From NCBI RefSeq assembly GCF_000259075.1, contig NZ_AJKI01000006.1, positions 1-60,107 on the forward strand: a DNA stretch of 60,107 bases, read 5' to 3'. Below are positions 1 through 60,107 of the stretch, in pieces; the first letter of the stretch is position 1, and each line of letters opens with the position of its first letter. The notes below the pieces were generated by a model that was not told where the DNA came from, searched no databases, and saw only the letters and a program-made list of their open reading frames with translations. The stretch is from Marinilabilia salmonicolor JCM 21150 (lineage in GTDB: Bacteria > Bacteroidota > Bacteroidia > Bacteroidales > Marinilabiliaceae). Position numbers and translations under genes: made by a program.

Positions 1-90
1 ATGAATGCCTTAAATATCAAGGAGTTTAATGATTGTATAAATATTTTGTCATGTACTTAGAAAAAAATCATTATCTTTCCAATTAACTAA

Positions 91-329
91 TGATTCCTGT
101 CCAAAATATTTTCCCAGAAGGGATTTCATCCCTTAGACCCGAATTACTTTTTTGTCTTGACACAAAAAAGTAATCAAAAAAAGTCAAGACTTAGCCAGCT
201 TTCGCTCTAAAAACTACGGTTCTTCCATCGAAATCGTCTAAACTCATCTCACTTGCTACGCGCGTGAGATTCAAACAAAGACGATTTTTCGATGAAACAA
301 CCTTGTTTTTAGGCTTATCTGCCAAGGTC
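91..329 (+). repeat. Long dispersed repeat, copy 1
   Basis: About 240 bp that recurs at 56041-56353 in the same orientation. Both copies run from a GGGATTTCATCCC palindrome, through a GTCTTGAC/GTCAAGAC inverted pair and an A/T-rich stretch, to a shared TTGTTTTTAGGCTTA-type end. I see no gene in 1-383 apart from the start of the ThuA-like gene. The repeat has no credible coding frame. The type (palindrome-rich intergenic repeat) is common in Bacteroidota genomes, but I do not know a family name for it. Confidence 0.8.
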
Positions 330-383
330 AGCCCCCATCAAGCCTGTCAATACGTTCAAGATATTTATTTTAGCCGGTAAACC

Positions 384-1145
384 ATGAAACAAACATTATA
401 TCTAATACTTTTCTTATTTATGATAACAACAACTCAATCACAAAATCAAACTCCTGATCTTAAAATTCTGGTTTTCTCCAAAACTGCCGGATACCGACAC
501 GGAGCAATTCCACAAAGTCTTGTAGCTTTGGGCCAACTGGCAGAACAAAACAATTGGAAAATAACTGCAACTGAAGAAGGAGAAATCTTTACTCCCGAAA
601 ACTTATCATCTTTCAACCTGGTGATCTTTGTCCACACAACCAAAGACATTTTAGATGCTCAACAACAGGAAGCATTAAAAAACTATGTTGAAAGCGGCGG
701 CGGACTACTCACCCTGCATACCGGAGCAGACACCGAATATGAGTGGGCCTGGTATGTACAAGCCATCGGGGCCTCTTTTGTGGGACATCCGCCATCACAG
801 AAAGGCAAACTCATCATTGAAAATCGCTCCCATCCTGCCACAGCACATTTCCCCGATTCCACATGGGTTGTCACCGATGAATGGTACAGTTTCGACCGCA
901 ATCCGCGTGAAGATGTGCATGTACTGATTTCCATTGATGAAGATTCTTATGAAGTGGACGACAACCGCTGGTTTGAAGGAGCACAACAACGAATGGGGGA
1001 TCACCCGCTGGTATGGTACAAAATGGCAGGCAAAGGAAAAGTATTCCAAACCGCACTTGGCCATGAACCGGAACTATACCACAATCCGTTGTTTTTACAA
1101 CACCTTAAAGGAGCTATTCTGTGGACAGCCACAGAAGATTTGTAG
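384..1145 (+). CDS. ThuA-like domain protein, exported
   Basis: A 253-residue protein with a hydrophobic N-terminal signal peptide (about residues 1-19, ending TQSQ), so it is predicted periplasmic or secreted. The rest matches a single ThuA-like fold: an ILVFSKTAGYRH opening strand, a YVESGGGLLTLHTG segment and a GKGKVFQTALGHEPE segment near the end, which are the conserved blocks of the family. ThuA proteins are glutamine-amidotransferase-like in fold and are often encoded beside sugar-utilisation genes; their biochemical activity is poorly defined, so no substrate is claimed. The ATG is preceded by a dispersed repeat rather than a clear ribosome-binding site, as is usual in Bacteroidota. 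A remnant of another gene follows immediately, which suggests a past rearrangement at the 3' end, although this protein itself looks complete. Confidence 0.85.
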   Translation: MKQTLYLILFLFMITTTQSQNQTPDLKILVFSKTAGYRHGAIPQSLVALGQLAEQNNWKITATEEGEIFTPENLSSFNLVIFVHTTKDILDAQQQEALKNYVESGGGLLTLHTGADTEYEWAWYVQAIGASFVGHPPSQKGKLIIENRSHPATAHFPDSTWVVTDEWYSFDRNPREDVHVLISIDEDSYEVDDNRWFEGAQQRMGDHPLVWYKMAGKGKVFQTALGHEPELYHNPLFLQHLKGAILWTATEDL

Positions 1146-1157
1146 TAAACAACTATG

Positions 1158-1333
1158 ACGAATCCCTCTTCCGGTTTATGTATTCTCTGGCCCAGCAGGA
1201 GGCCGTTGACGGAGATCCCTTTGCAGAAAAAATCCAGATTTACTCCAATGTTGAAAACGGCCTCGGTATTTTTGGTTCAATGACTCCTTCATCGGTTCCT
1301 GAAGAGCTGGATACGGAATTTGTAAGGCAATAA
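1158..1333 (+). pseudogene. C-terminal remnant of a DUF4249-type outer-membrane protein
   Basis: An open stretch of about 58 codons with no plausible start of its own. It begins just after the ThuA-like stop, in another frame, and ends at a stop at 1331-1333. It contains DGDPFAEKIQIYSNVENG followed by LGIFG, which resembles the conserved C-terminus of DUF4249 proteins (NPF.EPV.IYSN...G.GIF). DUF4249 proteins are usually lipoproteins encoded next to SusC/TonB-dependent receptors, and neither partner is present. I read this as the tail left by a deletion or recombination that fused this point to the ThuA-like gene. The family call is from memory of the motif and is moderately secure; the absence of a full-length gene is seen directly. 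Confidence 0.6.
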
Positions 1334-1379
1334 CAGCAAACAATTGATCAGCCTTCCCTGTTTTATAAACAAAAAACAT

Positions 1380-2042
1380 ATGGCACAAAAAACAGCAACC
1401 ATCATAGGAGCAACCGGACTCATCGGCAGTCACCTATTGCAACAACTTCAGGTATCGGATGCATTCGACACGATAAAAGTAATCGGACGCCGCACGGCAG
1501 GTTACAAAAACCCAAAGACAGAAGAGCTGGTTATCGATTTTGAAGATGAAGCTGCTTTCAAAAAAGCGATCAAAGGAAGTGATGCGGTTTTCTGTGCAGT
1601 AGGAACAACCAATAAAAAAGTCAACGGCAACAAAACCGCCTACCGCAAAGTGGACTTCGATATCCCTGTAAATGCCGCCCGTTTTACCGCAGAAACAGGA
1701 TGCAATATATTTGCTATCATCTCTGCCGTTGGGGCCGACAGCAACAGTAAGAATTTCTACACGCGACTCAAAGGAGAGATGGAAGAAGCTGTTCAGCAAC
1801 AAAACATTTCCACCCTGCTAATTTTCCGCCCTTCACTGCTGCTGGGGAAAAGAAACGAAACCAGAATTGCAGAATCACTCGGAAAATGGATTATGAAACC
1901 GCTCTCATTTCTGATTCCAGCCCGCATGAAACCAATTGAAGCAGAAGATATAGCAAAAGCGATGATACATGCCGCCAACTCGGATCTAAAGGGAAATCAT
2001 ATATTTCATTATCCGGAGATTAAAACTATGCAAAGAATATAG
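1380..2042 (+). CDS. NAD(P)H-binding oxidoreductase-like protein (atypical SDR)
   Basis: A 220-residue protein starting at an ATG that gives MAQKTATIIGATGLIGSHLL. The glycine-rich GATGLIGS loop at the very N-terminus is the dinucleotide-binding motif of NAD(P)-binding atypical short-chain dehydrogenases. Later segments (GSDAVFCAVGTT, FAIISAVGADSNS, LLIFRPSLLLGKR) match the HTATIP2/TIP30-like group. An in-frame TTG at 1344 would add 12 residues before the Rossmann strand and is rejected because the ATG puts the motif at the normal distance from the N-terminus. No signal peptide is visible, so it is cytoplasmic. The substrate is unknown. The gene is followed by a 174-bp inverted-repeat element that begins exactly at its stop codon. 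Confidence 0.85.
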   Translation: MAQKTATIIGATGLIGSHLLQQLQVSDAFDTIKVIGRRTAGYKNPKTEELVIDFEDEAAFKKAIKGSDAVFCAVGTTNKKVNGNKTAYRKVDFDIPVNAARFTAETGCNIFAIISAVGADSNSKNFYTRLKGEMEEAVQQQNISTLLIFRPSLLLGKRNETRIAESLGKWIMKPLSFLIPARMKPIEAEDIAKAMIHAANSDLKGNHIFHYPEIKTMQRI

Positions 2043-2216
2043 CCTGTTTTATTCATAAATAATCTATTCCAATGCTCAACTATCGGCGAAATACAAGTAT
2101 CCTCGTCAAATTTGATTTGAACATAGTTCACTATTTCCTGCTTCAAATTGGTCTGCGGTTTCTTGTATTTCTTGATATTTGAACATTTCATTACGAAGAT
2201 TCATGAATAAATCAGG
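2043..2216 (-). mobile_element. 174-bp MITE-like element with open frame, copy 1
   Basis: The element is exactly 174 bp, the same length as copy 2 at 16486-16659. Read on the minus strand it starts CCTGATTTATTCATGAAT and ends with the imperfect inverse ATTTATGAATAAAACAGG. Between the ends lies an open frame (start at 2191, running past the element to a stop at 2009) whose product shares about two thirds of its residues with copy 2, including EIVNY, QI.F.ED and NKLFMN-like blocks. No transposase is linked to it. The rest of 2217-2567 holds only the promoter for the next gene and A/T-rich DNA without a recognisable gene. Confidence 0.65.
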
Positions 2217-2491
2217 ATAGACATAGAATAAACCTGCAAAACAGGTCGCCATTACTTGAAATTATTGTCTAATAAGACAACCTGAACATGCCTAATATAA
2301 AAGTAATTGCCTCAATTAAAACAGATAGATACTCAAGGGCACTCCCCTCCTCATTTTCATGTGACGTATGCAGAATATGAAGAACTAATTGAAATAAAAT
2401 CATTGAGGCTGGTTTAGGAAAAAATCTTCGACTTATCATTGAATAAAACATTATTCTCTCGTTGGATCACAAAAAATTTCTTCATTTCCCT

Positions 2492-2499
2492 TATCTTTG
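2492..2499 (+). promoter_or_regulatory. Predicted -7 box TATCTTTG
   Basis: An exact match to the Bacteroidota TAnnTTTG promoter element, 68 bp before the sialate O-acetylesterase ATG. The -33 box (TTTG) is not clear, so this is a motif call only. Confidence 0.45.
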
Positions 2500-2567
2500 G
2501 CACACCACGGACCACTTATTGATCTCCCCTGAGCAAACTTTTTAATTCATTTTAAGCTCAAACAGAG

Positions 2568-4550
2568 ATGACAAAACATCAGCATTCCCTTTTCCTGAAA
2601 AGTCAAACTACATTGATTTTCAGGCTCACAGTTATGGTTGCATTTTTCCTGGCAGCTGCAACTTCTTTTGCTCAGGTAGCACTCCCGAAAGTATTCAGCG
2701 ATCACATGGTTTTGCAACGAAATACTCACATCCCTGTTTGGGGAAAAGGCAAACCGGGAACACAAATCACCGTCGTGCTTGCTAACAATAAAACCTCGGC
2801 ATTTGCAGGAAAGGACGGAAAATGGATGATCCACCTTCCTCAACTAAAAGCCGGCGGCCCTTACCGTCTTGAAATTTTTGAAGGTAATAATACCAACCCT
2901 GTTATCACATTCGATGACGTGCTGATTGGTGATATATATCTGGCATCAGGACAATCGAATATGGAGTGGCAGGTACAACAGGCCATGAATGCAGAAGAGG
3001 AAATTTCAAATGCCCAATTTCCCAACATCCGAATGTTCAAAGTGGAACACAACAAAACCATTTCACCCCAGGACGACATCAAAGGCGGACAATGGCAGAG
3101 ATGCGATTCAACGAGTGTCAAGGATTTCTCGGCGATAAGTTACTATTTTGCCAGAGAACTTCACAAGGAGTTTGACATACCCATCGGAATTCTTCAGTCA
3201 ACCTGGGGCGGTACGCCTGTAGAAGCCTGGACCGGCTCTGAAATGCTTCTTTCATCGAACATTACACGAAGCAAAGTACAGAACAATGACACCATCACTC
3301 CACAACATTTTGTAAAAGACAGCCTGGATCTGATCCGGTTCTGGGAAATTGTTTACAACCCTCAAAATCAAAGCGATCAAATTTATCCAAACCCTGATTT
3401 TGATGACTCGCAATGGACTGAGATACAAATGCCCCAAACCCTGAAAAACATGGACTTTTCAAGCTATGAAGGAATGGTTTGGCTACGTAAAAAAGTCAAC
3501 ATTCCCAAGGCTATGAAGGGACCCAATCTGACCATCAACCTGGGACATCCTGAATTAAACTACACCCTCTACTTTAACGGTAAAGAAATCTGCAAAACCA
3601 TATGGAATGCAGAACCCGAGCATATCTATTCCATCCCCGACTCACTCATTGAGGCCGGATCCAACAACCTGACAGTACGCATGGCTTTTCTATGGGGTGG
3701 TGGCGGATTCAATCCTCCTGCCAAAGAGATGTACATTACCAATGGAGAGAAAAAAATCAGCATTACAGGCACCTGGAAATATCAAAAAGATCTGGAACCT
3801 GAAATCCCTTTCATAAATAACTACCATCAATATCCCTCATTCCTCCACAACGCAATGATTGCTCCGGTCGTTCCTTATGGCCTCAAAGGTTTTATCTGGT
3901 ATCAGGGCGAAAACAATGTGGACGAAGCCTATGATTACAGGACACTTTTCCCGATACTTATCAATGACTGGCGAATTCGATGGCAACAAGGGTATTTACC
4001 ATTTATGTACGTTCAGCTGGCAAATTACATGAAGCGGGAAACTGTTCCTTCAGAAAGCAACTGGGCTTTACTGAGGGAATCTCAATCCGAAACACTCAAA
4101 CTCCCCAACACCGGGATGGCCTGTATCATTGACATTGGTGATGCCAACAATATTCATCCACTCAACAAGCAAGAAGTTGGACGACGGCTTTCGCTGATTG
4201 CCGGAAAATTGGTTTATAGCCAAAAAGTTCAGGCGTCCGGGCCGATGTTCAAAAACTTTGAGGTGGATAACAAACAAATCAGAATCCGGTTTTCAGAAGT
4301 GGGTTCCGGGTTGTCCATAAGGGATGGAGAAGTATTAAAAGGCTTTGCCATTGCAGAAAAAGACCAGAAATTCCATTGGGCAAAAGCCACCCTTAAAGGC
4401 AACGAAGTAATCGTGTCTGCTGATGAAGTAAGAAAACCGATAGCCGTCCGCTATGGCTGGGCCAACAATCCCGAATGCAACCTAATCAATAAAGAAGGTT
4501 TGCCCGCGGTTCCGTTCCGAACTGACAACTGGAATGCTGCTGAAAAGTAA
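2568..4550 (+). CDS. Sialate O-acetylesterase (SASA/GDSL-type), exported
   Basis: A 660-residue protein with a signal peptide (hydrophobic core about 17-33, ending ATSFAQ), predicted periplasmic. It opens with the PKVFSDHMVLQR block typical of the family. The nucleophile motif SGQSNMEW places the catalytic serine at about residue 130. Further blocks are GLKGFIWYQGENN and DIGDANNIHPLNK, the latter carrying the Asp/His pair expected of an SGNH-type hydrolase. A jelly-roll-like insert lies at about 245-400, as is common in these enzymes. The known family reaction is removal of O-acetyl groups from sialic acids, but many homologues act on acetylated plant or algal glycans, so the substrate is open. 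The next gene is convergent with a 3-bp gap. Confidence 0.85.
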   Translation: MTKHQHSLFLKSQTTLIFRLTVMVAFFLAAATSFAQVALPKVFSDHMVLQRNTHIPVWGKGKPGTQITVVLANNKTSAFAGKDGKWMIHLPQLKAGGPYRLEIFEGNNTNPVITFDDVLIGDIYLASGQSNMEWQVQQAMNAEEEISNAQFPNIRMFKVEHNKTISPQDDIKGGQWQRCDSTSVKDFSAISYYFARELHKEFDIPIGILQSTWGGTPVEAWTGSEMLLSSNITRSKVQNNDTITPQHFVKDSLDLIRFWEIVYNPQNQSDQIYPNPDFDDSQWTEIQMPQTLKNMDFSSYEGMVWLRKKVNIPKAMKGPNLTINLGHPELNYTLYFNGKEICKTIWNAEPEHIYSIPDSLIEAGSNNLTVRMAFLWGGGGFNPPAKEMYITNGEKKISITGTWKYQKDLEPEIPFINNYHQYPSFLHNAMIAPVVPYGLKGFIWYQGENNVDEAYDYRTLFPILINDWRIRWQQGYLPFMYVQLANYMKRETVPSESNWALLRESQSETLKLPNTGMACIIDIGDANNIHPLNKQEVGRRLSLIAGKLVYSQKVQASGPMFKNFEVDNKQIRIRFSEVGSGLSIRDGEVLKGFAIAEKDQKFHWAKATLKGNEVIVSADEVRKPIAVRYGWANNPECNLINKEGLPAVPFRTDNWNAAEK

Positions 4551-4553
4551 TTT

Positions 4554-5690
4554 CTATTTCACAAACACCAAAGGAAGATAGACTGTGGATTTTTCAGGCC
4601 TCCCGCTTCCCGATTTGGCCGGAATCCAGGCAGGCATCTTCCTGACAACTTTTAAAGCCATCTCATTCAGCAAAGGTGTCAAACCTTTCTGCACCTTTGC
4701 TTTTCTAACCTTTCCTGATGGTTTGACCACAAAGCTGACCATAATTATTCCCTGCGGAGTGGCAGTTTCCGGTAACTTAACCTGGGATTTCAGGAAGGCA
4801 TCCAGCGCTGAGATTCCCTGAGGGAAGGACGCACGTGCCTCATACCCAAAGGGGGAAGAATTAAAACTTCCTTCTCCACAGCACTCTTCTACTGAAAGCC
4901 TTTCCCTGGTCAATTGCTGTCTGAAATTACTTTTACAATAACTCCGTGTATGGACAGCTTTTAAATCCCCCATCTGAAAGACACGTTTCCCTTCTAAAAG
5001 ACCGTTCCCGTCATAAAAATACTCCTCACGCGATACCGGACCTTTTAGTCCTGCAGAAACAATTCGTTCAGAAAGCAACAAATTGTTTCGATACCGAAAA
5101 ACAGTGCTGCTCATCGTAAACCCTCTGGCCTGTTTAAGAATGATTCTTTCCGTCAATTTATTGTCAGAATAATAGAAAATCTGAAAAAAAGAGAGCTTGC
5201 CTGTATGATTAAACTGGCGCGTTTTAAAAAGATTCCCTTTTTTATTGTAAATGTAAACCGTTCTTCCATCTACCGAACCATCATCAGCAAACTCAACCCG
5301 TTCAGTCAGTTTCCCCGTAACATCATAATAAAATCCTTCACGCCACACCACCTTTCCTTCGGCATTGTAATGGATTCGCTGAATCAGCCTGTCTGATTCA
5401 TCAAAAGCATTGACAGAATATTTCTCCGGTTGTCGAAAACGATTGAACTCCACTGATTTCGTGATCTCCCCACGGGAGTTTAAAAAAACAGCGGTGAAAT
5501 GACTGGCGTCTCCCTTTTCCTTGCTTGATACTCCGGAATACTGATACTCAATATACCCGGACACTCCTGAGCCCTGAAGATCTTCAATTTTGCCATCCGG
5601 AACAGGGTCAAAAAATTGAACCAACGATTGTGCATTGACTGAACAAAGAACTATAAGAAACAGAGAACAGAAGGTAAGAAATGATTTCAT
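4554..5690 (-). CDS. Exported protein with YwqK/MORN-like repeats and a TonB C-terminal domain
   Basis: A 378-residue protein with an N-terminal signal peptide (about 1-20, ending SVNAQ). Residues about 60-230 contain repeated strand pairs of the kind found in YwqK-type antitoxin and MORN-like repeats (IHYNAEGKVVWREGFYY and similar). The last ~80 residues (IIMVSFVVKPSGKVRKAKV, then a MPAWIPAKSGSGRPEKSTV stretch and the LPLVF end) match the TonB C-terminal domain. It has no proline-rich linker and no separate inner-membrane anchor beyond the signal segment, so it is probably not a classical TonB energiser. Such TonB-C-only exported proteins are frequent in Bacteroidota and their role is unknown. 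It ends 3 bp from the convergent esterase gene. Confidence 0.75.
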   Translation of the reverse strand: MKSFLTFCSLFLIVLCSVNAQSLVQFFDPVPDGKIEDLQGSGVSGYIEYQYSGVSSKEKGDASHFTAVFLNSRGEITKSVEFNRFRQPEKYSVNAFDESDRLIQRIHYNAEGKVVWREGFYYDVTGKLTERVEFADDGSVDGRTVYIYNKKGNLFKTRQFNHTGKLSFFQIFYYSDNKLTERIILKQARGFTMSSTVFRYRNNLLLSERIVSAGLKGPVSREEYFYDGNGLLEGKRVFQMGDLKAVHTRSYCKSNFRQQLTRERLSVEECCGEGSFNSSPFGYEARASFPQGISALDAFLKSQVKLPETATPQGIIMVSFVVKPSGKVRKAKVQKGLTPLLNEMALKVVRKMPAWIPAKSGSGRPEKSTVYLPLVFVK

Positions 5691-5790
5691 AGTAAAAATT
5701 ATATATTTTCCTCATTGATTCCAATTTACAGAAAATCAATCCGGAAAATCCACTCTTTTTACACCAACAGCTCTTCTGTTTTGGTTAACA

Positions 5791-6900
5791 TTAAAAATCT
5801 TTCACACACCTGAATCCCAGATGCATCATCCCGCTGTCCGGAGTGGACTTCATTCTGGCAGAAGCTCTGTAACCGGCACAATAGGAATCATTACACAGAA
5901 AAGAGCCTCCACGGATGCTTTTTTTGGCCACTCCCGGCTCCATAGGATCCAAAGAAACTGATGGTCCCTGTGGATTGTCAGCAATTCCCTTTCGGCCAAG
6001 AACTTCATAATATGCTGTATGATACCAATCTGCAGTCCACTCCCACACATTCCCTGCCATATCATACAATCCATAACCATTAGAAGAAAACGATGCAACA
6101 GGAGAGGATGATATAAAGCCATCATCCCCCTTGTTGGAGTAAGGAAAATTTCCCTGCCAGAAGTTAGCTTTCTCCTCAGTTATCAGTTCATTCCCCCAGG
6201 GATAAACAAAGTTGTTATGCCCCCCACGTGCAGCATATTCCCATTCGGCTTCCGTTGGCAGTCGTTTTCCAGCCCATCTTGCATAAGCCTGCGCATCATA
6301 CCACGAAATATGAACCACCGGGTAATTGTCCTTGCCCTCAATGGTGCTTCCGGGACCCAGAGGGTGCTTCCAGTCAGCTCCCGGCACCCACCCCCACCAA
6401 CTCTGATGATTATTCAGAGACACTCTGGTCTCCGGAGAATGGAAAACAAGAGACGCCGGCAACAGTACAGAATCCGGGGGTTTTGGTGTCCCCGGCGGAA
6501 GTTGTTTCTTTAGTTCTTTCCAGTCAGGAGCTTTTTCTGCCGTCGTAACATAACCTGTTGACGCAACAAATTCACGGAATTGAGCATTGGTTACAGGATG
6601 CTTGTCCATCAAAAAACTATCAACTTTCACTTTATGAACGGGGAATTCATCTGGCTTCGAAAATTGTTTCTCCCGGGCGCCCATATCAAAAACACCTCCG
6701 GGAATCAGCACCATTTTTTCAATTTGTAAAGAGTCTTTACCCACCAAAAGATCATTCTTATCATTGTCTAAACCAGAAAACCGGTCCGTAAGATTAGCAG
6801 GCATGCACTGGTCAGCGCTTTTCTTTTGGAAGTTTGAGGTACAGGAAACAAATATTAAGACAAGTGTGACCAAAAAGAAGAAAGAAATTATTCTCATCAC
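5791..6900 (-). CDS. Formylglycine-generating enzyme family lipoprotein
   Basis: A 369-residue protein with a hydrophobic leader ending IFVSC; Cys20 is the likely lipidated residue, so the enzyme domain would be outside the cytoplasm. From about residue 65 it is a full-length FGE-sulfatase (SUMF1) domain: LIPGGVFDMGA, PVTNAQFREFV, RLPTEAEWEYAARGG, GLYDMAGNVWEWTADW and a C-terminal IRGGSFLCNDSYCAGYR segment. Cys336 and Cys341 sit in the GGS.LC..SYC context of the two copper-binding catalytic cysteines of authentic formylglycine-generating enzymes. Many SUMF1-fold proteins lack them. The likely role is converting a sulfatase active-site Cys or Ser-type motif to formylglycine, but no sulfatase gene is in the window. 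Alternative: a related SUMF1-fold oxidase of other substrate. Confidence 0.8.
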   Translation of the reverse strand: MMRIISFFFLVTLVLIFVSCTSNFQKKSADQCMPANLTDRFSGLDNDKNDLLVGKDSLQIEKMVLIPGGVFDMGAREKQFSKPDEFPVHKVKVDSFLMDKHPVTNAQFREFVASTGYVTTAEKAPDWKELKKQLPPGTPKPPDSVLLPASLVFHSPETRVSLNNHQSWWGWVPGADWKHPLGPGSTIEGKDNYPVVHISWYDAQAYARWAGKRLPTEAEWEYAARGGHNNFVYPWGNELITEEKANFWQGNFPYSNKGDDGFISSSPVASFSSNGYGLYDMAGNVWEWTADWYHTAYYEVLGRKGIADNPQGPSVSLDPMEPGVAKKSIRGGSFLCNDSYCAGYRASARMKSTPDSGMMHLGFRCVKDF

Positions 6901-7040
6901 GGATGCTATTTATATTATTTCTTAAAAGAACGTAACACCCGACAATGGCAATTAGTTGACCCGGAAAAACAACAAAGGTGAATATTCCTGATATGCAGAA
7001 ACATTCACCTTTGCAAATTCTTTTCAAAAACCTGATTTTA

Positions 7041-8735
7041 TCAATCTTCTACCGCAACCCCGTAAGATTTCAAATCCTCAATAACTTCCGGTGTCAACTG
7101 CCAGTTCTCATCAAAAACGCCTTCCACCAGAACCTTGTGGTTGCTTTTCTCGAACAATATAAAATCCTTCATCCCTTTTAATGCCTGGGCTCCCTGGGCA
7201 CCTCCAAAACGACTGCCGGTCTGAGGCATTTGTCCCTGCTCTTCGGGAACAAAAGTCCAGAAAGGTAACCCTGAACTTACTACCACCAGGTTTCCATTGT
7301 GTGGAAAACAATAGGCAAGCCCCAGGCTGTCCTGCGAACTCTCCAGATGCAAGGGTATTACATCTTCCAAATCGGCAATTACACTATTGGATTCGCGGGT
7401 TCCGAATAATACCAGATTGGAATTCAGCAGGTCATCACGTGTTACCTGCCGATCGGCAATTACACGGGGATTCACAGTGCTGTTCTGCTCAAAATACCCA
7501 CCAAAAGAAACAGAGAAGTCAGCAGCCTGTTTGGCTGTTTCTTTTCGCTCATTCACTTCTTCCATTCCTGATGCCCCTTTGGTTCCATAGACATAAACAT
7601 GACGACCGGTCACCACTTCATACATGGGGCCCTCAAGACCTTTTTTCTTGCCAACCACCGGAGCATGGTAACGCCCGGTCTGCCACCGTCCGTCTTTTTT
7701 GGTAAAGGAATGATTATACTTCGGCAAACTGGAAATGGTTTGCCCATCAATCTCCACGGATAGTTTTTCTGATGCTTCAAACTGTGGGTGCCCCTTCAGT
7801 TGAAGTGAAAAAGCCTCAAGATTATCAGTTTTAATGCTGACCTCATTTTTCGCGGTAAACTGAGCATCAATACGGGCGAGCATCCCGGGTGTAAGCTTAT
7901 CCATTTTCACCCAGTAAGCTCCCGGCCGCTTATACCAACGAGTAGCATAACGAACCCTTGGCGGGAACGGATTTCGCTCAATTCCATCAAACCATTTAAA
8001 AAGCTGGCCATCTGCATACGCATTGGCCCACGAGTCATGCTGAACACCTGGATATTCGTGATATTCAACCATTGTACCCATATTCTGCAACTCTTCCACA
8101 ATTTGTCTGGTTCCCTCTGGTCTCACCACCGGATCTGCACCGCCCTGATGAATGGCAACAGGTATATTCAGTCCATTCTCGGTAAGATCGAAATACTCCT
8201 GAGGTGGAGCGGGACAAACAGGAGCAATGGCTGCAAACAAATCAGGATAGGCCATTCCCAAAAATAAGGTTCCTCCCCCTCCCATAGACAAGCCTGTCAG
8301 GTAAATACGGTCCCGATCTATCTTGAAATCTTTCCGGCACTTTTCGATGATTTGCAACACATCGTCTTCAGGAATACCCACATATCCCATTGTTCCACGG
8401 GCATAAGGAGCCACCACAATGTATTCCACATCCTCCCACCCGGGAAAATAGCGCGATGCTTCGGCATCATTTTCTCCCGGCAGATTGGTTTTTCCAAAAA
8501 CTCTTTTCAATGCCAAACGGTGATTAGACATGGCACCGTGCAACATCACCACCAGTGGATATTCTTTCTGTCCATCAAAATTATCCGGCAGATACAGTGC
8601 ATATGGCTGCTCCGAGTCGTCAATTTCGGAATAAAATGTTTCAACCTGTGGGCCAGGCTGGTAATATTGGGCAGATAAGAAAAGTGTTGTTCCCAACACC
8701 ATTAGCAGAAACAGGAATGGTTTTTTAAAATTCAT
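7041..8735 (-). CDS. Exported alpha/beta-hydrolase (esterase of the PHB-depolymerase/phospholipase type)
   Basis: A 564-residue protein. The chosen start gives MNFKKPFLFLLMVLG, a good signal peptide ending LFLSAQ; a longer in-frame frame from 8783 adds a polar 16-residue extension that would spoil the signal and lies over the predicted promoter. The alpha/beta-hydrolase core occupies about 40-260: MLHGAMSNHR (oxyanion region), GLSMGGGG with nucleophile Ser150, HQGGADPVV with Asp201, and PGVQHDSW with His233. The remaining ~300 residues form a C-terminal region with strand-rich segments that I do not recognise. Such esterases often act on polysaccharide acyl or feruloyl groups, but no substrate can be assigned from sequence. 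It is divergent from the pseudouridine synthase gene. Confidence 0.8.
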   Translation of the reverse strand: MNFKKPFLFLLMVLGTTLFLSAQYYQPGPQVETFYSEIDDSEQPYALYLPDNFDGQKEYPLVVMLHGAMSNHRLALKRVFGKTNLPGENDAEASRYFPGWEDVEYIVVAPYARGTMGYVGIPEDDVLQIIEKCRKDFKIDRDRIYLTGLSMGGGGTLFLGMAYPDLFAAIAPVCPAPPQEYFDLTENGLNIPVAIHQGGADPVVRPEGTRQIVEELQNMGTMVEYHEYPGVQHDSWANAYADGQLFKWFDGIERNPFPPRVRYATRWYKRPGAYWVKMDKLTPGMLARIDAQFTAKNEVSIKTDNLEAFSLQLKGHPQFEASEKLSVEIDGQTISSLPKYNHSFTKKDGRWQTGRYHAPVVGKKKGLEGPMYEVVTGRHVYVYGTKGASGMEEVNERKETAKQAADFSVSFGGYFEQNSTVNPRVIADRQVTRDDLLNSNLVLFGTRESNSVIADLEDVIPLHLESSQDSLGLAYCFPHNGNLVVVSSGLPFWTFVPEEQGQMPQTGSRFGGAQGAQALKGMKDFILFEKSNHKVLVEGVFDENWQLTPEVIEDLKSYGVAVED

Positions 8736-8780
8736 ATTGTTTGTTTTTAGTTGTGTGTGATAGCATGACTGTCTGTCTCC

Positions 8781-8788
8781 CAAAAATA
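8781..8788 (-). promoter_or_regulatory. Predicted -7 box TATTTTTG for the esterase
   Basis: On the minus strand this reads TATTTTTG, an exact TAnnTTTG match, 46 bp before the chosen esterase start. It supports the shorter start at 8735 over the longer frame. No clear -33 box. Confidence 0.45.
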
Positions 8789-8851
8789 ACGAAAGTATTT
8801 CATTAAAAAGGAGTGTTATCCAGTATTTTCAGGCATTCCCTTTCTTTTTCG

Positions 8852-8859
8852 TAAATTTG
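8852..8859 (+). promoter_or_regulatory. Predicted -7 box TAAATTTG for the pseudouridine synthase
   Basis: Exact TAnnTTTG match 20 bp before the ATG at 8880. The upstream region has TTTTC rather than TTTG about 20 bp away. The leader would be very short. Confidence 0.45.
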
Positions 8860-8879
8860 AGTTTTAATAAAATAGACTA

Positions 8880-9767
8880 ATGCAAAGCGAAAAACATATT
8901 GTTACCTCAGAAACCAGGTCCATTCGGTTGAGCGATTACGGCCCCGGAATTTTCCCCGGCCTCTCCACCAAATCAGCTTTCAAAAAAGCCATAAAAAAGG
9001 GAGAGATCCTGGTTGACGGACAGTCGGGCACAACAGGACACATAGTCAGACCCGGGGAGGAAATTACCTGGAATCCTCTGGAGCAAAAGCCCGTGAAACT
9101 ATATCACATTGACCTGGAGATCATTTATGAAGATGAGTACATGGCGGTTGTAAACAAACCGGCGGGTGTGGTCGTTAGCGGAAATCAATTCAGGACACTG
9201 GAAAATGCACTCCCCCTGCACCTGAGACCATCCTCCCAAACTGATGCTTTGGCTGCTCCCAAAGCCATCCACAGACTCGATGCCCCCACCAGCGGACTCA
9301 TCATTATTGCAAAAACTGCCGCAGCACGGGTAAAACTCTCCCAACTAATGGAGAAAAAAGAGATCGAAAAAACCTACCAGGCGGTTGTCATTGGAGAAAC
9401 ACAAGAAGCATGGAGTTCGGAAACACCGGTGGATGAAAAAACTGCTTCCACCCTTTTCAGAAAAATCATGGATATTCCTTCCCTGCGAAGCGGAACACTT
9501 ACGTTGGTCGAGGCACAGCCATTAACCGGACGGACGCATCAAATCAGAAAACATCTTTCGGAAGCCGGCACCCCCATTCTCGGAGATAAATTGTATGGCA
9601 CCGAAGGTTTAATTATGAAAGGCAAAGGATTGTTTCTTTGTGCAACACGGATAGCGTTTCTCCACCCATTTTCCGACGAGAAAATGCTTATTGAGATTGA
9701 GCCTCCGCATAAATTTAAGCATTTCATGCAGGGAGAAAAACGGAGGTGGGAGAAGTATAAGAGTTGA
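8880..9767 (+). CDS. RluA-family pseudouridine synthase
   Basis: A 295-residue cytoplasmic protein. An S4-like N-terminal region (about 10-75, SAFKKAIKKGEILVDG) is followed by the catalytic domain. The HRLDAPTSGLIIIAKT motif carries the catalytic aspartate, and VNKPAGVVV and LTGRTHQIRKHL are the other two diagnostic blocks of the RluA/RluC/RluD group. The enzyme isomerises uridine to pseudouridine in rRNA or tRNA; which position cannot be told from sequence. Length is normal for the family. It is transcribed alone, divergent from the esterase, and is followed by a repeat-rich 500-bp gap. Confidence 0.9.
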   Translation: MQSEKHIVTSETRSIRLSDYGPGIFPGLSTKSAFKKAIKKGEILVDGQSGTTGHIVRPGEEITWNPLEQKPVKLYHIDLEIIYEDEYMAVVNKPAGVVVSGNQFRTLENALPLHLRPSSQTDALAAPKAIHRLDAPTSGLIIIAKTAAARVKLSQLMEKKEIEKTYQAVVIGETQEAWSSETPVDEKTASTLFRKIMDIPSLRSGTLTLVEAQPLTGRTHQIRKHLSEAGTPILGDKLYGTEGLIMKGKGLFLCATRIAFLHPFSDEKMLIEIEPPHKFKHFMQGEKRRWEKYKS

Positions 9768-9792
9768 GTGTTTCGGGTTTTGGGTTTTGGGT

Positions 9793-9903
9793 TTCGGCAA
9801 AGCCGAAAATCAACCTCTACCAAGCCCCTCAACACCCTGCAACGGCCCGTCATTGCGAACGTAGTGAAGCAATCTCAAGTTATTAACCGGACACCAATGA
9901 AAA
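9793..9903 (+). repeat. Dispersed repeat with GTCATTGCGAACG core, copy 1
   Basis: About 110 bp matching the reverse complement of 24001-24109, including GAAAATCAACC, GGCCCGTCATT, GTAGTGAAGCAATCTCAA and AACCGGACACCAATGAAAAA segments. The GTCATTGCGA/GAAGCAATCTC core is a widespread bacterial intergenic motif. Confidence 0.75.
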
Positions 9904-9920
9904 ATATTGTTGATTTTTTG

Positions 9921-9968
9921 GTCGTCAGGAGACGACGGGATAGAAACCCCTCGTGCGGAAACGAGGGG
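9921..9968 (+). repeat. 48-bp double-hairpin repeat, copy 1
   Basis: GTCGTCAGGAGACGAC (9921-9936) and CCCCTCGTG...ACGAGGGG (9947-9968) form two adjacent hairpins. The same 48-bp arrangement is found inverted at 35367-35414. Confidence 0.8.
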
Positions 9969-10090
9969 TAGAGATAAATTCCCCCCCCTCATTGATCATT
10001 AATAATCATACATTGAGAAACTGTCTCCTCTTCCGGGCTAATCCAACTTCTGCCTTCTGCCTTCCAAACCTCATACTATTCTCTACTAAC

Positions 10091-10257
10091 TAGTACCTGT
10101 CCATAAAGTAGCAATTGCGTCGTTACGCTTGCCGTCAAAATACTCATTTACTCAAGTAAACTCCGTTTTTGGCGACTTCGCAAGCCTTGCAACTGGCACT
10201 TTCTGAACAGACACATAGCCACTAAAACACTTTTATCGACTTTATAGACGGGCACTA
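10091..10257 (+). mobile_element. 167-bp MITE-like element, copy A
   Basis: Bounded by TAGTACCTGTCCATAAAGT and the inverse ACTTTATAGACGGGCACTA. The centre holds an imperfect palindrome around GCCGTCAAAATACTC and a TTTTTGGCG arm. It has the same length and layout as copy C at 12888-13054. No open frame. It ends 8 bp before the 3' end of the HprK-like gene. Confidence 0.75.
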
Positions 10258-10265
10258 AATATTGC

Positions 10266-11183
10266 CTATTCACGATCCACAATCCCCCGTATTATTTCCG
10301 CAACCTCTTTAGTGGGTCTAAACCCACAATCATAAATGGACACCTGAGAAGCAATGTCCAGTATGCGGTCAAGATGCCGGCCGGTCATCTCTTTATCGTA
10401 AAAATGCTGAATACCGTTGGCCATAAAGCGCATGGCGGCATTGATACCGGCAAGTTTGGATACTTCATTGTCTGGCGATTGGCGGATAAGAAATATTTCA
10501 TTAAGTGGCGCCATCAGAGGTTTCTGTGCGTAATAAGGCATCGGAGTATTAAACATATACCACCTGTCACCGATCTTTCGCAACCACAACCGGTCGTCAT
10601 TGATAACGGTGGCCCCATCGCTTTTCCAGATACCTGCCATGGTACTTTTGCCTGTGCCGGAGACGGCGGTAAAGAGACGACCTACACCCTTCTCCAAAAC
10701 CCCCGATGCATGCACCAGCACATCGTCCTGATAATGCGCCAGAACGACCATCAGTACAGAGCCAAAAGGTTGGAAGAGCGGATCAATGGAAATTTCCTGA
10801 ACACCATTCCCGGGCACAAGAGCGGCTGAGATCCTGTTTTGGGAAAAATCAATAACACCGAATACCTCCTCTAATTGTAAATCATCATCGAAGTCAATAT
10901 GAATCCCTACCTGATGATCCTTTCGCAAAATTGTCCATGTATAGGGAATTTCAGCGCCGGGAAAGGATTCACCGGAAAGAGCCCTGGAAAATCCGGATGT
11001 ATCAACCGATTCTGCTGTTGAATATGAAACATGAAATGATTGATTTCCTTCTGTTAGTGAATCATTAAACAAAGAACTTCCCAGGGGCACCAGTTTTACA
11101 TCAGCTGAAGCACAGGAAAAATGCAGCTTCAATCCCGGTAGAAATGTTACAATTCCTTCAGTATTTTTTGATTCTTTTCTCAT
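10266..11183 (-). CDS. HprK-related P-loop kinase
   Basis: A 305-residue cytoplasmic protein. The C-terminal half resembles the HPr kinase/phosphorylase fold: a Walker A loop AVSGTGKST (Lys179) and INDDRLWL at about 194-201 in the position of the acidic catalytic strand. The first ~130 residues are not HPr-kinase-like. Its start overlaps the stop of the PqqD-like gene in TGATG, so the pair is translationally coupled. HprK-related kinases of this kind are known next to PqqD-like proteins in peptide-modification or exopolysaccharide/sorting loci rather than in carbon catabolite control. No HPr gene or radical SAM enzyme is nearby. The phosphorylated target is unknown; confidence is high for the fold and low for the function. 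Confidence 0.75.
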   Translation of the reverse strand: MRKESKNTEGIVTFLPGLKLHFSCASADVKLVPLGSSLFNDSLTEGNQSFHVSYSTAESVDTSGFSRALSGESFPGAEIPYTWTILRKDHQVGIHIDFDDDLQLEEVFGVIDFSQNRISAALVPGNGVQEISIDPLFQPFGSVLMVVLAHYQDDVLVHASGVLEKGVGRLFTAVSGTGKSTMAGIWKSDGATVINDDRLWLRKIGDRWYMFNTPMPYYAQKPLMAPLNEIFLIRQSPDNEVSKLAGINAAMRFMANGIQHFYDKEMTGRHLDRILDIASQVSIYDCGFRPTKEVAEIIRGIVDRE

Positions 11184-11488
11184 CAGGGTTGAATAATCTC
11201 AATCACATTTTTTTGAGTAGCTTCAGCTATAAACGCTTCTACATCTTCTATCAGAGTGGACTCATCCACATCATAAAGGTCCAACATCTGACGAATCAAT
11301 TCTTTTTTAGTCAGGGGTGTTTCAAGAAGCCTCAAAATATCTGCACCAACTTCATTGAGTGTAAGCACACTGGTCATATCTGCCACCTTATCGGTAAGCG
11401 GCACCATAACCATCTCATTGCCCATCTGTCGGGTCACAAAATCAGCTCCGTTTACCCTATACTCTATTTCTTGTTGCACTGCACTCAT
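11183..11488 (-). CDS. PqqD family protein
   Basis: A 101-residue protein with the chosen start at 11488 (MSAVQQEIEYRVNGADFV). A longer frame from a GTG at 11530 would add 14 residues; I prefer the shorter form because family members are about 90-100 residues. VMVPLTDKVADMTSVLTLNEVGADIL and the following LTKKELIRQMLDLYDVD segment match the winged-helix PqqD fold, which in RiPP pathways binds leader peptides and presents them to modifying enzymes. Its TGA overlaps the ATG of the HprK-like kinase. A 72-bp hexanucleotide array lies directly upstream. No precursor peptide or radical SAM gene is adjacent, so the client is unknown. Confidence 0.75.
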   Translation of the reverse strand: MSAVQQEIEYRVNGADFVTRQMGNEMVMVPLTDKVADMTSVLTLNEVGADILRLLETPLTKKELIRQMLDLYDVDESTLIEDVEAFIAEATQKNVIEIIQP

Positions 11489-11540
11489 TGGGTCCAGTTT
11501 TGTAATATAAAAGTTACGTAGAATCAACACACTCTCTCAA

Positions 11541-11612
11541 CCTTAGCCTTAGCCTCATTCTTAGCCTCATTCTTAGCCTCAGCCTCAGCCTCAGCCTCAT
11601 TCTCAGCCTCTC
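11541..11612 (-). repeat. Hexanucleotide tandem array between tsaD and the PqqD gene
   Basis: Twelve near-exact hexamers of the types CCTTAG, CCTCAT, TCTTAG and CCTCAG fill 72 bp between the tsaD stop and the PqqD-like gene, where the promoter of the coupled pair would be expected. A shorter array of the same hexamer, on the opposite strand, is at 35291-35320. Such arrays can change length by slippage. Confidence 0.85.
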
Positions 11613-11615
11613 ACC

Positions 11616-12635
11616 TCAAATCCCCATCCTGGCATACGGAGCCACCTCCTGCCCCACAAACTCCTGTTTACGGAACTTAAAAAGCCCGGTAATGGCAATC
11701 ATGGCAGCATTATCGGTGGTGTAAGAGAATTCCGGAATATAAATGTTCCAGCCATACTTCTCACGGCCATCCACAAAAGCCTGACGTAATCCTGAATTGG
11801 CAGAGACTCCTCCAGCAAGCGCAATTTCTTTGATTCCGGTCTTTTTGGAAGCCGAAATAAGTTTATCCATCAGAATATCTACAATGGTTTTTTGCAGAGA
11901 GGCGCACAAGTCAGTTTTATTGTTATCTATAAAATCAGGATCTTCCTTGATGTGGTCACGTAAAAAATAGAGAAATGAAGTTTTTAAACCGCTAAAGCTG
12001 TAATCAAAATTAGCAATGCGTGGTTTGGAAAACTGAAACGCATCCGGATTGCCCTCTTTGGCAAACTGATCAATCAGCGGACCTCCGGGATAGGGAAGTC
12101 CCATCACCTTGGCACACTTATCAAATGCCTCTCCGGCAGCATCGTCAATTGTTTGTCCGATGATTTCCATCTCCAGATAATCTTTCACCAACATAATCTG
12201 ACTGTTCCCCCCCGATACCAGGAGACATAAAAAAGGAAATTCAGGCACCTCATGCTTCTGGTCTTTTTCCTGAATAAAATGAGCCAGCACATGCGCCTGC
12301 AAATGATTCACCTCGATCAACGGTATTTTCCGGGCCAGGGCAAACCCTTTGGCAAAACTGGTTCCAACAAGCAACGACCCCATCAGTCCGGGTCCACGGG
12401 TAAATGCGACGGCAGAAATATCCTCAGGAGTAATTTTAGCATCTTTCATGGCTTTATGCACCACCGGAATGATATTTTGCTGATGAGCACGTGAAGCCAG
12501 TTCCGGAACTACACCGCCGTACTCCTCATGCACCTTCTGGCCGGCAATAACATTTGAAAGAATGATATCTCCCTGTATAATGGCTGCAGAGGTATCATCG
12601 CAGGAAGATTCTATGCCTAGTATGATGGGTTTCAT
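11616..12635 (-). CDS. tsaD: tRNA N6-adenosine threonylcarbamoyltransferase TsaD
   Basis: A 339-residue protein, normal TsaD/Kae1/Gcp length. Diagnostic segments are GIESSCDDTSAAII at the N-terminus, NHLQAH carrying the metal-binding HxxxH, CLLVSGGNSQIML, and DDAAGEAFDKCAKVMGLPYP followed by GGP. TsaD transfers the threonylcarbamoyl group from threonylcarbamoyl-AMP to A37 of ANN-decoding tRNAs, together with TsaB and TsaE, which are not in the window. It starts at an ATG at 12635. Upstream is a 550-bp repeat region with two MITE-like elements. It is a housekeeping gene and should be single copy. Confidence 0.95.
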   Translation of the reverse strand: MKPIILGIESSCDDTSAAIIQGDIILSNVIAGQKVHEEYGGVVPELASRAHQQNIIPVVHKAMKDAKITPEDISAVAFTRGPGLMGSLLVGTSFAKGFALARKIPLIEVNHLQAHVLAHFIQEKDQKHEVPEFPFLCLLVSGGNSQIMLVKDYLEMEIIGQTIDDAAGEAFDKCAKVMGLPYPGGPLIDQFAKEGNPDAFQFSKPRIANFDYSFSGLKTSFLYFLRDHIKEDPDFIDNNKTDLCASLQKTIVDILMDKLISASKKTGIKEIALAGGVSANSGLRQAFVDGREKYGWNIYIPEFSYTTDNAAMIAITGLFKFRKQEFVGQEVAPYARMGI

Positions 12636-12730
12636 GCTGTTCTCTTTTCGTTTCGGGCGGTAAAGATAATGAATCGTTCATGATTTCTCCCTAAACTGAT
12701 TAATTGACTGCTTCAATCTTGCTTTTTAAT

Positions 12731-12885
12731 TAGTGTTTGTCTATAAAGTCCAACTTCTGCGTTGTTGCTCAAAATCTAAATCCTCAAATACATTAGTATT
12801 CTGCGGTTTAGATTTTTCACACGCCTTGAATTTGAACTTTCTATCTCAAACACATGAAAAACGCTTAGTTTATGGACAGACTCTA
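12731..12885 (+). mobile_element. 155-bp MITE-like element, copy B
   Basis: Bounded by TAGTGTTTGTCTATAAAGT and the inverse of TAGAGTCTGTCCATAAACT. Its interior (AAAATCTAAATCC ... GGTTTAGATTTT palindrome) differs from copies A and C but its right end resembles one end of copy E. It lies 2 bp from copy C, in tandem. Confidence 0.7.
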
Positions 12886-12887
12886 AT

Positions 12888-13054
12888 TAGTGTCTGTCCA
12901 TACAGTGCCATTTGCGTCGTTACGCTTGCCGCCAAAATCCTCATTTACCCAAGTAAACTCCGTTTTTGGCGGCTTCTCAAGCCTTGCAACTGGCACATTC
13001 TGAGTTGACACATAACTTTTTACAAAATTTCCCCCACTTTATAGACGGGCACTA
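12888..13054 (+). mobile_element. 167-bp MITE-like element, copy C
   Basis: Same length and layout as copy A: TAGTGTCTGTCCATACAGT at the left, ACTTTATAGACGGGCACTA at the right, and a central GCCGCCAAAA...TTTTGGCGGC palindrome with perfectly paired outer ten bases. No open frame. Confidence 0.8.
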
Positions 13055-13148
13055 TTTAATCTGGCCCCATACCTGGTGATAAACCATTATTTAAAACCCC
13101 AACCAAAAAAATTGACACAAAAAAGAACCATTCACATTACAAATTCAT

Positions 13149-13156
13149 TATCTTTA
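13149..13156 (+). promoter_or_regulatory. Possible -7 box TATCTTTA
   Basis: One mismatch from TAnnTTTG, 37 bp before the small membrane protein ATG. Motif only. Confidence 0.3.
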
Positions 13157-13185
13157 AACCTCATAGACAAAAAACAATCACCGAC

Positions 13186-13401
13186 ATGCGATTTAAAAAG
13201 AAACCGCACTACAAAAACATTGTACCGGGAATCGTTATTGTTTTGCTGGCATTGTGCTCAATCCACCTAACCGATATTTCATTTTTATGGTCAGGTTTTT
13301 TTATGGGTTTTGGAACAGTGCTCTTTTTAAACGGGTTTCTGGAAAGCAAAAAAGAATCAAAAGGAGTTCGTCTTTTTAGCAAAAGGACCAATCACAAATA
13401 G
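13186..13401 (+). CDS. Small membrane protein of unknown function
   Basis: A 71-residue basic protein with two hydrophobic stretches (about 13-28, VPGIVIVLLALCSI, and 32-51, FLWSGFFMGFGTVLFLNGFL) and charged ends rich in Lys and Arg. I do not recognise a family. It sits 15 bp upstream of the acetyltransferase in the same direction and is likely co-transcribed with it from the TATCTTTA box. An in-frame ATG and the pattern of a short basic N-terminus followed by two helices make it more likely real than chance, but this is not proven. Confidence 0.55.
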   Translation: MRFKKKPHYKNIVPGIVIVLLALCSIHLTDISFLWSGFFMGFGTVLFLNGFLESKKESKGVRLFSKRTNHK

Positions 13402-13416
13402 ATAACAAAGCAAGTT

Positions 13417-13911
13417 ATGGAAATTAAATTCGAGAAAGCCACCCTAAATGATTTGGTGGCCATTAAAGAAATATACGACTACTACATCACCGAAACCACC
13501 GCAACCTTTCATACACATCCGGTAAGCTTTGAAGAACTCAGGGAAATTATACCTTTCTACAACAAGAAATACCCCTCCTTCATCGTAAAAGCTGACGGAA
13601 AAACAGCCGGATACTGCTACCTATCTCAGTTTAAAAAACGGCAGGCCTATGACAGAACTGCAGAGGCAACCGTTTATCTGAAACCGGAATACTGTGGTCA
13701 GGGAATTGGCTTTAAAACCGTCAGTTTTTTGGAAAAAGAGGCTTTAAAACGTGATATCAAAGTATTGCTTGGAACCATTACCGGAACCAATGAAAACAGC
13801 ATCCGTCTCTTTGCAAAGTGCGGATTTGAAAAATGTGCTCACTTCAAGCAGGTCGGTCAAAAATTCAACGAATTGCTGGATGTGGTAATTTATGAGAAAA
13901 TACTGGAATAA
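13417..13911 (+). CDS. GNAT-family N-acetyltransferase
   Basis: A 164-residue single-domain GNAT protein of the phosphinothricin/methionine-sulfone acetyltransferase type. It shows the N-terminal IKEIYDYYITETTATF block characteristic of that subgroup and the acetyl-CoA-binding loop YCGQGIGFKTVSFLEKEA (Q/R-x-x-G-x-G/A). The C-terminal GTITGTNENSIRLFAKCGFE block is also typical. These enzymes acetylate the amino group of small amino-acid-like substrates; the real substrate here is unknown. Its stop is 1 bp from the convergent permease stop, so both genes share a minimal 3' boundary with no room for a dedicated terminator. Confidence 0.85.
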   Translation: MEIKFEKATLNDLVAIKEIYDYYITETTATFHTHPVSFEELREIIPFYNKKYPSFIVKADGKTAGYCYLSQFKKRQAYDRTAEATVYLKPEYCGQGIGFKTVSFLEKEALKRDIKVLLGTITGTNENSIRLFAKCGFEKCAHFKQVGQKFNELLDVVIYEKILE

Positions 13912-13912
13912 T

Positions 13913-16024
13913 CTATTGTTTCAGATACTTATCAAACAGTTGCGCAATTGACTTTGGCTCCCCAATCAAAGTCAATGCGTCGTGTTCTTCCAGTACTGTA
14001 TCTCCATGTGGAGCAAATGTTTCCGAATCACGCTCCACCAGGGCTACAAGTACATCGGGTGGAAGAGACAGTTCCTTTAGTTTTTTACCTACCAGTTCGA
14101 ACTGAGCCGACTGAGGCAACAACCTCACGGTAAAGAATCGTTCGTTGTGCAACAAATACTCTTTGATTTTACGATGACTCTTATGATCGAACATCTCTTC
14201 CACAAACTCATCACGCTCAATAATATCCACCAGCCTCGAAAGCATTCGCAGTTGTTGACGTGAATCACTTGGCGGATTAACCAAAAAGAAGAAAATGCGA
14301 ATATAATCCTCCGAAGATATTCCCCCCTTGCCAACAGGCTTACGCACTCCTCTGCTCGACAAAACAATATGCAGGGAGGGATGATCAACCCCCTCGCTTT
14401 TTGCATACAAGATGGAAACTTCCGGGATAATAAGCGCCGGTTCTATTGCCGAAGTCGTTAAGAAATCATTGACCAATGTCTCTTTTCCGGCATGCATTTC
14501 AGTAGAAAAGACTTCTGCCACATGAGCTACCAGTTCATCAAATTCCACATCCTTCTCCAAGGAAGTAATCCGGGCTCTTGTGATAGTCTCATCAAAAGGA
14601 TCGCCATGCCGGAGTCCTTTCTCTTTAAGGATGGTCATAAACTCATTTTCCAATTCGGAGTACTGATACTTGCCTAAAAGAGCAAACCAGTGAAAAATCG
14701 CACCTTCGCGCTTCACCTTCTCCCTGGCGTAATAGTAATACCATAAAAACGAAAGAAGCGTAACGATACCACTAAATATAACTGCCATCCACCCCATGTA
14801 AACAATCAAAACCAGAGAGACAAATATTCCGGCAATTTGCATTCCCGGATACCAGGGAGATTTATACCCCGGGTCGTATGACTCTATATTACTCTTCCGG
14901 AATACGATAACCGAAAAATTAATCAGCATAAAAATAAAAAGCTGAAAAGCACTGGCAAGCTTTGCAATTCCCTCCTCCGAAACAACGAGAATAAGAAAGA
15001 GAATCAACCCTGAGGTAAACAATATGGATAGAATCGGAGTCCCTGAATTTCCAACCCTGGCAAATCGCGGCGGAAAAAGTTTATCCCTGGCCATGGCGAA
15101 AGGGTAACGTGAGGAAGAGAGCAAACCTGCATTACCTGTAGAAGCAAAAGCAGCCATGGCAGCCCCGACCATCAGATAAGCACCTGTCTGCCCCGGCATC
15201 CATTTAAAAAGTTGCTTGGCAGCAGTTGCTGCCGGTGCAAGTTCATTGGCAAAATCCTCTGGATCAATCAATGCCACCATCACAAAAACACCCAGAAAAT
15301 ATATGACACTGGTAATAACCAATGACAACAACATTCCCAATGGAATATTCCTTTCGGGATTTTTAATTTCCTCTGCCACACTTGCCACCTTGGTCAATCC
15401 CAGGTATGAAACAAATACAAAACCTGCAGTGGTAATAATCCCTTCAATACCATCGGTGAAAAAAGGACTAAAATGATCATTGGCTGACGGACCGTCAATC
15501 CTTTCGGTGAAGAAAACGGTGTACAATCCATCAAAAATAAATCCCCCCAAAACAACCAGAAGGAAAATAATAAAAAAATTCTGAAGCCCCGATGTTTTCT
15601 TGGCTCCAATAAGGTTTAGTCCGGTAAAAACCATTGTTGCCGCCACCGCAACCAACTGAACAGGGACATCCCAAAAGATAGCCGCATAGGCTCCAATACC
15701 AATAATGGCAAAAGCAGTCTTAAAAACAAGAGAAAGATAAGTTCCCAACCCTCCGATGGTCCCCATCAGCGGTCCAAGACTTCTATCCAGAAAAAAATAG
15801 GCTCCTCCTGCACGTGGCAGCGCTGTGGCAATCTCGGCCATACTGAACATTGCAGGTAAGATAAGCAGCCCCGAAACAAGGTAAGCAACAAATACAGAAG
15901 GTCCGGTATATTGTGATGCCAGTCCGGGCAAAAGAAAAAAACCGGAACTAAACATAGCACCGGTGCTGATGGCAAAAACATCAAACAATCCCAACTCTTT
16001 TGTCAGCTTCTTTTTCCCTTCCAT
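13913..16024 (-). CDS. APC-family permease fused to an EIIA-like domain and an RCK_C domain
   Basis: A 703-residue protein. Residues about 1-430 form a 12-helix amino acid/polyamine/organocation transporter beginning KKLTKELGLFDVFAISTGAM. After the last helix, about 450-600 resembles a PTS EIIA (fructose/mannitol-type) domain: YIRIFFFLVNPPSDSRQQL and LSRLVDIIERDEFVEEM fit the C-terminal half of that fold. The segment equivalent to the phosphoryl-acceptor motif IPHARSxxV reads ILYAKSEGV here, so the histidine is replaced by tyrosine. The last ~85 residues (LKELSLPPDVLVALVERDSE ... DALTLIGEP) match a TrkA-C/RCK_C ligand-binding domain. The transporter is probably for amino acids and is likely gated by its cytoplasmic tail. 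Substrate unknown. Confidence 0.8.
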   Translation of the reverse strand: MEGKKKLTKELGLFDVFAISTGAMFSSGFFLLPGLASQYTGPSVFVAYLVSGLLILPAMFSMAEIATALPRAGGAYFFLDRSLGPLMGTIGGLGTYLSLVFKTAFAIIGIGAYAAIFWDVPVQLVAVAATMVFTGLNLIGAKKTSGLQNFFIIFLLVVLGGFIFDGLYTVFFTERIDGPSANDHFSPFFTDGIEGIITTAGFVFVSYLGLTKVASVAEEIKNPERNIPLGMLLSLVITSVIYFLGVFVMVALIDPEDFANELAPAATAAKQLFKWMPGQTGAYLMVGAAMAAFASTGNAGLLSSSRYPFAMARDKLFPPRFARVGNSGTPILSILFTSGLILFLILVVSEEGIAKLASAFQLFIFMLINFSVIVFRKSNIESYDPGYKSPWYPGMQIAGIFVSLVLIVYMGWMAVIFSGIVTLLSFLWYYYYAREKVKREGAIFHWFALLGKYQYSELENEFMTILKEKGLRHGDPFDETITRARITSLEKDVEFDELVAHVAEVFSTEMHAGKETLVNDFLTTSAIEPALIIPEVSILYAKSEGVDHPSLHIVLSSRGVRKPVGKGGISSEDYIRIFFFLVNPPSDSRQQLRMLSRLVDIIERDEFVEEMFDHKSHRKIKEYLLHNERFFTVRLLPQSAQFELVGKKLKELSLPPDVLVALVERDSETFAPHGDTVLEEHDALTLIGEPKSIAQLFDKYLKQ

Positions 16025-16099
16025 AGTTGTTATTTAATGCTATAAACCCATAAGTACGCCTCATTGTTCGGGCCCAATGCACAAATTAAAACCAAATAA

Positions 16100-16471
16100 T
16101 CAGACACTCAGCTCCTTAATCAAATCCGAAATTTTGGCAATGATATTGTTCGACAACTTTTCCATTCTTTGTCGGAGCTCCAGGTGCTCATCAAAATACT
16201 GATGATCGGGAGTAATCGGAAAATCTTTGTTGTAATATTGAAGTTCCTGTTCCTGAGTTTTAATGCGGCCTGTCATTTTTTTTATCTGATCTTCCCACTC
16301 GTCCAGAATCATCTCCTCCACTGCATTGAGTTCCTTTTTCCCCTTACCTCCCGCAATTTCATTATTGCGTTCCCTGATAATTTTCAAATCCCGAAGAAAC
16401 CACTCCAGGTGGTTCTTCCACATTTTATATTCAAAATCAAGATCGATGAGATGTATTTTTCCTTCTTTCAT
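16100..16471 (-). CDS. Hypothetical coiled-coil protein
   Basis: A 123-residue, highly charged protein without signal peptide or membrane segment. Almost the whole length is predicted helical, with heptad-like spacing in WKNHLEWFLRDLKIIRERNN and in the second half (ITPDHQYFDEHLELRQRMEK). I do not recognise a family. It lies 75 bp upstream of the permease gene in the same direction and could be co-transcribed with it. Compositional character is that of an ordinary Bacteroidota gene, so I consider it real; function not inferred. Confidence 0.6.
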   Translation of the reverse strand: MKEGKIHLIDLDFEYKMWKNHLEWFLRDLKIIRERNNEIAGGKGKKELNAVEEMILDEWEDQIKKMTGRIKTQEQELQYYNKDFPITPDHQYFDEHLELRQRMEKLSNNIIAKISDLIKELSV

Positions 16472-16485
16472 AACGTTTTTTTTTA

Positions 16486-16659
16486 CCTGATTAATTCATG
16501 AATTATTGTGATGAGATGGTCAAACAACAAAAAATATGGACAACCGCAGATGAAATTGATGAGGGAAATAGTGAACTATTTTCAAATCAATTTTATCGAG
16601 GACGTTCATATTTCTCAGGTGGTTGATCATTGTAATAAATTATTTATGAATTATTCAGG
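16486..16659 (+). mobile_element. 174-bp MITE-like element with open frame, copy 2
   Basis: Begins CCTGATTAATTCATGAAT and ends with the inverse ATTTATGAATTATTCAGG. Length is identical to copy 1 (2043-2216), with no indels between them. The internal frame, starting with an ATG at 16511, is open through the element and encodes a product sharing EIVNY, QI.F.ED, IS..V and LFMN blocks with copy 1. The remaining 16660-16973 holds A/T-rich DNA and an ATCCCGATGAATCGGGAC palindrome, with no gene. Confidence 0.7.
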
Positions 16660-16973
16660 TTTAGTGGACTATGCTGTTTCAAGATACTATTTTTTTCAAA
16701 AAAAAACACGAAAAATCCGGCCCTCACAACACAACACTCATAAAAATCAGTGTAAAGTTGTAATGACCGCATTTTTCGTGTTATTGAGAAATCATAGTCT
16801 TAGCAAGAAAACACCAACTACTTGATTATTATCATCTTTGAATCAGTCATTTACGAAAAACAAAACTCCGTGGATCCATCCCGATGAATCGGGACGAAAG
16901 CTTCGTATTTGATGCTTGCTTATCAAAGACTGAAAAAACATGACTTCTCTTGTTGGCCCTATTTACAAAATAC

Positions 16974-17531
16974 TCAAGCCTTAACCACAGTCACTTCCTT
17001 AACAATTTCCACCCCGCGTTGAATGGCTTTTTCATTCATCGGAATGAGATGGTGGTGACGTTCGGGAAGTGATTTCTTCAATCCTTTAAGAACATTCTCC
17101 ATCTCAACCACAGGCTTAATTTTAAGGAAAGCTCCCAAAACAATCATGTTAAAAGTTTTGGCTGATTTCAGTTGCGCTGCTTCTTCGGCGGCTTCAATTT
17201 TATAAATATTGATGTCCTCTCTTTCGGGATGACGGGTAATGCCATTGGGATCGTACAAAAGCAGGCCACCGGGCTTAACCAATGGCTCAAACTTATCCAT
17301 CGACTGTTGATTCAAAATAATGGCTGTATCAAAAGCATGCAAGATCGGGGAGCTTATGCGGTTATCGCTCAAAACAACGGTAACATTGGCTGTTCCTCCG
17401 CGCATTTCGGGCCCGTAAGAGGGCATCCAGGTCACCTCCTGCCCCTGCATCACTCCAGAATAGGCAAGAATCTTACCCATGGACAAAACGCCCTGGCCGC
17501 CAAATCCTGCTATTATTATTTCTTCCTTCAT
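16974..17531 (-). CDS. 2-oxoacid:ferredoxin oxidoreductase, gamma subunit
   Basis: A 185-residue protein. The start at 17531 gives MKEEIIIAGFGGQGVLSMGK; a longer frame to 17564 adds 11 residues before the conserved first strand and is rejected. GFGGQGVLS, MPSYGPEMRGGTANVTV and TAIILNQQSMDKF are the conserved blocks of the gamma (POR/KOR gamma) domain. With the alpha, beta and delta subunits upstream it forms a thiamine-diphosphate enzyme that oxidatively decarboxylates a 2-oxoacid to an acyl-CoA, reducing ferredoxin. It is the last gene of the delta-alpha-beta-gamma operon, 115 bp after the beta subunit. Substrate class is discussed under the alpha subunit. Confidence 0.88.
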   Translation of the reverse strand: MKEEIIIAGFGGQGVLSMGKILAYSGVMQGQEVTWMPSYGPEMRGGTANVTVVLSDNRISSPILHAFDTAIILNQQSMDKFEPLVKPGGLLLYDPNGITRHPEREDINIYKIEAAEEAAQLKSAKTFNMIVLGAFLKIKPVVEMENVLKGLKKSLPERHHHLIPMNEKAIQRGVEIVKEVTVVKA

Positions 17532-17646
17532 AACAAACTGTTTTTTGAGACTCCCCACAACCATCTGTCAAATCAATACATTTAGACGGGTCAGGGGAAA
17601 CCACAAATGTTCTGTTAAATATTAAACCGGAATTTTCTCCGGAGTT

Positions 17647-18414
17647 TTAAACGTCTTTAATATCACCCAGTGGATAAAATGGGAACATGTTCTCTTCCAT
17701 CCAGTTGTTGGAATCCACAGGATTCATTTTCCACCCGGAGTTGCAGGTGGAAACCACTTCAACAAATGAAGTTCCGGTTTTATCCTTCTGCTTCTCAAAC
17801 GCTTTCCGAATGGCTTTCTTGGTTCGTCTTACTGCAGCAGCTGTATGTACTGCCTGCCGTGTAACAAAGTTGGTTCCGGGAAGCTGAGCCACAATTTCAG
17901 TAATCTTCAAAGGATTACCATCCGTTTTGGGATCACGTCCAAACGGACAAGTGGAAGCTTTCATTCCCTCCAGAGTGGTAGGAGCCATCTGACCACCAGT
18001 CATCCCGTAAATACCATTGTTGATGAATATCATCACCATATTCTCACCACGGTTACAGGCATGAATGGTTTCAGCCGTACCGATGGCTGCAAGGTCTCCA
18101 TCTCCCTGATAGGTCACCACATATCGATCGGGACGCAACCTTGAGATGGCTGTTCCCAAAGCGGGTGCCCGTCCGTGGGCAGCCTCCTGCCAGTCGATGG
18201 CCAGGTAATTGTAGATAAACACGGAGCAACCCACCGGAGCAACCCCAATGGTTTTGTCCTGAATACCCATCTCCTCTATGACTTCAGCCAGAAGTTTATG
18301 AACAACACCATGGCTACAGCCCGGACAATAGTGCATTACTTTATCGGTCAGAACACTGCTTTTTTTATGAACGATGTTCTCCGCTACTTTGATATCTTCA
18401 GTTATTTCAGCCAT
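17647..18414 (-). CDS. 2-oxoacid:ferredoxin oxidoreductase, beta (TPP-binding) subunit
   Basis: A 255-residue protein. The start at 18414 (MAEITEDIKVAENIVH) is fixed by a strong GGAGG on the minus strand at 18423-18427, eight bases upstream, which is unusual here because few genes in the window have a clear Shine-Dalgarno. A longer frame would overlap the alpha stop. The TPP site reads YQGDGDLAAIGTAETIHACN followed by INNGIYGMTGGQ, and the N-terminal CPGCSHG is the family's conserved Cys motif. It is in one operon with the alpha subunit, which ends 4 bp before it. Confidence 0.9.
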   Translation of the reverse strand: MAEITEDIKVAENIVHKKSSVLTDKVMHYCPGCSHGVVHKLLAEVIEEMGIQDKTIGVAPVGCSVFIYNYLAIDWQEAAHGRAPALGTAISRLRPDRYVVTYQGDGDLAAIGTAETIHACNRGENMVMIFINNGIYGMTGGQMAPTTLEGMKASTCPFGRDPKTDGNPLKITEIVAQLPGTNFVTRQAVHTAAAVRRTKKAIRKAFEKQKDKTGTSFVEVVSTCNSGWKMNPVDSNNWMEENMFPFYPLGDIKDV

Positions 18415-18418
18415 TGTC

Positions 18419-19501
18419 TTATCCTCCAATCAGTTTTTGTTCCAGAGCCTCGGCAACCTCATCGGGCGAATGAACAACTCCGCCGTAACGTCCAAAGTGC
18501 TCTACTTTTACTTTTCCTTCTACTGCCAGCCTTACATCTTCCACCATTTGTCCGCTACTCATCTCCACAGACAAAATACCTTTCATCTTTGGAGCCAGTC
18601 GCTGAATCTCCTTTGTGGGGAATGGATAAAGTGTTATGGGACGCAAAAGCCCAACTTTGATGCCCTTTTCCCGGAGTATTTCGATGGCTGCAGCAGAAAT
18701 ACGGGCACTGCTTCCATAGGCGACAATCAGATAATCTGCATCATCCACACTGGTTGTTTCAAAACGCACCTCCTTTTCCTCCAGTTCACGGTATTTTACC
18801 TGAAGCCGGTGATTAAACTGCTCATGAGCCTCAGAATCGAGCTCAACAGAAGTAATAATATTGTAATCGCGCGATTCGGGTTTTCCGGTTGTAGCCCAGG
18901 GATTCATTTGTGCAACCTCTTCATCGGTCCAGCGTTTTTGCTGAGGTTTCAACTCCACTTTTTCCATCATCTGACCAATCATTCCGTCAGACAAAATCAT
19001 TGCCGGATTGCGGTATTTGAATGCCAGGTCAAAGCCAAGCTCCACAAAATCTGCCATCTCCTGAACGGATGCCGGTGCCAGCACAATCAACTTGTAGTCG
19101 CCATGACCACCCCCTTTGACCGATTGGAAATAATCGGACTGAGAAGGCTGTATGGTGCCCAGTCCCGGTCCTCCGCGTACAACGTTGACCACCAGACAGG
19201 GAAGTTCTGCACCGGCCATGTATGATAATCCTTCCTGCATGAGACTGATACCCGGACTGGAAGAAGAGGTCATCACCCTTTTTCCGCAACCTGCCCCCCC
19301 ATACAACATATTAATTGAGGCAGTTTCACTTTCGGCCTGGAGAACGACCATTCCGGTTGAATTCCATGGTTGCAATTCCATCAATTTCTCCATCACCTCC
19401 GATTGCGGGGTAATGGGATATCCGAAATACCCATCGGCTCCACAGCGAATTGCTGCCTCGGCAATGGCTTCATTGCCTTTCATTAACCTTAGTTCACTCA
19501 T
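18419..19501 (-). CDS. vorB: 2-oxoacid:ferredoxin oxidoreductase, alpha subunit (VorB-type)
   Basis: A 360-residue protein opening MSELRLMKGNEAIAEAAIRC then GADGYFGYPITPQSEVME, which matches the proteins usually named 3-methyl-2-oxobutanoate dehydrogenase subunit VorB in Bacteroidota. YPITPQSE is the conserved pyrimidine-binding block of the alpha domain, and a CoA/TPP-contacting MTSSSSPGISLMQEG segment follows. The C-terminal domain (ADYLIVAYGSSARIS) is the transketolase-C-like part. Separate alpha, beta, gamma and delta chains are typical of VOR and KOR, and the linked aminotransferase and acyl-CoA ligase favour a branched-chain or aryl 2-oxoacid; 2-oxoglutarate cannot be excluded from sequence. 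Confidence 0.88.
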   Translation of the reverse strand: MSELRLMKGNEAIAEAAIRCGADGYFGYPITPQSEVMEKLMELQPWNSTGMVVLQAESETASINMLYGGAGCGKRVMTSSSSPGISLMQEGLSYMAGAELPCLVVNVVRGGPGLGTIQPSQSDYFQSVKGGGHGDYKLIVLAPASVQEMADFVELGFDLAFKYRNPAMILSDGMIGQMMEKVELKPQQKRWTDEEVAQMNPWATTGKPESRDYNIITSVELDSEAHEQFNHRLQVKYRELEEKEVRFETTSVDDADYLIVAYGSSARISAAAIEILREKGIKVGLLRPITLYPFPTKEIQRLAPKMKGILSVEMSSGQMVEDVRLAVEGKVKVEHFGRYGGVVHSPDEVAEALEQKLIGG

Positions 19502-19542
19502 TTGCTTAATATTTCTTTGATTCTGACCTGCTTGATAATAAA

Positions 19543-19776
19543 TCAGGCCATTTCAACTTTTTTACGATAAACTGTAATACAACTATCCGGACAAACCAAT
19601 GCACAATTGGTACATCCGTTGCAAGCATCCGGATTTGCCATATATGCATAATTATACCCTTTGCCGTTCACCTCGTCTGCCAGGGCGATCACATCTGTCG
19701 GGCAGGCTTCGACACAAAGTGAACAACCTTTACAGGTTTCAATGTCCACCTCTATTGCTCCAATCATTTTAGCCAT
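19543..19776 (-). CDS. 2-oxoacid:ferredoxin oxidoreductase, delta (2x[4Fe-4S]) subunit
   Basis: A 77-residue ferredoxin-like protein with two cluster motifs, CKGCSLCVEACP and CNGCTNCALVCP, the classic CxxCxxCxxxCP pairs. It is the first gene of the operon and passes electrons from the TPP centre to external ferredoxin. The gene ends 41 bp before the alpha subunit. A second in-frame ATG three codons in (MIGAIEVDIETCKGC) is an equally possible start and changes nothing functionally. The order delta-alpha-beta-gamma is common for such complexes. Confidence 0.9.
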   Translation of the reverse strand: MAKMIGAIEVDIETCKGCSLCVEACPTDVIALADEVNGKGYNYAYMANPDACNGCTNCALVCPDSCITVYRKKVEMA

Positions 19777-20183
19777 AACAAAATTTGTTTTTTCTTAAAA
19801 CTATATTACGAATTTAGAGAAAAATTGTAATTACGCTTCATGATTCTCGTCATTATTTCCTATAAACAAAGCGAATATAATGTCTTACAATTTGTAAGTT
19901 CATCGAAAATCAGAGAGTTAAGATTCTTGTTTATATACATTCTATATTTCGCTGCTCTCTATACCTGAGCAGATGAAACGAGCATGATATTTTTTTAAGC
20001 ATTAATATCACAAGATAATATGTTAAAAAAATATTATGCGAGAGCGAAGCGGTTCCATCCGATCTTAATAAGCAAATTTTATACGGATGAAACGAGCATG
20101 GAGCTTTGATTTTTCCAATCAGCCACAAAAGGGCATGTATAAAAGAATCGCGAGTTCCATCAGACCAATGACTTAGATTAATT
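19777..20183. other. Gap upstream of the oxidoreductase operon, with REP-like hairpins
   Basis: No gene. Roughly 19960-20200 is made of degenerate copies of a hairpin unit. A 107-codon open frame on the minus strand through this tract only reflects the repeats. Confidence 0.6.
20053..20092. repeat. REP-like hairpin, copy 1
   Basis: TTCCATCCG (20053-20061) pairs with CGGATGAAA (20084-20092) around an A/T-rich loop and is followed by CGAGCATG. Related units are at 20155-20197 and 23606-23645, with a half copy near 19970. Confidence 0.75.
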
Positions 20184-20197
20184 TTATACTGATGAAA
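20155..20197. repeat. REP-like hairpin, copy 2, spanning the aminotransferase stop codon
   Basis: TTCCATCAG (20155-20163) pairs with CTGATGAAA (20189-20197). The aminotransferase stop (20184-20186) and its last codons lie inside this hairpin. Confidence 0.75.
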
Positions 20198-21500
20198 ACT
20201 GTTGCAAACGTTTGGCAAGGTCCCCCATCCGCTCTTTGGAGGTATGAGAAACACAAATCCGCAAGCCTTCTTTTCTGGAACTGCCTGTTGTATCGAGTGT
20301 TATCGCACTTATCCCATAGCGCAGCAACTGCCCCAAAAGCTCTTCTCCGGTCATTCCGGGGTAACTAATGGTAAAATAGAAACCATCAGCCACATCCTGA
20401 TCCTCATCTTTATCATACACCAACTGAAAACCATTGTCCCTAAAATGCTTTTTCATAATTGAGGCCCGCTCTCCATACTCTTTTACGTAACTGCGAAAAT
20501 CAAAATCACCGTCATTCACGGCTTTTAACAAAGCGGCAAAACCAAGCTGTGGTGAGTGGGCAGTACCGGCGGTAGTGCAATAAAGAGCATCCTGAAGAAT
20601 GGCTGTCCCAAAGCGATCCGAATTAAAAACACTGGCAAGGTGAGGATACGACTTTCCAAACAATGCATCTGAAATCAGCAAACCTCCAATACGTTGTCCT
20701 GCATAACTAAATATTTTTGAACTGGAAAAGAGCAACACATAATTGTCCGTATATCGCGCAACCGTAGGCTGATGTGGAGGCTTGCCGGGAACACCGTAAT
20801 TGTGCCGGAAATCCATGCCAAAATAAGCCAGATCTTCCATCACAATCACATCATACTCATTGGCAAGGTCACCGATAATCTTCAACTCTTTATCGGTAAA
20901 ACAAATCCATGCCGGATTATTGGGATTGGAATAGAGAAATGTACTGATATTCCCTTTCTTGAGGTAGCTTTCCAACTTTTCACGAAGCTTTTCTCCCCTG
21001 TAGTTGTAAATATCAAAATTCTCATATTTCATGCCCTGAACAGCTATCTGGCGCTTATGCACCGGAAATCCGGGATCGATAAACAAAGTGGTATCTTTCT
21101 CAGGATCACGCTTATTGGCGACCATAAAAGTCACAAACGACGCTTGCATGGATCCAACAGTCGGGATACAGGAAGCAGCATCTATATCAACATTCAGGAA
21201 AAGCCGGGCAAAACGGGACAGCTCCTTTTTTAATTCCGCACGCCCTTCGATGGGCGGATAGACGGATGTCACCCCTTCTTTCATGGCAGCAATTTCAGCC
21301 AAAACTCCGGACTCAGGAGTATTAAGTCCCGGAACCCCCATTTCGGTACGGATGTAAGATTCACCACTTATTTCCTGCAACCGATTCACCAGTTGCACAA
21401 TTTGCCTGATGGTACAAAAAGCAAGACTTTTTATGCCCAGCTCCCGGCGCAATTCCTGCATTTTCGCTTCAGAAACCGGAAAAGGAGTGTTTTGTGTCAT
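20184..21500 (-). CDS. Class I/II PLP-dependent aminotransferase
   Basis: A 438-residue fold-type I aminotransferase. SNPNNPAW (about 191-198) is the conserved carboxylate/PLP-contact block, [10 protein letters not shown] carries the aspartate that pairs with the pyridine nitrogen, and [17 protein letters not shown] contains the PLP lysine, Lys262. Its ATG overlaps the stop of the CoA-ligase gene in ATGA, so the two are coupled. With an ACT-domain protein, a phenylacetate-CoA-type ligase and the 2-oxoacid oxidoreductase downstream, it is likely to supply 2-oxoacids from aromatic or branched-chain amino acids; the exact amino acid is unknown. The last residues and the stop codon come from an inserted REP-like hairpin. 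Confidence 0.85.
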
Positions 21501-22807
21501 TTCAGTTTTCTTTTATCAATTACTCTTTTAGCTTTTCCCTCACTGCGTTCGATGGTTTTAGGTTCCACCAGCTTGACGTTCACACTGAGACCAATGGTAC
21601 TCTCTATCTGATTTTTAATTTTCTTACCCAGATTCTGAAGTTCACTGATTTTGTCCTGATAAAAACGGTCTTCAACTTCCACATGAAGCTCCAGGGTATC
21701 AAGATTATTAATCCTGTCCACCACCAATAAATAATGAGGGGTAGTTTCGTCCATTTCAAGCAACACACTTTCAATCTGTGAGGGGAAAAGATTCACCCCA
21801 CGAATAATCAGCATATCATCACTTCTCCCCGTACACTTATCCATTCGCACCAATGTTCTGCCACACCTACAGGTATCGTAATGCAATCGGGTAAGATCCC
21901 GGGTCCGGTAACGGATGATGGGCAATCCCTCCTTGGTCACTGTTGTGAAAACCAATTCCCCAAGCTCGCCTTCCGGAAGCGGCTCCAGTGTTTCGGGATC
22001 AATAATCTCGGGTATAAAGTGGTCTTCATTGATGTGAAGTCCGTTTTGGTATTCACAATCAAAAGAAACTCCGGGACCGATAATTTCGCTCAACCCGTAA
22101 ATATCAAAAGCCTTAATCTTCAGTTTTTTCTCAATCTCACGACGCATATTATCCGTCCATGGTTCAGCACCAAAAATGCCAACTCTGAGCTTCAGATCCT
22201 CCCGGGATATATCGCTTTCATCGATGGCCTCAGCGAGATAGGATGCATAGGATGGTGTGCAGGCCAGCACCGTGGAACCAAAATCATTCATGAGTTGAAG
22301 CTGCTTTCTGGTATTTCCCCCGGAAATAGGGATAACCGATGCCCCCACCTTTTCACCTCCGTAATGAAGTCCCAGACCACCGGTAAACAATCCGTAACCG
22401 TAAGCAATCTGAATAAAATCCTTATTGGTGACACCTGCTGCCGTAAGGGTACGCGCCATTACTTCCGACCAGACTGCAATGTCACGTCTTGAATACCCAA
22501 CTACGGTGGGGCGGCCGGTCGTTCCTGAGCTTGCATGCAGACGAATAATTTCGCTCATGGGCAGGGCAAATAAACCAAAGGGATAATTGTCGCGCAGATC
22601 CTGCTTGGTCGTAAAAGGAAGTTTTTGAAGATCATCAACCGACTGAATATGCTCGGGACCAACTCCTTTTTCCTGCATTTTAGCTCTGTAATAAGGTACG
22701 TTAAAATAGACCCGTTCCACCACTTCCCGTAAACGCTCACTCTGAAGGGTTCTCATCGGTTCTCTCGGCATCGTTTCAAAATGCCGGTTCCATATCGATA
22801 TTTCCAT
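21497..22807 (-). CDS. paaK: Phenylacetate-CoA ligase family protein
   Basis: A 436-residue adenylate-forming enzyme starting at [18 protein letters not shown]; the longer frame to 22834 would overlap the upstream ACT gene. The ATP-binding loop is [14 protein letters not shown], followed by [15 protein letters not shown], a [10 protein letters not shown] block and the C-terminal [20 protein letters not shown] hinge. Length and motifs fit PaaK, which forms an acyl-CoA from an aryl acid with ATP to AMP conversion. In anaerobic Bacteroidota such genes sit next to 2-oxoacid:ferredoxin oxidoreductases; there it may work on phenylacetate, indoleacetate or similar acids. The rest of an aerobic phenylacetate pathway is absent. 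Stop overlaps the aminotransferase start. Confidence 0.88.
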
Positions 22808-22814
22808 AAGTTCT

Positions 22815-23240
22815 TTAAAATTTGTAGAGATCACTTGCTGAAATCAACTCCATCTCATGTTTCTGAAACTCATCCACCGCCCTTTTGGCATCATCAGGAC
22901 GCAAAACAATAAAAGACTTGTCGCCCGGTGAAAACCCATACAGGTATTCAATACCAATACCGGCATCAGCAAGTATTTTTAGCGCTCTGGAGAGCGCGCC
23001 CGGAGAATTGGGAGCAGCAAATGAGATGACCTCACTCACATTCACTGAAAACAAATTTTCCTTAAGAATTTCTCTTGCTTTCACAGGCTCGGAAGGAATT
23101 AACCGAAGAATCCCAAATTCGGAGGTATCAGCCATACTACAGGCAGATACGTTAATTTTGGCTTTGCCAAGAATCTCAAATACTTCATGTAATCTCCCTG
23201 AACGATTTTCCAGAAAAACCGACAGTTGTTCGATAATCAT
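22815..23240 (-). CDS. Tandem ACT-domain protein
   Basis: A 141-residue protein made of two ACT domains, about 1-66 ([20 protein letters not shown]) and 70-140 ([20 protein letters not shown]). ACT domains bind amino acids and regulate metabolic enzymes. It is the first gene of the ACT-ligase-aminotransferase operon, with a 7-bp gap to the ligase. This gene pair (ACT protein plus phenylacetate-CoA-type ligase) recurs in other anaerobes, which suggests that the ACT protein senses the amino acid or modulates the ligase; this is inference. Confidence 0.85.
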
Positions 23241-23605
23241 AACTATGATTTTTTAGGCCTGATGTATCCAATATTATCCGACGGTCAGTAATTAGTTCTA
23301 CAAGGTTTCAGCAATCACTGACATCCGAAAGGATGAAAAGTTTTACAAAAAATCCCTGTTTGTTTTCCAGTGAAAGAACCTCTGACCGGACCAATTGGAA
23401 ATGATCAGGTAGGTTAAAATGACGGGGAAATTACAAATTTTTAACAACTTTTATTGAACAAAAAAGGTTTTTCTTAAGCCTGGTTTATTGTCTTCGTCCA
23501 TCTTCGATTCATGAGCTTTCGTCATAAAATGTTCAATTGCCAATAAATACCGGCACTCGCAAAGAAAATTGATGCAGGAAACGGGTCCCGAATGTTCGGG
23601 ATGAG

Positions 23606-23645
23606 TTCCATCCGACCATAATAAATAAATTTAATACGGATGAAA
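23606..23645. repeat. REP-like hairpin, copy 3
   Basis: TTCCATCCG (23606-23614) pairs with CGGATGAAA (23637-23645). The right arm runs straight into a fragment of the 174-bp element. Confidence 0.75.
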
Positions 23646-23725
23646 TAGTGAACTATTTTCAATTCAATTTTATTGAGGACGCATGTACTTTTTACAAACT
23701 TTCCCGACTTTATAGACGGGCACTA
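23640..23725 (+). mobile_element. Chimera of two MITE-like fragments
   Basis: 23640-23690 matches the middle of the 174-bp element and would encode EIVNYFQFNFIEDACT. From about 23686 the sequence switches to the right end of the ~167-bp family, ending ACTTTATAGACGGGCACTA at 23725. Both left ends are missing. Confidence 0.65.
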
Positions 23726-24000
23726 CTTAGCAGCTAATTGAACATTGCAATTGATGATTTTTGGATAAATCAGTACTCCGAAAAGCAGGGCTTTTCCTTT
23801 TAAAGGAATAGTTTTTAAAAGGCCGAAGGTCTTTAAGCAATAGCCTGGGGCAACGTCCCGGGAAAATTGTAATAAATATTCCCCCCTCTCATTCTTTCAG
23901 CCTGTTTAGACCTTACCTGTCTTCTGTATTTTGTAGGTTAATATTTCCCGAAGAAACCGACTATTCTGCAATTGGTCATATTTTCACAAGATCCAATTTT

Positions 24001-24109
24001 TTTCATTGGTGTCCGGTTAAGAAATTGAGATTGCTTCACTACGGTAGAAATGACGGGCCTTTGCAGGATATTGAGGGTTGGTGGGGGTTGATTTTCAGCT
24101 TTGCCGAAA
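24001..24109 (-). repeat. Dispersed repeat with GTCATTGCGAACG-type core, copy 2
   Basis: Reverse-complement match to 9793-9903. Its outer part forms one arm of the perfect inverted repeat at 24075-24127. Confidence 0.75.
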
Positions 24110-24127
24110 ATCAACCCCCACCAACCC
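24075..24127. repeat. Perfect 22-bp inverted repeat
   Basis: The arms are 24075-24096 and 24106-24127, exactly complementary, with a 9-base loop. The left arm begins GGGTTGGTGGGGGTTGATTT. There is no T-run after it, so it is not a typical terminator. Confidence 0.85.
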
Positions 24128-24262
24128 TTCTTAGAACCTTCAAGACAGAGTTATTGCGACTGCAAGGAAAGAAGCAGGAAGCAATCTCCTTTTCAAATAA
24201 TAGTTTTTTCCGAACAATAGTGATTTTTTTTTCAAATCTATCTGCCTTTTTATTAGAAATCT

Positions 24263-27200
24263 TTGGCTCTTTGCACTATTTTTGCATATAATAGTACAAA
24301 ATTCAAAAATCCTGCCCCAAACCGCTCAAAAAGACATCACCATAAAAGCCCGAAAGACATCAAAAGTTACAACAAAATAGTTTACATCATTCTTCTTGTA
24401 ATCATTGGATTACCGCTTCTCGGCTCCCTCATTTTCATGTTGCCCGGGGTGCAAACCCGTGTTGTAAACAGTGTGACCAACCGGCTGAGCCACGATTTAA
24501 ACACGGAAATATCTATCGGACGCATTCAGGCGCTGCCCTTTTCCGGTATCCGTTTGAGTAATTTTCTGGTGCGCGATCTCCACAACGACACCCTCATGTT
24601 TGCTCCCCGTGTTCATTCTGAAATAGATTACTTTTCATTTTTCAAGAAACACATTTTTCTGGGAAGGGTAAAAATCACCTCACCTACTCTCAATCTGAAA
24701 CAAGAGGGCGAAGCAATGAACTTTACCTTCTTATTGGATTCTCTTAAAAAAAACCGACCGGACACCATCCAGTGGCATTATTCGGTCCGTGGTGTGGACA
24801 TCGAAAATGGCAGGATCTCCCTATCCAACGACATCTTCAAAAATGAATCCTTCAAAGTAAACGAGCTCTCCTTCTCAGAACTAAACCTTAGCGCCACAAG
24901 AACTTCAACCGTGGACGACTCACTTGATTTTGCACTCGAAAACCTGAGCCTGATTGAAAAAAACGGACTAAAAATAACAGGAGCAGGTGCCGAAGGGAAA
25001 ATTCGGGAAGACAAAATCAGTATAAAAGATTTCTTTCTGACAACAGACAAATCAGACCTGAGCATCAAGGAGTTGGAATTTACAAGAAATCCATCTGACA
25101 CAGGCCCTTCTGCTGAACAACGTTTTCATACCCACCTGGATAAGTTGCTTATCTCGCCAAAAGAAATCGCCCTTTATCTCCACGATATCCCCATCACGGG
25201 TCACCCCATAATTCTATCAGGAGACATATCGGGTTCTCTCCGCAACATTAATGGCAGAAACATCGTTCTCTCGGCCGGACGACACACACGACTGAAAACA
25301 TCCTTTGATTTGACCGACCTGAGTAATTTCAGGGAAACCTTCATTTTCATGAAGATTGAGCAGCTTCAGACCACTTCGGAAGACATTCTTCGTTTTTCAA
25401 AAAAAACGGACAATCCACCTGCGGTTCTGGAAAATCTGGGAATGATTCACTATTCCGGCAACCTAACCGGCTTTTTCAGTGATATGGTGGCTTTTGGAAC
25501 CTTCGACACAGAATTCGGATCCCTCAGCACTGATATTGGTGTAAAATTCAATACCGAAGATGGAATTTCTTTCAACGGAGCTCTCACAACCAACAACTTC
25601 CGGGCAGGGACAGCACTTGGCAATAAAAACAACCCTGGAAATCTGAATATGAATGTGGAAATCAACGGGTTCTGGAAAAACAAAAAAAGTTATTTTGCCT
25701 ACCTGATGGGCGATATCAACTCCTTTGAGTGGAACAAATACATCTATCAGGACATCAACATCAACGGACTATTTACCTATCAACGGTTCGATGGATCGGT
25801 GGAGATGCAGGACCCCAACGGGTTTTTCCGCTTCGATGGTGAGATTGATGCATCAGGAGAAATTCCGGCCTTCCTTTTTAATGCCGAACTGAAAAATGTA
25901 ATGCCCGACAGACTTCAACTGATTCCTTCCATGAAGGATGCTGTGGTCACACTTTCCGCAGCAGCAAATTTCCAGGGCGGTAACATCGACAATCTGGCAG
26001 GAAAAATCAACATCACTGAAGGCCTGATTTATACTCCTGAAACTTCCCTATCTTTGGATTCTCTTTCTCTTCATGCCTTCCGTGAAGACACCATAAAAAA
26101 AATTGAACTCCGGTCAAACTTTATCGATGGAAACATCTCCGGACTTTACAACTTCTCGAAATTCCGCCAGTCATTTCTCGACATGGCTTCTCATTTTGTA
26201 CCTTCACTTACCAACAGAAAACCAGGAAGAGACTTACCTAAAAATATTTTCAACTTCGAATTTAACTTCAATGGTTTCGACAGAGCAGCAGCCATTTTCC
26301 TCCCCGGACTTGATGCTGCGGCTTCAGGCATCTTAAAAGGAAATGTTGATTCCGAAAACAAAATTCTCAATATTGATGTGAGCTTCGAAAAAATCGAATA
26401 CCAGGGAATTTCAGCCTCAGACATTGAACTTCACACCAACACAATCAACAGCAAAGAGATGGAGGTCATTCTCAGAACATCCAGAATAGAAAGAGACAAT
26501 ACTGTTGCCCTCTACAACTTTTCGGTTCACAACAAAGCCTCGCAGGACACATTGGCTGTGAATATATTCTGGAACAACTGGGATGAAGTAACCAACAGCG
26601 GAGCCATTTATACAACCACCTCCTTCAGAAGAGACAAGAACAAAAGGTTTTACTCCGACATCCGTTTAGCCCCTTCAACTGTCATTCTTCAGGACTCTGT
26701 CTGGAATATCAGTGAAGCGCGTGGCATGATAACCCCTTCCTCATTCAGCATTCAGGGACTGGAAATTAATCATTCCAGACAGCGTTTGGCACTCAACGGC
26801 TTTTTACACAAAAAGTCAATGGATGGAATGAGACTGGAGATGGACAACATTGATTTGGCCCAGTTCATTGGAGAATCTAGCAAGTTTAAACACCGATTTG
26901 GCGGAACTGCTGATGGCAGCATAGAGCTCAAAAACTTTTACCGGACACCGCTATGGACCGCTAATTTTTCCATTGATCAGTTTAGTTTTAACAATGATAC
27001 CATCGGATTCTTTACGCTTGGCTCCAGGTGGGATGCAGATAAAAGTGAACTGGAAGTCAACACCTCCGTCCTCAAAGATAATCACAGACCATTGGTGGGG
27101 TCAGGATACATCAATCCCACAGAAAACAAAATGGACATTGATTTGCAACTGGACCGTTTTGAAATAAATTTCCTAAGCACTTTTATTGGCAACATACTTC

Positions 27201-28774
27201 AGGATCTGGACGGAACAGCATCCGGAAACCTTTTTCTGGCAGGACAACTGACGAAACCGCTTCTATCAGGAAAAATTAAGGTGGACGAAGGCACCTTTAA
27301 CGTTGACCTGTTACAGACCAGCTATGAAATAAAGGATTCGGTATGGTTTTACCCAAACGAAATCAGGTTCCGGGACCTGACAGTTAAAGACAGACACGGC
27401 AAAGAGGGTAAATTCAGGGGATCCATTTATCACGAGAGTTTTTCCAATATGGTGTATAACCTCCAGATGGATGTAAACGATATGCTGGTGCTGGACACAA
27501 AACTAAAAGACAACCCCTATTATTACGGAACAGTCTATGCCAACGGACAAATGATGGTGACAGGCACCACACAAAATATCGAATTGAACATCGAAGGTGA
27601 AACCCTGGAAAACACACGTTTCTTCATCCCCATGGCCAATAAAGAAGAAGCAGTGCAAAGCAACTTCATCCAGTTTATCGGTGATGAAAAAAACGAAGAA
27701 CAGATTACCATCAATACCAACACCGATGAATATAAGGTAGATCTTACAGGGCTTTCACTCAACATGGAGATTGATGTTACTCCTGAGGCCCGCATTGAAA
27801 TTATTTTTGATTCTACTCTGGGTGATCTGCTGAGTGCTTCGGGAGACGGAAATATCCAGATTCAGATAGACAGACAGGGCAACATCAGTTTTTTCGGGGA
27901 TTACATCATCGACCGGGGAGAATATCTTTTTTCACTCCAAAATCTGGTCAACAAAAAGTTTGACATCAACAAAGGCGGTGTCGTATCCTGGCAGGGAGAT
28001 CCTTACAAGGCAAGAATCGACCTCACGGCGATCTACAAAGTCAAAGCTTCACTATCCGACTTAGTAGGCCCCATGGCTGGCAATTCCGGAAGCGAAGAAT
28101 CCGGAGATATTCAACGGCGCATTCCGATCAACTGCAACCTGATGCTTAACGGGCCGCTTGAAAAACCGGGCATCAGATTCGGTTTGGAAGCACCGACGCT
28201 TACAGAAAGTCGGGAAAGTTATATTCTTGATTTCATTTCCACAGAAGACGAAATGAACAGGCAGGTTCTCTCCTTACTGGTTTTGAACAGATTCTACACA
28301 CCCGAATATATGCGAATGGGCAGTGACCCCGGCTTACAGACCAACAATGCAGCTCTGGTAACAACCACCGAAATGCTGTCCAACCAACTCAGCAGGTGGC
28401 TTTCCAACATCAGTAACGATGTGGACATAGGTGTCAGTTACAGGCCGGAAGATAATATCTCCAGTGAGGAGATTGAAGTAGCTCTTTCCACTCAGATGTT
28501 CAACAATCGTGTGAGCATCAACGGAAATGTGGGATACGGAAAGTATCAAACCAACACCAGTAAAATGGTAGGTGATTTCGATATGGATGTAAAACTGAAC
28601 CCAAGCGGAACCATTCGTGCAAAAGCCTACACCCGCTCCAATGATGACATCATCTACGAAACGTCGCCCACCACACAGGGAATCGGACTCTCATTCAAAG
28701 AAGAGTTTGACAAATTCACTGATTTGTTGCTCAAGTATTGGAAAGCCGTTACGGGGAAAAACAATAATAAATGA
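24263..28774 (+). CDS. TamB-like translocation/assembly module protein
   Basis: A 1503-codon frame. It has one N-terminal membrane segment (about 38-60, IVYIILLVIIGLPLLGSLIF), then ~1400 residues of repetitive beta-strand sequence, and a C-terminal DUF490/TamB domain (FFGDYIIDRGEYLFSLQNLV, then LVNKKFDINKGG, followed near the end by STEDEMNRQVLSLLVLNRF). TamB proteins span the periplasm and are thought to move lipids or assist outer-membrane protein assembly. The start is unresolved: the frame begins with TTG, there is no ATG until codon 59 inside the membrane segment, and a TATTTTTG promoter-like box at 24277-24284 lies inside the first codons. A non-ATG start or a small sequence error is possible. 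Confidence 0.85.
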   Translation: MALCTIFAYNSTKFKNPAPNRSKRHHHKSPKDIKSYNKIVYIILLVIIGLPLLGSLIFMLPGVQTRVVNSVTNRLSHDLNTEISIGRIQALPFSGIRLSNFLVRDLHNDTLMFAPRVHSEIDYFSFFKKHIFLGRVKITSPTLNLKQEGEAMNFTFLLDSLKKNRPDTIQWHYSVRGVDIENGRISLSNDIFKNESFKVNELSFSELNLSATRTSTVDDSLDFALENLSLIEKNGLKITGAGAEGKIREDKISIKDFFLTTDKSDLSIKELEFTRNPSDTGPSAEQRFHTHLDKLLISPKEIALYLHDIPITGHPIILSGDISGSLRNINGRNIVLSAGRHTRLKTSFDLTDLSNFRETFIFMKIEQLQTTSEDILRFSKKTDNPPAVLENLGMIHYSGNLTGFFSDMVAFGTFDTEFGSLSTDIGVKFNTEDGISFNGALTTNNFRAGTALGNKNNPGNLNMNVEINGFWKNKKSYFAYLMGDINSFEWNKYIYQDININGLFTYQRFDGSVEMQDPNGFFRFDGEIDASGEIPAFLFNAELKNVMPDRLQLIPSMKDAVVTLSAAANFQGGNIDNLAGKINITEGLIYTPETSLSLDSLSLHAFREDTIKKIELRSNFIDGNISGLYNFSKFRQSFLDMASHFVPSLTNRKPGRDLPKNIFNFEFNFNGFDRAAAIFLPGLDAAASGILKGNVDSENKILNIDVSFEKIEYQGISASDIELHTNTINSKEMEVILRTSRIERDNTVALYNFSVHNKASQDTLAVNIFWNNWDEVTNSGAIYTTTSFRRDKNKRFYSDIRLAPSTVILQDSVWNISEARGMITPSSFSIQGLEINHSRQRLALNGFLHKKSMDGMRLEMDNIDLAQFIGESSKFKHRFGGTADGSIELKNFYRTPLWTANFSIDQFSFNNDTIGFFTLGSRWDADKSELEVNTSVLKDNHRPLVGSGYINPTENKMDIDLQLDRFEINFLSTFIGNILQDLDGTASGNLFLAGQLTKPLLSGKIKVDEGTFNVDLLQTSYEIKDSVWFYPNEIRFRDLTVKDRHGKEGKFRGSIYHESFSNMVYNLQMDVNDMLVLDTKLKDNPYYYGTVYANGQMMVTGTTQNIELNIEGETLENTRFFIPMANKEEAVQSNFIQFIGDEKNEEQITINTNTDEYKVDLTGLSLNMEIDVTPEARIEIIFDSTLGDLLSASGDGNIQIQIDRQGNISFFGDYIIDRGEYLFSLQNLVNKKFDINKGGVVSWQGDPYKARIDLTAIYKVKASLSDLVGPMAGNSGSEESGDIQRRIPINCNLMLNGPLEKPGIRFGLEAPTLTESRESYILDFISTEDEMNRQVLSLLVLNRFYTPEYMRMGSDPGLQTNNAALVTTTEMLSNQLSRWLSNISNDVDIGVSYRPEDNISSEEIEVALSTQMFNNRVSINGNVGYGKYQTNTSKMVGDFDMDVKLNPSGTIRAKAYTRSNDDIIYETSPTTQGIGLSFKEEFDKFTDLLLKYWKAVTGKNNNK
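24277..24284 (+). promoter_or_regulatory. Possible -7 box TATTTTTG inside the annotated tamB start
   Basis: Exact TAnnTTTG match 14 bp after the TTG used as start. If functional, translation must begin further downstream at a non-ATG codon. Confidence 0.3.
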
Positions 28775-28833
28775 TCAATTATCAATAAACAATCTTCAAT
28801 GCATAATGAATCAGTGAATTAACATTCACTGAT

Positions 28834-28931
28834 AACTGATCATTGGTAATTGGTAATTGATCACTGGTAATTGATCACTGGTAATTAATCATTGATCATT
28901 GGTAATTGATCATTGGCAATTGATCATTGGT
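28834..28931. repeat. 14-bp tandem array between convergent tamB and pgl
   Basis: About seven units of AATTGATCATTGGT and close variants (one shortened to 7 bp, one extended to 21 bp). It fills the gap between the 3' ends of tamB and pgl. TGATCA palindromes recur in most units. There are no spacers, so it is not a CRISPR array. Confidence 0.85.
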
Positions 28932-28936
28932 TACTG

Positions 28937-29638
28937 TCAACTCCCGACAGCTTCCTGATCCAACAACCAGAGACTTTTATCCCGGTTAACACGGGCAGCC
29001 GGATATTTCATGTAATCATTCTTTTCATTAAGAATTTCATCCACTTTTTCTGCTTTATTCTTTCCGGTAACCAGAAAAATAACCTCACGGGAATTGTTGA
29101 TTACTCTCCCGGTAAGGGTTACTCTTTTTTGTCCTGAAGTTGGATGTGTTCCTATTTCGCAAAGCTCTGATGAATCCCACAGGTCTATTTCATGCGGAAA
29201 TATTGAAGCAGTATGACCATCATCCCCCATTCCCAACAAAACAATATCAAAAAAGGGCAATCCCTCTTTTTTGGGCAACTCTTTGTCAATTATTTCACGG
29301 TAATCCCGGAGGGCATCTTCAGGGGGCAGCTCACCCTTTATCCTGAAAATATTCTTTTCCGGAACAGGCAACAGAGAGAAGAGGTGCTGATGCGTCATCT
29401 TATAGTTACTCTCACCATCATCAGGTGGAACACATCGCTCATCACCCCAGAAAAACCGTATCCTTTCCCAGTCAACAGCATTGCTGTACTCCTGCGACAA
29501 AACATCAAAAATGGTCTCCGGAGTACTGCCTCCCGAAAGTGCTATGTTGATCTGCTCATTTTCCTGTGTCAGCGTGGAAAGATAATCGCCGAAAAAACGA
29601 GCCAGTTGCTGTTTTGAGTAAAAAATTTTCGTTTCCAT
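28937..29638 (-). CDS. pgl: 6-phosphogluconolactonase
   Basis: A 233-residue protein starting METKIFYSKQQLARFFG; a longer frame to 29668 adds ten residues and is not needed. NIALSGGSTPETIF, FFWGDERCVPPDD and LLGMGDDGHTASIFP are the conserved SugarP-isomerase-type motifs of the DevB/SOL lactonases. It hydrolyses 6-phosphogluconolactone to 6-phosphogluconate in the oxidative pentose phosphate pathway. It follows zwf in the same direction, 167 bp downstream, so the two probably form an operon. A gnd gene (6-phosphogluconate dehydrogenase), often the third member, is not in the window. Confidence 0.93.
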   Translation of the reverse strand: METKIFYSKQQLARFFGDYLSTLTQENEQINIALSGGSTPETIFDVLSQEYSNAVDWERIRFFWGDERCVPPDDGESNYKMTHQHLFSLLPVPEKNIFRIKGELPPEDALRDYREIIDKELPKKEGLPFFDIVLLGMGDDGHTASIFPHEIDLWDSSELCEIGTHPTSGQKRVTLTGRVINNSREVIFLVTGKNKAEKVDEILNEKNDYMKYPAARVNRDKSLWLLDQEAVGS

Positions 29639-29769
29639 AGTTTTATGTTTTTGGTATAGGGAATCCACTATATTGGTAATTGAAGGCCGTGAAATTTCAC
29701 CGTTTCTCGGCTATTAATAGCTGAGGTGTTGGCAAATAAAGATAGGATATAACAATCTTTATAGTTCCA

Positions 29770-29800
29770 GGTCCCCTTTGGGGGGATATAGGGGGCCCTT
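29770..29800. repeat. G-rich 30-bp repeat between zwf and pgl
   Basis: GTCCCCTTTGGGGGGATATA followed by GGGGGCCC, a member of the TCCCCCTTGGGGGGATTTAG family also found at 35237, 35808, 36529, 47979, 50707 and 55400. Confidence 0.7.
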
Positions 29801-29805
29801 CCCCT

Positions 29806-31320
29806 TTAAAGCTCACAGTAAAGGCCGTCAGACAAATTCTTACAAGGATATCTCCAGGTCATGTTTCCTTCAATCAGATCGTCACTAACATCGGGGCCCC
29901 AGGTACCACCGGGATAACCATGTACTTTAATGCAGGGGTTCTCTTTCCAGGCCTTTAATATGGGATCAATAAACTTCCAGGCTGCTTCCACCGCATCGCC
30001 ACGTGAATAAAGCGTGGGGTCACCCAGCATACAATCCAGTAAAAGTCGTTCATAGGCTGAAGGCAAATAGGTATCGCCCAACTCAGAATAGTGGAAATCC
30101 ATATTCACATCCTGCACCCGGAAACCTGCTCCGGGAACTTTCATCCCAAATTTCATCAACAAACCCTCATCGGGCTGAATCCTGATGACCAACTGGTTTT
30201 GCTGCCTCAGGATCTCTTTGTCTTCAGAAAAGAGGTGGTGCGGAGTGGATTGGAAATGAATCACAATCTCTGTGACCCGTGTAGGCAACATCTTCCCTGT
30301 GCGGATATAAAACGGAACACCTGCCCACCGCCAGTTATCGATAAAAAACTTCATGGCCACAAAAGTTTCTGTACGCGATTTGGGATCTACCCCCTCCTCC
30401 TGACGATAACCTTTCACCTCATTCCCCCGCACATTTGATTCTGTATATTGACCACGAATCACAAAATCCTCCACTTTATCTTTCGGAATGGGCCGCAACG
30501 ACTGCAACACTTTCACAATTTCATTACGAATACTTTCCGCATTAACCAGGGTAGGTGGTTCCATTGCTACCAGACTGGACAACAGCAACAAGTGATTCTG
30601 TACCATATCACGCATGGCCCCCGAACCTTCGTAGTAGCCACCGCGTCCGCCAACCCCGATATCTTCGGAAGAAGTGACCTCCACATGATGGATGAAGTTC
30701 CGGTTCCACAACGGCTCAAATATTCCGTTGGAAAAACGGGTCACCAAAAGATTCTGTACGGTCTCTTTTCCCAGATAATGATCAATACGGTAAATCTGTT
30801 CCTCCTTAAAATATTTGAGCAAATCACAATTCAATTGCTGCGCACTTTCCAGATCATATCCAAAGGGTTTTTCCACAATCAGGCGACGAAAACCGGATTC
30901 ACTTTTATTCAACCCCTGCTCCGCAAGAAATTTTGGCACTAAAGGATACATACTGGGAGGTGTGGCCAGATAGAATATAAAGTTACCATCAGTCCCTATA
31001 TCCTTATCCAGTTCTTCCAGTCGGTTGCGGAAACCTTCGTATTCGCTGGCGTCTTTGGTATTGAATGAATAGTAATAAAGCTGATCCAGAAAATCATTGT
31101 GCTCATTCTCCTTTTTGGAGGCAAATTCTTTCACTCCGTCGATCATTTTATCCCGGAACTGCTCATCTGACAAATCCGTACGCCCCAGACCCAGGACGGC
31201 AAATTTTTCGGGCAACAATTCCTGATGATGAAGATCGGCCAGAGCAGGTATTAATTTTCGTTTGGTCAAATCGCCTGAAGCACCGAATATGACCAGTATG
31301 TGGTTTTTTGGTTTTTTCAT
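29806..31320 (-). CDS. zwf: Glucose-6-phosphate 1-dehydrogenase
   Basis: A 504-residue protein of normal length. The N-terminal FGASGDLTKRKLIPAL is the nucleotide-binding loop, EKPFGYDLESAQQLN is the conserved substrate-contact region, and RIDHYLGKETVQNLL contains the catalytic histidine and substrate lysine. It oxidises glucose 6-phosphate to the lactone with NADP+ (or NAD+), feeding the lactonase encoded next. The operon supplies NADPH and pentoses. It starts at an ATG at 31320, and a repeat-free 318-bp region separates it from hydE. Confidence 0.95.
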   Translation of the reverse strand: MKKPKNHILVIFGASGDLTKRKLIPALADLHHQELLPEKFAVLGLGRTDLSDEQFRDKMIDGVKEFASKKENEHNDFLDQLYYYSFNTKDASEYEGFRNRLEELDKDIGTDGNFIFYLATPPSMYPLVPKFLAEQGLNKSESGFRRLIVEKPFGYDLESAQQLNCDLLKYFKEEQIYRIDHYLGKETVQNLLVTRFSNGIFEPLWNRNFIHHVEVTSSEDIGVGGRGGYYEGSGAMRDMVQNHLLLLSSLVAMEPPTLVNAESIRNEIVKVLQSLRPIPKDKVEDFVIRGQYTESNVRGNEVKGYRQEEGVDPKSRTETFVAMKFFIDNWRWAGVPFYIRTGKMLPTRVTEIVIHFQSTPHHLFSEDKEILRQQNQLVIRIQPDEGLLMKFGMKVPGAGFRVQDVNMDFHYSELGDTYLPSAYERLLLDCMLGDPTLYSRGDAVEAAWKFIDPILKAWKENPCIKVHGYPGGTWGPDVSDDLIEGNMTWRYPCKNLSDGLYCEL

Positions 31321-31638
31321 TGTTTATATGTTGTTTTCCTGTATAGAATTAGATTCTTAATTGTTCCAGATTGCTCCCCAACCACCGATTGTGCAAAACC
31401 CCGGGAATCACTGGTAAATACCTCAAAAAACCTGAGGCATAATGCATCTATACCAGACCGGATATGGCCCCGGAGGGACCTAACAGTTTTAACACATCCA
31501 CATTATTCCATAACATATTGATGTATTCACCAACAATCACTATTCCAACCGCCATAATTAAAGTCTGGCTATAAACTAATAAAAGTTTGGTTATAGTCAT
31601 GTATCTGATCTCATTCAAAAACCCATCAGCACAATCAC
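31321..31638. other. Gap between hydE and zwf
   Basis: Contains a doubtful small open frame at 31448-31600 and a weak CCTCA...TGAGG hairpin near 31425-31439. Nothing else recognised. Confidence 0.5.
31448..31600 (-). CDS. Possible small membrane peptide
   Basis: A 50-codon frame with an ATG start (MTITKLLLVYSQTLIMAVGI) and one hydrophobic stretch, lying 38 bp after the hydE stop in the same direction. I recognise no family and see no ribosome-binding site. It may be chance; only comparison with relatives would tell. Confidence 0.25.
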   Translation of the reverse strand: MTITKLLLVYSQTLIMAVGIVIVGEYINMLWNNVDVLKLLGPSGAISGLV

Positions 31639-32727
31639 TCACCCCCTTGTCCGCCGAAAATAATGTTCTGAATCCCCCCATTGATCATATCCGGGAACCC
31701 GCCCAATCATTTCGAGGCGAATGGAGAGACAGTTGCTGCAATCATCAGCTCCTTCGTCGGTGCAGGGTTTGTTTTGATACAACAAATAATTACGCCGCTG
31801 GTTCGATGGAGTAATATTTGGCATAATAACATTGGCCCCGGCCTGCATGGCTTTTTCACGTCCCACGGGATCAATAGTCTGCATCGCTGTAGTAGCAGCA
31901 ATGTTGATATCCGGCATCATCAACCGCAAGAGAGCCACCATATTAAGCGATGTCATAAAACGCTCCTGAAGCGGCCACAGAAGATTTTTTTTCGCATACA
32001 ACGGGGTTTCCTCATGTTCAATATAAGGCCCCATTCCCACCATATCGATGTCAAAATTTTTCATAAAAAGGAGGTCTTCCGCAAGATGTTTCAATGTCTG
32101 CCCCGGCACTCCAATCATCACACCTGTTCCGGTTTGATAGCCCGCTTCCTGCAAACTCCTCAGGCATTGCAGCCTTTTCTCAAAATTATGCTTTTCATCG
32201 CTCGGATGTAACTGATGATAAAGGCTTTCATCAGAAGTTTCAATTCTTAAGAGATAGCGATGGGCTCCACTCTTATACCAACGTTGGTAAGTCTCCTCCG
32301 ACTGCTCCCCCAAGGAAAGTGTGATTCCCAATTCTCCGTTGGTGGCAGACTTAATTTTCTTCAGCAGCTGATCGATCCGCTCCACAAATGCAGGGTCGTC
32401 ACGTTCTCCGGATTGCAAAACCAATGAACCATATTTGTGCTCATAAGCAAAACGGGCCGCCTCCAGAATAGCGTCATCCGGAAGATCGTAACGATCGGTA
32501 TTCCGGTTGCTTTTGCGAATACCGCAATAATAACAATCTTTGGTGCAAATATTTGAAAACTCCACCAGCCCGCGATAATAGACTTCATTGCCACGGTTGT
32601 TGAGAAGTGTCTCTCCTCCCATACTCAACAACTCTTTTTGTTCTTCTCCCCTTGAGGCCAGAAGTTTCTCAAGATTTTCCGCAGCCCAGTCAGCAGATAA
32701 TATTATATTTTGAATCGTACTTTTCAA
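31639..32727 (-). CDS. hydE: [FeFe]-hydrogenase H-cluster maturase HydE
   Basis: A 362-residue radical SAM protein. CTKDCYYCGIR is the CxxxCxxC cluster motif that binds SAM, and the C-terminal CTDEGADDCSNC supplies the Cx7Cx2C set of the second cluster seen in many HydE proteins. The fold is a TIM barrel with GVMIGVPGQTLKHLAEDLLF in the middle. With HydF and HydG it builds the 2Fe subcluster of [FeFe] hydrogenase; neither partner nor a hydrogenase gene is in the window. The first codon is TTG at 32725-32727, and no upstream in-frame ATG is available. BioB and PylB are related, but the overall sequence fits HydE. Confidence 0.85.
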   Translation of the reverse strand: MKSTIQNIILSADWAAENLEKLLASRGEEQKELLSMGGETLLNNRGNEVYYRGLVEFSNICTKDCYYCGIRKSNRNTDRYDLPDDAILEAARFAYEHKYGSLVLQSGERDDPAFVERIDQLLKKIKSATNGELGITLSLGEQSEETYQRWYKSGAHRYLLRIETSDESLYHQLHPSDEKHNFEKRLQCLRSLQEAGYQTGTGVMIGVPGQTLKHLAEDLLFMKNFDIDMVGMGPYIEHEETPLYAKKNLLWPLQERFMTSLNMVALLRLMMPDINIAATTAMQTIDPVGREKAMQAGANVIMPNITPSNQRRNYLLYQNKPCTDEGADDCSNCLSIRLEMIGRVPGYDQWGDSEHYFRRTRG

Positions 32728-33181
32728 TGAGATTTTCTTTTGACTTTTATTTCTTCGAAAATAATAAGAAAAACGGAGAAATGTTGTGTCCGGACTATTT
32801 GTAAATCTTTAAACTCTCATAACATTAGTAGTTGGCCCCCATTCGGGGACCCGATTCATTTGCACCAGCTGCCCCGAGTTGCACTCGGGGTTACTCAAAT
32901 TGGCCCCTTTCAGGGACCGCTTTCAAATACCCGAAAGTCGCCACGCTAAAACGCCAATTGGTCGCCGCCGGCAAATACCCTACGCTGACTCAATCGGGTT
33001 TACACTCCCTTAAAACTTTCCTCTTCCTGCGAGCTAAGAGCTAAAAGTCACAAGTCACTCCATGCCCCATGCCCCATGCCCCATGCCCCATGCTCCATGC
33101 TCTTTGCCAAAATTCCCTGACAAAACTCAAAGAAAGTCTGTTCAGGAAAGCCTAACTTTGAAATATAAAACAGACACAACC
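32728..33181. other. Palindrome-rich gap before the acyl-CoA synthetase gene
   Basis: About 32830-33010 holds a series of short palindromes (CCCCGAGTTGCACTCGGGG, GGCCCCTTTCAGGGACC), a known type of Bacteroidota intergenic repeat. It ends with a CATGCCCC octamer array. Confidence 0.65.
33061..33108 (+). repeat. CATGCCCC octamer array
   Basis: Four CATGCCCC units and two variants, ending about 75 bp before the chosen start of the acyl-CoA synthetase. The array is open in the same frame as that gene and would add 40 residues of Met-Pro-His-Ala-Pro-Cys type if translated. Confidence 0.85.
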
Positions 33182-35245
33182 ATGATGAATGAGAGCCTGC
33201 TGAATCCCCAAAGCATTGTTGTAGTTGGCGGATCGGACGACATAAGCAAACCGGGAGGTAAACTCCTGAGAAACATCCTTGATGGCGGTTTTCAGGGAAA
33301 ATTATCCGTCGTCAATCCTAAAAAAGAGACGGTACAGGGAGTTCAGTGCTTTAAGACCGTTGCCGACCTTCCTGAAAAGATTGATCTGGCCATTTTGGCC
33401 ATCGCTGCACAACATTGTGTGCCTGCAGTGAAGGAACTGGCACAAACCAAAGGGACCCGGGCATTTATCGTTATATCAGCAGGGTTTAGTGAAGATGGTC
33501 CTGAAGGAGCTGAACTGGAAGAAGAACTCAGGAAAGCCGTCGAAGAAGTTGACGGCGCACTTATCGGGCCCAACTGTATCGGGATGCTCACTCCCACCTA
33601 TAGCGGAATTTTCACCAGTCCCGTGCCTAAACTGGATCCACAGGGATGCGATTTTGTCTCAGGATCAGGCTCCACAGCAGTTTTCATCCTGGAATCTGCT
33701 CTTCCCAAAGGATTGACTTTCTCGTCGCTTATTACTGTTGGCAACAGTGCCCAGACAGGAATTGAAGAAGTCTTGGAATACTGGGATGAAACCTACATTC
33801 CCGGCAAAAGTTCCAATATCAAACTGATCTACGTCGAAAACATCAAAAACCCGGACAAGCTGCTGAAGCATGCCTCTTCTCTCATTCGCAAAGGATGCCG
33901 CATTGCAGCCATCAAATCAGGCATTACCGATGCCGGACAACGGGCCACCGCCTCACATACAGGTGCTTTGGCAAATTCCGATTCAGCCGTGGAGGCATTG
34001 TTCCGAAAAGCGGGAATTGTACGCTGCTTTGGTCGGGAAGAGCTCACCACAGTGGCATCCGTGTTTAATTACCCCAAACTGGAAGGTAAAAATTTGGCTA
34101 TCATCACCCACGCCGGAGGTGCAGGGGTGATGCTTACCGATGCGCTCTCGGGGGGAGGACTGAACATTCCCGCCATTGAAGGCAAAGCCCATGATGACAT
34201 CCTGAACATCCTGAATCCAGGGTCATCAGCCTCCAATCCCATTGACATTCTGGCTACCGGAACTGCCGAACAACTGGGACAGGTCATTGAATATTGCGAC
34301 ACGCAAATGGACAACATCCATGGGATGATTGTGATTTTTGGCAGCACCGGACTCTCACGGGTATTCGATGCCTACGAGATGATTGACCGTAAGATGAAGC
34401 AGTGCCGAAAGCCGGTATTCCCTATTTTGCCATCCATCAGCAGTGCGCATGAGGAGGTAGAGTTCTTTTTATCACACGGTCACATCAACTTTCCCGATGA
34501 AGTAGTGCTGGCCCGGGCTCTTACCAGTATCAACCAGACACCCGCCCCTGCGGATGAAGAAATCTTCACTGAAGGAATTGATATTCATGCCATCCGAACT
34601 GTCATAAAACATGCCCCTGAAGGCTTTTTGGATCCTGCAACCAACAATGAATTGCTGGAAGCTGCAGGCATTCCCATAGTGGAAGAAGGAATTGCCACTT
34701 CCAAAAAAGAACTCATCTCACTGGCCAAAAGACTCGGTTTTCCTTTGGCACTGAAAGTCATCGGGCCGGTGCATAAATCCGACGTGGGAGGGGTTACCCT
34801 CAACATCAAATCAGAAACACACCTCCTCTCCGAATACCGCCGGATGCGCAAAATCAAAGGGGTAAAATCCGTGCTGGTTCAAAAGATGCAAACCGGCACC
34901 GAGCTTTTCATCGGCGCAAAGTATGAACCCACTTTTGGCCATGTAATCCTCTGCGGTCTGGGCGGTATATTCGTCGAGTCGCTGGGTGATACCTCTTACG
35001 GTCTGGCTCCCCTTACCTTTGAGGAAGCCCGGTCCATGGTTCGCAGCCTCAAAGCCTATCCGGTCATTAAAGGAGCCCGCGGTAAAGAGGGCATCAATGA
35101 AGACAAATATGTGGAAATCATCGTTCGCCTCTCCACGCTACTCCGCTATGCCACCGAAATCAAGGAGATCGACCTGAATCCCCTGATTGGGAATAAGGAT
35201 GAAATCATTGCTGTGGATGGGAGAATAAGGGTGGAAGCCCCCTAA
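33182..35245 (+). CDS. NDP-forming acyl-CoA (acetate-CoA ligase type) synthetase, fused alpha-beta
   Basis: A 687-residue protein starting MMNESLLNPQSIVVVGGSDD, which puts the CoA-binding Rossmann strand at the N-terminus; the frame is open 120 bp further up, through an octamer repeat, and that extension is rejected. Domains: CoA-binding (about 1-130), succinyl-CoA-ligase-like (about 145-300) with RATASHTGALANSD, where His259 is the likely phosphohistidine, and an ATP-grasp domain (about 460-687, KRLGFPLALKVIGPVHKSDV). Such enzymes convert an acyl-CoA plus ADP and phosphate to the acid plus ATP. It could collect ATP from acyl-CoAs made by the 2-oxoacid oxidoreductase 14 kb away; that link is inference. 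Confidence 0.88.
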   Translation: MMNESLLNPQSIVVVGGSDDISKPGGKLLRNILDGGFQGKLSVVNPKKETVQGVQCFKTVADLPEKIDLAILAIAAQHCVPAVKELAQTKGTRAFIVISAGFSEDGPEGAELEEELRKAVEEVDGALIGPNCIGMLTPTYSGIFTSPVPKLDPQGCDFVSGSGSTAVFILESALPKGLTFSSLITVGNSAQTGIEEVLEYWDETYIPGKSSNIKLIYVENIKNPDKLLKHASSLIRKGCRIAAIKSGITDAGQRATASHTGALANSDSAVEALFRKAGIVRCFGREELTTVASVFNYPKLEGKNLAIITHAGGAGVMLTDALSGGGLNIPAIEGKAHDDILNILNPGSSASNPIDILATGTAEQLGQVIEYCDTQMDNIHGMIVIFGSTGLSRVFDAYEMIDRKMKQCRKPVFPILPSISSAHEEVEFFLSHGHINFPDEVVLARALTSINQTPAPADEEIFTEGIDIHAIRTVIKHAPEGFLDPATNNELLEAAGIPIVEEGIATSKKELISLAKRLGFPLALKVIGPVHKSDVGGVTLNIKSETHLLSEYRRMRKIKGVKSVLVQKMQTGTELFIGAKYEPTFGHVILCGLGGIFVESLGDTSYGLAPLTFEEARSMVRSLKAYPVIKGARGKEGINEDKYVEIIVRLSTLLRYATEIKEIDLNPLIGNKDEIIAVDGRIRVEAP

Positions 35246-35290
35246 ATCCCCTCAAGGGGGAGTTTGGGAAGTGTTTAGGGGCTGTGGGAG

Positions 35291-35320
35291 CTAAGGTTGA
35301 GGTTGAGGCTGAAGCTGAGA
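35291..35320 (+). repeat. Short hexamer array, second site
   Basis: CTAAGG, TTGAGG, TTGAGG, CTGAAG, CTGAGA: the reverse-complement type of the array at 11541-11612. Confidence 0.7.
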
Positions 35321-35366
35321 GAATGCTCGTAAAATGGGATATTCCACTATATGATAAGCTTTTCTC

Positions 35367-35414
35367 CCCCTCGTTTCCGCACGAGGGGTTTTATAAACGT
35401 CGTCTCCTGACGAC
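35367..35414 (-). repeat. 48-bp double-hairpin repeat, copy 2
   Basis: CCCCTCGTTTCCGCACGAGGGG begins at 35367 and GTCGTCTCCTGACGAC ends at 35414: the inverse of 9921-9968 with the same spacing. Confidence 0.8.
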
Positions 35415-36050
35415 AAATAAGACTTCTGTCGCACCTCCGCAGCCTATTCTTTACCAGGACACTCTCCTGCTACCGGTCTGACACCGCTCTGCGGTTAAAT
35501 TAAGTAGATTAAGCATGAATCTCTAACACAAAATCTTCCTTTTGGGGCATCCCCAACCCACCAGACCAAGGACTCAAAACTCTCAACCAACACATAACTC
35601 AACACCCAACTCAAAACACGCAACACTAATCCCTGAACCCAAAGCACTACTATCCCCCCATCGCGCTACCCCCTAACCCCCTGAAAGGGGAACCGCCACC
35701 CCGCAAACACAATCCGTAACTCTAAACACAAAACCCGAAACACATAACTCAAAACACAATATAACCCGAAAACCCAACCCCGCCTGCCCCCCCACAGCGC
35801 AACTCAAAGTCCCCCTTGGGGGGATTTAGGGGGCCCCTCTCTCTTTTCATCAAAGAAATTCCCCTATTTATCCAATCCTGTAGGCTGTTTCCTCATTTTT
35901 TGCAATCTTTGCGCATTGAAAAATAGTATAACGTGAGAAGGGAAAACAGGTTGTATCCGTTGCAGATAAATACCGCTCATCGAAACCTTTAGCACCTACA
36001 ACCCGTAAGGAGATAGATATTACCATAAACAAAACAGTTATATAACCTGA

Positions 36051-36311
36051 ATGAAGATCGGGAATAACATACATACTACAAGCAATAAAAAGGCCTACCG
36101 GAAACCGGTGTTGGAGGTGGTGGAGATTGATCGGGTGGTGCTTTTACAAGATCCATCTCTTGGAGACCCGGGGAGTGGTGAGGGACCTAGAGGTGCTGGC
36201 ACTGGGACTATCAGTGGAGTTTCAAGTTTTCCGAATAATTCTTTACCATCAGAGTCGGACTATAAAAAAGAGAACCCTTTTGGTGGAGGAACCCCTAACT
36301 ATCAGCGGTAG
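36051..36311 (+). CDS. Small orphan peptide, Gly/Ser/Pro-rich C-terminus
   Basis: An 86-residue protein from an ATG at 36051. Its first third (MKIGNNIHTTSNKKAYRKP, then VLEVVEIDRVVLLQDPS) has the basic Y-x-K/R-P-x-L-x-V-x-E-I pattern seen at the start of many short, unassigned Bacteroidota proteins. The remainder is Gly, Ser, Pro and Asn rich (GDPGSGEGPRGAGTGTISG ... ENPFGGGTPNYQR) and looks disordered. No signal peptide. A strong Rho-independent terminator follows at 36365-36413, so it is transcribed as a single gene. The leader-plus-core look is compatible with a modified or processed peptide, but no modifying enzyme is adjacent and function is unknown. Confidence 0.6.
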   Translation: MKIGNNIHTTSNKKAYRKPVLEVVEIDRVVLLQDPSLGDPGSGEGPRGAGTGTISGVSSFPNNSLPSESDYKKENPFGGGTPNYQR

Positions 36312-36364
36312 AAATTTTCTCAAAAACGGCATTAAAAGATAAAAGAAGAAGCTCGATAATCTTC

Positions 36365-36413
36365 AAAGGCTGAAATTCCTGAATAGGAGTTTTCAGCCTT
36401 TTTATTTTTTTTT
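36365..36413 (+). terminator. Rho-independent terminator of the small peptide gene
   Basis: AAAGGCTGAAA pairs with TTCAGCCTTT around a short loop, followed by a run of Ts to about 36413. It lies 54 bp after the small peptide stop. Confidence 0.85.
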
Positions 36414-36464
36414 GTAAGACACATTTATTAGCCTTGAAAAAAACGCGCTATAAGCCTAAAAAAG

Positions 36465-36496
36465 AAGCCCCGTTCCAACATTTCGGAACAAGGCTT
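36465..36496 (-). terminator. Terminator after the giant T9SS gene
   Basis: AAGCCCCGTTCC and GGAACAAGGCTT form a 12-bp stem; on the minus strand it is followed by TCTTTTTTAGG. It belongs to a composite 3' region (36461-36560) repeated after the two other T9SS genes. Confidence 0.8.
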
Positions 36497-36528
36497 CTTA
36501 ACTTCACAGGGTTAACTGTGATATCGTG

Positions 36529-36556
36529 GGGGCCCCTTAAATCCCCCCAAGGGAGA
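36529..36556 (-). repeat. G-rich repeat in the 3' region of the giant gene
   Basis: GGGGGCCCCTTAAATCCCCC in front of CAAGGGAGA; member of the G-rich family, next to the terminator. Confidence 0.7.
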
Positions 36557-36597
36557 CTTCCTGAGAACCTTTATTTCTGATGTTATAGATGTCCAGC

Positions 36598-39500
36598 TTA
36601 TCTGACTACCTTTTCTGTTTTAATAGTTCCACCGGTTTTTACGCGAACAACATAAACGCCGCTGTTATCAGGTAAATCTATTTCACTTTCCGTTTCATTT
36701 GTAGTAATCCTGTCCATTAAGCGGCCGTTCATATCCAACACTTCAATAAGTGCACCTGAAGACTGTAACAAGTCGGAACTAATTTTCACAAGCGCATATT
36801 CACTCCTTCCAATAATCGAAATATCTCCAGTATTAAACTCATCAGAATCATTAAGATTGGTTGGTATTTCCTGTGTTTTCTCCAGATGGAGAACAAATCT
36901 GTTATGCTCATGACCCTGATGAATAGGCATAAACACATATTCCGGATACTCCTTCATATTTACCCATGCTCCTGTTTCCTTATCCTCAAGAAATACATCA
37001 TAATTGGCTTCAAATCGGGACAGATTAACCGAAATCTTTGTCTCCTCAATAATGCGGGTTCTAACACTCACTGGCAAAGAATATGCAGGCTCAGTCAACA
37101 AGAACTTTCCGTTAATACTAAAAGCATTTCCTCCAATGCGGGTATAGATTTCAGGAATATTTTTGGAATCATTAAATCGCTTTTCAGAATCCTCTCTTCC
37201 CTTTTCATCCATAAAATTATCCGAAAAGTAGATAACGGTTCCATCCAGGGCTTTTGAATTACTAATTTTCAACCGTATAATATTAACTTCCTGCGAACCA
37301 CCAGATCCTGCACTCTTCAATCCAACACTATTATCCTTAACCCTTGTTTCCGGTGAAACTGTCAATGTTGAGTTTTCTTTTTCAGCCTTTATCCATACAG
37401 TCTGATAAGGCGGAATATAACTTACATTTTCCTCAGTCTGACCGAACGCCTCAGGAGGCAGAGCATACACCCCGGGATCATCATCCCCACCGTTGTTGTA
37501 TGTTTGCCAGGTTCGCTCTCCACCAAAAGTTACCCGATTCCACATTGTATTACCAAAATCGCTTCGTCCCCACCCGGAAGGATCTTCCCAGTCTATAGCT
37601 GTTGGATATGGATTGGCAAACAAATGATGGTCAATTTCTGCAAAAGTTCTGGAAAGCTCACCAACATTAATCTCTCCTTCATAATCCAATACTTTATTCT
37701 GATAATACCAGGTACTAACACCTTCCATCTCGTTTAAGTCAATATCTCCAACCACTCTCAACCACTGGTTTCGTCCATTCTTGTAGCGAAGAACAAATAC
37801 CCAATCAATCGAATTCGGGTCATTATTCAAATCCCCAAACCATGAAGCTTTTGCTTTTCCATCAACTTCAGAACGCAAAGGAGAACCGATATACCAGTAA
37901 TAGTTCTTTGGCATATTCATAACTACATTCCCGATTCCTGCTTTAGTTGGTAATTCCGGCAAATACAAAGCAGCCAATGCATCTGCGTCACTTTCAAGGG
38001 TTATCTTTCCATCATTTACCACATCTCCGGTAACCTCCAACATCACCCCGGGCTTCACAACAAGGTTGGCATTCTCCTCGATGGTAAGCCAGGTAAGATT
38101 CATATCACTGGTTATTTCAGGAGCATGAACACTATTTCCTGAAATGGTAATATCTCCTGTTGATGGAACAACATTGGCACACCAGTTAACCGGATTGTTC
38201 CAGTCGGCATCCGCTGAGCCCATCCACAAGCCATCAGTAGCAACAACAGAAACTGCTATATCATTCGAAGTCGTGCTGCAACCATCTGCTGAAGTGGCTA
38301 CCACATTCACAACGTCAGCATCCATAAGATTAACGGGTTCAAATGTTTCAGAAGCACCATTTTGCCCGGAAACTCCGTTAACAAAGAATTCATAGCTCAA
38401 ACCAGTTATTGTTTCAGCAGGAATCGCTGTAAATACGGGACTATTGTTCACACACAAGGAACCTTCAATATTTGATTCCAATGTGACGCCGGATATGGCT
38501 TCATTTACAGTAATTCCAATTTCTCTCGGATCACTCTCTCCGCAATTATTTTCAGCTGTAACTGAAAGAGTTCCACTTGTAGCTGAAATACCAAAGGAAA
38601 GCGAAACAGAATTTCCGGTGCCGTTTATTATTACATCTTCACCGGAATAACTCCAGTTATAGTTCGATATGGTTACATCCAAAGGCACAGTGAATACCAC
38701 ATTGTTCACTCCCTGGCAAACTTCAGTGTCGTACTCGGTAAACTCACCAGGTTGATCCGCCAGAACCGGGAAAGTAATGGTAACCTCATCAGACGATGTG
38801 CACTCACCATTGCTGATGGTCCAAAGCAGGGTATAAGAGGAACCATTTGTGCCACTAAAATCGCTTGTAGCAACGGTTGGCTGATCAATAGTGCCTCCGG
38901 TTCCTGAAACAATGGTCCACAAACCTTCTCCCACAAGTGGATTATTACCTTCCAAAACAGTGGCACTGGCCCCACAAAGAGACTGATCTTCACCTGCATC
39001 GGCATCGGTAGGTGTGGCATATACTGTTACCTCTCCTTCATCCACTACACCAGTTCCGTTTCCATTGTCATAAGTGTAACCTGTCAATTGATAAACACCT
39101 GATTGTGGAGTAGACAATACATAAGGTATCGAAGTCACAGTTACCGCACTTTGGGCTACCCCATCAATGGTATAATTCAACACATAATTAAACGGCACAG
39201 GGAATGAGGAAGTGAAAGTAACAGGTATTCCTGCTGATGTTCCACAAATTGCACCATCGGGAGTTAACTTGGCTTTTGGCTTCACTGTATTCAATGTAGC
39301 CGATGTAAAATCCATCTCCCCGGCAGCAGGAACAGTCACTCTGGAATCAGTAATGATTGTTCCGTTATTATTAGACCCTGAGGCGGAAGATGAAATTTCT
39401 GTCCACTCTGATGCCAAAGCATCATAACCCACCACTAACAAATCATCCACTCCCCCAACAGTAATCAATGGAGTTACATCACTTGATGCATCCCAGTTAA

Positions 39501-42500
39501 TAGAAATCCGGGCTTTGCTGCCTGAGGGCGCACTTACTTTCCAGTATTCTTTGGAGTTTACGTAAGTTACCGGATTATTATAGTTGGCATAGGTGGTATT
39601 GGGAGTAAAATACTCCACTTTCCAGTCAGTGATTCCGCTCTGTGTAGCCACCAGGGTAAGCTTGTTGCCCAACGCTCCGTCTTTTCCCACAGGAAATCTG
39701 AATGAATCGCCCTGGTTAATACGCTTGATAAGCGGACCATTAATATAAGAATCAGCCCGACCACCAACAGGTGAAACACTGGTGCCCAACGAATTGGTAA
39801 TCGTCAATGGATTGGCATCTGAAGTATTAATGACACCACTGGTGAGTTGTAAAATACCCGAAATTTCAGTTGCTCCATTAATAGTAAGACCGCTGTTGTT
39901 ATCAATCTCCAGATTGTTAAATGCATTGATGCCGTTGAAGTCTCCTGTTGCCCCACCAATGTTTTGCGCTGAATTTCCTGCAAAGCGCACGGTAGCTTCA
40001 CTCCCGGCACCTGCTACAAAACGGCCACCATTGTAACGCTCCATTGTTCCACCGATAATCAGCGTTTTATTATTGACACTGTTGTCGAGCGTTGCACCGT
40101 CAATCACCAAACTGTTGCAAACAGTAAGGTTTTCATTCGGTAACACCCGGGTTCCGGTACCTGAAATTTTCAGATTGGGGATAGAGGTAAACAGGTCGGC
40201 TACGATATTGTAGTTACCCGATCCGCCAAATTCCAACGTTGAATTTCTACCACAGTCTAAAAAGTCGGTATAACGACCGGCAGGCATTACGGGACTCTCT
40301 ACATATAGAGTCCCTTCCCCCTCGATGGATCCAAGATTGTGACCAATATACGGACTGACAATTTTCAATTGATCATTAATAATGGTACGATAAGCAAAAC
40401 AGTTGTCTGCATCTGCGGTCACCGCTGCATTAATGATAACCACTGCACCATTGGGGCCGCCTTCCGGACAGGCAGGAGCATCCCCCACAGGTGTCCAGAT
40501 ATTTTTATCACTCCAGTTTCCTGAAACATTGGCTTCATAAGAAGGAACCTTATCAGGGATCTCCGATACAAAGCCTGCGGTATATTCACCACTTACAGTG
40601 TTGGCTCCACCAAAAGTAAAAGAAATGGTGTTGTTGCTCTCATCAACTTTATCTGTGGCAGCTCCGGGAGTTGCTTTACTCCAACTGGTTCCTGGAACAA
40701 GAAGTCTTGCTGCCACATAATTATTCTCGTCAGCAGCTGCCTGTAGAATATCGTCATCATGGTACACCATGTCAAAGCTGCCAGAGAATCCGCTGAGACC
40801 AGCGCTCTCTACCTCCCAGTAATAATCCAATACACGGAAAGGACTTTTGGCAGAAGGATGTTTTTCGTTGATGGTATTCACTCTTACAGAACCTACCTGG
40901 CTGTTTTGAGTAATATTAAGAACCGCCGGTGTGTATTTGCCCGCCAACCCCATAGGGAAGGTAAAGGTCTCCGGGGAACCTATCACCGGAAGATACTTTT
41001 TGATACCAATATTACTGTAAACCCCATCGGATGTGATCATTTTGAAATTATTAAAGTCGCTTCCCTGAATATCTGAGTTTACACCAAGGGTCAGTAAATT
41101 GTCGTTGATATCAAATATTCCATTCGACAATATCAGGTTATTTTCCAGTGTGATGTCATTTTCAAGTCGTGCTCCTTTACTATCGTTCAATTCCAAACGT
41201 CCGAACGTACCTGTTCCGGAAAGAAGATGTCGGGTATCTCCATTAATGAGCAGCACTCCCCCCGCATCATCATCACTTTCGTAATTGGCATTGTTAATCA
41301 GGTCACCTTCAATGGAAACCAGATTCGCACCCGTAATCAACCTGCCCGAAGCAAGCTCCATATCGTTAAAAACATTAACATCCCGACTAAGTGTAACAGA
41401 GGTGACCGGATTTATTTTCAGATCATAGAAATCAGTAGCAGTGTTTCCTTCGATGCTTTGTTCTCCGCCGCTGAAAGTTGTAAGGTTATTATAATGATTG
41501 TAAGTTCCGTTGTTTACCATATTCCCTTTGATGATCAGGTCAATATCAAACTCACTATTCGCGTCAAAAACTGAGTAGGTGTTACTCAAAGTCATATCTC
41601 CTTGTAATGTAAGGGCGCTCACCATCATTTTCACCATAGCATCAGAGCCGGCAGCACCTGTGACTGTAAGATTATTCAACGGAACGTTTGCATCCACCAG
41701 ATAAGTCTGGTCTCCTGTTGAAGCGACGAAAACAATCTCTCCACCTGTAACATTGGAGGTCTCCGGTCTCAGATATAGGTCTCCATAGCTGTTGCCGCCA
41801 CCACCACGCAAGATCTTTAAGGTTCCACCTGACATATTAAATCTACTGCCGGCATTGAGTACTTCCAGTTTGGCATTGGTAGTAAGAGTCTTGCGACCAT
41901 TAATGGTCACTTCTCCCCCACTTTGCAAATAACTCAGGATGCCACTGGTAGTTGCCGGATTGCGTCTAATCTGCCCGTTGACAACCAGTTTTCCACCTCT
42001 CACATCAATGGTTGAGGCACCACCTCCGGCATATTCAATGTCATTGTTATTATTCCGGCTGTTAGGATCACCCACATATACCTCCCCCTTTACAATAGTC
42101 AATTTTCCATTGAGGAAAAGGTCATTATTATCAGAATTGTCATCCCCAATGAGTACCCGCCTATTGTTCGAGTTATCATAATCAACGTACAATCCTGCCG
42201 TTGAAGGAATAGTAAACGGAGTGGATGTAGAAATAGTAAAATCTGAATTGGGATTTACACGTTTGTATTCCAACGTACCATTCTCCAGGGTCAGCCAATT
42301 GTTATCGGGAGTATTAAGATCACCCGCAATGTCGATGGTCAGTTTGGTGGACTGTGAAGAGCCTTTGTTAACTGTTACTTCTTCAAACTGCGTATCAGGG
42401 GCGCCGGAAGTATTGGTGATTTTGGCATCACTATCTCCGAAGAAAGTAACCGGGATACCGGAAAAATCACAACCCGCATAAGCATTAGCTCCATTCCCAA

Positions 42501-45500
42501 ATGAAGCATTATTTACAAGGTCGCCACCAATCTTAAAACTTTGGTTATTGGCATTACTGTAAACCTGAATACCGGCTCCCTCGCTAACAACAAGATCGCC
42601 TTCAATTATAAAGTTTTGTGCCAGATTCCCGTTATCATAAAAGATCAAAGCACCACCCTCCAAATTAAAGTTACCCTTAATTGATATTGTTTTAGCCTTT
42701 TTCCCGGCTGGACTGGTAGGATAATTTGAATTCCAGGTAGGTGCATACCATCCCTCAGAAGTCAATCCCTGAGTGGTTAAATCACCATAAATGGTAACAT
42801 CTGTATTTCCAAAGATAATATTAGATCCCCCCATTGGTGTCACTACAAGATTTCCATAACTTTCAATGTCATTTGGCAACCAATAAGTAGTTCCTGCCGT
42901 ATTATTGATTGTGTACAACTCTGTTGTACCCAGGTTTTTATTAAAATCAGTAAAATCTCCTTTAGGGAGTTCAAAGGTACTTCCTGATGAATAAGCGGTA
43001 CTGACCCTCAACAATCCATTGCCATTGGGATGAGACATTACAATGCCAAAGTTACTGGCAGGACTATATTTTACATCCAGTACTCCACCTGTTTCAATTT
43101 GAAGAGTTGCGCAATTTTGAACATCTTCATTTTTAGTATTTCGATTTGGATAACCGTTCCTATTTGTTGAACGTTCCAACGAAACAGTATGCCCAGTCCC
43201 AATAATCACAACATCTCCTTCTGCGGGAATTCTGGATGCAGCATTACCGGAATGCCCGGTTGTTGACCAGGTATTTGTTTGATTCCAATTACCTGAGCGA
43301 CGACTGTAAAATTTTGAAGGTTCTCCAAAAGCAGTTACTACTCCTGCTGTATAATCCCCGTCAATAAAATCAGTACTTAATCCGGGGGATGTCCAATCAG
43401 AAATGGTATTATTTCCTGAGTTGACACTGGATGCTGTCCCATAGTTCCATGTATAATTCCCGGCATCATATACAGCGGGGATATAATTCGATTCAGTGCC
43501 GCTGACATCGGATTGGTTGTAAACAAAACTATGGGTAACCTTTCCTTCATAACCGGTAAAACCTTCCGACTTCACTCTCCAGAAGTAATCCAGGGAAACA
43601 TTTTCAGCAGTTACTACTGGGTGGGCATAATTCACCGGCACAACCGTAATACTGCCATAGCTGCCCGGAGCGGAACTGAACCCCATTGCTGCAGGAGTAT
43701 AACCTTCTACCCCCACAGGAAAAACCCGGGATGCAGTTGAATTATATGCGATGGTTAATCCGCCATCACCCGCGTTTCCGGCAGTTTGAATAAACCGGTC
43801 GTTACCGGCTCCCGAAATAGCAGCATCTGCTCCCAACCTCAGGTTTTGTGTATCAATATTAATATGCTTAGCACTCGAGAATGTTAATGTTCCGTCAACA
43901 GAAATATCAGCAGTTAGAGACACAGGTGCTGCAGCTCCATTGTTATTATTGAGGGTCAGGTTTCCAAATGCGCCGTTGCCATCACCTCCAATAGTCTGAA
44001 CTGACGATCCGTTAAGTTGAATAGATCCATCGCCAGTATGAGTCCCCGAATTGGTCACGTTTCCTTTTACAAACAACGTTTTTCCACCATCATCGAATAT
44101 CCCCTTGGTTAAGGTAAATGCTCCCTGCACCGTCAAGCCGGTCATATCTCCATCCAAACTCAAAACCCCACCATCTTTACTAACCGTCAAATCTGCCAGT
44201 CCGTCATTTCCATTGTTTACCGTACCGCTTACAGAAAACAGCTGATCAACTTTACCATTAAAAAGAGTGGTATTGGTTCCTGAATGGTAAGTGCCATTGG
44301 CTGCAATATTAAAATCACCACCCACTGTTACATCCAAATTGTTAGCTCTCAGCCCACCGCGTGTTAGATCGATATTTTTTATTACCGTCAATGCATAATC
44401 ATCGTTCAATGTAAGCAGTGCGCCTGCATTTGAGCGATCTACAACAATGTTTCCAAAGGGTGCTTGTGAGCGTATCTTAAAATCATTATTGCCATTGAGC
44501 GAAAGGAATTTAAACGTTCCGCCTGTTACATTGATGTTGTTATCGGCCGAAAAGATATCAACTGCGTAGTTGTTACCTCCACAAACATCATAGATCTCTA
44601 CCTCTCCACCGGACATTGCAAAAACATTGGCCTCCGCATTGATGTTAAAAGTTCCTTTACTTCCCTCAAGCCCAGAAGTTGATGTGTTGGTATTTATGGT
44701 TGCCTGTGAAACAGCTCTCAAATCAGCAGGTGAATTGTACTGCGAAGGCGTACGCTGATAGCGACCGCGCAAAGCAAGCGTTCCTCCTGTTTGCATGTAA
44801 GAAGCCAGTCCTGATGCACCTCCTGCTGCTCTAAACTGCTTGGCATCGATGTATCCGCCATTTATATCCAGCTGTCCTGAAGCCTTGTCCCAGGTAATAA
44901 GGCCACCAGACTCCCTGGTGGAGAAATAACCGTCATCCACCTGAAAGCGACCATAAATTGAGAAGGAGGATGCATTGGAACCTTTGTTTACTCCGTTAAC
45001 TTCTCCTGTTCCACCCGAAACGCCATAAGCAGCATTCACTTCGGCATAATTATCGGCAGTATTCAGTAAAATCACCTCCGGCCCATTAAGCAACAAGGCG
45101 CCGTTCACAGGAATATAGTAATCACTATTGGGAGTACCTCCGCCACCGCCTTCAGTCAAAGAGGGAATGACTGTAAGTCCTGTCAGTTCCAGAGTTCCTG
45201 TTCGAATCCAGAGTGCCTTTTTAAGGTTGGGATTTTCCTCCGTAGCACCGTTGGTGTCTCCACCTGAACTATTGGCGCCAAAAAGGCGAAAGTTTTCGTA
45301 AGCTGATGAATAAACAGTCAACTTATATGTCTGATCCAAACCTTTGTCAAGAACCAGGTTGTAAAAATCCGTGGTACCGTTACAGGTAAGCTTATTGTTG
45401 CCTGCACCCTGGAAATAGACCGTTGCAGCACCTGTTTTTCCGCTGGCTGACGGAAAACTGTTAAAAACAGGATAATCAAGGTTGGTGAAACGAACCGTAC

Positions 45501-47523
45501 CATTGTTGGTAAAGTCGCCTTTCAATATTACGGTATGAAAATGGGTGTAGTAATCCAAAAACGGGGCGGTTCCACCTGTAATGCCATTAGGATTATTTGT
45601 AGTGTTGGTTTTTCCTGTGCCTGTGATTATTGATGCACCATTATCGACTGTCACATTGCCATTCACGGTAAGGCTTAGCGGATTGGTGACGCTGTTATTG
45701 CCAATTCGGAAAGTCCCCGATTCTACCTGAAAGTCCCCGTTGATGGTAATATCATTGAGGAGGGAAGCTCTATTGCCGGTGGTATTTATAATTAAATTAT
45801 TGTAAACACTTTGAGCGGGCAGCTCAAAATCTGAGGAGTTGTAATACTCTGTTGTTCCTCCACCGGATTGGACAAAGTCATTTATTAATACTGATGGAAA
45901 GTTATCAGAGGCAAGCCGGAATGTCCCGGTTCCCCGCAATGCTTCAAAGCCATTAACAAACTGAAATTCTGACTGATCCAAAATCCCGCCATCATTAATG
46001 GTAGCATCCAGTCTTGATGTCGACACATCCCCTTCAAGACGAACTACCCTTCCATCCAAAATGGTAACTTTATCATTTTCGCCGGGGATATCCGTCGCAG
46101 TCTGAGTGGTACCGCCAGGATCATGGGTCCAGGTATCAACAACGTCCCAATCGCCAGATTTATAGGAATAATAATGCGTAGATGGAGTGTGAGAAATGCC
46201 ATACCTTGTCGCCAAATCATCATTTATCGCGATTTCCTCAGCAGGTAAAAGAGATTGATCATAATATATAATTTCTGCAATTTCCCCTCTGAAATTAGCC
46301 CCTCCACTCTGGTTGCCACCATTTTCATCACGCGTACCACCATCCGTAAAACCGATGGATATATCTCCTGAATGTGCATTTATAGAAGAGATTGAGCCAT
46401 TTGAAGACTGATTGGAAAAAAGAGAATTGTTCAACTTCGCAGACAGGTCTCCCTTATTCCAGTTGAATGAGAGCACGTATTTTGTATTGGCAGTTACGGA
46501 TTCGTAAACTGTTAATCGCTCTGCTCCATTATTATTATAAATTGTTACGTAAACATTGTTGTTCTTTATAAAAACACCTATTCCATTTGTCCCTCCACCT
46601 TGCTCATATAAATATTGGGTTCCTGATACATCAGAACCGGTTTTAAAAGCAAGCGCCATGGTTCTCTCATCACCATTGTAACCATTTCCGGAATTAATTC
46701 TGCCGTCATCCGTTATATTTAGCTCTTGCGAACCATCAAAGGACAACACCTCTTGATTATTCATTTCTATAGAAACAACCTGATTTGGCCCGTCAGGATC
46801 GGGAGTGGCATCATTGCCGTTACCGGATTGATCTGCCCATTCAGATATCGGGTTTGAACCACTAACACCCAGATCGCCACGAAGCCAATAAACCAAATTG
46901 ACACCATTTCCTCCGGGGATCTTTGAACCGGTTATCTCTACGTCGTCAATATTCCATCCTGAATAGTTCCAACCAGAATCCGTAGAGCCTATAGCAAAAC
47001 GTAATTTCACATTAGGGTTGTCATTTGCACTTACCGGTAATTGAATACTTTGTAAACTCCAGGAAGATTCTTGCAAAGTAGTATTAGGATTTTCCCATAT
47101 ATTTATCCAGGTTGTACCATCGTAGTAATCAATGTAGCCATGATCGTAATAACTCTGTTCTAAGTTCAACCATCGTTGAAAATTAAGAGTAATATTTGCG
47201 TAACCCGAACAATCAATTGTTGGTGATTCGGCTATGTAGGCTCGATCGCCAAGATAATCGGAGTACGCCCCATCCAAATCAGTACCTATAACGTTTGTTC
47301 CGCTATAAGCATCTGTAGGATTTGGGTTACCATGACTACCACTTCCTCCTGCAGGTGCTCCCCGTTCAAACTCTCCTGTCAAAGTCCATCCCTGGTCTGT
47401 TTCAAAATCATCAAAAAACATTGTTTCCTGGCCAAAAGAGCTATTTGTAAATAACACAAGGATAAAACCGACCAAAACTGGCTTAGCAATTTTAAACAAG
47501 CAAATGGGATATATTAATTTCAT
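36598..47523 (-). CDS. Giant secreted T9SS protein with three super-repeats
   Basis: A 3641-residue protein, 18% of the window. Signal peptide 1-32 (ends SSFGQ). Then: a jelly-roll/MAM-like domain (about 33-200, ending SGWNIDDVEI), a LamG-like domain (about 207-440), super-repeat 1 (about 450-1398), super-repeat 2 (about 1400-2325) and a shorter super-repeat 3 (about 2326-2744), Ig/PKD-like domains (about 2750-3098), and a C-terminal module (about 3099-3641) shared with two neighbouring genes. Each super-repeat opens with a SG-W-(x)4-TW/IW header, continues as many parallel beta-helix-like strands (N-L-x-I ... G-D/N motifs) and closes with a FPVG/FPMG sandwich segment. The last ~75 residues are a type A sorting domain ending VVRVKTGGTIKTEKVVR. 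Likely a cell-surface adhesin or matrix protein. Confidence 0.85.
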   Translation of the reverse strand: MKLIYPICLFKIAKPVLVGFILVLFTNSSFGQETMFFDDFETDQGWTLTGEFERGAPAGGSGSHGNPNPTDAYSGTNVIGTDLDGAYSDYLGDRAYIAESPTIDCSGYANITLNFQRWLNLEQSYYDHGYIDYYDGTTWINIWENPNTTLQESSWSLQSIQLPVSANDNPNVKLRFAIGSTDSGWNYSGWNIDDVEITGSKIPGGNGVNLVYWLRGDLGVSGSNPISEWADQSGNGNDATPDPDGPNQVVSIEMNNQEVLSFDGSQELNITDDGRINSGNGYNGDERTMALAFKTGSDVSGTQYLYEQGGGTNGIGVFIKNNNVYVTIYNNNGAERLTVYESVTANTKYVLSFNWNKGDLSAKLNNSLFSNQSSNGSISSINAHSGDISIGFTDGGTRDENGGNQSGGANFRGEIAEIIYYDQSLLPAEEIAINDDLATRYGISHTPSTHYYSYKSGDWDVVDTWTHDPGGTTQTATDIPGENDKVTILDGRVVRLEGDVSTSRLDATINDGGILDQSEFQFVNGFEALRGTGTFRLASDNFPSVLINDFVQSGGGTTEYYNSSDFELPAQSVYNNLIINTTGNRASLLNDITINGDFQVESGTFRIGNNSVTNPLSLTVNGNVTVDNGASIITGTGKTNTTNNPNGITGGTAPFLDYYTHFHTVILKGDFTNNGTVRFTNLDYPVFNSFPSASGKTGAATVYFQGAGNNKLTCNGTTDFYNLVLDKGLDQTYKLTVYSSAYENFRLFGANSSGGDTNGATEENPNLKKALWIRTGTLELTGLTVIPSLTEGGGGGTPNSDYYIPVNGALLLNGPEVILLNTADNYAEVNAAYGVSGGTGEVNGVNKGSNASSFSIYGRFQVDDGYFSTRESGGLITWDKASGQLDINGGYIDAKQFRAAGGASGLASYMQTGGTLALRGRYQRTPSQYNSPADLRAVSQATINTNTSTSGLEGSKGTFNINAEANVFAMSGGEVEIYDVCGGNNYAVDIFSADNNINVTGGTFKFLSLNGNNDFKIRSQAPFGNIVVDRSNAGALLTLNDDYALTVIKNIDLTRGGLRANNLDVTVGGDFNIAANGTYHSGTNTTLFNGKVDQLFSVSGTVNNGNDGLADLTVSKDGGVLSLDGDMTGLTVQGAFTLTKGIFDDGGKTLFVKGNVTNSGTHTGDGSIQLNGSSVQTIGGDGNGAFGNLTLNNNNGAAAPVSLTADISVDGTLTFSSAKHINIDTQNLRLGADAAISGAGNDRFIQTAGNAGDGGLTIAYNSTASRVFPVGVEGYTPAAMGFSSAPGSYGSITVVPVNYAHPVVTAENVSLDYFWRVKSEGFTGYEGKVTHSFVYNQSDVSGTESNYIPAVYDAGNYTWNYGTASSVNSGNNTISDWTSPGLSTDFIDGDYTAGVVTAFGEPSKFYSRRSGNWNQTNTWSTTGHSGNAASRIPAEGDVVIIGTGHTVSLERSTNRNGYPNRNTKNEDVQNCATLQIETGGVLDVKYSPASNFGIVMSHPNGNGLLRVSTAYSSGSTFELPKGDFTDFNKNLGTTELYTINNTAGTTYWLPNDIESYGNLVVTPMGGSNIIFGNTDVTIYGDLTTQGLTSEGWYAPTWNSNYPTSPAGKKAKTISIKGNFNLEGGALIFYDNGNLAQNFIIEGDLVVSEGAGIQVYSNANNQSFKIGGDLVNNASFGNGANAYAGCDFSGIPVTFFGDSDAKITNTSGAPDTQFEEVTVNKGSSQSTKLTIDIAGDLNTPDNNWLTLENGTLEYKRVNPNSDFTISTSTPFTIPSTAGLYVDYDNSNNRRVLIGDDNSDNNDLFLNGKLTIVKGEVYVGDPNSRNNNNDIEYAGGGASTIDVRGGKLVVNGQIRRNPATTSGILSYLQSGGEVTINGRKTLTTNAKLEVLNAGSRFNMSGGTLKILRGGGGNSYGDLYLRPETSNVTGGEIVFVASTGDQTYLVDANVPLNNLTVTGAAGSDAMVKMMVSALTLQGDMTLSNTYSVFDANSEFDIDLIIKGNMVNNGTYNHYNNLTTFSGGEQSIEGNTATDFYDLKINPVTSVTLSRDVNVFNDMELASGRLITGANLVSIEGDLINNANYESDDDAGGVLLINGDTRHLLSGTGTFGRLELNDSKGARLENDITLENNLILSNGIFDINDNLLTLGVNSDIQGSDFNNFKMITSDGVYSNIGIKKYLPVIGSPETFTFPMGLAGKYTPAVLNITQNSQVGSVRVNTINEKHPSAKSPFRVLDYYWEVESAGLSGFSGSFDMVYHDDDILQAAADENNYVAARLLVPGTSWSKATPGAATDKVDESNNTISFTFGGANTVSGEYTAGFVSEIPDKVPSYEANVSGNWSDKNIWTPVGDAPACPEGGPNGAVVIINAAVTADADNCFAYRTIINDQLKIVSPYIGHNLGSIEGEGTLYVESPVMPAGRYTDFLDCGRNSTLEFGGSGNYNIVADLFTSIPNLKISGTGTRVLPNENLTVCNSLVIDGATLDNSVNNKTLIIGGTMERYNGGRFVAGAGSEATVRFAGNSAQNIGGATGDFNGINAFNNLEIDNNSGLTINGATEISGILQLTSGVINTSDANPLTITNSLGTSVSPVGGRADSYINGPLIKRINQGDSFRFPVGKDGALGNKLTLVATQSGITDWKVEYFTPNTTYANYNNPVTYVNSKEYWKVSAPSGSKARISINWDASSDVTPLITVGGVDDLLVVGYDALASEWTEISSSASGSNNNGTIITDSRVTVPAAGEMDFTSATLNTVKPKAKLTPDGAICGTSAGIPVTFTSSFPVPFNYVLNYTIDGVAQSAVTVTSIPYVLSTPQSGVYQLTGYTYDNGNGTGVVDEGEVTVYATPTDADAGEDQSLCGASATVLEGNNPLVGEGLWTIVSGTGGTIDQPTVATSDFSGTNGSSYTLLWTISNGECTSSDEVTITFPVLADQPGEFTEYDTEVCQGVNNVVFTVPLDVTISNYNWSYSGEDVIINGTGNSVSLSFGISATSGTLSVTAENNCGESDPREIGITVNEAISGVTLESNIEGSLCVNNSPVFTAIPAETITGLSYEFFVNGVSGQNGASETFEPVNLMDADVVNVVATSADGCSTTSNDIAVSVVATDGLWMGSADADWNNPVNWCANVVPSTGDITISGNSVHAPEITSDMNLTWLTIEENANLVVKPGVMLEVTGDVVNDGKITLESDADALAALYLPELPTKAGIGNVVMNMPKNYYWYIGSPLRSEVDGKAKASWFGDLNNDPNSIDWVFVLRYKNGRNQWLRVVGDIDLNEMEGVSTWYYQNKVLDYEGEINVGELSRTFAEIDHHLFANPYPTAIDWEDPSGWGRSDFGNTMWNRVTFGGERTWQTYNNGGDDDPGVYALPPEAFGQTEENVSYIPPYQTVWIKAEKENSTLTVSPETRVKDNSVGLKSAGSGGSQEVNIIRLKISNSKALDGTVIYFSDNFMDEKGREDSEKRFNDSKNIPEIYTRIGGNAFSINGKFLLTEPAYSLPVSVRTRIIEETKISVNLSRFEANYDVFLEDKETGAWVNMKEYPEYVFMPIHQGHEHNRFVLHLEKTQEIPTNLNDSDEFNTGDISIIGRSEYALVKISSDLLQSSGALIEVLDMNGRLMDRITTNETESEIDLPDNSGVYVVRVKTGGTIKTEKVVR

Positions 47524-47730
47524 ATCTAAACCTGTATAATTAATTTTCTTATTACAAATTCTGCCTGTATTACAGACAAATTAACTTTCACAAAAATATA
47601 CTCTATCACTTACCTTTTACCCCACTTAAATCAACACAGTTGGAACTATTACACGAATACGTTCAAACCATTGACAAGTGACAAAAAAATATAGATTTTG
47701 AAAAAGGAATTTTATCGAAACCGTACTGAC

Positions 47731-47910
47731 TAGTGTCGGTCCATAAACTAAGCTATGCTTGCTACAGGTCATGTGTATTTTTAGAATATGCTAGTTGAAA
47801 TCCCGATGCTTCGGGATGCGAAGCCGCTAAAAGCGGAGTCCCGATGCTTCGGGATGAGTATTTTGCCGGCAAGCGTAACGCAGCAAATGGTACTTTATGG
47901 ACGGACACTA
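47731..47910 (-). mobile_element. 180-bp MITE-like element, copy E
   Basis: Read on the minus strand it begins TAGTGTCCGTCCATAAAGT and matches the left half of copies A and C (TGCGTTACGCTTGCCGGCAAAA). Its other end (TAGTGTCGGTCCATAAACT on plus) resembles the right end of copy B. The interior carries two ATCCCGATGCTTCGGGAT palindromes. Confidence 0.75.
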
Positions 47911-47913
47911 ACT

Positions 47914-47948
47914 AAAAGCCCCGTTCCAAAAATATGGAACAAGGCTTT
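47914..47948 (-). terminator. Terminator after the second T9SS gene
   Basis: AAAGCCCCGTTCC pairs with GGAACAAGGCTTT; the composite 3' region (47911-48013) matches those at 36461-36560 and 50640-50740, including CTTCACAGGG and the G-rich repeat. Confidence 0.75.
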
Positions 47949-48079
47949 ATCTTCACAGGGTAATGAAGTGATATCGTGGCCCCTTAAATCCCCCAAGGAG
48001 GGCCTTTGGGGAATAGACATGGTTAATTTACAAGTTCTCTTTACACATTTGGCCCATGCCTTAAGAACAGGAATAATAT

Positions 48080-50407
48080 CTATCTGGCAAACTTTTCAGT
48101 TTTGACAGTTCCTTCTGCTATAACCCGAACCACATAAACGCCATGGAAAGCAGGCAGTGAAACTTCGGTTTCTGAACTTCTGGTTTTAACGGTATCCAGC
48201 ATACGTCCACTCATATCCAGCAATTCAATGGTTGCGTCGGAAGAGTAGAGCAATTCAGGACTAATACGTACCAATACATCTTCCTTTTGTCCCAGAATGG
48301 TCACAGAGTCATCATTTTTGGTTTCCTCTTCGATGGCTGTGGCTACCGACTGTACTTTTGAAAGGTGCAAGACAAAACGATCATGATCATCTCCCATTTG
48401 ACGGGGAGTGTAAACATACTCTTCAACATCTCCCAAATTAATCCATGAACCGGTTTCTTTATCTTCCAGTACCACTTGGTAATTGTTGGAAAATTCGTTC
48501 AGGTCAACTGAAAGTTTTACTTCTCCTTCAATTCTGTTGCGAACACTCAAAGGGATAGAATAATTGGAAGCGGAAAGCGATGGAAGACTATTAATGGCAA
48601 GTGGCTTATCATCTATTCTTGTATATAATTCAGGAAAAGCCTTTGAATCATTGAATCTCTTGTCTCCATCAAAACTATCATAACCGGTTGCCCCGTTATT
48701 ATTAAAGAAAATTACCGCACCATCAACTATTTTATCATTTTTGGCCTTAATTCTTAAAACGTTCATTTCTGATTGCTCAGAAGAACTGGCACTTTTAAGA
48801 GGTAAAGATCCTTTGGCTTTAACTTTTGAATTTTCAGAAACCGTAAAGGTTGCATCGCTTTTTTCTGCTTTAATCCAGACTGTTTGATATGGGGCAATAA
48901 AACTCTCATTCTCTTTTGAATAACCCAACACTTCAGGATCGATGGCAGAAAAGAAAGTATTGTATGTTTGCCAGGTTCTGTATGTTTCTCCATCAAAACC
49001 CTTTCGAGTAACTCTAAACCACATAGTTTGAGAGAATTTCAGTCCGTCACGATTTTCTTGTTCCAACACATCCCAGTCTATTGAGGTTGCATAAGGGTTT
49101 CCTAATAAATAGAAATCAGGCTGACCATAAGTCGCAGAAACATCTCCTGAGTTCAGCTCTCCTGTATAGTCCAATTGCTTTTCCTCATCGTAGTACCAGG
49201 TACTCACACCTTCCAACGGATTTAAAGTAATATCGCCTACAACACGCAACCACTTATTTTTTCCATTACTTTCTCTAAGAACAAAAACCCAGTCTTTTGC
49301 ATCTGGCTCATTATTGAGGCTGCCAAACCAATCAGCCCTTGCGTCTGCCAATGGCGTACTCAGGTACCAATAGTTATTCTCAGGCACTTTAAGCCTCACA
49401 TTGGCCTCTCCAACTTTGGCTGCATTCTCAGGAAGCATCAAAGAAGCCAGTTGATCTGCTTCAGACTCTAAAACAAACTGCCCGCTATTAGATACATCTG
49501 TTGTAACATCAAGAGAGGCACCGGGCTTTATGACCAACTTAGCACCCTCAATAATTGTAAGTTTTGACAGTGTAATATCACTATTAATTTGAGGAGCATT
49601 GTCTGATATTTCAATTTTCACTGAAGAATCAAACTTTGGCAGTTTATTTCCTTTCCAGTTATCCGGATTAGACCAATCGGTATTTTCTGAACCAATCCAT
49701 GAAATTACCGGATTCAACATTCCAATACTTTCTATAAGATCTTTAAGATCGGAGTCTTCACCGCTATTCAATAGATCATCCAGATCTCCATAAGAATTGT
49801 CATCTTCTAAAATACTTCCTTCAGGATAAGAAATTTCGGCATCGGGATTAATAATATATAAATCATCAGGTTTGGCTTTAAGCCCTCCTCCAGAATGCGA
49901 GAAGTCTCCACCAACAATAAGGTTACCTTTATTCTGTACATGGGTATTAGAAGAAGTTGAGAAGTCACCTTTCACGATGATATCTCCATTTGATTTCAGG
50001 TTACTTCCGGTAGATGAAAGATTACCATGTACAATTAAAACACCCCCTTTATCAACCTGAATTCCGGCAGAACCTTCCAAATTACCAAAAATCTCAACAT
50101 ACCCGTCTTTGGTAACAGTCAGTCCGCTCCAGTTATTATTGTAGTAGTTTTCCGTAACAATAAAAGTTCCGTTGACGATAACATCTACCGGGTTGAGTTC
50201 TCCGTTTCTTGTTATACTGCCATTGATAGTCATTTTTTTATCCACAGTACCATCGGCAGAGGGTGCGTTACCTTTTTTCCATACATCAGTTTGCTCAAAA
50301 TCACCATCTGCATTACGCTCAGTTTCGTAATCGCCACCTGGCTTGGCATTGATGTTCAAAGCTCCAACAAAAATTAACCCAATTAATGTGTAGTAAAAAC
50401 GTTTCAT
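48080..50407 (-). CDS. Secreted T9SS protein with short beta-helix N-terminus
   Basis: A 775-residue protein starting MKRFYYTLIGLIFVGALNIN, a signal peptide; a longer frame from 50443 is rejected because it covers the shared leader. Residues about 55-190 form a small repeat region with three to four ~22-residue units (GGVLIVHGNLSSTGSNLKS, GDIIVKGDFSTSSNTHVQN, GNLIVGGDFSHSGGG), as in polymerising beta-helix proteins. From about 234 to the end it carries the C-terminal module shared with the two neighbours (EGVSTWYYDEEKQLDYTGEL, LLGNPYATSIDW), closing with a type A sorting domain ending VVRVIAEGTVKTEKFAR. Exported by the T9SS and probably anchored to the cell surface. No enzymatic motif is visible. 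Confidence 0.85.
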   Translation of the reverse strand: MKRFYYTLIGLIFVGALNINAKPGGDYETERNADGDFEQTDVWKKGNAPSADGTVDKKMTINGSITRNGELNPVDVIVNGTFIVTENYYNNNWSGLTVTKDGYVEIFGNLEGSAGIQVDKGGVLIVHGNLSSTGSNLKSNGDIIVKGDFSTSSNTHVQNKGNLIVGGDFSHSGGGLKAKPDDLYIINPDAEISYPEGSILEDDNSYGDLDDLLNSGEDSDLKDLIESIGMLNPVISWIGSENTDWSNPDNWKGNKLPKFDSSVKIEISDNAPQINSDITLSKLTIIEGAKLVIKPGASLDVTTDVSNSGQFVLESEADQLASLMLPENAAKVGEANVRLKVPENNYWYLSTPLADARADWFGSLNNEPDAKDWVFVLRESNGKNKWLRVVGDITLNPLEGVSTWYYDEEKQLDYTGELNSGDVSATYGQPDFYLLGNPYATSIDWDVLEQENRDGLKFSQTMWFRVTRKGFDGETYRTWQTYNTFFSAIDPEVLGYSKENESFIAPYQTVWIKAEKSDATFTVSENSKVKAKGSLPLKSASSSEQSEMNVLRIKAKNDKIVDGAVIFFNNNGATGYDSFDGDKRFNDSKAFPELYTRIDDKPLAINSLPSLSASNYSIPLSVRNRIEGEVKLSVDLNEFSNNYQVVLEDKETGSWINLGDVEEYVYTPRQMGDDHDRFVLHLSKVQSVATAIEEETKNDDSVTILGQKEDVLVRISPELLYSSDATIELLDMSGRMLDTVKTRSSETEVSLPAFHGVYVVRVIAEGTVKTEKFAR

Positions 50408-50474
50408 AATATCACTAAATTTAACCCTGTTCAAAAATTCCACCTCTTGTTTGAGGTTTCTGTGTCGTTATACA
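50408..50474 (-). promoter_or_regulatory. Shared 5' leader of the second T9SS gene
   Basis: On the minus strand: TGTATAACGACACAGAAACC ... GAACAGGGTTAAATTTAGTG then ATATT and ATG. The leader at 54275-54343 is clearly related in order and spacing, and contains a CCTC...GAGG hairpin equivalent. Confidence 0.6.
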
Positions 50475-50788
50475 GGGTTCATTAGCGTTTGTTGGGAAGC
50501 TTTGACGAACTGCTGTTAGGCTCTTGATAAATGGAAATCTTTTGAGGATAAAAGTAAAGGAGACTTTTAATAATTTAAGGAGAGGGTGGATTTTGGAGAA
50601 GGGAATTAGTTGAACAGGCAGAAGGCAGAAGAAACAATCAAAAAAGCCCCGCTTCCAACGTTTTGGAGCGGGGCTTCTTAACTTCACAGGGTTAATTGTG
50701 ATGAGGTGGCCCCCTAAATCCCCCCAAGGGGAACTTTTCCGGAAGCTTTTATTGTATTGATCAATTTAACAACATCAAAATGTCGTGA
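50475..50788. other. Gap with the 3' region of the third T9SS gene
   Basis: Apart from the leader upstream of the second gene and the composite 3' region (50640-50740) of the third, no gene or repeat is seen. Confidence 0.6.
50644..50676 (-). terminator. Terminator after the third T9SS gene
   Basis: AAGCCCCGCTTCC pairs with GGAGCGGGGCTT, with a T-run on the minus strand. Stem bases differ from the other two copies but remain paired, which suggests selection for the hairpin. Confidence 0.8.
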
Positions 50789-53700
50789 TTACCTAATAAC
50801 CTTTTGGGTCTTAACAGTACCTCCGGCATTTACACGAACCACATAAACGCCATTCTCTGAAGGCAACGCTATTTCCGTTTCTGTATCTCGGGTATTCTTA
50901 TTGGTAATCTGTCGGCCGTTAACATCCAATACATGAATGACTGCTTCTGAAGATTGAAGCAATTCAGGACTAATCCTTACCGCAGCATAGTCCTTTTTCC
51001 CAATTATTTGAATATTTAATGCATCGTCAACGGACTCTTCAATATCAGTAGGAACTTTTTGAACTTTGGATAAATGCAATACAAACCGATCATGATCATC
51101 CCCCATGATACGAGGATTATAAGCATACTCGCTCACATCTCTCATATTAATCCATGAGCTTAACTCTTTATCTTCAAGCACCACATCATAAGCATCTGTA
51201 AATTCCCTTACATCAACAGACAACTTAACTTCTCCTTCTATCCTGTTACGAACACTTAATGGAATGGAATAAGCGGTTCCTGAGAGCTGTGGCAAACTGT
51301 TAATTGCAAGAGGAGTGCTATTTAGCATGGTATATAACTCCGGAATCGCTTTTGAATCATTAAACCGTTTATCACTATCAAAACTATCTCTACCTGGATC
51401 TCCAGCATTGTTAAAGAAAATTACCGCTCCATCTACTGTTTTATCGTTTACCGCCTTAATTCTTAATACATCCATTTCTGAATTATTAGAGGATCCTGCA
51501 CTCTTTAACGGTAATGCTCCGGTATGCTTTACTTTGGAATTCTCCGATACAGTAAAAGTAGCATTGCTTACATCCGCCTTAATCCAAACAGTTTGATAAG
51601 GGGCAATATAACTTTCGTTCTCTATTGAATAGCCGAGTTCCTCTGGATCTATTGCTGAAAAAAATGTATTATAGGTCTGCCAGGTTCTATAAGTCTCTCC
51701 ATCAAATCCTGTTCGACTAACCCTAAACCACATTGTTTGTGCAAAGTCCAGTCCATCACGGTTCTCAGCCTCTAAAATATCCCAGTCAATTGAAGTAGCA
51801 TAGGGATTACCAAGCAGGTAATAATCCGGTTGCCCATAAGTAAAAGATATATTTCCCTTGTTTAAAGTACCCGAATAATCCAATTGTTTGTCCTGATTAT
51901 AATACCAGGTACTTACTCCTTCAAGTGGATTCAATGCAATATCTCCAACAACTCTCAACCATTTATTCTTTCCTCCGCTTTCTCTTAATACAAACACCCA
52001 GTCCTCTGCATTCGGATCATTATTCAAATTTCCAAACCACTCTGCTCTGGCATTTGCAAGCGGAGAACTTAAGTACCAGTAATAATCCTTCGGTACAGTC
52101 AATTGAATTCTGGTTCTTCCCTCAGGAACAATCACATCTCCTAAGTCCATAAAAGTTATCAACTGGTCGTAGGTGTTTTTTAATATCAGGCTATCTAATA
52201 TGGTAAGAGATGCATTTTCTGAGATTGTAAATTGTGCGCCGGGTTTTATTTCTAAAGAACCGATTTTCGAGATTGAATTAACATTAACAACTTCATTTTC
52301 CGGGATTATTGCTCTGTTTGAACTCCATGGTGATTCAAGAGTACCCCAACTCCAATTGTCGATAGTATTAAAGTCAAAATCACCAGCAGTTCCAACCCAT
52401 AAATAGGGAACAGAAGAAACTACAAATGATTCAGCAGTAACACCGATTAAATTGGCACTATTATTAATATTTGAAATATTCTTCAAATTGTTTCCAATTA
52501 TACCTTCATTAAACTGGAAATAAGAAATTAAATTCACTGGCTCCCCAGTTACAGTTGAAAACATATTGTTTTGGATTTCTTCCTGCGTTCTGGCTATATC
52601 CCAAACTCTTAGTTCGTCCATACTACCTATAAAAGGGTCATCGCCTGTTGTGACATCACCTCCAATGGCAAATGAAGCATTTGGATTAGAAAATTGGGAG
52701 CCGGTTGTTATCGGCTCAGAAGCAACAACTTCCCCATTAACAAGAAGACTCATATCTGTAGAGTTTGCCACTCCGGCAACATGTATCCATTGCCCGTTGT
52801 ATAACCATGGAGTACTAACACGGTCATCACTTTCTACCATAAAAACCAATTCATTATTCTCTACAAAGACCATAGCGTCTCCGATCTGACCGAATATTCC
52901 CATTAATCCGCCATTATAAGACATCTTGATCCATCCTTCAATGGTGAATTGTACGGGATCTGCTAAAACAGGATTGTCAGTTGCAGCTTTTGCACCATAA
53001 AAGTTCAATTGATTTCCAGCATCCTCTGAAACCTCCTCACTAACAAAATTCATCAAATAATCCTCAACTTCACCGTACGCAACATTTCCACAAGCATATA
53101 ATACATCTTGCTCTTGATGCGCAAGTTTTATCCTCATACCCACCAGACCTGATTTAAAACCCTCAGGCAAAGAAACTGTTTTTCCTCCTATAGGTTTACC
53201 TTCAGTTCCAGTAATGGTTAACGCATGCCCAGCTTCTTCAAAGACTCCATCATTGTTCCAATCTAACCAAACGGTCATATGTGTTGTACCCCAAGAACTA
53301 TTCTTTTTTGCCCACGCAACATTATCACCTGAAACCTGGATAAAAACAGAACTATCATTATTAATTGAAATCTCAGGAACAATATTGGTGAAATTGGAAT
53401 AGTTGGTATTTTCCGAGGGATTAACAAAGTTATCTCCAATTTGAACTTCGGAAATATGCCCATTATACCAATCTTGAGCTTCAGCCGGACAATTAACGAT
53501 TATATATCTGTCTATTGAAATTGTATTAGAACCTATCCCATTATCAACAGTAAGAGTTACAGAATATAAACCTGATTCATCAAACTTCACAACAGGATTG
53601 GCTGAATTTGGAGATGTATTTTCAAGAAAAGTAATATTTCCGGATGGATCAAATTCCCACTTAAAAGAGTTTGGTGCTTCTGATGAAAGATCAAAAAAAC

Positions 53701-54274
53701 TAACCTGACCTCCTTCTTTAATATAACGAACATCAGAAGTAAATGCTGCGACAGGCTCACTTGTTGCAGTATGACTTGTTACTTTGATATCATCAAAATA
53801 TCCTCTTGCCTGATTATTCGTGGAAGTAAAGTTGATTTTTAACCGAAGTGAACTAACATCCCAGTCATCTTGTGTTAAGGTAATAACATAATTTTGCCAT
53901 TCATTTTCAGCCTGAAGAGTTGCAATGTCTAGATCTAAACCTTGAACATTTCCCCATTCATTAATATCTTCAACTAGACCAATATTCAATGAGTTAATCT
54001 GAGCCTGATTATTAATACCAGTATTCTGGAACCTAAATCTAATCTTAATTTGATCTGAATTCGCCCAATCTAAATCTACTTTTTCAGAATAATACAGTCC
54101 GTCTTTCGCTTCAAAGTAATCATTTTTTATATCAGCCCCGCCGCCCCAAACTTTAAACCAGTCATTTAAAATCCAGCTCTTCCCATCAAAATTCTCTTCA
54201 TAAATTACTGTTTGGCTAAATAATGAATTTAACCCCATCAACAGCCCAATCAATACTATGTAAAACTTCTTCAT
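50789..54274 (-). CDS. Secreted T9SS protein with PKD, GEVEDY and LamG-like domains
   Basis: An 1161-residue protein with a signal peptide (MKKFYIVLIGLLMGLNSLFS). Then a jelly-roll domain (about 22-170), a PKD domain (about 175-265, YSVTLTVDNGIGSNTI), a GEVEDY-type domain ending YGEVEDYLMNF (about 270-400), a LamG-like domain (about 420-610, FTIEGWIKM and GSMDELRVWDIARTQEEI) and the shared C-terminal module (about 630-1161) with a type A sorting domain ending VVRVNAGGTVKTQKVIR. The domain set is of binding and scaffold types; there is no catalytic motif. It is closest to the second gene in the module, and its 5' leader is related to that of the second gene. Confidence 0.87.
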   Translation of the reverse strand: MKKFYIVLIGLLMGLNSLFSQTVIYEENFDGKSWILNDWFKVWGGGADIKNDYFEAKDGLYYSEKVDLDWANSDQIKIRFRFQNTGINNQAQINSLNIGLVEDINEWGNVQGLDLDIATLQAENEWQNYVITLTQDDWDVSSLRLKINFTSTNNQARGYFDDIKVTSHTATSEPVAAFTSDVRYIKEGGQVSFFDLSSEAPNSFKWEFDPSGNITFLENTSPNSANPVVKFDESGLYSVTLTVDNGIGSNTISIDRYIIVNCPAEAQDWYNGHISEVQIGDNFVNPSENTNYSNFTNIVPEISINNDSSVFIQVSGDNVAWAKKNSSWGTTHMTVWLDWNNDGVFEEAGHALTITGTEGKPIGGKTVSLPEGFKSGLVGMRIKLAHQEQDVLYACGNVAYGEVEDYLMNFVSEEVSEDAGNQLNFYGAKAATDNPVLADPVQFTIEGWIKMSYNGGLMGIFGQIGDAMVFVENNELVFMVESDDRVSTPWLYNGQWIHVAGVANSTDMSLLVNGEVVASEPITTGSQFSNPNASFAIGGDVTTGDDPFIGSMDELRVWDIARTQEEIQNNMFSTVTGEPVNLISYFQFNEGIIGNNLKNISNINNSANLIGVTAESFVVSSVPYLWVGTAGDFDFNTIDNWSWGTLESPWSSNRAIIPENEVVNVNSISKIGSLEIKPGAQFTISENASLTILDSLILKNTYDQLITFMDLGDVIVPEGRTRIQLTVPKDYYWYLSSPLANARAEWFGNLNNDPNAEDWVFVLRESGGKNKWLRVVGDIALNPLEGVSTWYYNQDKQLDYSGTLNKGNISFTYGQPDYYLLGNPYATSIDWDILEAENRDGLDFAQTMWFRVSRTGFDGETYRTWQTYNTFFSAIDPEELGYSIENESYIAPYQTVWIKADVSNATFTVSENSKVKHTGALPLKSAGSSNNSEMDVLRIKAVNDKTVDGAVIFFNNAGDPGRDSFDSDKRFNDSKAIPELYTMLNSTPLAINSLPQLSGTAYSIPLSVRNRIEGEVKLSVDVREFTDAYDVVLEDKELSSWINMRDVSEYAYNPRIMGDDHDRFVLHLSKVQKVPTDIEESVDDALNIQIIGKKDYAAVRISPELLQSSEAVIHVLDVNGRQITNKNTRDTETEIALPSENGVYVVRVNAGGTVKTQKVIR

Positions 54275-54343
54275 ATCACTAATATTTAAACCCTGTCAAA
54301 AAGAAAATCATCACATTTTGAGATTTTGCTGTGCAATTATACA
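54275..54343 (-). promoter_or_regulatory. Shared 5' leader of the third T9SS gene
   Basis: On the minus strand: TGTATAATTGCACAGCAAAA ... GACAGGGTTTAAATATTAGT then GATATG. Matches 50408-50474 along its length. The giant gene has a shorter version (ATACAGGTTTAGATATG). Confidence 0.6.
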
Positions 54344-54691
54344 CGCGCGAGGCGATTTGGTTAAATACCTTTGAGGAATGAATATGGAATATTGATGAAT
54401 AGCGACAATCTACGGACAAAAGTACATATAACGTTTTTATACATTTGTGTACAAAAAACAATTACAGCCACACATAACTCTATTTTTCAAATCTTTAGCA
54501 TTGCTTCACAAAACATGTGGAAACCTCATACAAGATAGAGGATGAAGTTGAAATTTAGGATGAGAAGGAGAAGGACTTAACAGACAGAACTTATTATAAA
54601 AAACTAACTTACAGTAATTTAGAAAACCCCAAGACACACAATCCACTAATTAATTGATTTTCAATATTTTAATGAAAGCCAACCACGCATT

Positions 54692-54825
54692 TCTCCGACC
54701 CTTCTTCGTACCTTGTTCGGGTCTTCTTCGGGTCTTGTTCGGCTTTTCTTCGACTCTATAGAACCGAACAGCAGTCGAAGAACAGTCGAAGCGGGATCGA
54801 ACGAGGTACGACGCAGAGTCGGAGA
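54692..54825. repeat. 134-bp imperfect inverted repeat
   Basis: Arms of TTCGTACCTTGTTCGG-type direct repeats meet near TCTATAGAACC. The right arm is the near-inverse with TCGAAGAACAGTCGAAGCG. Both strands are open for 65-86 codons and encode nearly the same VRRRVGE motif, which is expected from the symmetry. Confidence 0.75.
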
Positions 54826-55047
54826 AGGCTCCCGGAGGTGTCGAACAAGTGTTAACATGAGGATATTGAGAACAGGATTCGAAAAAGCCTATTTATTTTT
54901 TCCATGGTTCTTCGGAGAGGCTTTGAAACAAAATGAGGTTATCAACCGTGCTTTAGCCGGGTATTACCGTTAACCGGGAAGTGTTTGCTGCAGCCGGCTT
55001 CAAACCGGATTTTCAATCACATAACGGATTTCTTGTCTTTTTTAAGT

Positions 55048-55262
55048 AGCCGGCTGAAGCCGGCTATTCCGGTATTTTGTTTTGTATAAGAGTCCCCCCG
55101 CTGAAGCAGGGGGCTATTCTCATAATTCCCTTTTCCTGTCAACCCCTTTTGATTTCTACAAAAAGCCGGCTGAAGTCGGCATAAACAGAATCTTGTTCCG
55201 CATAAAAAGCCCACAGCTAATGCAGGAGCTATTCTCAAAATGTCTTTTCCCTGAAAAACCCT
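55048..55262 (+). repeat. Two tandem 116-bp palindromic units
   Basis: Each unit has an AGCCGGCTGAAGCCGGC-type palindrome followed about 50 bp later by a second one (CCCCGCTGAAGCAGGGGG; GCCCACAGCTAATGCAGGAG) and a CTATTCTCA..ATT tail. Units begin at 55048 and 55164. Confidence 0.7.
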
Positions 55263-55438
55263 GATGTTTTTGGCATTAGGGCTAATTCTGTCCCAAATTC
55301 ACAAAAACATACGACACCTCCAGCATCGAAATTCTATATTTTGCACAATCTATAAACATAAGAGCCCCTTCCCATCTCTAACAAAAACAACTATCCAAAA
55401 AGTCCCCCTTGTGAGGATTTAGAGGGCCTTTTTTTCTC

Positions 55439-55446
55439 TATCTTAG
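55439..55446 (+). promoter_or_regulatory. Possible -7 box TATCTTAG
   Basis: One mismatch from TAnnTTTG, 16 bp before the S24/S26-like peptidase ATG and just after a G-rich repeat with a T-run. Confidence 0.3.
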
Positions 55447-55461
55447 CACCAAACCACCATC

Positions 55462-55914
55462 ATGACAAAAAACATCAACCAATACCGCCAGTGGATTGAC
55501 CAGTTGCTCGATGAAGGCCGCACCGTACAAGTGCCGGTTTACGGTATGAGTATGTTTCCCATCCTGATGCCACGGGATACGGTACAAATCAAGCGTATCA
55601 CTTTTGAGGAGATGAAACCCGGTCAGGTTCTGGTTTTTGAGCAAAACGGGCAATGGGTGGCCCACCGGCTGGTTAAAAAAATCACGAAAAACCAAACCCT
55701 AATCACCCGTGGCGACGGACTCCCATACAGTGATGCACCGGTTGATGCCAACAGAGCCAAAGGCATCATTACGAAAGTCATAAAAACACGTTCTCCCTTT
55801 GCCCGGAGCATCAATACAAAGATTGATCAATTTTTGGTCGGGGTCGCCCCGGTAACAGGCTGGTTTTTTTGGACAGCAGGAAGAATTGTGAGCTGGGGAT
55901 TGCAGATTAGATAG
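55462..55914 (+). CDS. S24/S26 signal-peptidase-like protein
   Basis: A 150-residue protein. VYGMSMFPILMPRDTVQI is the serine box of S24/S26 peptidases (Ser30 in GMSMFP), and PGQVLVFEQNGQWVAHRLVK places a histidine (His68) where SipW/ER-type signal peptidases use His instead of the bacterial Lys as partner. A hydrophobic segment near the C-terminus (about 124-145, FLVGVAPVTGWFFWTAGRIV) is a probable membrane anchor. Similar stand-alone peptidases in Bacteroidota are often encoded with PqqD-like and HprK-like genes; here that pair is 44 kb away. It could process a specific exported or modified peptide. Substrate unknown, and peptidase activity is inferred from the dyad only. Confidence 0.75.
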   Translation: MTKNINQYRQWIDQLLDEGRTVQVPVYGMSMFPILMPRDTVQIKRITFEEMKPGQVLVFEQNGQWVAHRLVKKITKNQTLITRGDGLPYSDAPVDANRAKGIITKVIKTRSPFARSINTKIDQFLVGVAPVTGWFFWTAGRIVSWGLQIR

Positions 55915-55934
55915 AGACGCACGATCGTGCGTCT
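55915..55934. repeat. Perfect 20-bp palindrome AGACGCACGATCGTGCGTCT
   Basis: Begins one base after the peptidase stop. A half copy (CCGTGCGTCT) follows at 55950-55959. Common Bacteroidota intergenic motif; could act as a 3'-end hairpin. Confidence 0.75.
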
Positions 55935-56040
55935 AATAATCTATTGTAACCGTGCGTCTAACAACCTATTGTATATAATATTACATTGATAAATAATTCA
56001 TTGATAATTGAACATTGAAAAATTGTTTTATATTTGAAAA

Positions 56041-56353
56041 GAATAGTGTCCTAAACATTTTCCCAAAAGGGATTTCATCCCTTAAACCCTGAATTACTTT
56101 TTTTGTCTTGACACAAAAAAAGTAATCAAAAAAAATTATTTCATGATTATTGCTACGTTCGACAATATTCAAGCAAGCTTGATATTGTTCTCACTAAACG
56201 CAATAATTCAAGACTTAGCCAGCTTTCGCTCTAAAAACTACGGTTCTTTCATCGTAATCGTCAAAACTCATCTCGCTTGCTGCGCGCACGAGATTCAAAC
56301 AGAGACGATTTTACGATAAAACAACCTTGTTTTTAGGCTTACCTGCCAAGGTC
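56041..56353 (+). repeat. Long dispersed repeat, copy 2, with nested palindrome
   Basis: Matches 91-329 except for an extra ~73 bp at about 56136-56208. The extra DNA is itself a large palindrome (GATTATTGC ... GCAATAATTC outside, CGACAATATTCAAGC ... AAGCTTGATATTGTTC inside). No gene in 55935-56433. Confidence 0.8.
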
Positions 56354-56433
56354 GAATCCAACAAGACCGCCTTCGTTCTTAATAGCAAAAAAAATAGTAC
56401 AATCTCAGTTCACAACCGGTCTCACGCACTAAT

Positions 56434-57192
56434 CTATATAACTCTAAAATGCTTAAAAACCTTCTCCTGGGCTGCTCGTGTTACAGGAATCCGCGTCTTA
56501 TCGATAAAAAGTGTATTGCCTTCAAAGCCGGTTACATTGGAAAGATTAACAATAAATGAGCGGTGTACCCGCATGAACTCTTTTAGCGGAAGTTTTTCTT
56601 CGAAGTTTTTCAACACCACAGAGTAGGTATACTTCTCTGTTTTGGTATGGATGGTGGTATAGTTGCTCTCTGCTTCGAGCCAGAGAATATCGTTAAAATT
56701 CACTTTGTGGTAGCTGGTGCTCTTTTTGAGAAAGAGACAGCCGGGCATTTGTAATACATACTCCTCTTTTTCCTCCTTCTCCTCATTGGGTTCGCCACTT
56801 TGCCGGCCATCATCACCATAAAAGTTCTGAAGCGCCATATCCACCGCTACTTTTACCTGACGGTCGTTGAACGGTTTGAGCAGATAGGCTGCAGGATTTA
56901 CCTGGCGGGCCATCTCCACCACTTCATGATTGGCCAGTGAGGTAAGGAATACAAAAGGGATGTGAAACCGTTCGTTGACGATCCGGCCAAGGTCAATACC
57001 GGTTTTGGATCCACGCAGGTTCACATCCACCAGCATAATATCGACCTTATTTTCGTCAAGCCAGGCGATGGCTTCCTCTACATTGTCGATTTTCTCTGCC
57101 ACCTCATAGCCCATGTCCTCAAGGCGCATAGCTATGTCTTCGGCGATCATGAACTCATCTTCGACGATGAGAATGGTAATCTTGTTGCTCAT
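56434..57192 (-). CDS. LytTR-family response regulator
   Basis: A 252-residue protein: receiver domain (about 1-120) with the acidic pair in ILIVEDE, phospho-acceptor Asp56 in IMLVDVNLRG and Lys in LLKPFNDR, then an acidic linker (EPNEEKEEKEE) and a LytTR DNA-binding domain (about 145-252; ILWLEAESNYTTIHT, FMRVHRSFIVNL). Its start is 3 bp from the upstream kinase stop, so it is co-transcribed and is the cognate output. LytTR regulators bind direct repeats upstream of targets that cannot be identified here. Full length; all key residues present. Confidence 0.93.
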   Translation of the reverse strand: MSNKITILIVEDEFMIAEDIAMRLEDMGYEVAEKIDNVEEAIAWLDENKVDIMLVDVNLRGSKTGIDLGRIVNERFHIPFVFLTSLANHEVVEMARQVNPAAYLLKPFNDRQVKVAVDMALQNFYGDDGRQSGEPNEEKEEKEEYVLQMPGCLFLKKSTSYHKVNFNDILWLEAESNYTTIHTKTEKYTYSVVLKNFEEKLPLKEFMRVHRSFIVNLSNVTGFEGNTLFIDKTRIPVTRAAQEKVFKHFRVI

Positions 57193-57195
57193 GCA

Positions 57196-59001
57196 TTATT
57201 TCTGTAGTTTGTCTGAACTCATCGATAACTCCCACCGGCAGCCATGGTCGTTGGTCTGGGTGAGGTCACCCTGCAACTGCCTGATTAGAGAATGAACCAG
57301 CTTCATACCCAGCGAGCGACTCTTTTTGAAATCGAACTCTTCGGGAATTCCCGGCCCGTTATCGGCTATTATCAAGTGCAATTTATCATTTTCTTCTTTA
57401 AGTGCCACATCAATGCGCAGCTTGCTTTCGCCCGATGCATATTTCAATGAGTTGGTCAGTAACTCATTGATGATGATTCCCAGCGGGATGGCCAGATCGA
57501 TGTACAATTTTGCCGAGGAAAGATCCAGATGTAAGTCCACTTCTTTGCCGAAACCGTAAACCAGATTGTCCACCAGTTCTTTGATGTAATCGGCCAGTCG
57601 AATGTGGGTATCTACATCTTCGCGATACAGTTTCTGATGGATGAGCATCAGTGCATCGATGCGGCGGCGGGCAGCCACCAGTGCATCGGCAGCAGGTTCG
57701 CCACGGAACTGGGCGGCCTGCAACGAAAACATGCTCGATACCATCTGAAGGTTGTTTTTTACCCGGTGGTTCAGCTCTTTCAGCAGCAGGGCTTTCTCTT
57801 TTTCCCGTTTTTCTATAATGTCTTTTTGTTCGGCCACTTTTTTGTAGGCCCGCTTACGCAAAATTTGCAAACGATAAAGGATGGAAAGCAACACCAACAG
57901 GATAAAAGCACTCACAGAAAGAACAGTTACGGTGCGTCGCTTACTCTGATTCTCCACCTCCAGAATACGGATATCGGCATCTTTCCGGTCGAGCCAGTAT
58001 TGACTCTCCAGTTGTTCTGTCTTACGAACGTTCTCGATATTTACCAGACTGTCGTGGTAAACTTCGTATTGTTTTCGGAGCTCCAGCGCATCCTGAAAGC
58101 GTCCGGTTTGCTCATAAAACCGGGACAAATCTTTACTGATGTCCCGGATTTGTTCTTTTAGTTTTTCACGCTCTGCCATTTGCAGGGCGTCATGCAACAG
58201 TTCCTCTCCTTTCGCCTTTTGCCCCTGCCGGATGTAAATCTGTGCCAGCTCCGACTGATAAACCGAGGTGGAGTAATAGTCGCCCATTTCACCCAGAATC
58301 CCCATGGCAGACTTCAGCAGTTCGATGGCTTGATCCTCTTTGTTCTGGGTAGCATATACCATCCCAAGGTTACCCCGGGCATAGCCTTTAACCATTTCTA
58401 CATAATCATTATTTAGCTTTTGATTTAACTCCAGGCACTCCTCAAACAAAATGGCAGCACTGTCGGCATTGCCATCCAAACGGTAAGTCTCACCCAGGTT
58501 GATCATGGCAAGTACTATATTTGTTGAATCCTTGCGTTGCTGAAAGGAATTCAGGGCCTGGGAGATGTAGGTTATGGCTTTAGGATAATTATTTTCAGCA
58601 CCAAAATGAGTACCTATTTGTAGTTGTAAGGCCCCTGTTCGGTTTGAAAGATTTTGTTCATCGTAAATCCGCAATGCCCTAAAAGAATAATTGATAGCAG
58701 AAGAATAATCTCCCAAGTCCCTTTTACAAAGAGAAATCCTTTCATAGCACTTACCAATCAATATTAAAAAGCTATTCTGTTCGGCTAAATCAAGAGCGGA
58801 ACGGGCAGCCAACATAGCTTCAACCGGCTGTCCATCCAACCCTCTTGATAAATCTAGAAGCAGCTCTACTTTAGTACTATCACCCATCTCCAAAAGATGA
58901 ATCTTCCGTACGCTTTTTTCAACTACTATCTCCGTGGAAATAGTAACCTGAAAAAGCCCGGACACAACGAAGATTATTAAAGTACTTAAAAGAATTTTCA
59001 T
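57196..59001 (-). CDS. TPR-containing sensor histidine kinase (HisKA_2 type)
   Basis: A 601-residue protein: signal/anchor segment (1-20), TPR-like helical repeats (about 60-320) predicted in the periplasm, a membrane segment (about 367-387, TVTVLSVSAFILLVLLSILY), a short coiled coil and the kinase core. The HisKA_2-type phospho-acceptor is His412 in LLKELNHRVKNNLQM; the ATPase has N box NELLTNSLKYA and DNGPGIP. The TPR domain is likely the ligand- or protein-sensing part. It starts directly after the unknown protein's stop (TAAATG) and is followed by the regulator, giving a three-gene operon. The stimulus is unknown. Confidence 0.92.
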   Translation of the reverse strand: MKILLSTLIIFVVSGLFQVTISTEIVVEKSVRKIHLLEMGDSTKVELLLDLSRGLDGQPVEAMLAARSALDLAEQNSFLILIGKCYERISLCKRDLGDYSSAINYSFRALRIYDEQNLSNRTGALQLQIGTHFGAENNYPKAITYISQALNSFQQRKDSTNIVLAMINLGETYRLDGNADSAAILFEECLELNQKLNNDYVEMVKGYARGNLGMVYATQNKEDQAIELLKSAMGILGEMGDYYSTSVYQSELAQIYIRQGQKAKGEELLHDALQMAEREKLKEQIRDISKDLSRFYEQTGRFQDALELRKQYEVYHDSLVNIENVRKTEQLESQYWLDRKDADIRILEVENQSKRRTVTVLSVSAFILLVLLSILYRLQILRKRAYKKVAEQKDIIEKREKEKALLLKELNHRVKNNLQMVSSMFSLQAAQFRGEPAADALVAARRRIDALMLIHQKLYREDVDTHIRLADYIKELVDNLVYGFGKEVDLHLDLSSAKLYIDLAIPLGIIINELLTNSLKYASGESKLRIDVALKEENDKLHLIIADNGPGIPEEFDFKKSRSLGMKLVHSLIRQLQGDLTQTNDHGCRWELSMSSDKLQK

Positions 59002-59529
59002 TTAATCTCCATCACCGCTTTCATTCTTAATAAACGGATCAATCATCGCCATTTTATCAGCCCCTCCAATTCTAAAAAATATTAGATAAAAAATATTTTC
59101 CTTCAATTTTATCTTTTCAGGAGTAAAAACAGAAAAATTATCATCCTTCGTGGGCTTCACAATCAAATGGCCATCAAGGGTAGCTTCACATCGGGTGCGT
59201 TCCAGGTCAAAAATTTTGCCCCAATCCTTCCTTTTGGTAATGGTAGGCGTAATCAAATCCATATTGATTTCACCATTAATTTCCCCGGTGGATTGGTCGA
59301 AAAGAGTAACAGGGTACTTTTTGGAATTAGAGACCAGCGTAATCACGTACTCGGTATCGGATTCCAACGGTAAAATTTTATTGCCTTCCCATTTTATATC
59401 GGGAGCATCAATCTTACAGAAATCATCGGCTACCAAAGGTTTAGAAGCTGTCCCCCAGGTGGGGTCTTTACCAAAAAAATTAATCAAACTGTCGGTATCA
59501 ACAGTGACTTTAATTGTCTTTTTCTTCAT
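59002..59529 (-). CDS. Unknown protein, first gene of the kinase/regulator operon
   Basis: A 175-residue, hydrophilic, acidic protein without signal peptide or membrane segment, starting MKKKTIKVTVDTDSLINFFG. Sequence such as DTEYVITLVSNSKKYPVTLF and ENIFYLIFFRIGGADKMAMID suggests mostly beta structure. I recognise no family. Its stop abuts the histidine kinase start, so it is very likely co-expressed with the two-component pair and may be its regulator or partner; this is inference from position alone. Confidence 0.75.
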   Translation of the reverse strand: MKKKTIKVTVDTDSLINFFGKDPTWGTASKPLVADDFCKIDAPDIKWEGNKILPLESDTEYVITLVSNSKKYPVTLFDQSTGEINGEINMDLITPTITKRKDWGKIFDLERTRCEATLDGHLIVKPTKDDNFSVFTPEKIKLKENIFYLIFFRIGGADKMAMIDPFIKNESGDGD

Positions 59530-59857
59530 AGTAAATAGTTTTAAGTCAGGTATGGTGTGTTAATTGACCGTGAATTTATCTAATAAAATGGTAAAATAAA
59601 ATTTTTGGGCGGATTAATCGAATGAACAGGAAGGGGGAGAAAGAGGTGGAAAGGTGAGAGGGAGGCAAGGTGGGACGGTGGAGGCTAGTGTGGCAATTAC
59701 GAAATTCCTTCACTAATTTCAAGCGCTTTTCCCCTTTCTGCTTCGCTGGGGTTTTTAACCGTAGCTACGGCTACGCTTTTCAAACCCCGTCTGACATAAA
59801 GAGAAAAATCACATAAAATATAAGTTAACTAATTTAATAACTGACACACTAGGGTTG

Positions 59858-59926
59858 GAGATTCTTCGCAAGCTCAGAATGACACCCGACTGATTGTCAT
59901 TCTGAGGAGCTACGACGAAGAATCTG
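59858..59926. repeat. Hairpin repeat of GATTCTTCG/CGAAGAATC type
   Basis: AGATTCTTCGCAAGCTCAG and TTCTGAGGAGCTACGACGAA are inverted with matching TCAGAATGACA/TGTCATTCTGA cores. It is a widely dispersed bacterial intergenic motif. Confidence 0.75.
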
Positions 59927-59937
59927 TCTTGTGTTTC

Positions 59938-60081
59938 CTAAGGGGATGTATCTTTCAATCTTGAAAACCCCCAAACCTCACAGATTAGGGATGAAAGCTG
60001 AAGCCGGGAGAAGATAAAACCATCCACATCTGTCACCACTGCCGTGGCTTTATTCTTCTTTTGAGTAGTTGTTATTACCAT
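59938..60081 (-). CDS. Doubtful 47-residue open frame at the window edge
   Basis: ATG start giving MVITTTQKKNKATAVVTDVD, ending at a TAG. It has no recognisable family, and the DNA just upstream is cut off by the end of the window. It could be a small gene, a chance frame or part of a longer gene disrupted by sequence error. Confidence 0.2.
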   Translation of the reverse strand: MVITTTQKKNKATAVVTDVDGFIFSRLQLSSLICEVWGFSRLKDTSP

Positions 60082-60107
60082 ACTATCGCCCGTCTCCGGG
60101 GGGGGGG

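Follow-up and report, generated by a model that had tools for sequence, protein, structure and literature searches.

The window, a 60,107-nucleotide stretch of Marinilabilia salmonicolor JCM 21150 (contig NZ_AJKI01000006.1; genome G000), contains three neighbouring genes, all on the minus strand, whose products P0001, P0002 and P0003 share a C-terminal module divided here into M1, M2-M3, and a linker with the sorting domain:

36598..47523, minus strand: P0001, T9SS surface protein, 3641 aa, long N-terminal region (PKD_6 match at residues 2932-3002)
36601..38226, minus strand: P0001 C-terminal module, residues 3100-3641 (blastp/profile alignment)
37906..38226, minus strand: P0001 M1 (W-x-G...NW part, about 107 residues; M1 profile)
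36877..37905, minus strand: P0001 M2-M3 (NPY...YQTVWIKA part and the next part up to RFVLHLEK)
36601..36876, minus strand: P0001 linker and type A sorting domain (TIGR04183 at residues 3586-3640)
48080..50443, minus strand: P0002, T9SS surface protein, 787 aa (GTG start)
48083..49699, minus strand: P0002 C-terminal module
49379-49699, minus strand: P0002 M1
48356-49378, minus strand: P0002 M2-M3
48083-48355, minus strand: P0002 linker and sorting domain
50789..54274, minus strand: P0003, T9SS surface protein, 1161 aa (PKD-like, GEVED and LamG-type matches, then the module)
50792..52399, minus strand: P0003 C-terminal module
52088-52399, minus strand: P0003 M1
51065-52087, minus strand: P0003 M2-M3
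50792-51064, minus strand: P0003 linker and sorting domain

The borders given for P0001 and P0003 in the preliminary description stand, whereas P0002, previously placed from an ATG at 50407, is now read from a GTG at 50443, and the strand has been added. The collinear C-terminal region of ~540 residues claimed for the three products is clearly seen by blastp: residues 3100-3641 of P0001 and 249-787 of P0002 are 50% identical (E 9e-164), 3099-3641 of P0001 and 625-1161 of P0003, 46% (E 9e-135), and 249-787 of P0002 and 626-1161 of P0003, 64% (E 0), that is, the similarity is far above chance. It is not that of the sorting domain alone, as over module residues 108-448, which do not include this domain, P0002 reaches 79% identity with P0003 and 53% with P0001. 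Beyond the C-terminal ~540 residues, the proteins show no further mutual match (blastp, E 0.01). The N-termini, described earlier as unrelated, do differ within the genome, but for each of them related sequences occur elsewhere in the family; e.g., that of P0002 (~250 residues) belongs to a family present at the same locus in several genomes. M1, the first ~100 residues, is the weakest part of the module (M1 profile scores of 91, 80, and 36 bits for P0002, P0001, and P0003, respectively), and in evolution it follows the N-terminus rather than the rest of the module. A search of the three proteins for M1 repeats upstream within P0001 gave a best other M1-like match too weak to count (i-E 0.005).

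According to Pfam and NCBIfam, only the last ~55 module residues belong to a named family above cut-off: TIGR04183, the T9SS type A sorting domain, scores 32.8, 27.2, and 41.4 bits in the three proteins (cut-off 23), while Pfam PF18962 remains below its cut-off of 27 (18.9, 15.2, and 25.1 bits). The remaining ~480 residues match no above-cut-off model of either library; below the cut-offs, Amnionless matches weakly at the start of the P0002 module (E 0.012), and so does MORN_2 in P0001 (E 0.23). The N-termini of all three proteins are hydrophobic, as judged by eye, and may be Sec signal peptides, and the SprA translocon is encoded in the same genome (PF14349 at G000:C63, E 9.5e-190). With both the sorting domain and SprA present, P0001, P0002, and P0003 are predicted T9SS type A substrates.

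RemA and RemZ of Flavobacterium johnsoniae (PDB 8gl6, 8gl8, 8glm, 8gln) are known T9SS adhesins and type A substrates. The module profile matches RemA residues 892-1434 (E 3.5e-58) and RemZ residues 576-1111 (E 1.6e-46); their C-terminal regions resemble the module nearly end to end, sorting domain included, whereas the passengers are unlike those of the window's proteins. The residues upstream of the sorting domain, thought earlier to be nameless, indeed have no Pfam or NCBIfam name, but the same region is found in these two adhesins. The profile also matches 59 of 198 genomes of the phylum, which, together with RemA and RemZ, excludes a module confined to this locus. A type A sorting domain adjoins the module in all 30 loci scanned, these being the best matches of the phylum search, in agreement with the initial proposal that one C-terminal module is reused on different N-termini. 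The novelty lies in how the module evolves, the region itself being already present in RemA, RemZ, and the phylum.

For its evolution in Marinilabiliaceae, we considered 21 genomes with 54 modules of nearly full length (E 3e-36 or better throughout, from among the matches listed), leaving out partial matches and lower-scoring full-length ones (e.g., G023:C481, G012:C71, G034:C3:3346009); four modules, single copies in their genome, were not scored in nearest-neighbour counts. Among the modules listed, the nearest module comes from the same genome for 37 out of 50 cluster-type modules, and for 50 out of 50 if sister species are excluded, the sister pairs having been picked after the tree had been seen. 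A point against is that the sorting domain by itself gives 38 out of 50. For the N-termini, the nearest relative is in the same genome in seven cases, elsewhere in 41, and absent in two (7/48 of those with a relative), and six of the seven are probably duplicates of whole genes (G023, G012). In trees of 31 and 54 of the listed modules, these cluster by genome or close species pair, with one of the three G012 copies standing apart from the others and the placement of G013 unsettled; the modules of the congener G001 group with those of G021 and G031, from other genera, and not with G000. AU tests on module data reject three N-terminal groups (p 6e-55, 4e-4, and 7e-47). For example, G011_3571 and G009_3591 have N-termini 76% identical over 3031 aa and modules only 63% identical, the G011_3571 module being closest to that of G011_2809 (77%). 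Other full-length, lower-scoring copies of the same genomes follow orthology. With these exceptions, paralogous segments resemble each other more closely inside a genome than across genomes, despite the greater age of the genes, which is concerted evolution: within a lineage, the parts from M2 to the sorting domain are more alike than the age of the N-termini allows, and the display regions keep older ancestries.

Probable traces of conversion are visible in DNA. Over 1211 bases of module, two genes of G001 are identical, as are 165/165 fourfold sites over module residues 50-400, while further upstream the proteins are 52-55% identical. Fourfold identity is 48 to 95% in 14 out of 40 within-genome module pairs (six in G009, three in G001, two in G023, and one each in G011, G021, and G031) and 29 to 38% in 11 cross-genome pairs. 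The other 26 within-genome pairs (18 to 41%), which include the window's own three (44/126, 32/81, and 31/86), show no recent conversion; for the window, the argument therefore comes from the tree and from the comparison with the sister species G004. The position of the step in identity varies from -159 to 161 (median 69; 40 pairs). In G006, two different giant genes lie on contigs whose terminal 224 bp agree at 99% identity, with divergence beyond. Near-identical C-terminal DNA under different N-termini, a mark of the hagA/rgpA/kgp kind of shared domain, is present in G001 and, for these 224 bp, in G006, and not among the window's three genes.

The comparison of the P0003 position with G004 gives three segments:

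50640..52096, minus strand: 1457 bp matching the corresponding stretch of G004 at 97.5% identity, reaching ~150 bp beyond the stop codon
52097..54231, minus strand: exchanged display segment, unmatched in the G004 locus (blastn, E 1e-10, pieces over 150 bp)
54232..56371: G004 homology back in pieces, the gene start and 5' flank (71, 84, and 93% identical)

In G004, the module DNA at this position sits beneath an unrelated N-terminus. From M2 to the end, 160/169 fourfold sites are identical, compared with 212/317 in the flanking CoA ligase and 138/282 at the end of the P0001 N-terminus. Two sister species hence have different display regions between a common leader and a near-identical module. 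This bears out the suggested exchange of display domains, but as the border lies close to module residue 100, the whole ~540-residue module is not the exchange unit.

We consider it probable that these proteins have a lineage-homogenised base that begins at about module residue 100 and bears exchangeable ectodomains; the function of the base is a matter of inference. The Marinilabiliaceae locus would encode several T9SS type A proteins, each with a signal peptide, variable display region, M1, M2-M3, and sorting domain. Gene conversion or homologous recombination between copies would homogenise the base, and recombination within the two shared parts, the module on the 3' side and the leader on the 5' side, could replace the display region, leaving the base untouched. 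More tentatively, M2-M3 may fold into an adaptor that links the sorting domain to the passenger, kept alike perhaps because the copies must fit one partner or pack together at the cell surface. As sfGFP fused to the RemA CTD gets secreted, according to PMC12618676, the module part upstream of the sorting domain is probably not required for secretion itself; the initially proposed role of the extra residues in secretion or attachment is conjectural.

Tandem arrangement by itself does not cause homogenisation: in f47, another family, whose genomes were selected because tandem copies had been visible in the phylum search, the nearest module is from the same genome in 0 out of 27 cases. A second gene pair in five of the Marinilabiliaceae genomes gives 0 out of 10, after two of 12 rows (G001, G016), single copies, had been dropped. 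In both controls, however, the same-genome partner lies outside the three or four best module matches, so divergence may already prevent recombination between these modules. This leaves a real, if less than even, chance that conversion is passive, the copies recombining merely through similarity and closeness, with the module as a spacer without a shared partner and its homogeneity functionless. The lack of recent conversion in the window's copies fits such passivity, while the recurrence of the pattern in many genera of the family speaks against it, as do copies on different contigs (G002, G003, G012, G013, G014), although these contigs may be chromosomal neighbours.

Modules grouped by genome would likewise result from birth and death, i.e., recent duplication of one gene per lineage, with N-termini then acquired from elsewhere and no conversion between standing copies, and likely whole-gene duplicates do exist (G023_2946/3295, G023_1156/1161, G012_C82b/C111). 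We find this unlikely, since the same N-terminal families (780-type, 2780-type, 3591-type) occur in several genera, with the same flanking genes in several stretches compared, and would have to be re-acquired in every lineage; moreover, 1211 identical bases below upstream protein of 52-55% identity require recombination anyway. That these are ordinary RemA-like T9SS adhesins, grouped by genome through a tree artefact or assemblies with collapsed repeats, seems very improbable: the region is indeed phylum-wide and present in RemA and RemZ, and several assemblies break inside the module, but the AU tests and both controls contradict this, and the signal is also seen within long contigs (G001:C45, 303,536 bp; G011:C5, 4.1 Mb). 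Returning to the homogenised base, a rather doubtful extension would make it a dedicated diversification platform, actively kept uniform for docking to a lineage-specific partner, with uniform DNA and leader serving as recombination arms that replace whole ectodomains at a fixed address, so that Rhs/CDI-type exchange would be mirrored at the C-terminus.

The usual picture of T9SS cargo is that of a passenger followed by a short sorting domain. In these proteins, ~340 additional residues, without a Pfam or NCBIfam name and not resolved in the structures of the papers considered, share the evolution of the sorting domain and not that of the passenger. This border may mark the end of the functional base in such adhesins, which sets a concrete limit for deletion tests. 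Titles and opening abstract lines of the literature, with most subscription journals outside the coverage, mention no homogenisation or exchange of T9SS cargo for this family; PMC7323717 has "concerted evolution" in its reference list only.

Rhs/CdiA-type and TANFOR polymorphic proteins also combine a constant delivery part with an exchangeable one, the constant part being N-terminal. In the window's proteins it is C-terminal, as required by T9SS, and Pfam recognised no toxin domain; TANFOR was not matched in Pfam/NCBIfam scans, whose libraries may hold no such model. PMC5266723 proposes that surface proteins of P. gingivalis undergo domain rearrangement, allelic exchange, and gene conversion, there among strains of one species, whereas the module has a split history across a family; the hagA/rgpA/kgp adhesin domains are of the cleaved adhesin type, for which P0001-P0003 gave no Pfam match at E up to 1. 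Our data suggest that, similarly, recombination remodels giant surface proteins in environmental Bacteroidota.

Mfa5 of Porphyromonas gingivalis (PDB 6to1), exported by T9SS according to PMC7835359, matches M1 and M2 (profile 1-275, E 1.2e-16), although it is a fimbrial tip protein. Its model covers residues 99-664, and the match starts only where this range ends or later, so that part is structurally unsolved too. The M. salmonicolor genome itself has three further, distant module copies, namely, a 287-aa protein with the module's C-terminal half only and a divergent pair on one contig.

Three adjacent genes of the window encode proteins with a common C-terminal module of ~540 residues, preceded by an N-terminal display region:

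36598-47523, minus strand, P0001, 3641 residues
48080-50443, minus strand, P0002, 787 residues
50789-54274, minus strand, P0003, 1161 residues

Aligned end to end, the last ~540 residues are 50% identical between P0001 and P0002, 46% between P0001 and P0003, and 64% between P0002 and P0003, and outside the module the three proteins have no further mutual match at the cut-off of E 0.01. This bears out the preliminary description, which had proposed a shared C-terminal region on neighbours with unlike N-termini; the similarity extends beyond the sorting domain, as TIGR04183 (NCBIfam, type A sorting domain of type IX secretion, T9SS), above cut-off in all three proteins, lies inside the final ~55 residues. 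For the rest of the module, the Pfam and NCBIfam scan of the three proteins gave no model above its own cut-off; a sub-cut-off Pfam match to Amnionless (E 0.012) falls on the start of the P0002 module (M1, 49379-49699), and amnionless, an animal protein, was also a weak match in a profile search among solved structures (E 0.079). Ahead of the module, P0003 matches GEVED, Laminin_G_3 and, under cut-off, a PKD-like model, and P0001 matches PKD_6.

From the alignments, we divided the module into four parts, the labels being our own:

Module residues 1 to ~107: M1, with W-x-G...NW
Up to module residue ~298: M2, with YWYLSSP, WFG.LNN, NPY.T.IDW and YQTVWIKA
Up to module residue ~448: M3, with the IPLSV...VLEDK...RFVLH part
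Last ~91 residues: linker and sorting domain

M3 can occur without M1 and M2, since in a 287-aa protein of the same genome, G000 (contig C11, 1489-2352, minus strand; L004), a signal-peptide-like N-terminus is followed by M3 and the sorting domain alone; among the matches listed, short ones resembling it were found in the relatives' genomes G001 to G004, G021, and G031.

The module has matches at six places in G000 and in 43 out of 61 near-relative genomes, G000 included (E 1e-6), and M2-M3 alone in 59 out of 198 genomes of the phylum, G000 included (E 1e-10). As to whether the module always stands beside a sorting domain elsewhere, the tail following M2-M3 matched TIGR04183 in all 30 loci scanned, which were the best matches of the phylum search (E 0.01). 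The ~450 residues for which the preliminary description knew no name have relatives among known proteins: in the search against solved structures, the module profile matched the Flavobacterium johnsoniae T9SS adhesins RemA (E 3.5e-58) and RemZ (E 1.6e-46) and, with M1-M2, the Porphyromonas gingivalis fimbrial tip protein Mfa5 (E 1.2e-16). According to the accessible parts of the sources, passenger domains are disordered in the substrate complexes (PMC10994853) and the Mfa5 crystal spans residues 99-664 (PMC7835359); hence, as far as these sources go, the PDB contains relatives of M2-M3 but no coordinates for this region.

In Marinilabiliaceae, the module genes are clustered on one contig, with open frames of, for example, 1168/795/3660 codons in the window, 2017/795/3565 in the sister species G004, 2788/785/3256/3536 in G001, and 811/3296/4426/3591 in G009. 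Among the stretches fetched, a CoA ligase gene flanks the cluster in G004, G021, and G031, and a TamB-like gene in G009, G011, and G024; the window also has a TamB-like gene near its cluster (24263-28774).

The N-termini and the modules have separate histories. N-termini group across genomes: in this region, P0002 shares 57-58% identity with G001_785 and G021_769 (genome and protein length), and the N-termini of G011_3571, G009_3591, and G024_3704 are 74-79% identical across ~2,650 to 3,030 residues. Modules do not track these groups, either in the tree of 31 modules or in that of M2-to-end alone; in both, G001, G003, G009, G011, G021, G023, G024, and G031 form their own clades, and G000 and G004 one joint clade. 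The module data reject enforced N-terminal groups (p 6e-55, 4e-4, and 7e-47 for the 3591-, 780-, and 2780-type, respectively), which were defined by N-termini, yet chosen after the first module tree was known. A tree enlarged by 23 modules to a total of 54, all near full-length and among the matches listed (21 genomes, 17 with at least two modules) retains the grouping by genome: ten of the 17 are exclusive (G001, G011, G014, G021, G023, G024, G028, G029, G031, G034), mixing is limited to sister species (G000/G004, G002/G003, G009/G027), the position of the G013 modules, next to congeneric G028, is unsettled, and one of three G012 copies is placed apart on a long branch. The tree does not simply mirror genus codes, since G001, of the window's genus, joins G021 and G031 of other genera.

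By BLAST bits, the nearest module lies within the same genome in 50 out of 50 rows with sister species excluded (for G000, G002, G003, G004, G009, G013, G028), and in 37 out of 50 without exclusion. For N-termini (up to 600 residues ahead of the module, sisters excluded), the nearest is in the same genome in seven rows, elsewhere in 41, and absent in two (Fisher's test of the two sets of counts, 1e-20, with rows not independent). Taken separately, M2 gives 48, M3 44, and the sorting domain 38 same-genome rows out of 50 with sisters excluded, short pieces carrying less signal. Sister species thus split faster than their modules homogenise, whereas most genera, on this evidence, split more slowly.

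Signs of conversion come from G001_3256 and G001_3536, which share 1,211 identical module bases and 165 out of 165 fourfold sites at residues 50-400; the final module stretch is 85% identical, and protein identity rises from 52-55% far upstream to 70-78% over the final 100 residues before the module. From module residue 110 on, fourfold identity is 48 to 95% in 14 out of 40 within-genome pairs (six in G009, three in G001, two in G023, one each in G011, G021, and G031); for the remaining 26, among them every pair of G000, G003, G004, and G024, it is 18 to 41%, and cross-genome pairs (n=11) show 29 to 38%. Thus, recent conversion is visible at synonymous sites in a third of pairs, and those of the window's own genome are not among them. 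Over the 40 pairs, the step in protein identity has its median at module residue 69 (range -159 to 161). In G006, two contigs that carry unlike giant genes have terminal stretches of 224 bp with 99.1% identity, beyond which they diverge, and a third is at ~82%, as expected for a collapsed repeat.

Where P0003 lies, the window shares 97.5% identity with G004 across 1,457 bp (50640-52096), from ~150 bp beyond the stop codon to 9 bases past the M2 border. For 52097-54231, blastn at E 1e-10 gave no match longer than 150 bp in the stretch of G004, and forced alignment of the 400 residues preceding the two modules yields 13-24% identity; from 54232, homology returns piecewise across the start codon and 5' flank. 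The display regions belong to different families, that of P0003 resembling G023_1161 (33%) and that of G004_2017 resembling G003_C135 (59%) and G023_1937 (30%). The window and G004 agree at 160/169 fourfold sites of this module and at 91/101 of the next gene's N-terminus, but the figures are lower elsewhere: 212/317 for the CoA ligase, 144/203 and 152/208 for the two remaining modules, and 138/282 for the end of the P0001 N-terminus. The P0003-module stretch thus seems to have been shared more recently than the DNA around it. Over 49679-52096, a stretch reaching from the N-terminus of P0002 to the module of P0003, the similarity is unusually high, which suggests recent DNA exchange between the two species. 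Differential loss by recombination of adjacent genes is as possible as import, because G023 holds relatives of both display types.

We consider a base homogenised within the lineage and carrying exchangeable display regions to be the best, and a rather probable, explanation, slightly less likely given that only 14 out of 40 pairs are raised at fourfold sites. Module genes are not homogenised everywhere. In another family of the phylum, f47 (ten genomes, each with two or three module genes inside the 20 kb fetched; G086, G160, and G223 treated as sisters), the nearest module was in the same genome in 0 out of 27 rows, and best matches without sister exclusion concur; a closely spaced module-bearing set of ~1215, 2675, and 2530 aa recurs in this distant family (L104 to L113). 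A second T9SS gene pair on a single contig of G000 (C12; L005, L006) has divergent modules, and for this 904- and 1705-type pair and its equivalents the count was 0 out of 10 rows in five genomes with two copies: it is inherited by orthology, not homogenised. Both controls are compatible with a passive reading of the homogenisation, as their modules may have diverged too far for recombination. Among reasons for M2-M3 uniformity, a hypothetical need to fit a common partner would be the most interesting.

In F. johnsoniae, according to the accessible part of PMC12618676, sfGFP is secreted when joined to no more than the RemA or AmyB type A sorting domain, so the signal for secretion probably does not lie in M2-M3; the same part describes type A substrates as served by PorV. 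SprA is encoded in G000. M2-M3 may instead be a putative folded adaptor or stalk. T9SS cargo, RemA-like C-termini, and recombination among surface genes, the last described for P. gingivalis in the accessible part of PMC5266723, are already known in kind. In the literature searched, no account was found of base and display region having separate histories across a whole family, with an ectodomain replaced between conserved arms. Upstream of the cluster, a LytTR response regulator (56434-57192) and a TPR-containing histidine kinase (57196-59001), both on the minus strand, could be its regulators.
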